Source: Trametes villosa (taxonomy: Eukaryota; Basidiomycota; Agaricomycetes; Polyporales; Polyporaceae). From it: DNA of 64,000 nucleotides. A program made the translations under genes and the position numbers. Numbering within the stretch: position 1 is the stretch's first letter; the number at the start of each line of letters is the position of its first letter. The notes below the pieces were generated by a model, which was given only the letters and a program-made list of their open reading frames with translations, was not told the DNA's origin and ran no database searches. The DNA is taken from assembly GCA_002964805.2 (NCBI GenBank), contig PUDQ02000037.1, positions 22,404 through 86,403 of the forward strand, read 5' to 3'. Positions 1 to 64,000 of the stretch are shown here, in pieces.

Positions 1-839
1 CTGGATAATGCGGTAGGGCTGCCGACGAACTGGGTGGTGCAGAGCGAGGTTTTAGTGGGTATTAGGTGAGTAAAGTATGAGACCTGGAGTCCCACACTGT
101 GTGCGTAAAAGCATTTCCTTGCGGTAGATAGAGCGGAGGTATGCACCAGGCGAGTGGCCCGGGGCTGTGCCCTGGGTGGCGAGCCTGCTCAGCGCGCCTA
201 AGTGTAGCACGACAAGCCCCTCTGGGGACCACTGTAGCACTTTGGCAATATATGCACTCCTACCAAAAAAAAAAATTCCTAGGCGCGCGTCCGAGCGCCC
301 AGTAGACCGATATGGTAGAGATATCGAGAGACGGTCGTGCCGAGCACGAAGATAACGCGGCACTCCAGATCCGATCGCGACACTCCGCCAAGCGAGACGC
401 GCCTGTGGCTGAGCGCGTACGTTGTCGCGGTACAATATCAGCGAAGTCCGTTGTAGCCTCGCTCGCCTCACAGGATACTTGGGAGTATGTGGAATAGGGT
501 GTTGGACGAGCTTGCAAAAAAGTCTCCGGGACAGAATCTGACGAAACCGGGTGGTTCCCGCAATCCTCATGAGATCTCATAGTACTGAAGAACTGCCAGA
601 AAACTGCTCCGGAGGCTTGCTTTGTCTGAACCTTCAAAGTACAATACAAGCACCCGATTTTGCTCTATCTAGTGTGATAAGTGAGTGTCGAGTGTGGTAG
701 CTCAGGCCTGGCACATCCCAAAACGGAGTAGTTGCGAATTAAGCGCCCATCAACCGTAAAGTATCTCTGCCATGGAGACAGCGAAAGGAGAGGGAGGAGG
801 GGGGAAATCAAATGAGTAATTGTCCTGTACCTCCTCACA
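1..839. other. no gene recognised
   Basis: Short overlapping ORFs exist on both strands but none has recognisable protein motifs or a credible exon chain. A short poly-A run lies near 264-274. This may be flanking or 5' untranslated DNA of the transposase-like gene that begins at 840. Confidence 0.5.
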
Positions 840-3800
840 ATGTCCTGGAGCCCACAGAAAAGACGTTCCCCTGCCCAGAAAGCTCAGCAGCAGAAGAATC
901 TACAAAGAATCAACAACAAGGAGAACACCCACCCTGCAGCTGCCCCCGAGGCTCGGAACCACGAAGAGGCACAGATTCCGCACAGTGACGACCTGGAGAA
1001 CACTCAGCAGAAGCTCGCAATCGAGCAGGAGAAGAGAGCGGAGACGTACCAGGACCTACGGAACGCACGGCGTCGCGAAAGCCGCCTCCGAAGCGCAAAT
1101 GGAAAACTAACTGCACAGTTAGCCGTCTTACAAGACAGTGTGGACGCACTCACAGCGGATCAAGCCGTCTCGCACGAGCTCAGCATACAGCTTCGCACCT
1201 CGCTGCAGGAAGCGCAGGAAGCGGCCAATTCTTCGGCACATGAGGCCATACAAGCACGCGGAACACTGTCCTTGCTAGAGGAAATCCATCGCGAAAGCCT
1301 CAAAACGGTTCAGGACCACGACGCGATACGGACGCAGGAGACTCACCGGTGGACCGAAATGGTCATGGCCTCCGCTCGGTCTGACGTTGAGGCGGCCCGC
1401 AGGAGCGCTGACTGTGCAATTGCGGCAGCTCGCGAGCGCGCGGATGCGGCATCAACCCGAGCCGCAGCGACTCTTGCGGAGGCTCGTGTCCACGAAGAGC
1501 ACCTACATCAGCGCTATCAGTCAGCCTTAGCAATGTTAGACACATGGGCACGCACCGTCCTTTCCGACTGCCAGCGAAGTACGGCCGCGCCGGGAGATGG
1601 ACGACGAGGGGGAGCAGAAGAACAGGACTCCGAGATGGTGGCCGGATCCGGGAACACTGACGCTGAGGCGGCCGAAGAAGACATGGCGGCTGCAGAAGAC
1701 TCCGTCCAAGGGACGAGGGACAAGCACGAGCGCGGAGGCGAGGGGCATGGTGGAAGAGGCTGGGACTGGGGCGAGGGCAGGCGGCTACTAGAAGCTTCGG
1801 GCGGCGCTGCGGCTGGAAAGCAGATGACCATGGCGCTGGAAGAAGTCAGCGAGCTTCTTGGGGAGGCAAGCTCGAGCTTACACGCGCAAGCGCACTCCGG
1901 AGGTGCCGCGGACACGCTCCCAACGCAGCTGGACGAAGCACGACTCGAGATCAAGCAACTTCAGGAGCGCGTGCACGCGCTCACCCGCCGAAACGACACC
2001 CTCCGCAAACGAGTTGACCGCCATCCCGAACAACTCACCCGAGCTGTTGATAAAGCACTTCAGTCCAGCCAGAGTGGCAGTTCACGACCCGTTCACCTAC
2101 CGCTGAAGGAGAAGGGCGTCATCCCCGATCCAGTGCGGATCCTCATCCTCGACCTTGTTGCGCTAGGTCTCCGTGTCAAGCAGGTCGTAGGCGCGGTGTC
2201 CACGGTTGCCGCCAGCGTTGGGGCGGAGGTGTCGGGTAGCTTCAGTGAACGGTCCGTTCGCAGAGTCGTCCGCGAAGGGGGTGGCGCCAGCCGCATGCAG
2301 ATAGCAGAAGACGTTGTGCAAGCAGAAAGTAAGCAGACCTATGACAATCATTAGCGAAAGAGTCTCACAAGTGTACCAGGTGTTACACTCAGCAGCGATG
2401 GGACCACCAACCGCAGTATCAACTATGACTCCCGCCACATCTACACACACAGCGGCGACTCGCACACCCGCCGGACACTAGGGATCGAGTCTGCTCCAAA
2501 CCATACCAGCGAAACACAGTTAGCGGGGTGGAAACAAACCATCAGGAACATCTTTGACACCTACAATGCGAGCCCGCGAGGGCAGACCCGACCGCACGAC
2601 CCCCGCATCTTCTCGGCACGCATTGCGGGGACACTCTCTGATCATGCCGCCGATCAGGAGAAGCTGAGCGGCCTTGTCGAGGAGTGGAAGAAGGCGAGCG
2701 ATCGGGAACTCCGGGGAGAGCGCGCGATGGCAGCTATGGACCGTGCGGAGCTTCTACTAGTCACCCTCGAAGAAACTGCGAAGCTAGTCAACGATGCAGG
2801 CGGCCATGAGAGGTGGGAGCAGCTGGACACGGACGCACTCACTTCGCATGGAAGCGCAGTCCGAACCGCCGTGATCCGTCGCCTCGGGGACAGCGCCTAT
2901 GCTTCTCTCTCTCTTGCAGAGAAGGCCGACGTCGACCTCTTTGTCAGGGCTGGGTGTTGCATGCACAAAGAACTGAACACCGTCAAAGGTGGGAACACTC
3001 GCATGATGACTTACTGGGCAAGCGCCGGCGTGCCTGGACCCGTTCTTCTCATGAACAAAGGCAACGCTGCGGCTGCTGAGGCTGGGGCGCGGGACCATGC
3101 CGAAAGCGTGTCCATCGGTGGGGGTGTCAAGGTCACGGAGCTTGCAGGGAACCTGTTCAACCACAAGGACGATAAGAAAGGGCATCAGGACACGATGCGG
3201 TACTACTTCGAGGCCGCTCTCGGAACACGCGTCAACTTCCCCGACACGAGCAACACACGCTACCAGTCGCACTGCGAGGCCGCTGCGGAGATCCTGCTCC
3301 ACCTCCCTCTCTATCTGTCCTTCCTCGAGCTCGTGCGCGACAAGAAGGACCGGGTCGGGTTCAATCACATGGAGCAGCATCAGCAAAAGCCCGACTTGTA
3401 TACAGGGCGCTGCAGGGCGCTACGAATCTGGCAGAGCGCTGTGAGGCGCCCGCCGGATCCGGCGAGGTACTGCAGGGCGCTACAACCCAGCGTCATAAGC
3501 TACTCACTCTACACGCACTTCGTCGGTGGCTGCGAACTTACTACAGCGCTCTGGCGTATATAGCCCGGACCTACGAATGTATTGTAGTCAGCTGCCTGCC
3601 TTGAGTAGTATACGAGAAATATATGCAGAAGCTTGCAGGGTGTGATGGAAAAGCGAATGCATGACCAAATTATTTAGTGCTCCGAGTTGACCGCAGGCAC
3701 GTCGCTCACGGGGATCTTACAGAACGCAGAAGGGTAGTACGATATTAATTGTGGGCTTGCAGGATGAGTAGTTCTAGAGGGGAAGTCGAGCGATGCTGCT

Positions 3801-6113
3801 CCTGTGGTGTGGCAACGGAGTGACGTGACGTCGGCGCGTGCACTCCGACTCCTCCTTGTCAGAAGGTGACGCGTTGACGCGCTGACGCCGACTTCTCGAG
3901 ACTCGCGATCGACGTGCCGGGTCCACTCTAGGGTGTTCGTCTTCACCTTACTCGGCACCCATTCTGGCCAACCCTAGAACCCTGTGCCCTGAAGTCCCCA
4001 GTATCTGCCGGCATAAAGGGACCCAACTCGCGCAAAGACTCATTCTCGCCCCTTGTCTCCCTACCACCACCATCTATCAGTGCAACCGCCTTCACGGACT
4101 CCGGCAACCGCATGCCCTTACCAGCCCTACGACGGAGGACCTCAGTGGCGTCCGGTAACAGTGAGTTGCTTGTTTTTCACAAGTTATCCCGGAGTATGCG
4201 CTAGATTGCTCGTGATGTTGACAGCAATACGTCTTCCACACACCCAAGGTGAGTCTTCAGCCACACCTTGTTGATGCAAACAGCGTAAGTCGCCCTTTTT
4301 ATGCGCATATACTCACCGACTTGCGCATATATGCGCCTTTCCTAGCCAGTACTAACCCGGCCGCCGGGACCCGGAGAGCATAACACCGCCGCCTCCTCTA
4401 ACGAGTCCAGACAGTCACTAACAGGCTTTACATCTTTAGGTATTGCCCGGATCGACTCCTCACTGCTCGCAGGCTCTGCTAGGTACTCTCAGCGGCATCT
4501 CTAGGATCACACCTTGGCTCGGGTGTTTGCCCTGGGTCACCTCGTCTTCTCCGTCTAAGCTGGATGCTATGCCTCGATCTCTCTGGGCGCCGGTGCTCAT
4601 GCCGCCCTGCGGCGTTGACTTTTTTAGGGCTCCGGTAGCTGCCGGGCTTCGATGGCTGCCCACTCGGTCCACTATACGTACCTAGCAGCGAAAATATATT
4701 TGATTTTCACCACTTTTCCTGACCACGCTCGAGCAAACCCGGTGCCATGCATATAAGGAATAGCCGGCCACAGATTGATTTTTGGGCTGGTCGGACCTAC
4801 GTACTATAGAGCTCTGTAGGGCTCTGTCAGACCGCGAGGGGCAGTAGGTAGGGCGCTGCAGGCTCTCGCGCGAGGTCCGGTAGAGCTCTGTCGGCCGGCA
4901 CCTGACGTCTGTTAGAGCGCTACGAAGGTACTACAGGGCACTATCCGGTAAGGCCTATTTCCGTGGCTGGTATGCAGCCTATCGTCGGAGCCTACTGACC
5001 CTACACGGCCCTACGAGGCCTGTAGAGCGCTGCATGACACACGGGTACTTTGCTGATGAGAACGTCCATCTCGGGCTCAAGGACGAACCTACCCTCACCG
5101 AGCTCTGCGCCCTTGCTCTCTACTCGCAAGCCATCAGCCGGCCCTATCTTGCTGAAGTCCGGGGATGTGGCACCAATCACCTAGACCTTGGGCCGCTGCA
5201 TGAACGTGTGCGCGCGCACTGCCGCGCAATCATCAACTCACCCGAGCTCATCCTCACCCCGGGCGCATCCCATGTCACAGGGGCTCTTGGCGGGGGGCCG
5301 TGGCAACGCCCGGAGGTCATGCAAGCTATCTGGGAGCTTGTGCCTTCCTTGCCGCACCTTCCGGGCGTGTTGAAGATGTTCTTCGAGGGAGCCCTAGAGA
5401 CGTGGGAGCGTTTCTGTCGGGAGTTCGCCCCGGGTGGAAAGATTGCAGGACTCACTGAAGCTCAGCGCAAGCGCGCGTGGATGCCGCCTACGAACGACGA
5501 CAACGAGGGCGCACTCGGCGGGTACCGTGTTGATTCGCGGCAAGCACCTAACATGTCAGTCGGTCACCACAACGCGCGCAGGATGTACAAGATCAACAAC
5601 ACCCGGGCATACCTTCAAGACCTGGATCCGGAGAACCGGAAGTTCTTGCGGCAGGTTGCACGACAGGAGACGAACGACGGGGAGGCCGAACGGAAGAGGA
5701 AACGGGAGATTGTCGAAGAAGACGAGCGCACGGCGGCGAAGAAGAGGGCGGCTATCCGGGAGCGGGACGGCAAGAAGGCTGCACGCAGAACGAAGCTTGC
5801 GGGGATCGATCCCATCCTCCAAGCCGATCGGCTCAGTGCAAAGAGCCTGACAGCGGCTCAAATCGAGGAGCAGCTTGATTGGCATCGCGAGTTCTACGAC
5901 ACTGCTCCGAAGGGTCAGAAACAAATCCCAATGAAGAGCCACTTACGGAACAAGGCAGCAAAACTAGCCGCACTCATCGCAGCGGTGGAACGCTTCAACG
6001 CGAGCCCATTGGACCCGTTGCCGACCGTAGAAACAGCTCTCATGGGGTCACAGCCCACGCCGGTCGACGAGGAGGAATGCGGGGTAGATTGGGGTAGCGA
6101 TGAGGACTGTTAG
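840..6113 (+). pseudogene. transposase-like gene of a basidiomycete repeat family, broken by a stop and an insertion
   Basis: One reading frame runs from the ATG at 840 to 3377 and resumes at 5061 to the stop at 6113. The first ~330 residues are a coiled coil rich in Ala, Glu and Gln (NTD-like scaffold). The rest holds the blocks LSSDGTTNRSINYDSRH, GCCMHKELNTVKGG, TLTELCALALYSQA and NDDNEGALGGYR, which I associate with a repeat-associated family common in mushroom genomes but cannot name. Acidic residues in DGTT and DNEGALG could belong to a DDE-type catalytic centre; that is inference. The frame has one TAG at 2352-2354 and a 1,681-bp insertion at 3378-5058. Removing the insertion and one copy of the AG duplication joins HMEQ directly to NVHLGLKD in frame. 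The C-terminal ~100 residues are a basic coiled coil with an acidic tail. It is probably an old, inactive transposon gene; a KDZ or Plavaka identity is not supported by its motifs. Confidence 0.6.
3378..5058. mobile_element. 1,681-bp non-autonomous element with 10-bp terminal inverted repeats
   Basis: The ends are CATCAGCAAA on the left and its exact complement TTTGCTGATG on the right, flanked by the dinucleotide AG at 3376-3377 and 5059-5060. Excision with one AG restores the host reading frame exactly, which fixes the boundaries. Inside the termini lie many variants of GGCGCTACAGGGC and TAGAGCTCTGT (3403-3490 and 4800-5030), a pattern of subterminal repeats such as transposases bind. No transposase is encoded. 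A 2-bp target duplication fits CACTA-like elements better than hAT (8 bp) or Mutator (9 bp), but the family is not assigned. Confidence 0.72.
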
Positions 6114-6895
6114 TGGCCGGGGTGGTGGATCAGGTCCTGGGATTGTGCTGGCTGGTTCTTGCGAGTTCGAACGAGGGGATGTCCAGAATACAGATACATA
6201 GAGCTCCTAGTAGTAGATACAGCCCTGTATTGGTCGTAGACGACGTCTAAATACGCAGCTAGGAGGACGTGGTGTGAGATGTACCGCCAGAAACGCGTCG
6301 ACGCGTGGTCGGAGTTCCGATCGCGTTTGATATCGATCGCGTTGTGGCTATCTAATCAGGACAATTGGCACCCCGCGCGGGCGCTTCTCCCCCCTGACTC
6401 GGACATCCCCTCTGGCGGTGTTGCCGCTCCCCACTAAGATCGAGAGGCGCCCGAGTGCTACTCATCCTACACTTCTCTTCAACTTGGACTCTCCATTTTC
6501 CGCTCAATCGTGTAGAGGCCCGACATGTGAGTCTCCCGTGCCAAATTCCATCTGCATGGAGCTCTTCAGACCTACATATCTGTGGCGAACCTGTTATCGC
6601 CAGGGCGCCCGCCCGTCCCCGCATTCAGTATCGCGAGGCGCACAACTGGACCAATCCATCAACCACCTGATAAGTCGGCAGCTCGGAACTATACACTTGA
6701 GGCGTCCTCCCACACGGTCTCAGCCCCTTCCCGCTCGAATGCCTCGGTATATGCCTCTATTCTGGTCACACGCCCCAGGGGCCGTATCCACTCTATCGCG
6801 CCTGGCGCGGTCCGGGCAGAGTGGCTGCCCCCGTTTAAAGTTGCTCGACGCCCCGCCGTGCGCGGTGGCTGCTCCTTGCCTGACCCCTTGACGAT
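6114..6895. other. intergenic region, promoter of the Atg22-like gene
   Basis: No coding signal. It holds the 3' end of the broken transposon gene and the upstream region of the transporter gene. A perfect 14-bp palindrome ACGCGTCGACGCGT lies at 6293-6306, containing MluI-like ACGCGT cores; its role is unknown. Confidence 0.5.
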
Positions 6896-9493
6896 ATGTC
6901 TCGCCAGCCTCTGCCTGAGAACATCCCGGACGTCGCGCCCAATGCGCTGGCTGTCGTAGATAGCGCGGATGGTTCAGGGAAGGGTGATTCGGGCATTGAG
7001 ACGGACGTGGTCGCGATCGCTCCAGTCAGGAAGGACGAGCCGATTGTCACCCGCAAGGTGCGTGTACTACACTCCAGCAGAACATAGACACTAATAGTAA
7101 TACATCTTTCGGCAGGAACTTTGGAGCTATTACCGTGCGTCGCACTTCTAATATTGTTCCTCTGGTATTCTGACCAGCGATATCCTAAGTCTACTACAAC
7201 GGTGATAATGTGAGTACCAACTATGAAAGGATTCGTGTTCCGACTGACATTATCGCGTTCGTAGGGCGTGGGTCCGAATGGTCGGTGAATCCGACCTCGA
7301 AGTTGGAGGATCACTCTGATTTGGTCTCACCTAGGCTACTCCATGACGCTGTTCCAGTCGCTTGCGACCGCAGCAGGATACGACCCCGTCAAGGGCCCCG
7401 GTTCAGACTGCTCTGCTCCAGATGCTTCAGGTCAATGCGTGTTGCCCTGGTCTGGGGGGACCAAAGCCGTCAGCTCCATCGTGCTTGTCGCGAATGGCGT
7501 TAGTTTCGCGGTACGTACAGTTACTCTCCGAATGCGAAGTCGTACTTACCTGTCATATCCAGGTCATGACGCTGATTTTTACCACCATCGGGTCCGCTGC
7601 CGACTATGGGGGGTTCGGACGGTGGCTCCTGCTCATCCTCACCGTGATCTGCTGGGCAGCCCAGTTTGCCAGCATGTCTCTGACGTGTGAGTAGCTCGGT
7701 GCAGCTCCCCCCAGGTTCTCTCTGACCTCTGCCAGCACCTGACCGTTGGGGCGCCGCGATGGCGTTGTACATGATCGGGTTCATCTCATACGGCGCGACA
7801 CTCGTGTTCTACGCGGCGGTCTTCCCTCGTCTTGCACGAAACACTCCTCACGCGCGGAACCTGCGCGAGAAGTATGAGCGCGGCGAGATACCCGCGGAGG
7901 AATACGAGGTCGAGGAGAGTCTCGAGAAGAACCGTATCAGCAACATCAGCACGGTGAGCGACTACGCCCAGTATATGCGGTGGGCTCGAGGCTGACGGGG
8001 GCCACATGATAGATGCACAGTAACATTGGGTACATCTTCACCCTGGCGCTGAACCTCTCGCTGCTCCTGCCTCGCGCGAGCGACCCTAGGGTGAACAACT
8101 ATGTCCTCGTTCTGTACGTCAAATTTTCCAGGAAGCATGTAGCGCATAGGTGATTGACTATCGAACAGAACGAATGGGTATTGGGTACTTCTGGGGATAT
8201 GGTGGTGTGAGTACTAGAAGTATTCCCGCTACAAACCGCTCTCTAATCGCCCCACCAGTCGTCTTCCAGCAGCCCAGACCTGGGCCTCCTCTCCCGAAGG
8301 GCGAGCATTACTTGACGATAGGCTGGAAACAGGTAGGTGAAGAGAGGTTGAAACGCATGCGTTGTCTGACCTCTAGTCCGCACTCTAGATTTGGATCGCG
8401 TTCAAGCAATACAAGAAGCTGCCCTACACCTTCATATACCTCATAGCGTTTTTCCTGCTCGCCGACGTGAGTAGCGCGCTGACCCTCAGACGCCATCGCG
8501 CTTGCTAAACGAGCCTCTGTTCTGTCTCGCATTAGGGTTTGAACACGACTGGCACACTGGTATCCATCTGCCAGAACGACAAATTCCAGTTCTCGTTCCT
8601 GCAGAACACGTACCTTGGGCTTGCGCAGGCCATCACGTCCACGATCAGGTCGGTATATGCGGGCCAACTTCTCTCTAATGGTCTTCTCAGAGCTGACGCG
8701 ATGCACCTACAGCACGCTGGGCTTCTGGTACATCCAGAAGTACTGGAAGATCCGCACGAAGACGATGGTAAGCCCACTGCCTCTTGTAAACACAGCCCCT
8801 CTTTGACCCCCTTTCCTTTCAGTTCACGATCACGAACGTCGTGACGATCTTCATCCCGTTGTGGGGCATGATCGGCATCTGGACCAACAAGTTTGGGTAC
8901 GTAGCCGGCCTCGTTATTCCCGCAGGCGCGCTCACCCAGACGCTTCTGCCAGGTTCCACAACGTCTGGGAGTTCTGGGCGTACAACGTTGTATTCGGCCT
9001 CTTCCAGGCGCCGTACTACGCCTTCTCGCAGACGATGATGGCCGAGCTCACCCCGCCCGGGTTCGACAACATGGTGCGCCCCCCTCTTCCTTTCCTCATA
9101 ACTCTCGTCTCACTACACCGTACCCGCAGTTCTTCGGGCTGTTCGGGCTGTCGAACCGCGCGTCGTCGATGATCGGCCCGAACGTGATCCAGGCGATCAT
9201 CGACCGCACGGGGGACAACTGGAAGGGCTTCCCCTTCCTCTTCGCGCTCTGCACCGCCGCGAGCATCGTCATCTGGTTCGGTGCGTCCTTCCCCCATCGT
9301 CTCCTTTGCCGCATATACAATGAGGGCTCGCGTGCTGACCATCGACTGGGTTGCAGGCGTGAACGTGGAGACGGGGCGACGCGACGCGGTTGCGTGGGCG
9401 GAGAAGCACCGCTCGTACGCGGAGACGGGCGTGTTCACGGCGGAGGAGGACGCGGCGGATGTGTCGGGCGAGTCGCTCAAGAAGAAGCTGTAG
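6896..9493 (+). CDS. Atg22-like vacuolar transporter (MFS superfamily)
   Basis: A chain of about a dozen short exons encodes a multi-spanning membrane protein of the Atg22 family, whose yeast member exports amino acids from the vacuole after autophagic breakdown. Family blocks seen in order: ELWSYY/LYYNGDN, YSMTLFQSLATAAG, VMTLIFTTIGSAADYGG, YMIGFISYGATLVFYAAVFP, VFQQPRPGPPLPKG, LADGLNTTGTLVSICQNDKF, IPLWGMIGIWTNKFG and MIGPNVIQAIIDRTGDNWKG. The soluble loop between the early and late helices contains a charged segment (REKYERGEIPAEEYEVEE). Exon 1 is 6896-7057, then introns of roughly 50-60 nt follow. The start is the first ATG ahead of the conserved ELWSYY block. The protein ends ESLKKKL. 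It is certain to be an Atg22-like MFS protein; whether it is the true Atg22 orthologue or one of several paralogues cannot be told here. Confidence 0.88.
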
Positions 9494-10041
9494 GCCTCCT
9501 CCTTGTCGTGTCCTTTCTTGCTTTTTGTATTTTGGACGTGCTCTGCGGACGCTGTGTTATGTTGCTTGGGACGAAATATCATGACAACACGGCTTCAGGG
9601 ATGCCTTGCGCGATATATGATTATCGGTGGGGATACTTCTCCCCGGTAAGCCGTGGGTGAGGCTGAACCACAGATGGGGATGAAAAATGCCTAGCAGCGT
9701 CAATAACAGCGACGCTGCTCTACAACAGTATGTTATTACCAGTGAATGCTCTATGTAGTGTTCGTAGTACGACGGATGAGACCGTGAGTGAGGGATGTAT
9801 GCGTGCAGCAACGACATGGAACATGAACCAATACAGGGGGATCGGATGGGCTAGCGATAGCAACAGGTGGTGCACATGAAGGTAAAACATGATAAACATG
9901 GACAACGGTGGTAAGCCAACAGAGACGGTGTCGCGAGGAGGCGCAGGGGAGATGGTGCGTAGCGGTGCTTGCAGTAGAAGCGCGTATAACGGAGGGGGGA
10001 CGTCATAAAGCATGAAGTGCGTCGGGCGAGCGGGGGGACTG
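9494..10041. other. intergenic region between convergent genes
   Basis: This stretch separates the 3' ends of the transporter (plus) and the hydrolase (minus). I see only probable 3' untranslated sequence and no coding signal. Confidence 0.6.
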
Positions 10042-11633
10042 TTACCGCGCGAGGAACTCGAGGATCGCGCGCGAGACCTCGTCCGGGTGGCTCACAGTGA
10101 TGTCGTGCGGGCCGCCCTCGATGGACACGAGCTCCGCGTGTGGGATCAGCGTCTGCACGCGCGCCGCGTACCGGTACGGCACCACGCTGTCTGCCGTGCC
10201 CTGCATCGCGCGTCGTGAGTCAAACGTCAGCATCGAGGTCAAACAGAACGGTTGCGGTCGGGAAGGGGACGCACCCAGATAAGGAGCACGCTCCCGTTCG
10301 TTTTCCGCGAGTGCCGGCCGAGCGCGGCGAACTGCGGGGCGAGCCCGCGCAGGGGCCCGTCGCGGATCGAGGATGCGATCGCGGCGTTGTACCCCGGGAG
10401 GTGTGCGGACTGTAAGCGGACGACCTGTCAAGCGCGGGTCAGTACTGTGAGGGGTGGTGGGATGGCGCAGCGATGCACGTACGTATCCGATAGGATTCTT
10501 GGATGGCCGCTGGTTCGCTAGATACTGCAGGTAGAGCTGTGGGGAGACGTCAGTGTTACGTCCTACGCGTGTATGGCTGCTCGTGTGATACATAGGATGC
10601 GTGAAGAGCAGGGTTGGGGGAGTGAGGTGTACAGCAGGAGCGCAAGTCCGACACGTAAGGGATTGGGATAAGGGTTGCCGGACTTACGCGGAACGGATAA
10701 CTTGACGAGACTACTTGCATGAGCGGTGAAGAGAGAAGCCTTGTCGTACGAGACAGATCTGACGACTGTACCCGTCCATTAGTTTTCGAGTGAACACATG
10801 CGATCAGGGTAGCTACATACCTCCATGAGGCCCACGCTGGCGATAAGTATGACCTTGTCGGTAACGAGATGCGGGAATTGCGCGCTGAACGCGGTAGCAA
10901 TGGCACCGCCCTGTTCATAGGACGGATATGAGATTGCATACGAGACGTAATGGAAGGTGTGCGTACCATGGAAACGCCCACTACGTTCACTTTACTCCAT
11001 CCGACATATTGGAGGAGCAACGCCAGTTGAGTGGTATAGAGGTTCGCGTCGTACGTGGTCTGGGGTGCATCGGAGTACCCACGGCCATACAAGTCTGCGG
11101 TTCTCGTGAGATGCACCCTCGGGATCAACTGTCGCGCTTGCTACGCACCGTACAAAAGGACGCGATAGCCCTTTTCAGCCAACTTAGGCGCGACGTCCTT
11201 CCATATCATAGACGGGACGGAGAGTCCATGTATGAGGACGACCTGGAGAAGATATGGGAAAGGGTTCTGCACGCAAGAAAATGAACTTCGCGCACTCTCT
11301 TTCCGTCTTCTGGGCCGATGAGCCAATAGCGGACCTGTCACGCGCGCACTGAGTGGATATGGTCGCGATAGCGAGGGAACGGACGCGACGCACTGCGCCA
11401 TGGGGGAACTTTGCGTATGCGCCGCCGTCGAAGTAGTCGTCCGGGTAGATGGACCACGTCGGCGAGGACTTGGGGAGGGTGGCGAGAGACGGGTGGACGT
11501 AGAGGGTGTCGGGGGAGTGGGGGAAGACGGTGAGGAAGTAGGCGGCGATGACGACGGCGGGGCAGACGAGGAGGAACCACTGGAAGGCCGAGGAGGGAGG
11601 CATGGTGGGGAGGAGAGCAGCGAGGGCGCCCAT
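10042..11633 (-). CDS. alpha/beta hydrolase with N-terminal membrane anchor
   Basis: Read on the minus strand from the ATG at 11633, the protein starts with a hydrophobic segment (FQWFLLVCPAVVIAAYFLTV, about residues 16-36) that should act as a signal anchor. The alpha/beta-hydrolase fold follows: VVLIHGLSVPSMIWKDVAPK, DLYGRGYSDAP, the nucleophile elbow GVSM/GGAIA whose serine codon lies next to an intron, GTADSVVPYRYAA with the acid, and GGPHDITVSHPDEV with the catalytic histidine. At least five short introns interrupt it. The stop is the TAA at 10042-10044. The substrate cannot be inferred; the family includes lipid-acting hydrolases and epoxide hydrolases. It shares a 287-bp upstream region with the divergent gene at 11921. 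An alternative start is ATG at 11603. Confidence 0.85.
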
Positions 11634-11920
11634 GTGGATCCGCAGAGTGCGTCGGACCGAGGCTGGGAGAGTCTGTCTGTGTGAGAGCACAGCCGTTCGA
11701 CAGCCGTAGAGCGCGGAGGAGGCCTCGCAGCCAACCCTTTCCCCGGCTTTCTCGGAGGGTCCCCCACACGTGCTCCCTCTCCCGTCACGTGTGCCCTTCG
11801 CGCGAAGGCGTTGTTGCGCTTTGTTTGCGCCGGCCCTGCTTTCGGCGCGAGCCTGGGCAGACTCTCCTCCTCGCCGTCCTCCTCCCTCTCCGACCCCGCG
11901 CTGCACGGGCCACTCGTCCT
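11634..11920. promoter_or_regulatory. shared upstream region of two divergent genes
   Basis: 287 bp separate the ATG of the minus-strand hydrolase from the ATG of the plus-strand disordered protein. Both 5' untranslated regions and core promoters must fit here, so a bidirectional promoter is likely. No clear TATA box is visible. Confidence 0.5.
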
Positions 11921-14900
11921 ATGCAGCATATAGCCAGCTCAGATGCGCCCGCCCTCGCTCTCGACGACATCATGCACGCCATGTCCCCCACACCGCCGCC
12001 TCAAGCACTACCGCCAGAGCCGTCCTCGTCTGCCCTCCCTGAACATCCCTTCTCGTTCGATGCAAATAATCTGCCTGGTGCCCCGATCACCCACTACGCT
12101 GCACACACTCCCCGCACCAGCTCTCCAGAGCCCTTGGACTACTCCGAGCTCGAGTCATTGCGCGCCCGCGTGCAGGAGTGCGCGCTCTCCCACAACGCAA
12201 GGGAAGCTGAACTTGCCGCCATGGTGCGCCCGTCCGTGATATGGCCCGCAGCGTTCGCCTGAATCGTGATGGCGCAAGGTGTTACGCCTCGCCTCGCATC
12301 TCCTGCTCCATCCCTCCCCCGCGCAACTGGCCTCGCAAGCGGAGGCCATAGCCGACCTCACCTTTCAGCGGAATTTGCTACTCCGCGAGCGAGCCGAAGA
12401 ACATGATCGGTGGCAGTCCGAGAGGGAGCTCTGGGACAGAACCTCCGAAGCTCTTGTCAGGAAAGCCCATGTTGCGCACGAACCCACCACAAGAGACGCA
12501 GTGAGTATTAGCGTTCCTCCTGGGGAACTCGTGCTAACGTCGGCGTTCCAACAGGAAACCCAGCGCTATGTTGCGCGCTTGGAAGACGACCTGAAAATGA
12601 CCCGTCGAAGAGTGCGTCCAGCCTTCTTCCTCTGCCTTCCGCCATCTCATCCTGCTACACCAGCTCGCCGACACTCAGTCAAGATTTACCGCTCTTGAAC
12701 GGGAACTATCCCGGCTTCGCCCATTGCTCTCCTTACATGCAACCATCCTACAAGACCCACTACTATGGAGGCCGGAACACTATCCCCCAAGCACCGCCGA
12801 CCACGCTGGGCGCCCCGCGCACGAGACCAGGCAGGTCCCGGCAGAGATCCCCGTCCTCTCTGTGACAGGCGTGGCGCCCCAACCGCAGGGAGACGGCAGC
12901 GCGCAGCATCTGCACCCGGCGCAGGCATCGCGTGCGCCCACCAGCAAACACGACAAGCACCACCACCGCAAAGAGCGAGATAAAGACCGCGAGAGACCCA
13001 GGAAGCACCGGCACCGGCATTCTATAGCATCCTCGCGTCCATTACTTGCGGATGCTCGCTCCGAGTGCATACTGGTCGCGGCGCGCAAGCTCGGGCGACT
13101 TCGTGCTGGCCTACTGTCGGGCTTCGTGAAGGAGCGCGTCAAGCTCGAGCGCGATGCGGAGCTTCCCGGCCCAACAACACATCCTAGCGCGGATACGGAC
13201 CATTATGCTAGACCTACGCTGCTCTCTCCACTAACTACCCAGCCACGGCCCGCCGTGCTGGGCGGAGCGGCTGGCTCGGATCCTCACGCATTACCGGAGG
13301 GCCACGCGGGTTCGTCAAGTCCTCCAGTACCACTCGCCGCCTCCCGGCAAAGGCAAGGCTCGACCTCCAAACCCGCCCAGCGCCGCCTCGCACCCTCTCC
13401 CTTCGCCCCAGGCGCCTCGATCGCACGCCAGCCCCACATGCCTACTCACCTACACCCGTCCGCGCAGGCGTATCCTATGGCAACCCCAGGCGGGCATGCC
13501 ATGCCTCATCCTGGGTTCGTGTACTTCGCACCCGGTGCAGGACAGAGCGGGTCCGTCCCGTTCGTCATGCCCGTGCCGTGGGCCGTCCCGGGCACACCCC
13601 CGGGCAGCAGCGCAGGTAATCCACGACAGGGGCAGACCTCGTCAAAGGTCAAGACGCCCGCGCGTTCAAAGGCACCTACGGAGAGCTCCGGGACGCCGAT
13701 GGACTCGCTCGTGAGCGCGGCGCGGACGCTTATAGAGGACGAGGACTACGATGGGGAGAGTGGCGAGGCCGAGGGGAGTGGAGGCGCCGCTGCCGTTGCG
13801 ACGGACGTGGAGGCCACGGCGGAAGAGGACGCACCGGCAGACGAGACACCCGTGAGGAGGCGAGGTACACGCCGACGTGCGGCCGCTGCGCCGCCAGACA
13901 GTCCCGCGCCCAAGAGGAGGCGTACCGCTGCTGCGACGAACAACGGGTCTGCAAGCGCCGCCACCGCAGGCCCAAGCACCGCGAAGGCTCCCCGGAAGAC
14001 GAAAGCCGCAACAGCAGCAGCGGTCCCCGCCTCTGAGAGCCACGGGAAGCCCAAGACGCGCGGGCGCGCAAAGGGCAAAGGCAAGGCGAAGGCCACCTCG
14101 CCTCCCCCCGACCCCGTGCTGCCGCCACCGGTTGCGCCGCAGGTCGCGCGGATACGGAGCGCGCTGGACGTGCTCGCGGACCAGGCTGCGCAGGAGCAGG
14201 AGCGCTGGCCGTCGATCGATGCGGGGAGCCGCCGGGAGAGCGAGAGCGAGGGCAGGGAGGACGCGGGGGTGAGTGTCCAGGGCGAGGAGACGGAAGATAC
14301 ACAGGGTGCGGAGGCGCCGCCGCCTCCTTCGGCCGTCGTCGAGGATGATGTGTTTGCGCCAGGGAATGTGGCAGTACCCCCTCCGGAGGATGAGCGCGAA
14401 CGCACTGTTGAGCCGCCTGAGGCGGGCGTCGCACCCGTCGTTGACGAGCCGCCAGCGGCGGAGGATGCTGCCGCTGTGGCGGACGCAGAAGAAAGGGTCG
14501 AGCCCCTCCAAGCCATCGAAGGGCCCGACGACGCCAACGGGCAAACCCCACACGAAGACCACGCACCCGCCCCGGAGACGGCGAAGAAGTCTCCGTTACT
14601 TCCACCACCTGCATCCCTATCCACGCCCCCTCTACTTACATCGGATGCCCCGCATTCCGAGAGCCCCGTTGTCCCACCTCAAGACACCCCCGGCGCCCGC
14701 TCGCCGCTCGCAACTTCTCCGGCGGTCGCAGAAGACGTGCCACGAGCCTCCGCAGAGCCTCCCACCTCGAACCCTCCAGAGAGCTTGGACGCCCAACCCC
14801 AGGCAGCACAATTTGAGGGCGGCGTCATCCCCACTCCCGCTCCCGCTCCTCCTGCGGCCGAGGTCGAGATCGAGAGCGGCGACGAGGACGCGGAGGGTTC

Positions 14901-14922
14901 GATCGTCGACGACATGGAGTGA
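11921..14922 (+). CDS. conserved-type hypothetical protein, coiled coil plus long disordered acidic/basic tail
   Basis: Exons from 11921 encode an N-terminal region ending in a coiled coil (TFQRNLLLRERAEEHDRW and ETQRYVARLEDDLKMTRRR), followed by one long exon to 14922. A His/Lys/Arg cluster (KHDKHHHRKERDKDRERPRK) precedes a helical block with ECILVAARKLGRLRAGLLSG, the only compact conserved-looking segment. After it come Pro/Ala/Ser-rich disorder, a basic stretch with RGRAKGKGKAK that resembles an AT-hook and nuclear localisation signal, and a highly acidic C-terminus ending DEDAEGSIVDDME. A nuclear or chromatin role is plausible but not shown. I do not recognise a named family. Exon borders before 12724 are approximate. 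Confidence 0.65.
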
Positions 14923-15369
14923 ACGAGGTGGCCTGCGCTCGTGTGGTTGTATCATGTGTAGCTTTCTTGCTTGTGCTTCTTGTATAATCCAATAATATGG
15001 AATGCTGTATGTACATGAGGACGTGTGGTGTGTTTGACGGACTGGTTACTGATCATCGATTCATCCATTGCACCAACATGGGCGTGCGGGTGTCTCTTCG
15101 GTATGCACATTACCCCACAGTATCGCCATGCCGAGCACAAGTTGTGTTCTGTTCGCGCAAAATCCGACTTGCACCGTTGCTCACACACCCATCCTCGTAG
15201 CAATGTAGTTTGTTCATTTGTAGATGTTGATATACTCGACACTGGGAGCCATATATGCGGTAATCGATACAGTGGTTATACTTCGCTCGCTTTCCTTCCT
15301 TTTCGCCTCCACACGTTCCCCACACGCGTCCCCGGCCCCTCAATGCTCAGTGCTCGATACACGTAGCGC
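14923..15369. other. intergenic region between convergent genes
   Basis: Contains the 3' end of the plus-strand disordered protein and of the minus-strand dehydrogenase. AT-richer than its neighbours, with no coding signal. Confidence 0.6.
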
Positions 15370-17637
<2,268 letters not shown>

Positions 17638-17930
17638 GGTTCAGATGGTGGTTAGCGCAGAGTACGAGGAGACAGGGACTCTTAAGGAGGTCGATCGAGC
17701 CAGGCGCGCTCGGAGTCACGCCCGACCATGTACGGATGATCAGTCCGCCCATAGCATGCCAATCGAGATAACACTCAATATTTCCGTCCCGGCACATAAT
17801 TCACCAGACACAGCACACAGCACGGACGTGAGCGGAACAGCGGAGTATTATTCAACATGATAGTCTCAATATCTGTCCGGCCAACAGCCAACTACAGACG
17901 CGTCGCGCTATCGTAGAGGGTACACAGAGG

Positions 17931-18776
17931 CTAGATGGTCGCAGGTAGTTTGTCGATGTCCTGCCGGAGCTGCGCGAAGAACCACGACGAGCAGAGTATG
18001 CTCGCCGCGCAACCTGCGCACCCCACCTGCGCCGACTGCTGGAGGAACGGAAGCGAGAAGATGACGCCGGAGGTCGGCCGTATGCGCAGCTCCTCCTTCG
18101 CCCGCTCCCGGTAGTCCGTCCACCATCGCGGCGGGTCGCACGCCTTGTCCCACCGCCCGTTGCACTGCATACACTTCAGATCGCGAGGGGGCTGTAGGAG
18201 CGCTATGGCGGCGCGGGCGCGCTCCTCGCGGAGGACCACGAGTCGGTGGTAGTCGTACGCGGTGATGTGCTTCAGGTCTTTGTGCGGCTCTTGCGAGGAG
18301 AGCGGTGTATTCAGCAGTGCCCGGGAGGCGAGCTCGGCTTCTTCGACGAGCTCGTATTGGGTGGCGAGCCCGTAGACTCGGAGCGGGGACGCCTCCAAGA
18401 ACTCGGGTGCAACCAAGCGTCGGCGCAGGCCTTCTATGGCTACCGCGAAGTCGTACTTCCGAGCCGCTTCAAGGGCGGGCGCGAGCTCGTCTAGAGTGCG
18501 GACGATCGGGGCCTCCACGGGGTAGATGAAGCGTAGCAGGGTGTCCAGCACCGAAGCCGGCTCTGGGAACGGAATGATGGGCACCACGGTGTGGTCTGCG
18601 GACTCGGGCTGTGGTAGTGACAGCATCCCCTCGAAGAGTTGCGACGCAGTCGAGAGGATGCATTGGTGGACGCGGAAGTCAACTGACTTCAGGGAGGATA
18701 CGAGTTTGTCATCGTAAGGGCAGTCTGAGCGTAGGATGAAGTCGCCGTCGGCGAAGTTGAACACTGGTGAGTACAT
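17931..18776 (-). CDS. BTB/POZ domain protein
   Basis: A single-exon protein. The N-terminal half carries a BTB fold: FNFADGDFILRSDCPYDDK, VDFRVHQCILSTASQLFEGM, and LLRFIYPVEAPIVRTLDEL, then AARKYDFAVAIEGLRRRL. This arrangement is very common in basidiomycetes, where such proteins are thought to act as adaptors, for example with Cul3 ligases. The C-terminal half has Cys pairs (CMQCNGRWDKAC; GCAGCAASILC). The start is placed at 18776 because a TATAAG lies at 18832-18837, about 55 bp upstream; an upstream in-frame ATG at 18827 would lie too close to that box. The partner is unknown. Confidence 0.83.
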   Translation of the reverse strand: MYSPVFNFADGDFILRSDCPYDDKLVSSLKSVDFRVHQCILSTASQLFEGMLSLPQPESADHTVVPIIPFPEPASVLDTLLRFIYPVEAPIVRTLDELAPALEAARKYDFAVAIEGLRRRLVAPEFLEASPLRVYGLATQYELVEEAELASRALLNTPLSSQEPHKDLKHITAYDYHRLVVLREERARAAIALLQPPRDLKCMQCNGRWDKACDPPRWWTDYRERAKEELRIRPTSGVIFSLPFLQQSAQVGCAGCAASILCSSWFFAQLRQDIDKLPATI

Positions 18777-18831
18777 GGTGGGTGACAAGTCGAAGGCGGG
18801 ACACGGGGATGAGGCGGGACGGAACATGTAC

Positions 18832-18837
18832 TTATAG
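18832..18837 (-). promoter_or_regulatory. TATA box of the BTB gene
   Basis: CTATAAG on the minus strand. Transcription would be expected to begin about 30 bp downstream, between the two candidate ATGs, supporting the start at 18776. Confidence 0.5.
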
Positions 18838-19039
18838 GCGGGCCGGAGCGAAGATGTGGCTGGCAGTGACAAGGGGGAGGCGAACAAGTTCGATCACACA
18901 ACCACCGGCCCAGAATGAAACCTACAGGGCTTCCTGTGGTCAGCCCACAGCGCCTCCAGGGGAGAACAGCACATACCTGTGGCTGAAACACTGGAATACC
19001 ACTGCTGACCGGACTCAAAATAGGTAGCAATGCAGCCAA

Positions 19040-20575
19040 CTACCGTCTTCGATCATAGTGGTCTCTCGATTGCCGTTCACGGCTCCTGCTCCTGCGCCTC
19101 TCACGGGTACTGTCGGTGTCGCGGTGCCGTGGCCGCGGTGACTGGGAACGGCGCGAGCGTTCTTTCGAGCGATCGTGGCGGCGAGGGCTGCGGCTGCGAC
19201 TTTTGCGCCGCCGCCGACCGCTGTCGGGGACGTCGAAGACCATGCCGTAGTTATTACCGCGCTCTTCTGATTGCCCTCTGTATCGCCGGGTGGCTTCGAG
19301 GTCGTCACGGCCACCGAAGCCGCCCTTCCCTCGTCCTCCCCGAGGTCCCATCTTGACGTTGTTCGACCATTGATTGTTCAAACGAGCGACGGATTGGGAG
19401 CTGATGCAAAGTAAGCAGAAGCTGGGAAATGAACGGAGATAGACACTAACAAGTCTACCCATATCCGACGATCATCCACAAGGACGTTTTGCATCTTGAA
19501 ATACGCCTGCGGGATGCCCCTTAGTTGCAACTATGCCAACCGGGACCTATGACGGCGTACCTGTTCTGCATCCTCTCTCTTGTCGAATTCGATGAACGCG
19601 TACTGCAGTGAGTCCCCTGTCTTCTTGTCCCGGATGACCTGACAACTTATGATAGTCCCGAACCGGGAGAATATAAGCTCCAGGTCCTCATCCCTCGTCA
19701 CCGGGTTAAGCTTGCAGACGAACAACACGTTCTCTGGTGGGCGGACATTGGCGAAAGGCAGGTCGCCGACCATCTCAAGTGTCAGGGCGGATGCTTGTGC
19801 AGCTTTCTTGCGCCGGATTTCCTCGGCCTCTTCTTCAGGAAGTGTCGCCAAGGGATCCTCATCTTCTGCAATGCGGGTAGAGTTATCGGGAGGCCGAACG
19901 GGTGGAGATTCTGGTACCGCAAGGCCGGCAGGGTCTTCGAATGGATCCTCTGTCACAGCATGAGTAGCTTGTGCGTTTGACAGTGGTCTTGTACTCACCG
20001 AGAATCTCGACATGCCTAATCCTCACATCCTTCAGAGGCCTCCCATCCTGGTCCGTGAACACGTCGTTGAGCTTGTCCAAGGTCTCGAATCCTTCCACGA
20101 CATGCCCGAAGACTGCGTGCTTGCCGTCGAGATATTCGATATTGTCGCCTAGCGTTATGAAGAACTGGCTACCGCAACCACCCTTGTGTTCCTCGGCGAC
20201 GGCAGGCGCGACAGCCATGGACACGGTTCCCCGCGCGCGATGTTTGAGACGGGGCACGAACTCCGGCGTGAAGTACCGCGGCGCGTCTTTTCCCCCTTGC
20301 GAGGCTATCAAAGACCAGATGGATTCTCCTCCAGTACCTGTGGCAGTAGGGTCACCGACCTGTGCGAGGAAGTCCTTCGAGACTGCGACGCTACGCGTTC
20401 AGTAATGCACCCCAACGGTCATGGCTGGGTGTATGCGCCTACCATTGAAGAATGCGTTTAGGTTGTAGTAGTACACTTTACACAGCTTTAGGAAGTTCTC
20501 GCATGTCCTCGGGCACAGGTCTGTCTCGAGGTCTATGACAATGTCGCCGAGGGAGGTTTCGAAGAGCACAGACAT
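19040..20575 (-). CDS. cyclophilin-type peptidyl-prolyl isomerase with RRM (PPIL4/Cyp6 type)
   Basis: Order of domains: cyclophilin domain from [20 protein letters not shown] through [31 protein letters not shown] and [14 protein letters not shown]; an acidic linker with [20 protein letters not shown]; an RNA recognition motif with [20 protein letters not shown] and [15 protein letters not shown]; and a C-terminal tail dense in Arg-Ser and Arg-Asp dipeptides. This is the architecture of PPIL4 in animals and Cyp6 in fungi, nuclear proteins linked to splicing. About five short introns are present, the one after AEQ lying between the two RNP motifs' end and [17 protein letters not shown]. Start ATG at 20575; the stop follows DHYDRRR at 19040. 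Confidence 0.92.
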
Positions 20576-20857
20576 GGCGGTCGGCGGCCAAGCCGGTGTA
20601 GCGCCTGTGGCCGGATGAGCGCCTCGAGCTCTTTGGAGGCGTCACCTCGACTCCCGCACTGCCAGAGCTGCTGGGACCGATTCATTCACAACAGTCTATA
20701 CCTCCAAGTATGTTATTACGATAAGCGAACGTGGTATAGCATTAGGCTGTGAGCTACCGTATCCAAAGGAGCGCGATAATTTACACCTCGATATACAACG
20801 CAGTGGCTGACTTCCCATAATCCAAACAGTCTATTCGTCCGTGCACCCGTCCCAAGT

Positions 20858-23800
20858 CTAGAAGTCGCGCTCCCGCGCCCAGCTGCGGTGGGGGAACGCC
20901 TCATCTCTCGGGCTTCCACCGTAGTACGACGCACCCATGCTGGGGTCGACCTCCTCCGACGCCTCGTACGCGGCGGTCCAGGTGGACAGCCCGAACGGCA
21001 GTGTGCTCCTGGCTTGGGGTATAGGCCGTGGAGGCGAGGAGCGGGGAGTGCTGTTCGTCTCACTGCCCTTGGCAGGGGGCCGCGAGACCGGGGTCTGTGG
21101 TCGCGAGGCCGAAGTTCCCCTTGCGGCCGCGCTCGGGCTTGTGACGGAGGCGGAAGCAGCGGTGGAGGCGAAGCGGAAGCTCTGCATCTTGCGAGACAGC
21201 GCCTGCAGCACCGACTCGCGATCAGGACGCTGCGAAGAGTCGGGGACGGCACTGGTATCTGGCTGCGCGTCCTCGCCGTGCTGGGTGAACGTGGTGCGGA
21301 TCGACGAGTCGGAGAGGCCCCGCCTGAGAGCCCGGCCCAGCGCTGGTGGGGGTCCCGAAGTGCTGTCCTCGTCCGCCGAGGAGACGTCTCCTCCGAGCTG
21401 CGGAGAGTCGATGACGGCGTCGACGATGCGCGACAGCCTCTTGCCAGAAGCCGCGTGCCGAAGGGCCGAGCGACCTATTGTCGCGCCGCCCGAGTTCATC
21501 GCCGCCATGCTCGCCATCCTGCTGACGACCTTCTGAGTCCTCGGGACGACCACCCACGGATCCACTTCGGCGGGGCGAGGTGCTCCGGCGAAGATACCCA
21601 TGACGCTGCGGGAGGCGTCCCGTCTTGGCTCTGGCTGGGCTATGGCAGGTGTGTTGGCGGTGGTGCTCGGGGTGGTAATCGCGCTGAAGTCGCCCTCTCG
21701 CCCTGGGTGCGCGGAGTATGTGCTGGTGACCGCGCGGCCGACGGCAGTCCCGCTGAACTCGACGTTGACCGTCATCGCAGACGCGGCTAGCGCCGCTTCG
21801 CGCTTCGGCACGATCCGTGCAGGAGGACGACCCCGGCCGATCGTACGGGCTGGTGGGGAGAGCGCACGAGCGGTCGCGCTCTCTCCCGGACTACTCGCAT
21901 TGTTGGGGATGCCGAGTAATTTGGAGAAGGGAGTGATCCAAGAGGGTGCTGCAGCGCTGCTAGGGAGGTCGCGAGAGGCCGCGTCTGCGGCGTGAGCCTT
22001 AGACGGGTTCATCGCCGCCTCGCTAACCTTCCCCGCGATGGTAGGGTCAAGGATGACGTCGTTGAGCGTCACCCGAAGCTCGCCAAGCTCCGTGAAGACG
22101 TCTTTGATGACCTTCAGGAGCCCTCGGAGGTCGCGTCGAGTGCATGTGGTGGTGATCTTCTCGTCTTCAAGTAACGGCCGGAAATGGGTTCGGAGGGCGG
22201 TAGCATCACTGAGGATAGCGTTGACTGTGGACCGAGAGAGATGGCTGACATCGGCACCTAGTAAGTGCTGTCGCTTCAGGCGGTTGGTGAGGGTGAGAGC
22301 GTCGGCCTGGGTTATCCGGTTGAACAACTGGACCGTACGGTCGACGAGCGCCCCGATAGCGGAAGACTGGCCATCAGTCAACGACGAAGACTCGGACTGG
22401 CCGTCGTGGGGAGAGGACATATCAGCGATACTTCGAGGTATGGGGGACGGGGACAGAACGGATGTTCCGTTCCATGTGAGGTCTGTCTGTACGCCGCGGG
22501 ATCGTGTAAGGAGGAATAGGGACTTCTGAGCGCGCGGCCGCTCGGGTGACATGGGGGTGCTCTCGCTTTCCTCGATCTCGGAGCTAAGGTGAGAGGGTGC
22601 ATAGCCGGCCCTGTTGGGCGCGAAAGACGTCCACTTAGAACCCGCGGCAATGTGCGAGTCTGCAGGAGACCATGGTCGACGATCGGTCTCTGGCGTCATA
22701 GGTTCCTGCGAAACACAGTTAGCCAAGGGTACATGAATTCGATGGAGGTCTTGCGTACGAAGCCCTTCCTCGCCGAACGTTCCGTGCTTTGAGAACGGCG
22801 CTGAGAGGTCTTCTCTTCCCCTAGCCTGGATCGCAAGACGGAGGTGGTCGGAGCAGTGCCAACGTGGAATGTAGGCGACAGGGGGGTGGTCGGCTCGCGG
22901 AAGGTGTAGGAGTTGCCACTCTGGGTGTAGCGATGCCTGCGAGAATGGGGTGTGTCGCTAGCTCGACGCTCCTCCAGCTCTTCCTGTAGTGAATGGAAGT
23001 CTTCTCTTGTCGATGCGAGCAGGTTCTGTAGTTCCGCGTTATCGCGCTTGAGGGCCTCATTGTCTGCGACCAACGACTCGAGGACCTTCGTGACCTCGTC
23101 GTCTTGGACGGACGAGGAATGCCCTAGTTGCTGCATGTCTTATGTTCAGGCACTGTACCATGCCGGGACTATTCCAGGCATAACACGTACGTGATATTGA
23201 AGCTGTTCCAATCGCTGTCGGGCGTCGCTCAGGATCTCTTCCGACAACTCACGTCGGTGGGTTCTGTGGGTCTCCGCCTCGTCTTTCAGCCGCGTGACTT
23301 GGGCCTGCAGTTTGGCTGGGGCGTTCCTCTCAGCTAGTGTCATATCACAGTCGGCGAACAAATGTCTACTCACTGCACTTCTCCCTGTAAGAAACGAGCC
23401 GTGTCTCCGCCATCCGGGCTCTCTGGGTGGCACTATCAAGCTCTTGCTGGAGGTCGTCCTTCTCCTGAAGGGCGACCGCAACTCGGTTCTCCAGGCCAAC
23501 TGAGCGGGCGTTCTGTGCGCTGAGACGAGCCAGATCCGTTCTTGCAGTGTCGAGCTCCTGAACGAGACCCTTCTTGGAAGCCTCGCACACCTCTGTGTGC
23601 ACTAGGGCCTGAGTGAGACGCTACGGGGGGCTGTGATTAGCACTGGCGCAACATTAGACCCCCGCCGTGGACGCACCTTCTCCAAGAGTGCGTTCTGTGA
23701 AGGCTACCTTGAATTCACGATACAACATGGAGTGTTCATGAACATACCTGCTTGACAAGCTCCGCAACCCGGACATCCACAGGCGAGTCCGGTCCTATCG

Positions 23801-24253
23801 TATTATCGCTGCTACTTGACGAGACTTGCAGTGCCTGTTTAAATATCGTGGGGATGTCCTCATTGTGAGGGACAGTATCATGGGCGTGCAGCCATACGGT
23901 GTACTCACGTCGTGTCTGCGTACCAATGCCTCATGCCGTTCAAGCAGTGCGCGACCGACCTCTTCATGCCCTCATGTTGAGAGGGCGAAATATAAGGCCT
24001 GGATACGAATGCGGCACGTACCTGCACTAAGGACCAGCCGACTCTCGAGTTTGGCCTTGAACGCGGACCACGCCTGGCTCGTCTCGCAGTCCTCCCGGCC
24101 GCAGCAGCACGTAGACGCATTCTCAGGTTCAGGTGAAGACAAGCGGGACACACTGCTCAAAGTGTGGGTGAGGTCGTCGATGGTGGCAGTAGCGCGGTGC
24201 AGGCTGCTAGCAAGCTGCGAGTCTGGAGTCAGCGGGCGCAAGTCGAGTGACAT
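20858..24253 (-). CDS. large coiled-coil protein, function unknown
   Basis: The N-terminus MSLDLRPLTPDSQLASSLHR (ATG at 24253) is followed by a Cys cluster (TCCCGREDC), then several exons of heptad-rich coiled coil (VAVALQEKDDLQQELDSATQ; LVADNEALKRDNAELQNLLA). A Ser/Thr/Pro-rich linker with TPLSPTFHVGTAP and EPMTPETDRRPWSPADS, suitable for proline-directed kinases, leads to a compact helical region (QLFNRITQADALTLTNRLKR; LLEDEKITTTCTRRDLRGLL; VTLNDVILDPTIAGKV). A long disordered tail ends at 20858. The layout resembles cytoskeletal or spindle-pole scaffold proteins, but I recognise no named family. At least seven introns split the N-terminal half. Confidence 0.72.
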
Positions 24254-25354
24254 GGCTGGTCAAAGGCACGTCCAAGCCGACGAGGAGAGCTATGGCTGCC
24301 AGCAGCGAGAGGGGTATAGGGAATGCAGGACAGTTGAGCTCGGAGTGCGGCAGTTATGAAGGAGCATGCAAGCTGTTGCTCGCGTTGCTCGGAGCTTGGA
24401 GAAGAGCCCAGTCCAGGTTGGAACGGCGTGTCCTGCAGGTGCGAACAAGGTCGGGAGTTAATAGTTAACAAAGCGAGATGGACGCGTTAGAGAGAGTAGT
24501 GATGCTGCTGGTACGGGACCTGGTGGGAGTGGGATGGTACAATGCACCGTACTGTGGGCCCGAGCTCCGGTGTCGTTCCCGCACAATCCGAATATAGCGA
24601 AAGCGCCTTGTAATTACTACGTACGCAGTGGTCGGCTTATATACTAGAGATCTGTTGAATACTTGAAGCTTTGAAGAAGCGCAGTAAACAGATTTTGGAT
24701 GCAAAAAGCAACTTCGCGATGAACCGGAGGTTCATGTGTTCTGAAAAATTCGTAAGGTGGCATTGATGTGAGGGCGACACACGGAATCCCCTAGTAAAAG
24801 GCGAGGGGATTGTGTCTTGTACCGCCCTCTGCCACTGCTGCTGGAGCCCGATCCACAAGACCGTCTGGCGCACTTTTGCATATTGCTCAACTCGCGGGTT
24901 CATCTCCGTTGATGGGGAGCCTCCTGACACAGCGCCTCGGCCAACGACCAGCGTCCGGGCTCGCAGGACCAGCCAGACAGCACCTCGTCCGACGATGTGT
25001 AGCCGCGAAGATTGCCAAGGACACCGTTTTAGTCCAGATTGGGATCAGGACCAGGGAAAACAGGCCCACGTTCTGCTACGTGCAGTCCGCCTTCATGAAC
25101 ACTACACAGTCCTAATAGTACTGGCACATCGATGAACCTGCGTATGTGTAGCAAGGTAGACATCACCATCAAACACCCAAATGAATCGTGACATGCAAAT
25201 GCACTCTTCCGGACCTCTTCCACGAGTAGTCACCGGCGCCATCATGCGCCTCGGCGGTGATTAATTCACTCAGACGATGAGGCTCTCAACGTTACTCCAT
25301 TCATCAAACGCAGCGGTAGCTATGTACACGCGTACACAGTACTGCTACAGGCCC
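24254..25354. other. intergenic region
   Basis: Holds the upstream region of the coiled-coil gene and the 3' end of the sedolisin gene, both on the minus strand. Short ORFs have no recognisable motifs. Confidence 0.5.
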
Positions 25355-27821
25355 TCACAGGCCGGGGATGTGCAGGAAGTTGAAGGTGACGATGTCCTTC
25401 AGCTTCCCGAAGTTGGGAGTGCCGACGCCGGTAACGGGGTCCCAGCCCTTCGTCGCCTGCGGTTCATCAAACTCGTCAGCCCATATCCTTGAGATCCTGC
25501 GAGAGAGGTGTACTCACGTTGAAGCCGGGAGTACCGCAGCCGGGGTTGTTGCCGACGGTGATGTCGTTGAACGCGGTTGGCTCGAGCGCCTGGATGGCGT
25601 AGATGAGCGGGTTCAGGAAGCCGAGCGGCGGGAGGCCCTTCTCGAGACGCGCGGAGTTGAGCAGGGAGACGATGCCGGTGAACGTCGGCGCCGCCGCGGA
25701 GGTACCGCCGATGGAGACAGGGCGGCCCGAGAGGAAGATGCGGAACAGGTCCGCCTGTGCGGCAACGTCGGGGATGGCCTGGGCGAAAGGTCAGTACCGG
25801 GGTGTATACCGTGAGCGAGCTAACGTACACGGCCGTTGGGGTTGAAGAGGCCCTTGTACGTTCCGGGAGCGAGAGTCTTCAAGAACTTGGAGACCGCGAG
25901 CTCCTGGTACAGGGGGCGGGGGAACTGCAGGCGCATTATTAGCTATGGAAGCCTGCATATATCAGTGGCGGGACGCACGAGGTCACTGAAACCACCGCCC
26001 GAGAAGAAGACGGCGGTCTCGGGAACGTGGATGGTTCCACCAACCGAGGTGACGCTATTGACAAGCCATTTCAGTGATGTGCTAAACTGGGCAGTGGATG
26101 AGAAAGACTGACAAGGGGCACGAGGGCGGGAACAGGGGAACGAAGCGCGTGGCATTGCGGCCATCGTTCGTGAAGCACTGCTGGAGGGCAGGGTCTTCCT
26201 CGCCGTCACCGACGCCGCCATCACCGGAGCTGAACATCAGAGACACGCCGCGGGCTCCTACATGATGGAGAGGTTAAACCGCGTGTCAACTAAGCTGAAG
26301 CGAACAGAACTTACCGAGCTGCGCAAAATCGCCGCAGACGCGCTTCGCGAAGCTCGGGGGAACTTGGGGAGGATGTTAGAACCATATCTCGTGGGAGAAG
26401 AAGGTGCAGCCATTGCGAAACCTACCCGTCTGCTCGTCATCGGCGTAACTGGTGGAGATCGACTGGGGGAGCTTCTTCTGGGCCAGGACGAAGTTGAGCC
26501 ACTATGGGGATTACATCAGTCCACTGTATAGAGCTGGAGCATTGCACTGGAAGCTTACGTCGAGGTAGGGCTCATTGGAGTTTGACGTGGTGATCGCGTC
26601 GGGCTTGAACGGAGGGCGGCCACCGGTGGACCAGAACGTGCCCGGGGTGGGGAAAGTCAGGCCGTAGGCAAACTGCGTATCTGTACATCGAATACCTGCG
26701 TCAAGATACGATGGCTTCGCTGAACAATCCCCAGTCATCCGTACCAAGGTTAGCCTCAGCGCCAGCATCGGCCAAGGTTTGGTTGTTCTCTCCGCCTGTA
26801 AAATAGATGAGATCGCGCCCAATATGTCGCATTGGAAAGAAGTATTGCGCACCGTTGACGAGGACGGTGGTGAAGGAGCTGTTGAGCGCGTCGGGACGCT
26901 GGTCCGCGTAGAACGACTGCAGGTCCTGCTTGTTCGCGAACTGCTCGAGGTAACCGGTGATGCCGATCTCGTTGCCGTGCTTGGTATCCGGCTTGAAGCC
27001 CACAGCGTTGTACAGCTGAAGCAGGCAAGTGATCGTGATCGTCTTGTTGCAGCTCGCGTCGACGTGCCCGCCAGACGCAGAGGGGATGTTGATCGGAGGG
27101 GTGTCAGCGGCGATGGCCACGGACTTCTCCTGGACATCGTTGATGTGGAAGGAGGTCTTCAGGCTCTTCAGGCGCGAGAACATGGTCGTCGGCTGAACCA
27201 GCTCGACATGGGCGTCGAGGTGCTCGGGGATGCTGTACGCGGTCGTGCGGACCACAGAGTCTCCGGACGCGTCGTGCGTCCAGACATGGTACTCCTGATG
27301 AGGAATAACGCGTCAGAAAAATCTCCCATACACAAAAAACGCGTTGCATACCGTCTTGAGCATCTCCTCGGCGAGGGCCACGGGGACCTTGATGAGAACC
27401 CAGTCCTTCGCGGGAGAGCGCGAGAGGTTGTCCTCGTAGATGCCGTGGGACGCGAGCCACTCGTTCACGAGGTGCACGCTCTCGGGCTCGGGAGTAACGA
27501 GGGCCTCCACTTCCTCCTTGGAAAGGTGCTGGCCATAGCGGTCGTGGAACGGATCGCTAAACGCGTTTTAGCTCCACGACGTGTCAGAAGAGACGCGCCC
27601 TGTACTCACCTGACCTCGTAGAGGTGCTGCTCAAGCTCGGAGAACTTGGGCTGGGGGAGGGCGATGCGGAGCTCGATGACATGGTCAGCGGGGGCGGGCG
27701 CAGACTTGGTCCATCCGCGGGGAGCAGGGATGCTCTCCTTGACCTTGTGCACGTCCTTGCCAGGGACTGCGGCAACGGCGGTGGCGAGCGCGACGGAGAG
27801 CCAGACGGAGAGCGACCGCAT
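25355..27821 (-). CDS. sedolisin, secreted tripeptidyl-peptidase (family S53)
   Basis: A signal peptide ([20 protein letters not shown]) begins at the ATG 27821. The pro-domain ([20 protein letters not shown]) follows, then the catalytic domain. Catalytic-site blocks: the Glu/Asp pair in DAGAEANLD, the oxyanion Asp in [14 protein letters not shown], and the serine in [13 protein letters not shown]. The calcium site is [11 protein letters not shown] through [13 protein letters not shown] near the C-terminus. Seven or more short introns are present. The stop follows NFLHIPGL at 25355. Sedolisins work at acid pH outside the cell or in the vacuole; white-rot and pathogenic basidiomycetes have many copies. 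All catalytic blocks are present, so it is probably active. Confidence 0.93.
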
Positions 27822-27884
27822 GCTGACAAGGACCCAGGCAGAGAGAGGCCAAGGGCTGGGGGGCACGACCGGGCTCGTGCGGGG

Positions 27885-27892
27885 TATTTATG
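27885..27892 (-). promoter_or_regulatory. TATA-like element of the sedolisin gene
   Basis: CATAAATA on the minus strand lies about 63 bp upstream of the sedolisin ATG in otherwise GC-rich DNA. Confidence 0.45.
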
Positions 27893-29433
27893 CGCGGCGA
27901 GAGGAGCGACCGTCCGCCCGGTGCGCGAGGGGCTGATGGAAGCAGGGCCGGCGATTTCGCCATGTCACCTTCTGGCCTTCTCCTGATGGTATGCGGAATG
28001 GAGCTCCCAGGAGCCTGGGAGTGCCTGTATGAATCCTTCATCCCCGCCCATGCTTCCCCCGACCCACATGGTCTCTTTATTTCCCTATCTTCCCACCCCG
28101 CCCACCTGTCCCGCCAAACACGCCAGTTGTCTGTCTGTCATATAGAACTGCAGCCGCGCGTATTGGCAGCCAACATGGAGTGGCGTACAAAGAAGAGCGC
28201 GGTGTTTCTCGGGCTAGAAGCCATGTCTGAGTCGGCCTGCGCACGGATGAGGAGGAGCAGGAACGATGAGACGCGTTGCGATCACGCCGACGGCTTTAGT
28301 GGCGCATCAACGCGACCACCTGCTTCTCTCGTCCAAGCACGTACAGCCACCGCGGTCCATCGCGCACATCCCCGGCCAGTACTTAGCGAAAGGTTGAATC
28401 CAACCGGGGACTTCAGGAATTCTTCAGCGGCGTTCTGTGGAATTGTTAGAATGTGATGTCCCCGGACTCGACAACCACTGTACTTGCCTGGGGGACACCG
28501 TATCATGTCCACAAGCACTGGTAAAAGCCGTGCCTAGCCATTATCTAGTTTCAACCTCGTAGGTGACGTGCTCTGGTGATCGTCCAATGTATCATGCTGT
28601 TGCTGCCTCTCGGCCTCCGAGGTGGGCGGGCTATCGCAACGCCCGACAGTCGTCGCCATGTGCAATCACGGTAATGGGTCATCCTACAGTCTTACACGGA
28701 CTCAGAGGACCGCCCGCTCTGATCCCACATGTCAAACGCAACCTCACCATTTGGCTCAGGGTGGGTCAGGTGCTGCCGATGATTGCTTAGGCCTGGATCC
28801 CAAGGAATGAGTACGTACGAGACTGCGGGATGTGTATCCCATTGAATGGTACGTATTGCCGGGTGAGATAGCTGGCCAAAGGAATGATTCCGAGACACAC
28901 CTTACCTCCGAAGGCGCTTCCCGGTTCCTAGCTTCTCACTGCTCAACGTGGATCGTACTCACCGTGCAGGTCCCAGGATTCGACGCCTTACTAGCGCGGA
29001 GCATCCCAGGTCAACAACAAGTGCAGGTGCGCGAGGGTACGACTTCACAAGGTATAGGCGAAGGCTGACTCCGTTCTACAGCAAACATCCAGTGGGCAGT
29101 GAGGTGGAGACACACCAGCGTTGAGCACGGCCTGCATAGCACGCTGGCTAGGTACTGTAGGTGGTGGTGAGTCGCAGGAACGGTGGGCGCACTTCGACGC
29201 GCCGGGTCGCGTCTCGCCAGTCGCGCCGGCGGCTGGCGGGCGGCCCGCCGGAGATGATCGAGGAAAAGTTAATCTTATCTATTACGCTTTCGGGCGGCTG
29301 CTCTCGAAGACTCGAGCATCAGCCACAAGGCGTCGTGTTCCATCTTTCTCTCCCCCACCACCCTGCAGCTCACCGACTTCACTACGACTCGCATTTCTGC
29401 TAGCTTGCGCAACCACAGAAACGAACACACACG
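27893..29433. other. long intergenic region between divergent genes
   Basis: About 1.5 kb between the sedolisin promoter and the WBP2-like gene. ORFs here (for example 27890-28456 plus) show no domain, no exon pattern and mixed codon use. I see nothing that I can support as a gene. Confidence 0.5.
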
Positions 29434-30227
29434 ATGGCACTCAACTGGGCAACTCTGAGCCCTTCTCGTCAACCTACTCCACTCCCCCACGAGCTCACAA
29501 TTCGTACCGTGGACACTGGGGTCGAGCTCTCTCTTCACATCCCCGACGCCCCTCCGAGCGGCGCTGCATCATCAGGAGGATCCGGTGGCGCAAAGAAGCT
29601 GAAGGAGTCCGGGCGGATTTGGCTGACTGACCAGCGCGTACGTACCCCGACTTCTATGCCACAATTGCCGTACTATACTGACCTTCGGTCGTGTGTACCC
29701 GTCCGGAATCGTCTCGTCTCCTGCACAATACCTTCGACATCTTGCACCACTACTCCGCATTGCTGTCACTGCCGAATGCGCTGATCACAGCTGATCTTCG
29801 TCTCCGACCCTCCTCCCAAGGGCTCGCCTTCATTCGACTCGCTTTCCGTCCCCCTTCCCTCGCTCCTCTCCACGAAGTTCGAGCAGCCTCGCTTCGGCGC
29901 GAACTATCTTTCATTTGACATAAAGCCCGCTCCCGGCGCCGGGCTCGTCGACGGCACCCATGCTGAACTGCGCTTCAAGGATAAGGGGCTGTTCGAGTTC
30001 GTGAGTGCGCTCGAGAAGACGCGCGAGCGCGCGATCTACATGAAGCGGCAGTCCGCAGACGAGGAAGACGGCCTGCGTGAGTCTCTCTTACGCCGGACTC
30101 ACCCGTGGCATGTACTGATTGTTGGCTACGTGCAGCTGCGTACAGTACTCCTGGGCCAAGCGGCACTTCGTCACCCTACCCAACCGGGGACGTTCCCGCG
30201 GAGAACCCGCCCGGATACGACGACTGA
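29434..30227 (+). CDS. WBP2-like GRAM-domain protein with PPGY motif
   Basis: Three exons, 29434-29637, 29791-30076 and 30136-30227, join in frame. The N-terminus MALNWATLSPSRQPTPLPHE is followed by a GRAM/PH-type fold (GRIWLTDQR/LIFVSDPPPKGSPSFDSL, FDIKPAPGAG, AELRFKDKGLFEFVSALEKT) and a short disordered tail ending NPPGYDD. WBP2 proteins bind WW domains, such as those of Nedd4/Rsp5-type ubiquitin ligases, through PPxY; the fission-yeast relative is a stress-induced protein. The fungal version is shorter than the human one and has a single PPxY at the extreme C-terminus, carried by its own small exon. Confidence 0.88.
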
Positions 30228-30593
30228 TCCGCCACGATGCATGGTACTATATTACGCTTCGTACTAACCGCTCAACACCATACCTGATTTCGAGATGCAC
30301 GGGGAAGGATCGCTGTATGTAACACCACGCACTGTATTGTGTAGATCGTGCAACACGACGGCTTGTAAAGTAATACGTGTGCGGCTTCCGATATGAGATG
30401 CTCTCGTTGAGAACCATCCGTGTCAAGGGTATGTAGCAGGTATCGTCTAGTACAACATTGCGACTGAGGTATGTATCTACGAGAAAATGGAACAGCACGA
30501 CAGCGAACAGAGCGGCATCTATCATACAATCGCCCACACCCCTCCGTCATTCGTTACACGCGCGCGACCGCCCAACACCGCCGACCACCACGA
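30228..30593. other. intergenic region between convergent genes
   Basis: 3' flanks of the WBP2-like gene and the DUF6533 gene. No coding signal. Confidence 0.55.
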
Positions 30594-32518
30594 TCATACA
30601 CACGCGGTCCGTTCTCCCTTCCCCTCCATCCTCAACGCCGCGAGCTCGATCACGACCTCCCCACTCCTCCCTCTATGCCCCTCGCGCTCGTCGCGCACGG
30701 AGACCAACGCCCGCAAATCCATCAGCTCGCGCGACGCGCCCCGGCCGAGCGTCGGCGCGGGCGTCGGCGCCAGCGGGATGCTCCGCGTGTTGTCGACGAA
30801 GACGATCGGGCTCGGTGACCGTGAGTTCGAGCGCGCGAGGGCCTCGATCGCGCGCTCGACCTCGCGCCCGACGCGCGTGGTGGAGAGCCCGTCGTGCTCG
30901 TCCGTGACCTTGCGCAGGTCGAGCACGAGCCGCTGGCCGGCGACGATCATCATGCAGAGCGTGAAGCTGGCGGGCGGTAATGGTCAGCGTAAACGCGCGC
31001 GATGAGGGAAGAATGAGACGTACGAGCTGGAGAGCATGTTGAGGGGGCGCTGAGGAAGACGGTCAGAACCGTATGTCAAAGGCGGCGGTGGAGGCTCACA
31101 TTCGCGTAACGCGCCCTGCGGATTCGACGTCAGAGGAGCCGGGCGTTGATTGGCGGAGAGAGGGCGCACGTACCAGACAAGGATGTTGAACGAGTTACTG
31201 AGGAGGGTGACCTACATGGCCACTCGATCAGCCGGCCGCACTTATACCCATACTACGGCTCGACCTACCAGGAAATACGCGATTCCTCGAAGGAACGTCT
31301 CTATCAGCTGCCGGCCCACAATCCTAGTAGATCTATTGGTATCTTACCGTCTCGACAGATGATCCGCACGATGCTCGAGTGTTCGCGCCAGTGGCGATGT
31401 ATGTTAAATTGCCGGATGGACGTCATGGTCAACACGAATGTCGCGCATTCTAGAGTGAGGCTGGGGAGGTTGAGCACGGCCGTTCAGCGTCAGAAATTCT
31501 AGGGTATGTGTTACGACTCACCTCGGAACCCATAGCACCCACTTCACGAAGAGGGTTCAGCGGTCGACTAACTACGACCTTAGAGAAAGAGTACTCACAG
31601 CGTGCGCTACATGGCCGTGAGTTGAAGTCAAGACGTAAGAAGCGATCTGATGTACACACCCGGTAGAGCTCCAATGCAGGTCCTTGTGAGGGATGCTAAC
31701 GGGTAAGCAGCGACTACGAGCACCTTTTAGCTCGAGCAACAGAGATATGAGAGAAAATGGGTACATACCGCCGGAATCAATTACGCCGTAGGTCAGCATC
31801 GCGATGCTCACGGAGGCATACAGAAGAAAGAGGGAGCCAAGGAGGGTAAGCATTTTCCGCTGCCGGCCCCAGGTCGCCCACGCTCGTAAAAGCACGAGGA
31901 CTGCTCGCGTGAGCAAAGGCTTCGCAGCGAAAACGGGGGAACGCACCGTGCACCATGGCGAACGAGATGAGTTGCGTGAAAGAGAGCAATATCGTCATGC
32001 GGAAGCAGAACTGTTGAAAGTGCGATGAGTCAGTCGTCTACCTGCGCGACGTGGAGATAATTCGTACGTCCGGTGCGGGGTTCCACCAAATGCCCATGAG
32101 TTGCGCATCGGCTAGCCCGAGAAACACCATGTTGCCGTAGCGGTTCAACAGGTATATGACCTTCACTATCGACCAACGGGTCGGCCATATGTACTTCACC
32201 TGCGAACAACTATATCAGTTCGATACGGCTATCCCAAGCAAAAATTCGTACTTCGTCGGGGAGGGTAACCACACATTCGTAGAAAAGAATGACATAGCCG
32301 GCGAGCGTCAGAGCCCTGGTGAGACCACGGTCAGAATATAAGGACGCTAAGGGAGACGACCCGAGACGCGCACCTCACGACGAACAAATCTTGCATGTAT
32401 TGGTCATCGAAGGTATACAGATCGCGGGCTACAGCCCTACAACGACGAGGAGGAGAGAATAATGAGCTTCGATTCGTAGCCTCGATGTTCGGAAGTGGGA
32501 CTCACCGCATAATACCAT
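30594..32518 (-). CDS. seven-helix membrane protein with DUF6533 domain
   Basis: Minus-strand exons give the basidiomycete DUF6533 signature: RALTLAGYVILFYECVVTLP, DEV, then after an intron KYIWPTRWSIVKVIYLLNRY. Further hydrophobic exons follow (FCFRMTILLSFTQLISFAMV; WGRQRKMLTLLGSLFLLYAS; VSIAMLTYGVIDSG) and a cytosolic C-terminus after MMIVAGQRLVLDLRKV that ends at 30594. Such proteins are numerous in Agaricomycetes and of unknown function; a receptor-like role is often suggested but not established. The exon borders in 31000-31750 and the start, placed at the ATG at 32518, are uncertain. Confidence 0.6.
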
Positions 32519-33644
32519 GAGCTGCCCGATACACCGTTGAGACGGCTATGTATCAGAGGTAGAATGGGCTGGCTATCCGACTTTCTGGCGAACTACGCCA
32601 ATTGTTGGGGTCGTCGCGAACGTCAGCAAGGCGCATGCGGGAGAGGCCTGGCGCGACGCCCTCGTCGTGGTCCGTGGTCAAGTCGTGCACTTGAAGAGGA
32701 ATTAATCCATGGGTCGTGCCTCACGGGACATCAATGTCGAGCGCATCAAGGCACTAACCTGAAGTAGTGAAGACCGCCTCGCTTGTCGGCTTGCCTCAGC
32801 CTGTTTGGACAGATGGTCGGCTGCCGGCGGTAACTGTTGTTCGAACCTGAGTCGGCCCAGAATATGACGCAGATGGGGTGACGCCCCGCGCAGTGGTGCA
32901 ACGGCCCAGCTGGTATGGCAGAGAGTCGGAAGAGGCGGGCGCACCGTGCGCCTAGGCTATCTTATACGTCTCACGACCACACGGAACACGCACAAAACGG
33001 GTGCGCTCATTAGAAGACGGATAGCGTTCCAGAGTACACGACCATCGTGTGTACGTTTATGCAGCTGCGGCTCTCACGCCCACAGACTTGCCTCGCGCGG
33101 CTAGCCTGCGGCTCCGCATGCGTGCTTCTTCTGTTGAATGCAGCTACCTACCATCGACCCCGTCGAATATTTCGGTAAGGTCACCCCAGTTGTAAACAGC
33201 AGCATGAAATATGTGATGACCCACGTATACTGCATCGCACCCACTGACTTGTACCACCGAGTGGGAGCATCGAGCCTCTACCAGATGTCGGCGAGTTCAC
33301 ATGAGAGCATGCGGCGCGTAGGGCTTCTTGCGAGCTAATGATGAGAAACGCGACCGGTACCGGTAGTCTCCCGCGCACCCGCCGTCATGTCGCGATCCTA
33401 TCTTATCGCGACGTCAGCGGACCAGCATACGACACCTTCCGAGGTCACCGTGGTGTTGGGAACAGAAGTCGCTGGCCGACGACCGCAGTGAGCACCGGTA
33501 TAGGACCCGTGGTGCGTACGGCACACGCGCATACTTGTTTCGATAGAACGTCCGGTGACGCTGTAAGTAGACAGTACTGCTACACCTATGTCATGCCTGT
33601 CAGTATGGTGGGCCCGAGCAGCAAGTGAGAGCGGAACTGACGAA
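32519..33644. other. intergenic region
   Basis: About 1.1 kb between the DUF6533 gene and RRP7. No ORF here has recognisable motifs or consistent exons. Confidence 0.45.
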
Positions 33645-34773
33645 TCAATACGGCTTGAACTTGCGAGACTCCTTCAACTTCTCGATCTTCGCCGTGTCCT
33701 CTTGGAACCGCGTCTTCAAGTCAATGATCTCTGCGAGGGAAAGGTGAGATCATTTGCTGAGTGAAGCAAACGGAGCTGAACGCACGCTTTCGCTTCTTCT
33801 CGTGGATCTGGAAAGCATAGAACGCGTCCTTCTCCTTTTTCTCCTTCTTGTCCTTCCTGCGCCTCTTACTGCCGGCACCCGCCTGCTCCTCCTGGAAGCG
33901 TTTACTCGCGACACCAACACCTCCGCCTAAGGTCTTGCCGTACGCGCCGCCGCGCGTGACGAGGGTGAAGCCGTCCTCATCGACGATCGCCTCACCCTTG
34001 TGGTATTTGCTCTCCTGTCGCTTCTTCGCCTGCTCGTGCTCGAACGCCTCCATCCACGAGTCCGCGTGAGCGCGAACGATGTCGAGCGGGGGTCGGAGAG
34101 CCGAGTAGAGCGAGATGTAGTGCTCGAGACCCGTAGGTGCCTCTGAGTCTACTGGCCATGCGTATGGTTTTGTCGGGGACTTGAGCGCGCGAGCAAGGGA
34201 AGAGCCATCCAGGAAGACGACGTAGGCCGTATGGCCCGTACGCCGTAACGTTCTCAAGGAAGGGGACGGGAGCGGCACCACTTGCGGGCCTTGCGCCTTG
34301 GTGACCTTCCGCTTCTTCTTCGGTCTCGACTCTGCATCGTCCTCGTCCTCGTCCGATCCGGCAGCACCCTCCGCTTGCCCATCCTCGTCCTCACTACTGT
34401 CCTCATCTTCCAACTCGTCCTCCTGCTGCGCTGCCCCACTACCCCCCGTGCTGAACACGACCCTCTCAACCGTCCCGCACGACTTGAACAGCAGCGTCAG
34501 CTCGCGCTCGGTCGCGTCCGGCGGCACGTTCACGAGGAACAGCGTGCGGCCTTCTGGGAGCGCAGCCGCACGTTCTTTTTGTTTGCCCTTCGCGTCGCTG
34601 TGTTTCGGCGCAGAGTGCGCACGCGCGTATAGAGCATGCGTCGCAGTAGGTGTGTAGACGACCGGAAGGACGGTGAAGCCAGAGATGGTCACGGGTAACG
34701 CAGAAGACGAGGCTGTAGATGTGGAGGCCGCGCTCGCACGGGAGGCTTTGGCTGGTGAAGAGGAGGAGCCCAT
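33645..34773 (-). CDS. RRP7: ribosomal RNA-processing protein 7
   Basis: Two exons. The N-terminal part contains an RRM-like domain (GRTLFLVNVPPDATERELTL; SCGTVERVVF) with an acidic insertion, then THAYVVFLDGSSLARAL. The C-terminal RRP7 domain has VDEDGFTLVTRGG, and DAFYAFQIHEKKRK continues into the second exon with EIIDLKTRFQEDTAKIEKLK and ends KESRKFKPY. Rrp7 is part of the UTP-C/CURI complex of the small-subunit processome and is needed for 18S rRNA maturation in the nucleolus. Start ATG at 34773; stop at 33645. Confidence 0.92.
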
Positions 34774-35672
34774 ACTGCCCGCCTAGGTCTGGTGAGAGAC
34801 AGCTGCGCGCGAAAGCCGGCGGAGGCAGACGAGCGAAGGAAAGCGGAGAGGTGGTAGTATATATCAAGCGTCTCGGCGGTACACAGCGAAAATGCCACAG
34901 CTCCTTTTCGGGCGTTTGTTTGGCAACGCCTTCCGCACCAAACAAACGACCGTTTTACGACTTCGCCCTACTAAATGCTAATATTGCCGAGCGATCGTGT
35001 TCCTTCGTGCGACCCGGCCAGGGATGACAGGCCTGTGGAATGCTATAAAATGAGCGCGAATCAGATGAATGTCCACGAAACGAAACGCACCTTTTACTCC
35101 CGCCCTGCCGCTGTTTTGACAGCCAGTTCAGCAGGTTTTTATGAGAAAAATCTTGTCCCCTGTTCGCGAGAACCATGTCCGCATGCAGTTGTTTGACGAG
35201 CGCCGTCGGGAGCTCGTACCCAAAGATTTCGCCGTACTCTAGACATAGGCGGTTCAATACAGTATTTGAGCGCCAGACGGAAAATGATCACCAGGTGGAA
35301 AATTCGCCGCCACAGGGCGTTTCGGGAGACGCGCCCGATGCGCTAACCGTGCGCCCCGGAACGCCAGGGGCCAGGTATTATTTAGTAGCTTCTCCGCTGT
35401 ACTGCGCTTGCTCCTTGCTTGTAAGGAGGGGAAGCGGCTGCGACACAACTCGTGGAATATTCATATCTTTTGTCCCACAAAGGCCCGTAAAACACTGTAC
35501 CGAATGTATGTGCAAGTAATGCAGTTCTATCAATATACATACTTGCGCTGGGAGGCAGGGCTACGAGTGTTGCCCCGCGAACGAAAGAATTTTCGCGACC
35601 AGTAGACGCCATCACGTGACTCGAGTCGCGCTCGCGGGCGCATCGCGCCGCGACGTGTCTGCTGGGCATTCT
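34774..35672. other. region between RRP7 and the pogo transposase
   Basis: Holds the RRP7 promoter and the 5' flank of the pogo element. An E-box CACGTG lies at 35613-35618. A minus-strand ORF at 34955-35257 has no recognised domain. No terminal inverted repeat of the pogo element could be identified with confidence. Confidence 0.45.
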
Positions 35673-36882
35673 ATGGGCCGCCACGCTCTCACACTTGCAG
35701 AACAGAAGCGCAAGGCTTCCAAAGCCAAGGACGCTCGCATCGCTAATGCTTTGAACATCTACTATGCTGAACATCCCTCAGACTCATCTTCTGTGGAGGC
35801 CACCCCTCAACCTGACGGCGGCTCTACCCATCCTCGAAGCTCTCTCGCGATCTCCAGACAGTACGGCATCAGCGCTACCACCATGTGGCGCCGTCAGCAC
35901 GGGGCAGTCTCTGTCCACGACGCGCACGTTACAGCGCAGCTTCTGACGCCTGCGGAAGAGAGTATCCTTGTACAACTCTGCCGCACATTCGCTCTGCGGT
36001 TTCTCCCTCTCTCGCACAAGCTGCTCGAGGATAGAGCCAATGCAATACTTGCGGTACGTGCTGGAGCTTCTAGCAGACAGGTTGGCAAGCGGTGGACATA
36101 TCGTTTTCTATCCCGGCACCATGATGAGCTCGCAATGTACTGGAGCTCGAGTTTGAAAAATAAACGTGGTTATGCCCTGAACCCGACCAATCTCCGTGAA
36201 TATTTCGAAGTGCTCACGGAAATTGATCGTGCTCGCCATATCAAACCCGAGTTCAAGTATGCCATGGATGAAAGTGCCATCCTACTTGGCATGGAGATGA
36301 CCACACGCGTGATCGGGCCTGTCGGCCAGAAGCTCCAGCATAAGCTGCACGACGGTAGTAGGGAAAGTGTTACCCTCGTGGTCACAATCTGTGCCAACGG
36401 CACGGTACCTTTCCCTCCTACAGTCATCTTCCCTGGCACGAACTATCTGAAGAGATGGGCAGACCACAACCTCCTCAATGCGACGTGCGTCCCCAAGAGT
36501 CTCTATCAGAAACCGGGCTTGATCTCACCCGTAGCTCCGCAGGATCTGCCTATCCCCAACCGGTTATACAAATGACCAGCTTACCCTGGACTGGATGGTC
36601 GACTTCGAGCAGAAAACACGTCCAACGGGGGTGCAGATCGATGAATGGCGTGAACTTGCCATCGACAACCACGGCAGCCACCTCACCCTCCCATTCCTTG
36701 ACTATGCTGCAAGCCACCGCATTGAGGTGGTGGGCTACATTCCCAACTCTACCCATGTCCTCCAGGGGCTCGACGTCGCCTGCTTCGGGGCATTCAAGAC
36801 ATACTACTCGCGCGCACTGGCATCGTACGAGCGCCGTGCAGGACTCAACATCACAAACATCAGAAGATCTGCAAAATACTGA
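35673..36882 (+). CDS. pogo-type transposase (CENP-B HTH plus DDE_1), 3' end probably truncated
   Basis: The N-terminus (HALTLAEQKRKASKAKDARI; AISRQYGISATTMWRR) is a helix-turn-helix, followed by a CENP-B-like region with SRQVGKRWTYRFLSRHHDEL. The DDE_1 catalytic core shows FKYAMDESAILLG (first Asp), LAIDNHGSHLTLPFLDYAA (second Asp) and NSTHVLQGLDVACFGAFKTY (third Asp). The apparent frame break after NLLNAT is an intron of 58 nt, 36485-36542, with GT..AG ends; splicing gives ICLSPTGYTNDQLTLDWM. The stop follows shortly after YERRAGLNITN, earlier than is usual for the family, so the C-terminus may be lost at the junction with the Plavaka element. The start is the first ATG; the frame is open further upstream. 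Confidence 0.82.
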
Positions 36883-36981
36883 CAAGCTGACGAAGCTGAC
36901 AGACATCTCTCAGTGATCTCAGCCCTGGCAGCCCACCGGTGCTCAGTAGAGCCGGGTTGACACCGAGAAACAGACAGCCGG

Positions 36982-39900
36982 TCATATTACAACCTCATGT
37001 GAATGGTAGTCTACAAACCAATTGACGTAGAACATCCGAAACGCGTCCAAACTATCCACAAAATGAAAGCCAGTCGGTATCTTTGTGCGTCCATACACCC
37101 CGATGAGGTGACAGCCACGCACAATGGACGCTGTCGGGATAACGCTAGTGACGCGCTTGCCCTGGGCCATCTCCGGCCTGACTATCCACATACCCGTAAC
37201 TGGGTCAGGTTCGTCACCGACGAGCTCAAACCACTCGACTACCGCGCACTGATAGCGCACATAACCATAAGTAAACGCCAGGAACGCTCGCACGCGAGCT
37301 GCAGTCATCCCGAGCATCCCAGGTGCATCGGGATCAGTCTGCACCAAGACCGTGTCATACCGTGCCCGCTGCCCGTACCAACGCGACGTGCATCGAACGA
37401 TCTCTTGGTGCATGCCGCCTACCCCAGCGAGTTCGCTAGGTGCATAGAAGATCGCCGTCGCCGAGTGGTGAAGAGCGATGGGGGTGCGCGGCGCCAGTAT
37501 CGGGAGCTCGTCTGGAGGGAGGTCGTCACCGAGGGCGAGCTCTGGGAAACGCTGGTCATGCAGGAACCGGCGCAGGTAGATGTCGAGATTGGGCTGCTTG
37601 AGCTTGCGCTTCAGAGTGTGCAGGCGCATCGAGCGTGCTAGATTACGGTGGTTAGTCGGCTCGAGACACACGCACGCAGTCGAGTCTCACCTGGGCGTTG
37701 ACCAAAGCGCACAAAGGAGGTGCAACTACGCGCATCAGGAGCCGCGGCTACCTCTGCTTCCTGGCGAAAGCGCTCGTCTTGAAGCTGCTCGCGGTCTGGC
37801 TCATGCGCAACACCCGCGGTTCGCAGTGCGTGCGTGTAGACATCGCTCCGAAGCATCCCGCGACGCGCGAACTCCGCTCGGGCTGCAGCGAGCTTGTTCA
37901 GGCGCGTCAGCGTGCGAAGGATCTGGCCGAGCGGCTCCTTGCGGCTGGAACGGCGCCATGGACGCTTGATGGCGACGATATGCTTCGACTCCGTAATGGA
38001 GGAGCACAGGCCGTTAGGCGAGCCGAAAAGCTGGATCGATCGCACGTAGTGGACGAGGGCGTGCTGGCGAGGTAGGGAGAACCCGTCGGGGCGAACACCA
38101 GTCTGTTGAAAGATAGTTCGCAGGTCGTGAAAGCGCGCCAAGGTTGACTCCATGTCCTTGAGGTCTTCCGTCGTGTGCGCAGAGCGACGAGCAAGGTAGC
38201 TGAAGTCGAGAAGCGCCCCGAGACACTGTATCATCGCGTCCGGGACGTAACCGACAAGTGCGGGAAGGATGACCTTGAAGAAGGCATGTTTGTGCAGGGA
38301 CGCTAGAACGTAACGGAGACACATACCTTCATCAGGGCTTTCGAATCGTTGCCCGTCCACTGGCTGAAATTCCGGCCGTTCGGGAACCGCCGCAGGCCAG
38401 GGTAGGCTGGGACGGCGGCTAGCCTGATAGCACGATCTCAGTCCAGTACAAGCCAAGGTCAGCGGACGACTAACCGTCTATCAATATCGTCAAGTATACG
38501 CTTCGCCTCTGCTTCACTCTCCGCGTTTTGCCGAATATAGTCCTCGATCCAGGCGATGATGTGGTCTTTGAACGTGCCTTTGATCAGTTGATGCAGGAGA
38601 TCGGGCGTCAGGAGTTCATGAATGTCGGCTCGTGGGAAGTATCGAGTGAACGGCTGTGTGAACGGCGGCGGTGAGCATGTGCAAACTCAATGTGCCGACC
38701 GGAAGACGTACGGTGACGTCGTCAACGATGCCGAATGAGTCCCATAACTCCCCATGGTCGTAGGTTTCGAGGAGCTCATCAGTGAGTTCCCGAAAACGCG
38801 GATCTCCGCTGTTAGCGAGCTCGTCGGGGCGTGCCAAGCATCTGGAATGCATGAGTAGATGTTCGTGCTGAAGAACAGAGAACATACTTGGGGCACCAAC
38901 CCTGCACCACACCCGCTAGGTATACCTGTTCGGGGTAATCGGCTATGAACGGGCCGAGCTCGTATATTGCACGGCGATAGTGACCGTCCGGGCATCGTAG
39001 GAGGCGCGGCGTGGTCATGCCAGCGCGGAGTGGAGCGAAGACGTGCGCGAGGGCGTAGTGGTAGAGCTGTTTCTTGAAGATACGGAACTCCGGGTCTTGC
39101 TCCGCACCACGTTCGGCTGGACGTCGTCATCACGTACTTAGTACCGAAGCGGGAGATGGGATACAACAGATATACCTTTTGGGATGGCCAGGAAGGCGAC
39201 TGGGAGAACACCTTCACAGTGTGCTCGTCGCATGTCGTTGTGTATGTTACCAAGAGACATATACACCGGATGAAACTCTTGGTTGCCGGTTTGTACTGAG
39301 ACGGTGGTCTTGTCAGCGCCGCCAATGATTGGGACAAGCATAGCGCCATGAGTCGCAGGATCTCGGGCGATGTCGTCCTGTAATAAATCGAGATGAATGG
39401 CCGTGCAGATGGGATGACAAACCTGTACTTACCGCCTTCGTGTACGCCCACTGGGCGGACATGAGGTTCGAAAGCCTCCTGGTAGGACCGTCAGGCCCTT
39501 CGACGAACTCCTCGTATGGCACTGTATCGAATTTCCCGTTGAATTCGGTGTTGCCAGCCATGGACTCGACGACATGCTCGGTATTGCGCGCATGAACGAC
39601 GTACTCGCGTCGTTTCCAAGCCGGTGAGTTGTCATCCACCGGGCCTGTATACCGTACTGCAAAGCTGTACCACGATATAGCACCGTATCGGACGCGGTCC
39701 ACCGTCTTGTAAAGGTGTGCGGCGCTGTTGAAGAAGCGTGGTGTGTCGCCATGGCCGTGGAGGACGTCCCTGGCAGCGAGGATGTCAAGGAGGTGATCGG
39801 CATCGCCTGCTGAGGCCTCCATCTTTTCGAATGAGTGCTCCGCGTACTCGAAGGTTGTGCGGTCAGAAAACGGGTCCCAGTTATGGGCGGTGGGACGAGG

Positions 39901-40143
39901 CTCGGGTTGCGCGCCCGGGTCTAGCGGGGCACCTTGAGCATCGCATATTTGCCCTTTGAGGCTGCTCATGAGCTCCGAAAGTATTTACTGACGCTATGGA
40001 GGCGTACCGGTCAAGTGTGGGTGGTAGCGGTAGACTGGCGGCGGAGGCGGCGGCTTGGGGTGGCGATGGTAGTGAGTCCGATGCTGAGATACAGCACGAA
40101 GTGTCGGGAACGAGCGCCTGCAGAGGGCGCAAGCTCGAGCCAT
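36982..40143 (-). CDS. Plavaka-type transposase (CACTA-like), apparently full length
   Basis: Minus-strand, multi-exon. It begins at 40143 with a C2H2 zinc finger (CALCRRSFPTLRAVSQHRTH). Next come FSDRTTFEYAEHSFEKMEAS, RRLSNLMSAQWAYTK, then IIGGADKTTVSVQTGNQEF and HPVYMSLGNIHNDMRRAH. Further exons give CPDGHYRRAIYELGPFIADY and QVYLAGVVQGWCPK, then ARFHDLRTIFQQTGVRPDGF, PRQHALVHYVRSIQLFGSPN and GLCSSITESKHIVAIKRPWR. The C-terminal domain has RLHTLKRKL, HQEIVRCTSRWYG, VVEWFELVGDEPDPVTGMW and YVNWFVDYHSHEVVI. Conserved acidic residues in GADKT, FIADYPEQ and ITESKH are candidates for the DDD/E triad (inference). Its 3' end faces the pogo 3' end across 99 bp. Confidence 0.85.
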
Positions 40144-40454
40144 GGCGATGTCGGAGCTCCGCGTTGCAAGAAAGGCGTGTTTGAGTGAGAGTGTGTGGGG
40201 AGTCGGTCCAGGAGGTGGTGTGGTGGTGAATAGGTCGTCCGTCGGAGGGCGAATGTAAGCAAGAGTCAGAGGGCGCCATCGTGTTAAGCGCCCGTGCGAC
40301 AAAATCTTCCTCGTCTCCCTCTCCTTCCTCTGCCCACCTCACCTGCTGATTGACTCTCACCTCGTCGCTTTAAGGATACATAGGACCCAAATGTGCGTGT
40401 ATTTCACTCAAATTGCCCCTACTGGTAGACTCTTCAGCTCACCAGCTGCCAAGC
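40144..40454. promoter_or_regulatory. shared upstream region of Plavaka transposase and divergent gene
   Basis: 311 bp between two divergent ATGs (40143 minus, 40455 plus). CT-rich stretches occur at 40310-40345. No clear TATA box is visible. Confidence 0.45.
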
Positions 40455-42451
40455 ATGAGCGGGCGGGGCAAAGGGAGACGTCGTGCAGCCCCCCAACAGG
40501 AGGTCCTAGATCAAGAGGGTCATGATACATCCACGGTACGTCTGTAGTCATATTCCGACCACGCACCAGAGGTAACCTAAGTATATAGGTGCAGTCTACA
40601 GAACCTGCGCCTCGCCGCTATGCAACACGGAAGTCAACCCAAGAACGTCGCCCCGGAGTCGAGGCGGGTCTCGCTAAAAGGGCACAACAGGACATCAGCG
40701 CAGGCGCGGCAAAGAAGGCACAGGAGAAGCAAGACAAGGCTGACCGGGAGGCCCGCCACAAGGAAGCCGCTTCGCAGCGCCGAACGGACGGCGCCAAGCG
40801 CGTCGCCCGGTTGCAGGACAGTCGCGCGCAGCGCGAGGTCGTCTTACAGGGCAAGATGGAAGACGTTCCTTCCACCGAGCAGGGGGAAGATGGTCGTGAG
40901 GAGTCAGGACGTGCGTTCAGTAGCCATGAGGCTGCGCCGTGGCCTGATAGTGCTCAGCCGAGCTGATGGTCATCTTTGGCAGGGCGTACCCACACCACCG
41001 GTAACCCGCAGCCGCCGCGCACGAGCGCAAGGCACAGCACACGCCAGCGCCCTGCACCCGACGTTGATGACCTCGAGCCCGAGCACGGTATGCTTTTCCT
41101 CCCTCCGTCAAATCCATTCGCTGCTCATCCAATACGCATTCTGTTTCAGGCTCAACCAATGGCATATCTTCGGGCGGAGGTATGTCAGCCCGACGACCTC
41201 CTTGCTAGCACAAGGCAATACTGACCATTTTGTCAAAGCCGGGGAAGGCGAAGAGCTCGACATGGACGACCAGTGGCTCCCTGCTGACGGCGACACTCAC
41301 GAGAACAGCAAGAAGGTGATGGGTCCGTTTGGCGAGGACACCGAAGATATGGTCGTCGACCAATGTCGCAAGGACGAACATCAGACAGCCCCCGAGGGCT
41401 CTGGAGATGACGCTGAGGAAGCCGACTGTGAGTAGCAGATATGCTTGAACAGTCTGCCCATGATCTAAGCCGACGTTCAGACTATCCGGGTGAAGACATG
41501 TCGGATAGCGAAGATCCAGAGGGGGCGCCCGGGACTGAGCTCGAGCCCAGGGATGAAGGTGAGTCTACTACGAGGCCTTTAGTTGGGCCTGCTTTGCCCA
41601 GCTAGTGGCTATCTTAGAGCGTTGTTCTAACGGCTTTCCAGATTTCACCGACAGCGACAGCGACGGCGACATCGTCATGGTGCCAGTTAAGAAGGTGCGT
41701 GCCTGAGCGTCCTTCCTCGTTCTTTCGGACTTCATCCGCTTACCCACACGTCAAGCCCTCTAAGGCGAAGCCCGGGAAGAGCACGGTGGCAAAAACGAGC
41801 ACACGCGGTCGAGTTCCACCTCGGAAGGGCGGAGCAGGACGACCCGCTTCTCAGGTACGACTTCCTGTTATTGTTGGTTGACATTGCCCCTGATTTACCG
41901 CTTTGGCGCTTCCACAGCCCCTGACGGCTGCTGAGAGGAAGAAAATGCGAATCACCGCAACCCGCGCTGAGCTGGAGGCCGAGAGGACGACGGCTCCCAA
42001 GGGTGGGTCTAAGCGCCCATCACAGGACACGTACGTGTCCGCGAGCTGTACGTGTCTGACGCGATCCATCTAACTGGTTATCAAAACACCTCAGCGCACT
42101 CAAACCACTGACGGCTAAGAGGGCTCGCAAGAGTGCAGACGCTTTCACGGACGACTATCGTAAGCGCATGCGGGCGAACGCGGCGAAGACGCCTGAGCGT
42201 AACGGGAAAGCATCGCGCTCTCTCGAGGATGACGCGTCCTCGGACGGTTCCGCCGAGTTCAACTTTGCGTTTGATGTCGGCGTCGGCGCTGATACAGTTC
42301 GCCCCCGTCCGGAGGAACCTGCCGTTCAATCCCGCCGAGCTAGCCCTATGCTCGACTTCGGTACGCCTCCGTCCATCTGCTGAGCCGCGATATCCCAGCC
42401 TTACAGGTCTCCAGTGCACTCCGACGACAACATCGGTGGGAGCCAACACGC
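40455..42451 (+). pseudogene. basic/acidic nuclear-looking protein, 3' end cut off by the LTR
   Basis: Exon 1 (40455-40535) encodes MSGRGKGRRRAAPQQEVLDQ and more. A 53-nt intron (40536-40588) leads to exon 2 with EPAPRRYATRKSTQERRPGV and a Lys/Arg/Glu coiled coil (AAKKAQEKQDKADREARHKE). Later exons are acidic (HENSKKVMGPFGEDTEDMVV; DFTDSDSDGDIVMVPVKK) and then basic (LKPLTAKRARKSADAFTDDY). The reading stops at the LTR that starts at 42452, so the C-terminus is missing. I recognise no named family. Its position, divergent from the Plavaka transposase, suggests it could be the element's second, DNA-binding gene, as TnpA is in plant CACTA elements; this is inference. Confidence 0.6.
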
Positions 42452-43210
42452 TGATGCACTCAACTATCCCCTAGGGGCAACCAGAGACAGGCCGAGGGCC
42501 TTCGGAGGACGAGGCCTGTAGGGAAGCTAAGCGCGAAGCTGAGGAGAAGCGAGGTTCGAGTCGGGGTGCCCTTGCGGCGAAAGCGCGATGCGCTGGCAAG
42601 TCTCGCGCGGATCGCAACGCGTACGCGGAGAGCTGGCGGGAAGGCTTCGCAGTGAGAGCGCAAGCGGAAACGCTAGGGAAGACGCAGGGGCGCAGTTCGC
42701 AACGCAACGCAACGCAACGCAGGACGCTATTCGCAGAGGGGACGCAGACGCAATTGAGCTCCTGAGGGTGAGGGGGGAAGGAATCTGAGTTCTCTGGCGC
42801 CCGAGGTGCGTAGGTACATGGCCGGATCGTGCTACCAAAGCCTAGGCCAGCGAAAGGATCTAGAACACCTTCGGGGGCCCGCGCCGTGAATCGCGAGGAC
42901 AGCGGCCCCGCCGCGCGCGAGTCCACGCGCGCTCGCGAATGCCCGCCCTACGATTGGCGGTCGCGCCCGATAAGGCTGCCCGCGTGCTGCGCCCGCCCTT
43001 GGCGATGACTCGCGCTCCGCCCGCTCGGCCGATAGTCCCGCTCAACGCGCGCAAAGCCTCCAGACCCGTCGCGAGCGGAACCACCGCGTCCTTGCAGATA
43101 CCTGAGGGGAGGGACGCGCGCACTTCCGCGAGCGCGTGCATAGCGCGCGGGGCGCCGAGCGTAGAGGCCTGGCGAAGGATCCTGGGGTCAGCGTGGCACC
43201 GTGCGCATCA
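42452..43210 (-). repeat. 3' LTR (759 bp)
   Basis: Begins TGATGCACTCAACTATCCCC and ends GTGCGCATCA on the plus strand, matching the copy at 57347-58103. The outer parts are closely similar, but a block of about 100 bp (about 42598-42700) is unrelated or very diverged between the two LTRs. A CAACG tandem run follows the block. Confidence 0.9.
42701..42721. repeat. CAACG pentanucleotide tandem repeat in the 3' LTR
   Basis: About four units of CAACG, also present in the 5' LTR. It marks the edge of the diverged block. Confidence 0.8.
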
Positions 43211-43224
43211 TCTCCCCCTCGCTG
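43211..43224 (-). promoter_or_regulatory. polypurine tract next to the 3' LTR
   Basis: On the minus strand, CAGCGAGGGGGAGA directly precedes the LTR start TGATGCGCAC, the position and composition expected of the primer for plus-strand DNA synthesis. Confidence 0.75.
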
Positions 43225-43247
43225 AAATCCCGACCGTCCTCGGTCGC
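43212..43247 (-). repeat. 36-bp repeat, 3' copy (contains the PPT)
   Basis: 34 of 36 positions match 50055-50090: CTCCCCCTCGCTGAAATC, two mismatches, GACCGTCCTCGGTCGC (plus strand). The second part contains a small inverted repeat, GACCG/CGGTC. Confidence 0.9.
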
Positions 43248-43277
43248 TATCGATGCGATCGCGCCCGCGTCGCGGCG

Positions 43278-43285
43278 TATTTAAG
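43278..43285 (+). promoter_or_regulatory. TATA-like box of the first antisense gene
   Basis: TATTTAAG in a very GC-rich context, 47 bp before the ATG at 43332 and 68 bp inside the LTR boundary. Confidence 0.5.
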
Positions 43286-43331
43286 GACTTCGCGAATCGG
43301 GGCGCGCCGCGCTCTTCAGCTCTTGCACGCC

Positions 43332-45069
43332 ATGAACGGACTCCGCGCTACCGAAGACGCCGTCGCCACGCTCCGCGAGGAAGCCCAACCGCTCGCCTTG
43401 CAGCAGCTCGAGCGGCAGACCGCGAATCTGGAGGAGATGGAGGATGCGATGTCGTTCAGCCAGGAGGACTGGTACGCCGCGTTGAAGGAGACCATCTTCG
43501 CAACTGTGAGTCGTCGCGCACTGCTCGCGAACTCAGCCTGACAAGGTGCAGGAGTCGTACTTGATCGTGACGGACGGTGACGCTCGCCTCACGCCCCTCC
43601 TCGCGCGGATCGAGCGCGCGGTGGGAGCCCAAACGACGGATGCTGGCCTGCGACCGTACTTCCTGGAGCGGCTGGCGTCCGTCCGTAGGGAGATCGAAAC
43701 CCGTGTCGCGGAGGCCGCGCAGATGCGCCTGGAGGTCCAACTCGCCCGCGTACTGGCTGCTCGCCACGCCTTCACTCGCGCGGGTGCCGAAGGCGCGCTC
43801 GCGCTCGCGCGCGCTACCGACATCGAGGCTTCCGTGCGCCAACACCTGCGAGCCATTCGGCGCGAGCTGGGCGCCCTCGCAGAGGCGACTAACGACGCTG
43901 CCGCGCGCGCCGCCGCCGGTGCGCCCGCCCTTGCTAGCCTCGTCCCGCGCCGCGGTTCTGATATCTGGTACGGACTGCCAGACCTGGAGGCCTACGAGAC
44001 GGCGGCTTCGCTTGACGACGACAGACGGCCAGCCATATTCGCAGGCGAACACGAGAAGGGCCTGGGAGGAGGGTTACCGCGCCGGGTGGAGGAGGCGCGA
44101 AGCTGGGTAGAGGGTTCGGGCCATGAGGAGCGATGTATCGATGGCCCAAATAGATCTTGTCAGCGGGTGAACAATGCGCGACGCCCCCGACGTCACTGCT
44201 GGCGAAGCCCTTAAGATCGCGAGGTGCTTGACTCTCGCCGACCGTCTCGCGAACCATAAGTGCCCTCCCGCTCCTACGCAACGACATTCGCGCGCTCCAG
44301 GCTGCCTCCGTCCCCTTCGCTGTCGCCCAGATCGAGCGCACCTCGCGCGCGCTCGAGACTTTGGCCCGTCGCACCGACGTCGATCCTCGCGAGTGGGAAG
44401 TCGTCCTAGACCGCTTCCTGGAAGCCTCCGTACGTCCCGAGGACGGTGGTCCGCGGCTTGTCTTCCTTGCGCGCCTCCGATACTGAACACTCGTCGTAGG
44501 AACTCGCAATGCCGCTCGAGCTGACCTCGTACCACCTCCGCGACACCACCGACCGCGTCGAACGCGTCTTACGCGGGCCCGCCGCGCCTCCGTCCGCTCT
44601 GGCGTACTTCCGGAGTCGGTTCGCCTGGGTCGCCTTGGACCGCGAGCGCGAAGAAGCACTTTTTGAACAACGAGAGCTCCTCGCGCTCTTGGAGCGCGCC
44701 GCCGCGGCACGCCGAGTCGTCATTCGCAGCGGGGCCGACGCTGCCTTCCTGCTCCCTTCTACCCAACGCATCTTCGCCCAACTCGCCGCGCTCCAGCGCG
44801 ATAACGTCCGCACGCGCGAGGCCATCCACCACGCCAGTATCGTCCCACTCGATTTCTCCGGTCGCCCGATAACTGCGTCCGAATCGATCCCGCCGCTGGA
44901 GTCTCCACCCTTGCCGCCAAGCGACCCGCCAACTCGGGGCGCGGATCTCGCGGACGCGTCCTTCGCGGACCTGCTCGTCGGCTACACGCACCTCCCGATG
45001 GGCGAGGACCCGGAGAGAACGGCAGCGGCGGTACTCGCTAGACAGCAAGCCGGATCCGCGGCGGAGTGA
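43332..45069 (+). CDS. antisense cargo gene A, helical protein of unknown function
   Basis: On the strand opposite to gag-pol. Exon 1 (43332-43505: MNGLRATEDAVATLREEAQP ...) joins exon 2 at 43552 (ESYLIVTDGDARLTPLLARI) across a 46-nt GT..AG intron, in frame. Later exons hold LPLLRNDIRALQAASVPFAV and, after an intron ending at about 44502, ELAMPLELTSYHLRDTTDRV through to the stop at 45069. It is predicted to be mostly helical with many Arg/Glu/Ala repeats; I recognise no domain. The junction around 44000-44250 is not resolved. Consistent splice signals and coding-like composition argue for a real gene, not a shadow, because there is no sense ORF beneath it. Confidence 0.62.
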
Positions 45070-45504
45070 GATGCAGGCGATTGGTAGCACGTGTTGTACT
45101 TCGCCCTCGGTAATAGAATTGAATGCCGCGACTGACAGCTTCTGAGGCCGTTCGCGCCGCGGGAGAAGGCCTCGGACCCGCGGTCGTGCAACGCGAAGGG
45201 GGGCCACGCGGCTTCGCGCGTCGCGCCCTCGTGACCGCGAGTATTTGTCTTCGCGCGGCGTATTGCAGGGTCGCGAGGACCCGGGCCGCCTCGCCGCCCG
45301 GCGATGCGATACTGCGAGTTCGCCGCGCGTCAGAGAAGCGCTCCTCCGTGGTTCTGCAGTGCCCAGGCCGCGCGCCGCGAGGTGAGACGCCGTGCGCGGT
45401 CCTCGTGTGGTCGCGTCTCCCGCGCGAAGGCCCTCGCGCATAAGGCCACCCGCCTTGTCCTCGCGTCCCTTTCGCCCTCTCTCTCTCTCCCTCTTCCTCT
45501 CTCC
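45070..45504. other. spacer between the two antisense genes
   Basis: GC-rich, no domain. A pyrimidine-rich stretch (45468-45504, CTCTCTCTC-like) immediately precedes the ATG of gene B, as in many basidiomycete core promoters. Confidence 0.55.
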
Positions 45505-47994
45505 ATGGCTCCCCCCGCTACTCCCGCTACCCCTTCCGCCCGCAGCACCCTCGCCGCGGCCAAACGTCACCAGTGGGGACGGCTCGACCAGCTGATCCGG
45601 AATGGCCGCCCGTCCAACTCGTCGTCCGACGCCGATTGCGAGAACTTCGCGCGCGAGGCTCTCGAGATCGCGGTAAGTCCCACGCGCACGCGCCCGCCGG
45701 TTACTCTGCTGACCCCTGTGTCTAGCGACTCTTGATGAATAACGGCGAGACGGAGGAGGACACCGTCGACGCGCTAGAGGAGGTCATCGCCGCGACGGGC
45801 GATCGAGCCGTCGGAGCGGACGGTGCCGTAGACATCGGCACGCCGTGGACGAACCCCCTCTACCGCGCCGCGTACGCGCGGTTCTTCGCTCCCGCCGCCG
45901 CTTCCGCTCCCGCTCCCGCCGATCCGAAGTCGACGGTTCCCCGCGCCCGACCGGTGGGGACCACGCCCGGCTACACCCCTCGCCGCAACGTCCTCCCGGA
46001 GCCGCCCATCGCGACGCTCGACCTCAAGAAGGCCGCCCAGAAGGCCCCCGCTGGCTCTTCCTCCGCTCGCGGACGCGACACTGCTGTCCGCGGCAAGCCT
46101 TCGGCCTCGCGAGGCGCGCGCTCCGCCCCTAGCGGCGTCTCCTCGCCCTCCACTTCCGTCGCGGCCAAGCGCAAGCGCCGCTCGTCCTCGCCGCCAGCTG
46201 TGGGCACCGCGACCACCACCAGCAAGAAGGCGGCCGGCAAGAAGAAGGCTGCGGGACCTTTGACGCCCGCCGCTTTGCAGGCCATCGAGGTCTCCAGCGG
46301 CGCGGAGGCAGAGCCCAGCTCGGCACGTGGCCCTCGCCGCGCTGCTGCCGTCAAGAGCGAGCGCAAGACCGCTGCCCACGTGACGCCGCCCAAGAAGAAG
46401 AAGAAGAGCAAGTCCGCGAAGAAGGGCAAGGGTCGCGCCGGCGGTGCTGGTAAAGGGCGCGCCGCTGCCGAGGACCAAGAGGAGGACGACCCCGACGTCG
46501 AGATGGCGGAGGTTCGCCATGACCCTTTGCTCGAGCCGGGCGAGGAGTGGCCTCCGGCAGTGAAGGACGCGATCGCGAAGAAGCGATTCCCCTCACCCGT
46601 GTTCCGTCCCGCCAGCGAGGCCGACCGCATCCCCGCGGACGCCTACGTGAGTACCTCCCTTCTCGCCGTCGTGACGCGCTTCGCTAACCCCGCGCAGTGC
46701 GAGAAGTGCTCCAAGAAGCCCAAGGAGTGCCACATGGTGCGCGGACTCCCGCTGTGCACCAAGTGCGCCGTCTCGAAGCTGGGGTGCTACCTGAACGCCC
46801 GCACTACCGACGCGCTGAAGCTCAAGAAGGCCCCGAACTTCGGCAAGTGGTACAAGCACCAGCGGTACCCGCGCGGTATGATGTTCGCGCGTCTCCTCCA
46901 CGCCGTCGCTGACTCCCCTCCTAGGCCTGCGCCCCGACGGCTCGCTGGTCGCGGGCCTCCTCTCCTCTCGGACGGTGGCGGTCCCCAAGTGGGCCCTCAC
47001 GGAGCACAACTCGCGCTTCAACGTGGGCGCCCCGCTTGTCGACGCGGACGACAACGACGTTCGACGCGGGCTGACGGACGACTCCGATAGCGACGAAGAC
47101 GTGGACTCCGACGGGTGGTACGGCGCTCACGAACCCAGCAGCTCCGAGGATCCCGATGTCGTCGTGCCCGACCAGGACGCCGCCGATCAGTCCGACGCGA
47201 GCGAGGAGCCGCGGCCCGCGTCGCAGGCGCCTCTCGCTGAGTCCAGCGAGGACGAGCTCGCGGACGACGCCGACGCTCCTCGCGCGAGCGCCGTCCCAGC
47301 CCGGGTACGTTCGCGCTTCTCTCACGTCGAGGTGCGTCCGCTTCGTGAGGTACTCCTGCGCCGAGGCCTGACTTCGCTTCTCCAGGTCTCCCGCGCGCCT
47401 TCGCGTGCCTCGTCGGTGCGCTCGGCTGGCCCGTCGCAGGCTCCCGCCCCTCCTTCTTCGCCGCCTTCGCCTGACCTGCCCGAGATCGCTCTCGAGCCGC
47501 CTCCGCCCGCTTTCGGTCCGGCGCCCGCCTACGTCCCCGCTCCGCCCTCCGCTCTCGCCTCCGTGGACGCAGAGGGACTCCAGCCCGCTCCCGACGTCTC
47601 CCTCCTCACCTCCACGCTCCAGTCCTGCGCCCTCAGCGACGCCGCGATCGACGCCATCGTCGACAACCTCCTCGCGCAGATGGGCCAAGCCGCGCGCGCG
47701 CACCTGCGCGCTCAACGCGACGGGAAGCCGTCCGAGCCACTTGATCCCCTCCCGGCTGGATCCTCGTTGGTTCGCGCCGCGCACCGCGACGCCTCACTGG
47801 CCGCGGACGCGCACATCGTGGGCTACGCCTCCGCGATGCAGGCTATGCGCGCCGTGACGATGAAGAGGCTCGAGATGGTGTACAGCCCCGCGTGGACCAA
47901 CGACCTGGCCGGCCCCCTCCCGCTGCTCGCCGTCACGGGCTCGTCGTCCGACGCAGGTGAGCCGTCCGGGTCCGGCGCCGCGCGCGCTGAGTAG
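45505..47994 (+). CDS. antisense cargo gene B with Zn2Cys6-type cysteine cluster
   Basis: Exons 45505-45672, 45726-46646, 46698-46875 and 46925 onward join in frame with GT..AG introns of 49-53 nt. The N-terminal part is helical (HQWGRLDQLIRNGRPSNSSS; DTVDALEEVIAATGD), then comes a Lys/Ala-rich basic segment (PPKKKKKSKSAKKGKGRAGG). A cluster beginning CEKC at 46698 has the spacing C-x2-C-x6-C-x8-C-x2-C-x6-C, which fits the fungal binuclear zinc cluster. It is followed by KKAPNFGKWYKHQRYPR. An acidic Ser/Asp region and a C-terminal helical part (LLTSTLQSCALSDAAIDAIV) end at 47994. DNA binding is a reasonable inference. One more intron may exist near 47305-47384, though the frame is open through it. 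Confidence 0.72.
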
Positions 47995-48467
47995 GGGGAG
48001 GCTGGAGGCCGCTTTCTTGGTGCGCGCGCGGGCAGGCTGGCTTGTCTCGGACGCGCCTTCGTGTTGTACGTATCCGCTCTTCGCTCGCACCGCTCGCTTC
48101 GCTCCTGTAACCCTCGCGTCAGTATGTATCGCCGCACCCGCCCGTACTCTTCGTCCATAGTAGCCGGCTCATAAAGGTACATAGAGAAAATCAATGAAAA
48201 TTGTATAGTTCTTGGCAAACGAATGTGTGAGGTTGGGAATAACGTGCCTAGTCGCACGCTGCTCGTACTCGCGCGTACTTCGCGAGCCTGGAGGACGAGG
48301 CACGGACTTAGCGAAGCGTACGCGCACATAAAGGACTCGCGCGCGCGCTTGAAAAGGAAGCGAGACAGAGTCTTAAGTGGAAAAGCCGGGTCGAAGAAAG
48401 AGAGACTGGTATTTGGTAAGAGTGGTCCATCGTCGTAAAAGTATCGTACACATAACACGGAGTCTGA
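47995..48467. other. spacer between convergent cargo gene B and pol
   Basis: 3' flanks of cargo gene B (plus) and pol (minus). No coding signal. Confidence 0.55.
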
Positions 48468-51400
48468 TTACTCGTCGTCCTCGGAGTCGCTACTATCGAC
48501 GTCGCCGTCTACGTCGCGCGCGCCGTCGAGTAGCTCTGGTTCCGGGTCGTCGAGGCCATCGTCGTCGCCCTCCGTCAGCTCCGCCAGCCTCTTCTGCGAG
48601 ATGTCCGCGAAGTCCTCGGGGAGCGGAATAGTCCGTCGCGCGGCGTAGGGGATCAGGCGGAACGCGCCCACCGCGCGATGTAGCACGGTCCCATCGAGTT
48701 CGCACAGGACGTACGCCCCGCCGCGGTTGCGCGAGATCACTACCAGAGGGCCCGTGTACCGTGGTCGCATCTTGCGGTTGAGTGACTTCTCGATCTGCGT
48801 GTGTCGCATCAACACCAGCGCGCCAGCCTTGAAGTCGTAGTCTCGGATCGTGGCCGCGTGGTCGCGCTCGAACTTGCGCGCCGCCTCCACTCGCGCGCGA
48901 TAGACTCTCGAGTTCAGCGTCGCGAGCTGTTCTTGACGCTTTTGTAGCTCGGTCGCGCGACGCGCGAGCAACTCTTTGGTGGACAACAGCCCGACTGGAG
49001 GCGGTAGTAGGTACGTAGCTTCCGCGACGTCCAAGGGGAGGACCGGGTGGCAGCCGGTCACCGCGAAGTACGGCGAGCAGCCCATGCGCCGTCGGATCGT
49101 GACGCGCTCCGCCCAGAACGCGTAGTGCGCGTACTGCGACCACTTGTGCTGGTCTCCGCCCGCCGCCTTGTAGAGGACCTGGCGCGTATCGAAGTGAGAG
49201 CGCTCCACGATGCCGTTCGCCTTCGAGTTGTACGGGCTGATGCTGATGCGGTTGAGGTTGTAGCGCTCCTCGAGCTTGCGCGCTGCGCTGATGAACGCGG
49301 AGCCGTTGTCCGTGATGATCTCGACTATCGCGCCCCAGCGGCAGAGCAGCTCCTGGAAGAGGAAGTCGCTGACTGTCTTCTCGTTCTCCGAGCGCAGCAT
49401 CCGCCACTCCGGCCACGCTGACACGGAGCAACGCGCGACAACGATGATCGTGTATCCACCTGAGCTAGGCATCTTCATGATGTCGATGTACCATCGTACG
49501 CCGAGTCCGCCTGGGCGAGCGACGACTGGAGGGATCAGGACCTTGCGGTGCTGGCGCGTCTGACAGATATGGCAGGTCTTGACATACCACGTCGCGTCGT
49601 CGCGGAGCGAGGGCCACCAAAAGCGCTCGGCGACGAGATGCAACGTTGCGTAGCTGCCGCGGTGTCCTATGTCGTTGTGTGCCGCTCGGAGAGTCGCCAG
49701 CCGTCTCGCGCGCCAGACTACGAGCTTGTGTGCGCCTTGCGAGTCCTTCTTCCACAGTCGCTCGCCATCCACGAAGAAGCCTTGCGCGTACTTGATGAAG
49801 GTGCGGTACTCCGCGTCCTTGAGTCCCTCGGGTCGCTGGAGCGTGCGCAACCAGCTCGCGACGCGTTCTAAACGCTCGTCCGCTCGCCGTGTGTGCTCCG
49901 CGTAGGGCATCTCTGCCTCGCCCTCCGGTTCTGGGATCGCGCGCGTGTCGTCTTCTGATGCGAACCTGACCTTCGCTCGTGCTTTGGCCCTCTTCGCCCT
50001 CGTACTCGGCCCTCCTGCTTCGCTCGCGTTCTGTGCCTCCGTGTCCTGCGCCTCCTCCCCCTCGCTGAAATCGTGACCGTCCTCGGTCGCATCGGCGAGA
50101 GCGAAGAGGTGTGTGGGGTCGCGTTCGCGAGGAGGGCGGCTGCGCGGTCGCGGAAGTAGCTGGTGCAGGAAGCCGTGGATCTTGTCGATCCAGTCCTCGA
50201 ACTCCTCGCCGTCTTCTTCATCGACTTCAGGGTCTCCGGGTTGTCGCGGTCGTCGCGAGAGACCGTCAGGTCCGTGGGAGGTTCCGGGAACGTGAACGAG
50301 ATGGAAGTGGAAGGTTAGGATTCCGAGGATCCAGCGGTTTATACTCGCGCTGGGGGCGAGGTCCGGATTCTGTAGCATTCCGCGGATGTAGCGCGCGTCC
50401 ACTTCCACTACTAGTCTGCGGATGCCGACTAGGTAAAGCTTCGTCGCTTGCAGGGCGCGGAAGAGGCCATAGAGCTCCAGTTTTGGTTGGGAGAAGCGCG
50501 CCTCCCGTTCGTTGAGCGTGATCGACCCGAAGCGACTGTAGAACCGCTTGCGCGGGTCCTCTTCATCGCACTGGCAAAGGTGGTAACCAACGGCGATGTA
50601 GGACGTGTCGACCGCGAGGATGACGGGCGCGGGGGAGTCGTAGTTGATCGCGCGGAGGGCCGGGGACTCGAGAAGCGCTTGGCGCAGATCATTCATCGCG
50701 GCGAGCTGCGCCGGTCCGAACTCGAAAGGCGCGTCCTTGCGCGTGAGCTGGACTAGCGCGTTCGCGCGCTTCGCGAAGTTGCGGATGAAGATGCGCACTA
50801 CGCCCACCGTTCCGAGGAAGGCGCGTACTTCGGACAGGTCCTTGCACGGCCCCCAGTTCTTGATCGCTGCCACGCGCGACTCGTCCGGTAGACGTCCCTC
50901 TGGTGTGCACCGGTGCCCGACGACCATGATCTCGCGCGCGCAGAGGATCGACTTCGTGCCCGAGAAGGTGCCTCCCGCGTACTTCATGCGCTGCACGATA
51001 CGGTTCATGTTGCCGAAGTGCTCCCAGACGAAGCGCCGAATGCCTGGGTTCGCGGGGATCGTCTCGTACGTGCCGTCCTCGCCGCGATAGTCGGATTCGG
51101 GGCCCTTGCCAGGTACGTCGTCGATGTAGGGTACCGTGAACTCGGGGATCTCTGGTCGCAAGATGTAGGTGACGTCCTCGTGGAAGATGGGGACGGAATT
51201 GGACCATCCCATCGGCAGCGTACAGTGATGCAAGGCTCCGAAGGGGGTCTGGAAGGTGGTGAGGTCGCGCGAGGTCTCCGCGATCATCCGCTCGTCGTAG
51301 CCGACATAGAGGTCGAGGATTGCGCCGCACGCGCGCCCTCCGAACTGCTCTGCGAGGTAGTCGGGCGTAGGCGGGACCCCCGAGTGCTGGATCGTGACCT

Positions 51401-52394
51401 TATTGAGCGGCTCGAGACTGTGGACGATGCGCAGAGACTTCCCGTCCTTCTTGAGAACGCAGAACCAGCGCGACCGATAGGAGGAATTGGAGGGCTCGTA
51501 CACGCCGGCCGCGATCTTCTTCTTCAGCATCTCGCAGACCTGCTTGTAGAGCCCTGGAGGGATGGGGATATTGCGCTCGACCCACGGGGTGTGTGGGAGG
51601 ACGGGGAACTCCACCGGCGGGAAGTACTCCGGTTTGAAGCACCCGCGCTCCGCGTCGCTCCAAGCGAAAGCGCCGTGGTGTAGCGTCATGAAGTGATGGA
51701 GAAGGCGCTTCTCCTCTGGCCAGAGGAAGTCGCCGCCGTGGAGCTTGTCGAACGCCTCCTTCCGCTCCAGCGTGTAACGGCCGGTGGGTACGAACTCCGG
51801 CGGGCGCGGGTCGAGCCGGGGCATGTTCGCGAGCGGGTCGCCGCGGATGTCGCGCTCTATGCGGAACTGGGTTGGCACGGTGCCGAGGACGGCGCGGACC
51901 TTTTGCGCGACGGGCTTGTACTTCTTCTTCGACTGGATGAAGGCCGCCGCTGTGTCGCGAGAGTCTTCGCGCGCGTATACGACCCGCACGCCTTCCTCCG
52001 TCCTGAGCGCGAACTGAGGGAGAGTGACTCGGGTATCGCGAACCTCGGGTTGCGCCGGGTTCGGGGAGCAGTGCGTTGCTACGCGATCCACTCCCGAGAC
52101 AGGGAAAGAGTCCGAAGCTGATAGAGAGGTCGAGCCAGAGAGACGTGAAACCGGTTCGCTTTGTGGGTTTTGTTCTAGGGCGTAGGACGCCGCGATTTCT
52201 GGGAGACAGTCGCAAGCAGAGAGATAGACCGCAGAGAGAGAGAGAGAGATAGACGAGTCCGCGGCAGAAGGGGTAACTGGGGTATAGGCACTGATGAAAG
52301 GGACGTCGCCGTCCGCTTCCACGATCACGGCCACCTCCGCGCTTTCCGCGTCCGCGAACAGGTACGAAGATGGCGACGCGGGCGCGTTAAGCAC
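48468..52394 (-). CDS. Ty3/Gypsy pol: reverse transcriptase, RNase H, integrase
   Basis: Uninterrupted frame of about 1,308 codons. Reverse transcriptase: RWFCVLKKDGKSLRIVHSLE, AILDLYVGYDERM (first Asp), FGALHHCTLPMGWSNSVPIF, VPYIDDVPGKGP (YIDD). RNase H: VILAVDTSYIAVGYHL, KLELYGLFRAL, VVEVDARYI. A spacer of ~100 acidic residues holds the 36-bp repeat. Integrase: HNDIGHRG...CHICQTRQ zinc-binding HHCC, then Asp in RWYIDIMKMP, Asp in IITDNGSAFI and Glu in NGIVERSHFDTRQ. No chromodomain follows; the C-terminus is acidic. There is no ATG: the frame lies +1 relative to gag-pro and overlaps it by at least ~250 nt, so pol is probably made by +1 frameshifting, as in yeast Ty3. All catalytic residues are present. 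Confidence 0.9.
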   Translation of the reverse strand: MLNAPASPSSYLFADAESAEVAVIVEADGDVPFISAYTPVTPSAADSSISLSLSAVYLSACDCLPEIAASYALEQNPQSEPVSRLSGSTSLSASDSFPVSGVDRVATHCSPNPAQPEVRDTRVTLPQFALRTEEGVRVVYAREDSRDTAAAFIQSKKKYKPVAQKVRAVLGTVPTQFRIERDIRGDPLANMPRLDPRPPEFVPTGRYTLERKEAFDKLHGGDFLWPEEKRLLHHFMTLHHGAFAWSDAERGCFKPEYFPPVEFPVLPHTPWVERNIPIPPGLYKQVCEMLKKKIAAGVYEPSNSSYRSRWFCVLKKDGKSLRIVHSLEPLNKVTIQHSGVPPTPDYLAEQFGGRACGAILDLYVGYDERMIAETSRDLTTFQTPFGALHHCTLPMGWSNSVPIFHEDVTYILRPEIPEFTVPYIDDVPGKGPESDYRGEDGTYETIPANPGIRRFVWEHFGNMNRIVQRMKYAGGTFSGTKSILCAREIMVVGHRCTPEGRLPDESRVAAIKNWGPCKDLSEVRAFLGTVGVVRIFIRNFAKRANALVQLTRKDAPFEFGPAQLAAMNDLRQALLESPALRAINYDSPAPVILAVDTSYIAVGYHLCQCDEEDPRKRFYSRFGSITLNEREARFSQPKLELYGLFRALQATKLYLVGIRRLVVEVDARYIRGMLQNPDLAPSASINRWILGILTFHFHLVHVPGTSHGPDGLSRRPRQPGDPEVDEEDGEEFEDWIDKIHGFLHQLLPRPRSRPPRERDPTHLFALADATEDGHDFSEGEEAQDTEAQNASEAGGPSTRAKRAKARAKVRFASEDDTRAIPEPEGEAEMPYAEHTRRADERLERVASWLRTLQRPEGLKDAEYRTFIKYAQGFFVDGERLWKKDSQGAHKLVVWRARRLATLRAAHNDIGHRGSYATLHLVAERFWWPSLRDDATWYVKTCHICQTRQHRKVLIPPVVARPGGLGVRWYIDIMKMPSSGGYTIIVVARCSVSAWPEWRMLRSENEKTVSDFLFQELLCRWGAIVEIITDNGSAFISAARKLEERYNLNRISISPYNSKANGIVERSHFDTRQVLYKAAGGDQHKWSQYAHYAFWAERVTIRRRMGCSPYFAVTGCHPVLPLDVAEATYLLPPPVGLLSTKELLARRATELQKRQEQLATLNSRVYRARVEAARKFERDHAATIRDYDFKAGALVLMRHTQIEKSLNRKMRPRYTGPLVVISRNRGGAYVLCELDGTVLHRAVGAFRLIPYAARRTIPLPEDFADISQKRLAELTEGDDDGLDDPEPELLDGARDVDGDVDSSDSEDDE
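50055..50090 (-). repeat. 36-bp repeat, internal copy inside pol (possible central PPT)
   Basis: Matches 43212-43247 at 34 of 36 positions and includes the purine run GCGAGGGGGAG. It encodes ATEDGHDFSEGE in the acidic spacer between RNase H and integrase, about the middle of the element's coding part. Confidence 0.85.
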
Positions 52395-53463
52395 GAAATC
52401 GAGCCTTCCCGCGCGGCTGCGTCGGGATGGTGACGACTTGCCCCGTGTTCGGACAGTGGAGGGTGATGGTCTGCCCCTCGTCGTCGAGGTTCTTGACGAC
52501 GCTCCGCGTGAGCACGTCGAACGGTCGCCCGAGCAGCATGTCGTAGGGAGGATTGCGGATGATGTGGACCTGCAGGTAGAGGACGATGTCCGCGACGCGG
52601 AACGGGACGTTCCGAACGAGCCCCAAGGAGTAGTCGCACGCGCCGTTCGCGGACTGCATGCGGAGCTGGATGGTGGGATCGTACCCGAGTCCCAACGCGT
52701 GACAGACTCCTTCGGACATCGCGATGATCATGCATCCCGGGTCGATGATCCCCTCGATCCACTCCTTGTTGTCGACCAACCCCGAGATAGAGCGCAGTGC
52801 GTGAGACTCCTTCGCGACGCTGAGGGGCGGCGTCTCGTCCTTCGCCGCGTCGCTGCGTAGGTAGACCTCGTACGGGTCCGGGATGACCAAGCTTCCGGGC
52901 TCCAGTGGGTCGCCGTGACATGACACGTCGTTCTCGAGATGGTCCGGGAAGGAGTCGACGTTGGCAAAGTTCACCGACCGCGCGCCCGTCGGGACGCGCT
53001 TCGGCGAGACCGCCTCGCGGTACTTCGCGCGCAACTCAGGTGAGATCGACAGGAGCTCCTCTGGCGAAAGCGTGATCACCGGGGTCTTCATCGAACGCTC
53101 AAAGATCTCCTCCGCGAACTTGGCGTTATAGACCGGGACGTGCGTGCGGTAGGCTGTCTCACGCTCGGATTCCTTCGGCTTTGCAGGCGGCGCTCCGAAG
53201 TTACGGTTCTGCGGAGGAGCGTACGTCGCGTCGCGCGACTTCGCGAACGGGTGCTCGCGACTACCGCTCGGCGCCGCTTCGCGGGGCGCGGCAGGTTCCT
53301 TGAAGGGGGTAGGTGGCCGAGCCGCTGCGCGCGGCGCTTCCTGCTCGCGCGCGGAAGTGCTGATAGTCGTGTCACGCGCCTCGCGCGCGCCCGAGTCCCG
53401 TGGGGGAGCTGGCTGGTGAGGCGGAGGATCGCGCTGGCGCTGCCCTGAGCTGGCTCACAAGCT

Positions 53464-54180
53464 GTGGTAGTTCTATTATAACATGTACCGTCTAATAGCC
53501 CAGAGCGCATTACATTAGGAACCGTAGGGCTTTTATTATATCATTTTCCGGCCCTCCCGCCCTATTAGCAGCCCGGGCACCTGCCTAATACGGCCGATTT
53601 CGGCGGGTGGCTGCTTATCAGCCCGGGCCCTTCTTATCTCTTGTAGATAACACTCTAATCTCATCAATCCGAGCTCCCGGCCACCCGGGTGGCGCGGGAA
53701 TACGAGCGCTTTGGCCCTCGGCTGGGAACCACCCCGATTAGGCAGGTTCTCCTCTTTCCTCCTCCCTTGGGCCGCTCTCTAGCTTCATATCTTACTCGTT
53801 TCCCAGCCGATTCGCCTCGCAAGTGGCTCGTTAGATTCACGGCGACAAGGGCTACAATACACTCCAATGGTGCAAAACGATCTGGTACGTACTGACGCCG
53901 CTATATAGTGTACACTTGGGCCCTCTAGGGCGACACGATCCGGGCGATATCTCGCCCGTTTCGCGACGCACCGGGGCGCGCGTGGGCTCCCCAAAAAGCG
54001 GCTGGGCAGGGCTTTCTGGCGAGCCTACGTACACGCAATTCTGTCCAGCGGATCAGGATCTGCGCCCCGCCCATGTAGGGGAGGAGCCCAGAATCCCCTC
54101 CTGGCCGGTATTTCGCTCAATTTGCTGCAGGACAGGCTGAAACGTTGTAAGGCTCCCCGAAACCCGATGGACACTCGCTC
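53464..54180 (+). repeat. left arm of the foldback element
   Basis: Inverted partner of 54645-55351. Contains CAGCCCGGGC pairs flanking a segment with GCCTAATACGGCCGATTTCG. Confidence 0.8.
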
Positions 54181-54644
54181 ATCGGATTTTACAGCCCAGG
54201 TACAGCATCAGGACGGCTCCAGACAGCCTCATCCTGGGGTCTGGCACTAGGACGGCCGTTTTCCCGATATCGCGGGAACGCGGACGCGCACGGCAACGAA
54301 CCGCATGGGCAGCTCAGGTATATACCTGAGCACTGGGGGCTACCTGGGCATGGTCTGTATTGCTCAGAAAAGTGCAGCTGAGAGAAGGGAAGGGAGGGGA
54401 AGGGGGAGAGTAACATGGGGAGGGGGACAAGGGGCTGCGCAACGACGAGCGGTCGGATCGCCACAGCAAGCATACCGACAGAAAGCTGCTGAATGCAGCT
54501 TTCCGGGGGTATGCACGCGGTGGCGGCGCGCGTCCGGACGCCCGAGATATGGAGGAAATCGTCGTCCAGGGGAAGGGCCCTAGAACGGCGCTTTCTACTA
54601 CTTTCTACATACTCTACCTGGGCTGAAAACTCGGATGAGCGAAT

Positions 54645-55351
54645 GACCATCATGTTTTGGGAGGCTGTACAAAGTTCAAGCCGCATCTTAGGCGAATTGA
54701 GCGGTGTACAGCCTGGGAGGGGACTCTGTGCTGCTCCCCTAGATGGGCAGAGCACAGAACGCGAACCGCTGGGCGGAATCGCGCGCGCGTGGTCTTGACA
54801 GAAAGCCCTTTGCAGCCGCCTTCTGGGGAGCCCGGACAAGCCCCGGTGCGACGCGAAACGGGCGAGATATCGCCTGGATCGCGTCGCCCAAGGGGGCTTA
54901 GGTGTTCACTGTGTAGCAACATAAGTACCTACCGGAATGATCGCGCATTTGTTGCATCGTGTAGCCCTTGAAAATGCAAATCCAATGAGCCACTTGCGAG
55001 GCGAATCGGATGCGGAACGCACGAGATACAGGGAGAGAGAGCTGCCTAGGGGAGGTGGGATGAGGGGAACCTGCCTAATCGGGGCAGTTCCCAGCCGAGA
55101 GCCAAAGCGCTCGTATTCCCGCGCCACCCGGGTAGCCGGAAGCTCGGATTGATGAGATTAGAGTGGTATCTACAAAAGATAAGAAGGGCCCGGGCTGATA
55201 AGCAGCCACCCGCCGAAATCGGCCGTATTAGGCAGGTGCCCGGGCTGCTAATAGGGCGGGAGGGCCGGAAAATGATATAATAAAAGCCCTACGGTTCCTA
55301 ATGTAATGCGCTCTGGGCTATTAGACGGTACATGTTATATCAGAACTACCA
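54645..55351 (-). repeat. right arm of the foldback element
   Basis: Inverted partner of 53464-54180; the two arms differ by few bases in the outer part and by many in the inner part. Confidence 0.8.
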
Positions 55352-57326
55352 CAGCTGCTGGCTGGCTGGGTTCGACGGGGGGCCGATCCTTTGCTGGGAG
55401 GGGTCTCTGGTGCGCGGCTGCTCGGAGCGCGCGTCACTAGAGCGCCCTCGCTCAGGCCGGAACGGCGACGTCGGGCGCGAGCGCGGACCCCGGTAAGGCG
55501 GGATCTCTACTCCGTCAAAACGACTCCCACCCTGTCGCGCACTAGCCTGCTTGAGGGCGTAGATCTCGTGTTCCAGCTGCGCGATGCGGTCCACGGCGCT
55601 GAACTGAAAACTCTGCAGAGGGGGGTAGTCGTAGTCGTCGTTCGCGATCTCGAAGCTGAGCTGGGCGGCCGCGGGCGCGTTCGCGTTATGCGCCAGCGCG
55701 TTCGGGTTGCGACGGTGCCACTCGTAGACGCGGTCGCGGATCGTCACGCCTTCGAAGTGAGGGTTGGAGAGCGTCCTCGGGATGAAGTTACCGTTCGGGA
55801 GTACCACATAGCCCTGCTCGTTGCGCATGACGCGACCACCACGCACGTCTTCCTCCACGAACGGGCAAGTCCTCATCTGGCAGTTCGCGTTGCCGCAGTA
55901 GTGGCAGAAGTTCCCCCCGGGCCCATTGCCAGGCGGATAGCGAGCGTCCCCTCGAGCGTGCGGTGGGGGCTGGAATCGCTGCGGACCGCCTCCGGGCGGA
56001 CCTCCGACGCGGTTCGCGACGTTCGCGATCGCGTTCGCGCTCCCTTCGCCAACCGACTGCGCGAGGAGCCTGAGGATCGAGCCCAAGTCCTCGACCTTCA
56101 CGGTCGCACCCCCGCTGCTCGGCGCGCCTCGCGCTTCGCTTGCTGCGGGAACCGAGGGCGGACTAGAGGCCAAGGTGCCATGAAGGACGAAGGCCGCCGC
56201 GTTGTAGACGGTCTCGAGCGGGTACGGGTCGTCGGGGTAGTGGTCGGGCTCCTTAAGCTGAAGACGCTGCGAGACTTGCTCCCATAGAGGCGAGCGGATG
56301 CCGCAAACGAATAGGCGCGACTGCTCGGACTTCGAGATGCGGTCCTTGCTGATGAGGTAGGTAGTCATGGCGAGGAAGTCGCGGTGGTAGCTCGATAGTT
56401 CCGTGATGCTGGTGATGGGGCGCGCGCCGCGCGCCGCAACTAACGCCTCGACGTCGGCGACGGAGTACTTGCGCGTTTCCCCAGCCCCGGGGTACAGCTC
56501 GGTGATCGCCTTCTTCAGGTCCTCGTACGACTTCGCGGCCTCGGTGTAGGCGGGTAGCCCTTCGCAGAGGTCGCTCACGGCGATCGGGAGGTAGCGGATG
56601 ACCCACCGCTTCTTGGCTTGGTCGTCCTCCACCTCGCAGATCTCGAAGAGCGCCTCGAGGTCCTGGAAGAAGCGACGCAGCGTGCGTACCTCCTGCGGGT
56701 CGAAGATCGGCGCCGTGGAATGGCGCGCGGGCGGCATAGCGCGCCGCGAGCGCGATTGGTCGTCGTGTTCTCCCGGCATGTTGGCGCTAGGTGTCGGGGG
56801 CGAGCGCGAGCGAGACGACAGAGTCGGGGATGGAGGGCTGATAGACGGTACGCTTGGCGACAACGGTGTTTCAGAACGCGGCTGCGAGGCCTGTTCGTCG
56901 GAGGCGGACTGGTCGATGGGAGAGAGCTCGGTACGGCGCAGGTTCGGACTCGCCGCTGGAGTCTGGAAGATTGCCGAGTCGTCGAGGATGGAGAGGTCGT
57001 CGAGCTCTTCGGTCTGACGGGGTTCGACAGCGGATTCGATGACTTGAAGCGCAGTGTCGCGGATCCACGCGGTCGCGTCGGGGTCGCGAGCGAGTACTGC
57101 TGCTCCCTTTTCGAGGATAGCGTGAATGGGTTTGAGGATCGCCTGCGTCTGCTCGAGATCGAGCCTGTTGCGGAGTCGCGAGACGGCCTGCTTGAAGCTA
57201 GTGAAGAGGAGCTCCTCTGAGAGGGAAGCCTGTCGCGAGCGGGAGCGAGTCTTTCGCGTAATCGCGACGGGGACGGCGCTGTTGCCGTCGAAGGAGGAAG
57301 CCGACTGTGAAGTTCTAACTCCACCC

Positions 57327-57344
57327 CCCTGCGGTGGTCACCAG
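57327..57344 (-). promoter_or_regulatory. candidate primer-binding site
   Basis: Three bases after the 5' LTR the sense strand reads TGGTGACCACCGCAGGGG, beginning with the TGG expected opposite a tRNA CCA end. The tRNA is not identified. Confidence 0.55.
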
Positions 57345-57346
57345 AA

Positions 57347-58103
57347 TGATGCACTCAACTATCCCCTAGGGGCAACCAGAGACAGGCCGAGGGCCTTCGG
57401 AGGACGAGGCCTGTAGGGAAGCTAAGCGCGGAGCGAGGGAGAAGCTAGGTTCGAGTCGGGGTGCCCTTCGCGGGAGAGCGCGATGCGCTGGCACGTCTCG
57501 CGAAGGTCGCGGCGCTGGCGCGAAAGTAGCTACGAGCAGGCGCTCGCGAGGGGAACACGAACGCGGGCGCGGTGAAAGACGCAAGGACGCAACGCAACGC
57601 AACGCAACGCAAGACGCTATTCGCAGAGAGAGGACGCAGACGCAATTGAGCTCCTGAGGGTGAGGGGGGAAAGGAATCTGAGTTCTCTGGCGCCCGAGGC
57701 GCGTAGGTACATGGCCGGATCGTGCTACCAAAGCCTGGGCCAGCGAAAGGATCCAGAACACCTTCGGGGGCCCGCGCCGTGAATCGCGAGGACAGCGGCC
57801 CCGCCGCGCGCGAGTCCACGCGCGCTCGCGAATGCCCGCCCTACGATTGGCGGTCGCGCCCGATAAGGCTGCCCGCGTGCTGCGCCCGACCTTGGCGATG
57901 ACTCGCGCTCCGCCCGCTCGGCCGATAGTCCTGCTCAACGCGCGCGAAGCCCCCGGGCCCGTCGCGAACGGAACCACCGCGCCCTTGCGGATACCTGAAG
58001 GGAGGGACGCGCGCACTTCCGCGAGCGCGTGCATAACGCGCGGTGCGCCGAGCGTAGAGGCCTGGCGAAGGATCCTGGGGTCAGCGTGGCACCGTGCGCA
58101 TCA
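57347..58103 (-). repeat. 5' LTR (757 bp)
   Basis: Same ends as the LTR at 42452-43210. By eye about twenty mismatches over the distal 490 bp, but a diverged block of about 100 bp at 57494-57590. Confidence 0.9.
57590..57611. repeat. CAACG pentanucleotide tandem repeat in the 5' LTR
   Basis: Same unit as at 42701-42721, with about one unit more. Confidence 0.8.
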
Positions 58104-58862
58104 CCGGGCTCGGAATACATGGGTCATGAGTCTCTGGAACGAGGACGGCGCATTGCAGTCGCCCTGTTGCATGACGTGGCTGACGAATGTCCCGTATATC
58201 ATAGCGAAGCCCGTCTTACAGACGTCTTCGGTCACTATCCGCGTCTGTTCATAGGCGTCGGACATGTCGAGCTTGCTGCGGAAGCGTGCCCGCGCAACGT
58301 CATTGCGGATCTGGTCCTGGTCCGGGAAGGGTGTTACGTCCTTCTCCGTGTTGTCGTTGCGCTGGCGCAGGTCGACTACGGTTCGTAGACTACCGTCCTT
58401 CTTGTATACGCAGAGCAGCGGGGCCGCCTGCGACACGGGTCGTGGTTCCCACCATCCCGCCTTCACGTAGCGCTCGATCTTTGCGCTGAGCTGGGGTCGG
58501 AGGGCCTCGGGGCACCTCGGCAGATGATAATTGTAGCGCTTGCGCTCGTCGATGATCGGGATGGTATGGTTAATGTCGCGGAACGGTGGCAGTTCCGGAG
58601 GAACGGGTTGGAACAGTTCGGCGAATTCGGCGAGCAACTGGTCGCGAATCGCGTTGAACGCTTCCGGCCCAATAGGTGAGTCGTCGAGAGCTGGGTCGGG
58701 TAGGATGCGGGATGTCCCGGGTTCGCCGGCGGCGTCCGGTGCGAGGCTAGTCACCGCTGGGTCGGGGAAACTGTCGGTCAAGTCGGGCGGGTTGGGGACG
58801 GGGTTCATAGAGCGTAGAGATGGCAGGGCTGCGGAGGCTTCGCTTCCCAGCCCTGGTACGAG
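58104..58862 (-). pseudogene. 5' fragment of pol (reverse transcriptase) of the second Ty3/Gypsy element
   Basis: Continues in the same frame as gag-pro after a single TGA. Contains RDINHTIPIIDERKRYNYHL, GWWEPRPVSQAAPLLCVYKK, DGSLRTVVDLRQRNDNTEKD and the first catalytic region RSKLDMSDAYEQTRIVTEDV. The frame runs into the LTR of the large element after THVFRAR, before the YxDD motif. The first ATG of this piece is at 58808. Confidence 0.85.
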
Positions 58863-61800
58863 TCAATCCGACGTCGGTGGCGCACTCGGAGGGCTGCTCG
58901 CTGGGGGGCGTTCGCGAGTCGTGCGCCTCGTCGTGCGTTTGGATAGTTCAGCGTTGACCTCGGCTCGTGATAGAGCCGGGTACGCTTTACCGTCGAGGTG
59001 AACGCAATTGTTCTTGAAGTCGAGCATTGCGCCGAAACGCCTCAGGAACGGTGTTCCGAGGACCGCGTCGTACCGGTCCAGGTTGGCAATGTCGAAGTAG
59101 ACATCCGCCCCGAACTGCCCGATCGCGACGGGCGCGCGGGTGCCAAAGTTGATGCGGGATCGACTACCCGCGCATCCCAGCTGTAGAGTCGCCGGGTTGT
59201 CCAGTTTGAGGATATCGCATCGGGAAACCCGGGCGAAGTCGTTGCTGACCAGTTCGGTGGTGCTGCCCGCGTCCAGGAGCGTAAGAGCTCCTAGTCCGTT
59301 GATGGTCAGCATGACCACAATGCACTCTTGTTCGCCAATGGACGACAACGGCCGTCGCCCGGCCCTCGCTCGGGTAGCGATGGGTTCGGGGTTGTCAACC
59401 GTGGTCATAGCGCATAGACGTACTATACGCTCGTAGGCGGGCGGATCGGTCCCGACGAGGGGCGGTAGGTTGCCCCCGTCAAGCACACGCATCAAGAGCT
59501 CGTTGACTTCGTCGAGCGGAAGCTCGCGGAACGGGTCGTCCGCCCCTTCGCATTCGTCGTCCGTGAGATCCAGAGGACTGATCTCCGTGCGCAAACGGGT
59601 GAGTACCCTGGAGCGCTGGCGCTCGCTAGATGAGGGCGATGTTCGGGTCGTGTTGAGCCCTTCCCCTTCGCGGAATAGGGCAACCGCCAGTTCGTGTCGT
59701 GACCAGCCGAGGGCTGCACGGAGGGCGTCGACCGTATTCCGAGAGTCGGCGAGTTCGCGACGGAGGGTGTCCGTCTGCGCTAGGATCTGGTAGAGTACCG
59801 CCAAGATCCTGGTGAGGTGTTCGTCGGAGCGGTCGGAATCGACGAATGTCGTCCAAGCCTGATCCAGGTCGCGACGAGAGTCGGCCTCGATAAGGTTACC
59901 TGAGACAGGGATGACGATGTCGTCAATCCATTTGTACCGAGCAGGCGAGCCTGCTAGTTCCTCGACGTCGATAAGATCGGGGAGGTCGTCATACACGCTA
60001 TCGGACTCGTCGATATCGTCCTCGCCGGATACTATCCGGGAAGTTTCGACGGCCGGTCCCGACTCGACGTCGGGTTCGTTGTCATCCGTGGGGACGTTAG
60101 TGACGGGTCCGACAAAGTCGTCTCGCACCGCTTCCCATCCTCGACTGCGGGAGGCAGAGATGGTGTCTCCCTCATACGTAGGCACGGTGGGCGGCTCGCC
60201 CTCGACGTCAGGTATCACGCGCATCGAGGCAAACCAGGGGTCGGTTTCCCCGTGGTCGGAGTACGCCGGCCAGTAGTCCTCGTCGCCGTCGTACTGAAGA
60301 CCGTCAAGCCCAGGAGGGAGATCGTCCGAGTCGTAGGTTAGCGCGGGGTCGATCGGATCCTGGGGAACGTCGATGGTCGAGTAGTCGTGCGAGCCTTGCC
60401 CGCCGTCACCCGTCTCTTCCGTGGGTGGGCCGCTGGTTTCGACCGGGGTCGCTTCGGTCGGGTTGTGATCGTCGTCGGTGATCACCCGAGCGGCCCTCAG
60501 CCGGGGCACTTGGGCCTTGGGACACTGGGCCGCCATGTGCCCGTATTCCCGGCAGTTGTAGCATTGGGCGCCAGGTGCGGGATTGTGAGTCCCGACCGAC
60601 GCCTTGGGTCCTGCGGGGCGGGGCCCCGTCGGGGCGGTAGGTTTGGCAGGAGCTGCGGGCGCGGGATTCGAACCCGGTCCTCGGTTATCTGGGCGTGCGT
60701 CCACCGGGGCACGCCACGCATTGAGATTAGCCCGTTTGTTGGGGCCCGTAGTTGCCGTGGGTTTGTCTGAGTTTCGCGAGGTCGTTGACCTGCGAGAAGA
60801 CCGATAGTCTTCTAGGGCCCGGATGTTTTCTTCCTGTTGAAGAGCGGCCTTGCGGAGCTCCCACGGCGCCGACCGTTCCATGGAGATGCTCATATATCTA
60901 AACATGAGTGTGCATATCTCCTCTGGCAGGGCGTCGACAAAGCGGTGCTTGAACGTGTATTCGTCAGGGAATCGGGGCATTTTACGGGCCAGGGACCATA
61001 GTGAGTCCCATAGTCCAATCACGCCCGTTTCCTTACGGTACTTCGCTTGGTAGAACCTTTCCGCTGCGGTCCGAGCGGTGGAGCGGTGGATGAATCGTCG
61101 ATACAGTGCGCATACCGCCTGTTCGAACGTCCATTCGCGTCCTACACCGTCCAGGCTGTCGATCGCATCGTCATACCATGCGCGGGCTTCCCTTGTAAGG
61201 TATTGCCCCAGCAAATACACGCGGTCGGCATCCAGGCTACTGCCCACAATTCGCGTGAGGGCTAGCCACCGCAGGAATGACTTGAGCCATCCCATTAAAG
61301 TGTCAGCGTCGTCCTCGCCTCCGTATTTCTCCGGGGCGGGGACGTTCTTCAGGTTCTTGGCACCGGGTACATCGGTATACTCGCGTCCCACTCGGTCATG
61401 GATGGCCCTACGGACCGTCTCGAGTTGTTTTGCGATGTACGACGCGTTAGGGTCGTCATCGTCGGGGAATAGGAAATATTCGGACTCGTTGATGGGTTCA
61501 TCGAGCGGGCGGAACGAGTGGGGGCGTTCTCTCGGGACCGTCCGTTCCATCGGTGGGGCCAGGCCCCCGCGCGGAGTGGGTGTCGGGGCGGCGTGCCCCG
61601 ACGGCGGGACGGGGAAAGCCTCGCGGCTCGATGGGAGGGGAGGCGTCTGAGGCGTACCTGATATTCCGTCCTCCCGCTTGGCTCCGTCCGTTCGGTCGGT
61701 CTCTAGCGTCTTCCATACTTGTTCCGCATGCGCGTTCCTTTTTTGGACGCCCTCCTCATAGTGGTCGCGGGCTAGTCGGTAGTTCTGAGCCCCGACCCTG

Positions 61801-62510
61801 AGGTTATAGGCCTCGGCAGTTTCGTTCGGGCTGCGAGGTCGGAACAGACGTAGTCTGTCCTGGGCGTCGGTGCCGGCGCGGGATCCGTAACTGATCCCGT
61901 CGTCTTCCGATCGGCGATGGGGGATGGAGGGTGTCAGGTTGAGATCTGGCGTGCCTGAGGTCATGGGCGGTTCGCCCTCGACCTCGTGCATCAGAATTTC
62001 CTTGACGCGTTCTGCGTTGCTCGAGAACAGGAGCCTTTCCGCCCTGACTCGTTGCTTGATGAGATCGATGCGGCGATTGACGTCGTCTTGTTGACGTGCG
62101 AGTTGGTCCTGCCATGCGATGGCTAGTTGAAGCTCGCCGTCGAGCGAGTCGTACTGGTGGTGGGTTTCGTCCGCGAACCGAGTCAGCTGTTTCATTACTT
62201 CCGCCGCGCTCAGTACCGCGGGCTTCGGCCCGGGTTCCTGGACGGGCTCAGCCTTGTCGTCCGGTTCATTTTTTGGTTCCTCCGGGTTTATAGCGGGGTT
62301 GGAGGCGTGGATGCTTCCATCCCCCGTAATTCCCGTGGGAAGTTCGGTAAGGATCGAAGATCCTTCCAGTCCGGCCTGTGATGCCAGGTTTTTGTCGTCT
62401 CCAGCCGCGGAGCTGCGAGATCCGTCGGCTCGAGAGCTCAGATTGCCGAGCTGGGGGGCCGATCCCCCCGTCGGTTCCTTTGCCCTGGGTCGGTGGTTGG
62501 TTTTGGTCAT
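58863..62510 (-). CDS. gag-pro of the second Ty3/Gypsy element
   Basis: An uninterrupted ORF of 1,215 codons from ATG 62510. An N-terminal coiled coil precedes the capsid-like region (LKNVPAPEKYGGEDDADTLM; LGQYLTREARAWYDDAIDSL; ERFYQAKYRKETGVIGLWDS). A classic zinc knuckle CYNCREYGHMAAQC (CCHC) follows. An unusually long acidic spacer of ~400 residues leads to a retropepsin-like domain with INGLGALTLLDAGSTTELVS (D-A-G active site) and YDAVLGTPFLRRFGAMLDFK. The ORF ends in TGA at 58863-58865, with pol in the same frame directly after. Confidence 0.9.
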   Translation of the reverse strand: MTKTNHRPRAKEPTGGSAPQLGNLSSRADGSRSSAAGDDKNLASQAGLEGSSILTELPTGITGDGSIHASNPAINPEEPKNEPDDKAEPVQEPGPKPAVLSAAEVMKQLTRFADETHHQYDSLDGELQLAIAWQDQLARQQDDVNRRIDLIKQRVRAERLLFSSNAERVKEILMHEVEGEPPMTSGTPDLNLTPSIPHRRSEDDGISYGSRAGTDAQDRLRLFRPRSPNETAEAYNLRVGAQNYRLARDHYEEGVQKRNAHAEQVWKTLETDRTDGAKREDGISGTPQTPPLPSSREAFPVPPSGHAAPTPTPRGGLAPPMERTVPRERPHSFRPLDEPINESEYFLFPDDDDPNASYIAKQLETVRRAIHDRVGREYTDVPGAKNLKNVPAPEKYGGEDDADTLMGWLKSFLRWLALTRIVGSSLDADRVYLLGQYLTREARAWYDDAIDSLDGVGREWTFEQAVCALYRRFIHRSTARTAAERFYQAKYRKETGVIGLWDSLWSLARKMPRFPDEYTFKHRFVDALPEEICTLMFRYMSISMERSAPWELRKAALQQEENIRALEDYRSSRRSTTSRNSDKPTATTGPNKRANLNAWRAPVDARPDNRGPGSNPAPAAPAKPTAPTGPRPAGPKASVGTHNPAPGAQCYNCREYGHMAAQCPKAQVPRLRAARVITDDDHNPTEATPVETSGPPTEETGDGGQGSHDYSTIDVPQDPIDPALTYDSDDLPPGLDGLQYDGDEDYWPAYSDHGETDPWFASMRVIPDVEGEPPTVPTYEGDTISASRSRGWEAVRDDFVGPVTNVPTDDNEPDVESGPAVETSRIVSGEDDIDESDSVYDDLPDLIDVEELAGSPARYKWIDDIVIPVSGNLIEADSRRDLDQAWTTFVDSDRSDEHLTRILAVLYQILAQTDTLRRELADSRNTVDALRAALGWSRHELAVALFREGEGLNTTRTSPSSSERQRSRVLTRLRTEISPLDLTDDECEGADDPFRELPLDEVNELLMRVLDGGNLPPLVGTDPPAYERIVRLCAMTTVDNPEPIATRARAGRRPLSSIGEQECIVVMLTINGLGALTLLDAGSTTELVSNDFARVSRCDILKLDNPATLQLGCAGSRSRINFGTRAPVAIGQFGADVYFDIANLDRYDAVLGTPFLRRFGAMLDFKNNCVHLDGKAYPALSRAEVNAELSKRTTRRTTRERPPASSPPSAPPTSD

Positions 62511-62845
62511 GGTCGTATCGATTCCGGTTGCCGAGTAGACAAGAAGGAAACGTAAAAAAGTGTAAAGCTTGCTGACCGAACGCCGAGGTCAGCGCGGTGT
62601 AGTCTTCGTGCACGCCGAGAGTACGTTGGACCGAGTCTATACTCGTCAACGCGGGTCGGGGTGTAATACAAAGATGCCCAAAACCAGAGCCAGAGCGCCG
62701 GCGGTAATGCCGGCGCTGCCACAACTGTACAGTACGTGATAGGCGCTGACCTTCCTAAAGCGGTAGGGTCCTTACAGCTACGCCGCCGCCGCCGCCTGAA
62801 TCAGGCTCAGGCTCTCACGCCACCGCTGCTCGGCCCTCCTCCCAC
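62511..62845. other. 5' region of the second retroelement and junction
   Basis: No gene. A perfect 9-bp stem AGCGCCGGC/GCCGGCGCT lies at 62694-62717 next to a possible LTR start (TGTGGCAGCG on the minus strand). LTR limits cannot be set because the partner LTR is missing. Confidence 0.45.
62694..62717. repeat. short inverted repeat (hairpin) near the presumed LTR edge
   Basis: AGCGCCGGC, six bases, GCCGGCGCT. GC-rich palindromes near LTR starts are usual in mushroom Gypsy elements, as far as I know. Confidence 0.6.
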
Positions 62846-62857
62846 TTGAACGAGCCC

Positions 62858-63885
62858 ATGGACGAGCCTTCCCTGTCCTCCCATGATCCCGTCAGCACCG
62901 CTGGGCCCTCTGCGCGCCCATCCTCAACGTCCTCGCGCTTGCCTCTCACTGCCATCTCCGGGGCTCTGACCAGCGTTACGAACTCGCAGAACGGAAGTTG
63001 CCCCTCATCGGCAGAGTCTGAGCCTCTCGACAGCTTGGAACCTGACCGCGCCGACGATCTCTGGAGGGACGGTTACCGGCTGGCTAAAGTCCCAGCATAC
63101 GCCGGCCTCACTGTGATGCAGATTGAGAGCACCTTTGGCGCCACAAACTTCCGACTCGCTCTGGCAGACTACCTCACCAAGGCAGCGGACGGCAACTCAC
63201 GGCGGCTCGCGCTCGTGTCAACGCCACTACACAACATGGCTCGCGTCTCGGCCTACAAGCAGGCTAAGGTTCGACTCCCAGTCATAAGCCAAGTCTCGAC
63301 GAACGCGCCAACCGACATCATTCACGCGTCGCCCTCGCGCGCCGGCCCTCGACATCTCCACTCCACCATCCCCGCCTTCATGTCGACTGTACTCGCCCGT
63401 GATCCCGGTGCCGTCGCCGCTGGAGTGGGCTCCCGCGCTGCGTTCAACGTCGCGCGTCCTTTAGCAGGTACGTCTGAGCCCCAGTACAAGTACACTCCGG
63501 CCTTACACTAATGCCTTTGTTAGGCTTACGCGTCGCGCGCGTGCGCGTTATATTCGATCTGCCGGCATGTTATGATGCTCGCGCGCTCGGCCTTGGTACA
63601 GGCGCCCTCGCGTACGTTGAGTGGTTCACCCCATTCCAGGTAGTCGACGCCGCCACGGGCATGTATGTAGTATCACCTTCCACCCGGCAGCGTCAGCGCA
63701 ACGCGTCGGTGATTCCGTTGTCTGATATACTCCGTACATGTCATCTCATCCCGGTTTGGGGGAAGTACATTTCACGGCGAGTTGTCCCGGGCGATATCCT
63801 AGATAATGTTGCATCCAAGTTCTTTGTAAATCCCTATCTTCGGCACCACGACTTTGTACTGTTTCGTCTACTCTCTAATATATGA
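62858..63885 (+). pseudogene. C-terminal remnant of a large basidiomycete transposon protein
   Basis: Two exons join across a 56-nt GT..AG intron (63468-63523) in frame. The second exon has GLRVARVRVIFDLPACYDAR, YVEWFTPFQVVDAATGMYVV, ASVIPLSDILRTCHLIPVWG and FFVNPYLRHHDFVLFRLL. This C-terminal domain is common at the end of large transposon proteins in mushrooms and has the same layout as the end of the Plavaka protein at 36982 (VEWFELVGDEPDPVTGMW ... YVNWF). No catalytic core is present upstream, where the second retroelement begins, so this is a fragment. Confidence 0.6.
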
Positions 63886-64000
63886 TTGCTTCAGCGGCAA
63901 CCTCATCTACATTGCACTACAGAGATGCACACCGGGCGACATTGACTACAGCGACTACGTTAGACGGGGCCTGGCTACGTCAATTTCGGTTTTTCCTGAT
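63886..64000. other. window end, nothing recognised
   Basis: 115 bp after the remnant's stop; no feature supported. Confidence 0.5.

Follow-up and report, generated by a model that had tools for sequence, protein, structure and literature searches.

Three spliced genes, g1, its paralogue g1b, and g2, lie between the open pol frame and the 3' LTR of a Ty3/Gypsy element of Trametes villosa, on the plus strand of the window (the whole 64,000-nucleotide stretch of contig PUDQ02000037.1 that was analyzed) and antisense to gag-pol. The interval that holds them spans positions 43211–48467, from the LTR edge at 43210 to the pol frame, which occupies 48468 onward and ends there with its stop codon. 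We interpret them as a module of accessory genes that a fungal Ty3/Gypsy lineage carries in antisense, in which g2 may encode a nuclear regulator captured from the host together with its introns, a reading in which our belief and our doubt are about equal. The original prediction of opposite-strand spliced genes at this place was borne out, except that it had counted two genes and there are three.

The element and its antisense genes

The element is on the minus strand, with its 3' LTR at 42452–43210 and its 5' LTR at 57347–58103; the two LTRs are identical in 694 of 766 alignment columns, and at least 45 genome matches to the LTR were found among the matches listed (40 of 53 candidates scored). 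The LTR pair encloses gag, protease, and pol frames, all on the minus strand. The 1308-residue pol frame (48468–52394) contains RNase H (residues 560–692) and integrase zinc-binding (residues 896–950) domains with Pfam scores above the cut-offs, followed by an integrase core (residues 967–1056) whose model scored below its cut-off; RNase H thus precedes integrase, which is the Ty3/Gypsy order. Among the models listed up to E 1 for pol there was none for reverse transcriptase, and the region ahead of RNase H is conserved across related elements. The protease-bearing frame (52387–53091) matched PF13650 above the cut-off. The gag frame (55346–56863) is broken at its 3' side by a 1905-bp insertion, and no target-site duplication was found between the two flanks of the element. 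A polypurine tract (PPT; 43211–43222, minus strand) adjoins the 3' LTR, and a short inverted repeat lies beside it at 43231–43246. Because a similar repeat is found beside the PPT of a sister element without the module (L021), in which the LTR follows pol after approximately 100 bp, the repeat is probably a PPT-linked signal, and we rejected it as a binding site for g2. A second copy of the PPT and inverted repeat within pol (50055–50094, minus strand) is a possible central PPT.

Closest to the 3' LTR on the plus strand is a TATA-like box, TATTTAAGG (43278–43286), which is the same in L012 and differs by one change in L015; it had been placed inside the LTR and is in fact 68 nt outside it. It is followed by g1 exon 1 (43332–43505), which is conserved in the copies, and g1 exon 2 (43552–44214 as read in the window copy). 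In all five full models from other copies g1 ends at 212 amino acids, whereas the window copy is frame-shifted near the end. The gene models place g1b exon 1 at 44256–44429, without a start codon in the window copy and with one in all six other modelled copies, and g1b exon 2, which shows coding-type substitutions, at 44500–45069. When the genome was searched, all 32 matches to g1/g1b were inside element copies and none was found outside them.

A second TATA-like box, GCGCATAAGG (45436–45445, plus strand), identical in L009 and L012 and similar in L015, precedes g2. Gene models place the five g2 exons on the plus strand at 45505–45672, 45726–46646 (with basic, nuclear localization signal (NLS)-like runs), 46698–46875 (with a six-cysteine cluster at 46698–46787), 46925–47331 (with an acidic stretch), and 47386–47994 (with the conserved C-terminal region). 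The 760-residue protein, which is open throughout in the window copy, also contains proline-rich parts. Its four introns are 46–56 nt long, have phases 0, 0, 1, and 0, and are bounded by GT (once GC) and AG, so that the predicted GT..AG consistency held across the g2 copies with one GC..AG exception. All four introns are present in each of the four family-1 copies modelled to the end (window, L009, L012, and L014), and those of the window and L012 fall in identical alignment columns and phases, yet the two g2 alleles are only about 33% identical in their N-terminal and middle part. The conservation of introns is only partly independent as evidence, because the sequences of the other copies were on view when splice sites were chosen by eye. 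An early phase-0 intron is common to g1/g1b and g2; homology between their N-termini was considered and rejected (profile comparison E of 0.43).

The cysteines of the window g2 are spaced C-x2-C-x6-C-x8-C-x2-C-x6-C, which we take to fit the general Zn(2)-Cys(6) (PF00172) pattern. The protein resembles that class in spacing but differs from it in score, in its variable loops, and in the absence of a cysteine from one relative: PF00172 reached 13.2 bits on the window exon against a cut-off of 21, and gave no score on L009, L012, L015, or L033; six cysteines with a constant first loop are found in the window copy and L009, but not across the g2 relatives, in which that loop varies from 5 (L012) to 7 (L033) residues; and L015 lacks the sixth cysteine. 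Searching the PDB with the cysteine exon gave no sequence matches up to E 10, a Pfam search with the three full module proteins returned nothing at E up to 1, and the fold model was poor (mean pLDDT 61.4, pTM 0.43). We describe g2, from its sequence, as zinc-cluster-like.

Recurrence and constraint among copies

Many contigs carry the module, each time placed between this pol and the LTR. The g2 C-terminus lies beyond pol in all nine family copies whose contig reaches that far, and g1 exon 1 is present in all eight that reach it. This agrees with the aORF-3R class, antisense frames between pol and the 3' LTR that occur in most copies of a family; for a promoter of their own, a further feature of that class, the TATA-like boxes are the candidates. 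No copy reaching the interval was wholly without the module, in line with the expectation that it is a regular part of the element rather than a one-off, with partial loss in C88 (g1b and most of g1), an insertion within g1 in C90, and, in C3, a distance of about 15 kb between the portion with g1 and that with g2 and pol. Complete g2 models were obtained for the window, L009, L012, L014, and the family-2 copy L015; the L013 model ended early at 462 amino acids, and no model was built for L010, L011, L016, or L017, in which the expected start or splice strings were not found. The predicted retention of introns through retrotransposition agrees with these models, none of which is intronless. As the genomic RNA derives from the opposite strand, the module introns would not be removed from it and would survive retrotransposition unspliced.

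Substitutions between L009 and L012 fall mainly at third codon positions. Counts at positions 1/2/3 were 3/1/28 in g1, where 28 changes are synonymous and 4 nonsynonymous, and 17/6/60 in g1b over its first 190 codons. The ratio omega was 0.046–0.143 for g1 (three pairs), 0.17–0.29 for g1b in pairs with enough changes (0.72 for L014–L009, based on 9 changes), 0.165 for the g2 C-terminus, 0.325 for g2 between the window and L009, and 0.035–0.133 for pol, from which L018 was excluded as misframed (7% identity). On these values g1, g1b, and the g2 C-terminus look as though they evolve as protein-coding sequence. Between g2 alleles omega rose to 0.52–0.58, and to 0.93 in exon 3 of the window–L012 pair, which indicates weak constraint on the middle of g2; exon 3 had the highest dN in all three g2 comparisons and the highest omega in two of them. 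Divergence between g2 alleles far exceeds that of the adjoining pol, which points to recombination among elements.

Relatives of g2 and the origin of the module

A related family of approximately 7.5 kb combines gag with an antisense g2-like gene. In 10 of its 11 loci a gag in the opposite orientation lies no more than 8 kb from the cysteine exon, and protease, reverse transcriptase, or integrase matches were found inside none of the 11, absences that rest on the candidates scored (102 of 154 for integrase; 73 of 162, with E up to 1e-30, for reverse transcriptase; and the LTR candidates given above). The antisense gene of this family, read in one copy (L015), is 20–27% identical to g2 and has two of its four introns in other alignment columns. 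The pairing of gag with the antisense gene where no pol is detected singles out that gene as a possible need of the element itself.

Relatives of g2 were found both inside elements and outside them. L033 is a chromosomal relative away from these elements; it was modelled through three introns, all matching g2 introns 1–3 in position and phase, and the end of the gene is uncertain. L034 was dropped as a relative, its match being a single stretch (residues 556–632) in the proline/serine-rich part. C19 carries four candidate loci of the cysteine-exon family, one of them at E 0.16. The shared introns of L033 suggest capture, and would also fit transfer from element to chromosome. The original prediction had raised capture of host genes for the module as a whole and had asked whether homologues occur only as host genes; evidence in favor of the first bears on g2 alone, and for the second g1 and g1b matched only within elements while g2 relatives in this genome occur in both settings. 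We propose that g2 descended from a similar host gene, acquired with its introns after the split from the module-less sister, and that its alleles may since have been swapped among elements by recombination. Vicient and colleagues did not settle where the antisense ORFs of LTR elements come from, one reason being that similar genes were known only within transposable elements (PMC7264820, PMC11963269); a chromosomal relative with matching introns makes capture or domestication testable by phylogeny.

Proposed role and comparison with known systems

In the mechanism that we favor, one promoter next to the PPT and another ahead of g2, where the TATA-like boxes lie, would drive transcription of the genes in the direction of pol; g2 would act as a nuclear zinc-cluster-like protein that regulates transcription of its own element or the state of its chromatin, and g1 and g1b may be helpers. 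The introns would make any antisense transcription easy to prove by strand-specific reads. A more tentative extension, which we hold to be doubtful, is that the module is a swappable regulatory cassette: a captured zinc-cluster-type regulator whose alleles are exchanged, with the cysteine exon changing fastest, and from which a derivative family reduced to gag and regulator, using borrowed pol, may have arisen. The cysteine exon would then be the putative recognition domain, and element families would be set apart by the regulator they carry, somewhat like plasmid or phage immunity factors.

Among the other explanations, the one that survives best, though we consider it unlikely, is a role in the particle for g2 (and g1/g1b), as a Gag partner, in RNA packaging, or as a nuclear-entry factor for the integration complex. 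The g2-like gene stays with gag where no pol is detected, and a protein with basic runs and a cysteine cluster might also bind nucleic acids or take part in nuclear import; however, the long acidic and proline-rich parts are more transcription-factor-like, and separate expression from the other strand would leave the level of g2 uncoupled from that of Gag. We give somewhat less weight again to passenger genes, host sequence captured with no benefit to the element. Antisense placement would leave gag-pol undisturbed, g1 and g1b are damaged in the window copy next to open g2 and pol, and the loose constraint on the g2 middle would suit such a passenger. Against it stand the presence of the module in all nine copies that reach the interval, the low omega (well below 1) of g1, g1b, and the C-terminal part of g2, and the occurrence of a g2-like gene in a family where pol was not detected. 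That the antisense transcript is itself the product, pairing with genomic RNA to feed silencing or dampen reverse transcription while the frames are incidental, appears improbable: such RNAs are discussed in PMC7264820, and for yeast Ty1 in PMC12786077, but the third-position bias, the low g1 omega, and the conserved splice sites would be unexpected of a non-coding RNA. Chance frames, or an unrelated gene that the element hit on insertion or that was inserted once into this copy, can be set aside almost entirely. High GC content yields many long frames on both strands (frame length, being cheap in GC-rich DNA, was left out as evidence), but the module is found again and again at one place, between pol and LTR, on many contigs, with coding-type substitution.

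The regulatory reading of g2 has an analog in HBZ/APH-2 of HTLV, a nuclear regulator with an antisense-strand gene (PMC11963269), an analogy of role for which we claim no sequence relation. As had been predicted, antisense ORFs occupy a similar place in plant Gypsy elements: Grande, RIRE2, Retand, and PvRetro13 have a long region between pol and the 3' LTR with antisense aORFs that are present in most copies and proposed to be regulators, and the Grande antisense protein is nuclear with its own promoter (PMC11963269, PMC7264820). Those elements belong to another lineage and kingdom, and both sources report no relatives of the plant aORFs outside transposable elements, whereas g2 has one. Additional ORFs in fungal elements are the subject of three works cited by PMC12786077. 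No basidiomycete case of antisense LTR-element genes was named in the titles and abstract openings of the literature searched; the earlier view that no fungal case had been described is nevertheless wrong, as Boty of Botrytis carries an antisense gene, brtn, between pol and the 3' LTR (Zhao et al. 2011, as reported in PMC7264820, PMC8365987, and PMC4227169). Boty is thus, like the window element, a fungal Gypsy element with an extra antisense gene in this position (PMC7264820), and differs in that one gene is named in it, as against three with introns here and a g2-like gene also in a family without detected pol. With Boty and the plant elements as precedents, the module adds to a known class of antisense LTR-element genes.

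Gene models and coding constraint of the antisense module

The Ty3/Gypsy element of the window lies on the minus strand, with LTRs at 42452–43210 and 57347–58103 (LTR alignment), a protease frame at 52387–53091, and pol at 48468–52394, both minus. Its gag is split by a 1905-bp insertion (53456–55360) with terminal inverted repeats of ~400 bp that are 90% complementary; the empty site is present in another locus of this genome, L019. The interval from the pol stop to the 3' LTR spans 5,257 bases, in which the original prediction placed two spliced genes on the plus strand. The strand and the predicted introns were borne out, but the count was raised to three: g1 (exons 43332–43505 and 43552 onward; 46-nt intron), g1b (exons 44256–44429 and 44500–45069; 70-nt intron), and g2 (five exons from 45505 to 47994; introns of 53, 51, 49, and 54 nt; 760 aa), all plus-strand, with splice sites picked by eye with other copies in view. 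Because g1 and g1b align over their full length (~25% identity) and have a common phase-0 intron after codon 58, we take them to be paralogues. The g2 product contains NLS-like runs, a six-cysteine exon (exon 3), and an acidic stretch; its zinc-cluster score fell below the Pfam cut-off and the fold model was poor, and the zinc-cluster label denotes a resemblance only. Among other copies of the window-type family (family 1), g2 of L009 has four introns and encodes 766 aa, and that of L012, a second allele, encodes 722 aa. Identity of the L012 allele to the window type is ~33% over the N-terminal and middle part and 50% across the full 666 aligned residues. Its four introns nonetheless occupy the same alignment columns as those of the first allele, with identical phases (0,0,1,0).

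Since long frames are cheap in GC-rich DNA, occurring here on every strand, element copies were compared instead. Comparison of g1 in L009 and L012 gave 28 synonymous against 4 nonsynonymous changes (omega 0.046), with omega of 0.10 and 0.14 for other g1 pairs; pol gave 0.035, 0.044, and 0.133, and the g2 C-terminus 0.165. For g1b, comparison of the two types gave an omega of 0.17, and close copies, where changes are few, gave 0.29 (20 changes) and 0.72 (9 changes). Coding constraint is thus seen in most parts of the module. For g2, window versus L009, the overall omega was 0.325 (0.166, 0.312, 0.655, 0.281, and 0.187 for exons 1–5). Against the L012 allele it rose to 0.58 (window) and 0.52 (L009), reaching 0.93 in exon 3 for the window, and constraint on the middle of g2 is therefore weak.

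Retention of the module and probable recombination between elements

A genome search identified, among the matches listed, 10 loci with at least 96% identity to the pol C-terminus, one of which is cut by a contig edge and was left out of the g2 count. In all nine testable copies the g2 C-terminus follows pol at a distance of ~470–480 bases, on the opposite strand, and g1 exon 1 is present in 8/8 copies reaching that far (contig C110, which begins inside g2, was left out). The search for copies lacking the module, proposed with the original prediction, thus returned none among those testable, and position and orientation are conserved. The module itself varies: the C88 copy is without g1b and most of g1, the C90 copy has an insertion inside g1, and in the C3 copy the g1 and g2 parts are ~15 kb apart. 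In the sister element L021 (RT 67%, IN 53%), the 3' LTR follows ~100 bp after pol, and a more distant group (L022–L026) has only ~1.7 kb beyond pol in common, taken to include the LTR; judging from these short regions, the module appears either to have been gained in the window-element lineage or to have been lost on at least two occasions elsewhere. In the sister element, the 5' LTR appears to be interrupted by ~3.3 kb (L036 5229–9204 and L021 8043–8721), since its two halves correspond to neighbouring portions of the 3' LTR.

Between the window and L009, dS was 0.059 for pol, 0.119 for g1, and 0.098–0.87 for g2 exons; between the window and L012, it was 0.112 for pol, 0.89–1.13 for g2 exons 1–4, and 0.45 for exon 5. 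By this measure the g2 alleles seem to predate the elements carrying them, consistent with allele exchange among elements. The window LTR pair is 91% identical, with differences concentrated in one divergent patch, and no target-site duplication was found at the element flanks, so the window copy may be an inter-element recombinant. A stretch of ~40 bases with the polypurine tract (PPT) and an inverted repeat occurs twice, beside the 3' LTR (43212–43252) and within pol (50055–50094), in the window, L009, L012, and L016; the pol-internal copy is possibly a central PPT.

Relatives of g2 in a second family and outside elements

Matches to g1/g1b fell in element copies in 32/32 cases, counting an LTR-flanked fragment in L015, and no relative outside elements was found in the one genome searched. 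For g2, at least one relative lies outside these elements. A chromosomal gene, L033 (C1, 4.256 Mb), is 28–32% identical to both family-1 g2 alleles, and its introns 1–3 match those of g2 in alignment column and phase; the nearest LTR match listed on that contig is 1.4 Mb away. Within the L033 locus (C1:4250500–4260499; oriented 2280–3360), this relative lies beside the frames of a putative CmcJ/NvfI-type host gene. On contig C19, four cysteine-exon matches lie within 28 kb (42.7–70.7 kb; one at E 0.16), with no LTR, gag, PR, RT, or IN among the matches listed, and these loci may represent a cluster of g2-like host genes.

A query with the L033 cysteine exon identified 11 further element-like loci (E 6.8e-7 to 5.6e-4) out of 29 matches. 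Among the matches listed, their LTRs share 79–91% identity with that of the window, chiefly within its first 570 bases, and the PPT side is common to them. A gag 68–71% identical to that of the window lies on the opposite strand, at most 8 kb from the cysteine exon, in 10/11 loci, and none of the 11 contains protease, integrase (E up to 1e-5), or RT (E up to 1e-30) among the matches listed. LTRs flank both sides at C53, C1 (5.69 Mb), and C56, 7.5–7.6 kb end to end; the spans at C3 and C140 are wider (~10 and 11 kb). L015, the sole copy of this second family that was read, carries an antisense five-exon gene (472 aa; phases 0,0,1,0) with 20–27% identity to g2 and five of the six cysteines. Given this low identity, and two introns in alignment columns other than those of g2, the case for kinship comes down to the cysteine exon, introns 1 and 3, and position. 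Beyond this gene, L015 contains a long plus-strand frame (oriented 6400–9600), which we take to resemble a Copia-type gag, and its own gag is 7–8 kb from the gene, which together suggest a nested insertion. A remnant in L032 (C16:561000–570999, oriented 1738–4350), chimeric or truncated, has a window-type g2 fragment directly after an LTR piece of the second family.

Proposed expression and comparison with known elements

Transcription of the module genes would run in the direction of pol, driven by TATA-like boxes at 43278 and near 45440, which are conserved among element copies; none was seen upstream of the L033 gene. As originally predicted, the introns would outlast retrotransposition because the genomic RNA is read from the opposite strand, consistent with the finding of no intronless copy among those modelled. 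The NLS-like runs, six-cysteine exon, and acidic stretch suggest that g2 could be a nuclear protein acting on expression of the element itself, and g2 may descend from a host gene.

In the literature searched, we found no description of a three-gene spliced antisense module, of a chromosomal relative of such a gene with common introns, of a family without detected pol having one, or of allele exchange between them. Two Vicient papers treat the functions of antisense ORFs as undetermined and report no relatives beyond transposable elements (PMC7264820, PMC11963269). Such ORFs, placed between pol and the 3' LTR, are described for the plant elements Grande1, RIRE2, Retand, and PvRetro13 and for a single fungal element, Boty (Botrytis and Sclerotinia; PMC7264820, PMC11963269, PMC8365987, PMC4227169), a precedent that corrects the earlier suggestion that a fungal case was lacking.
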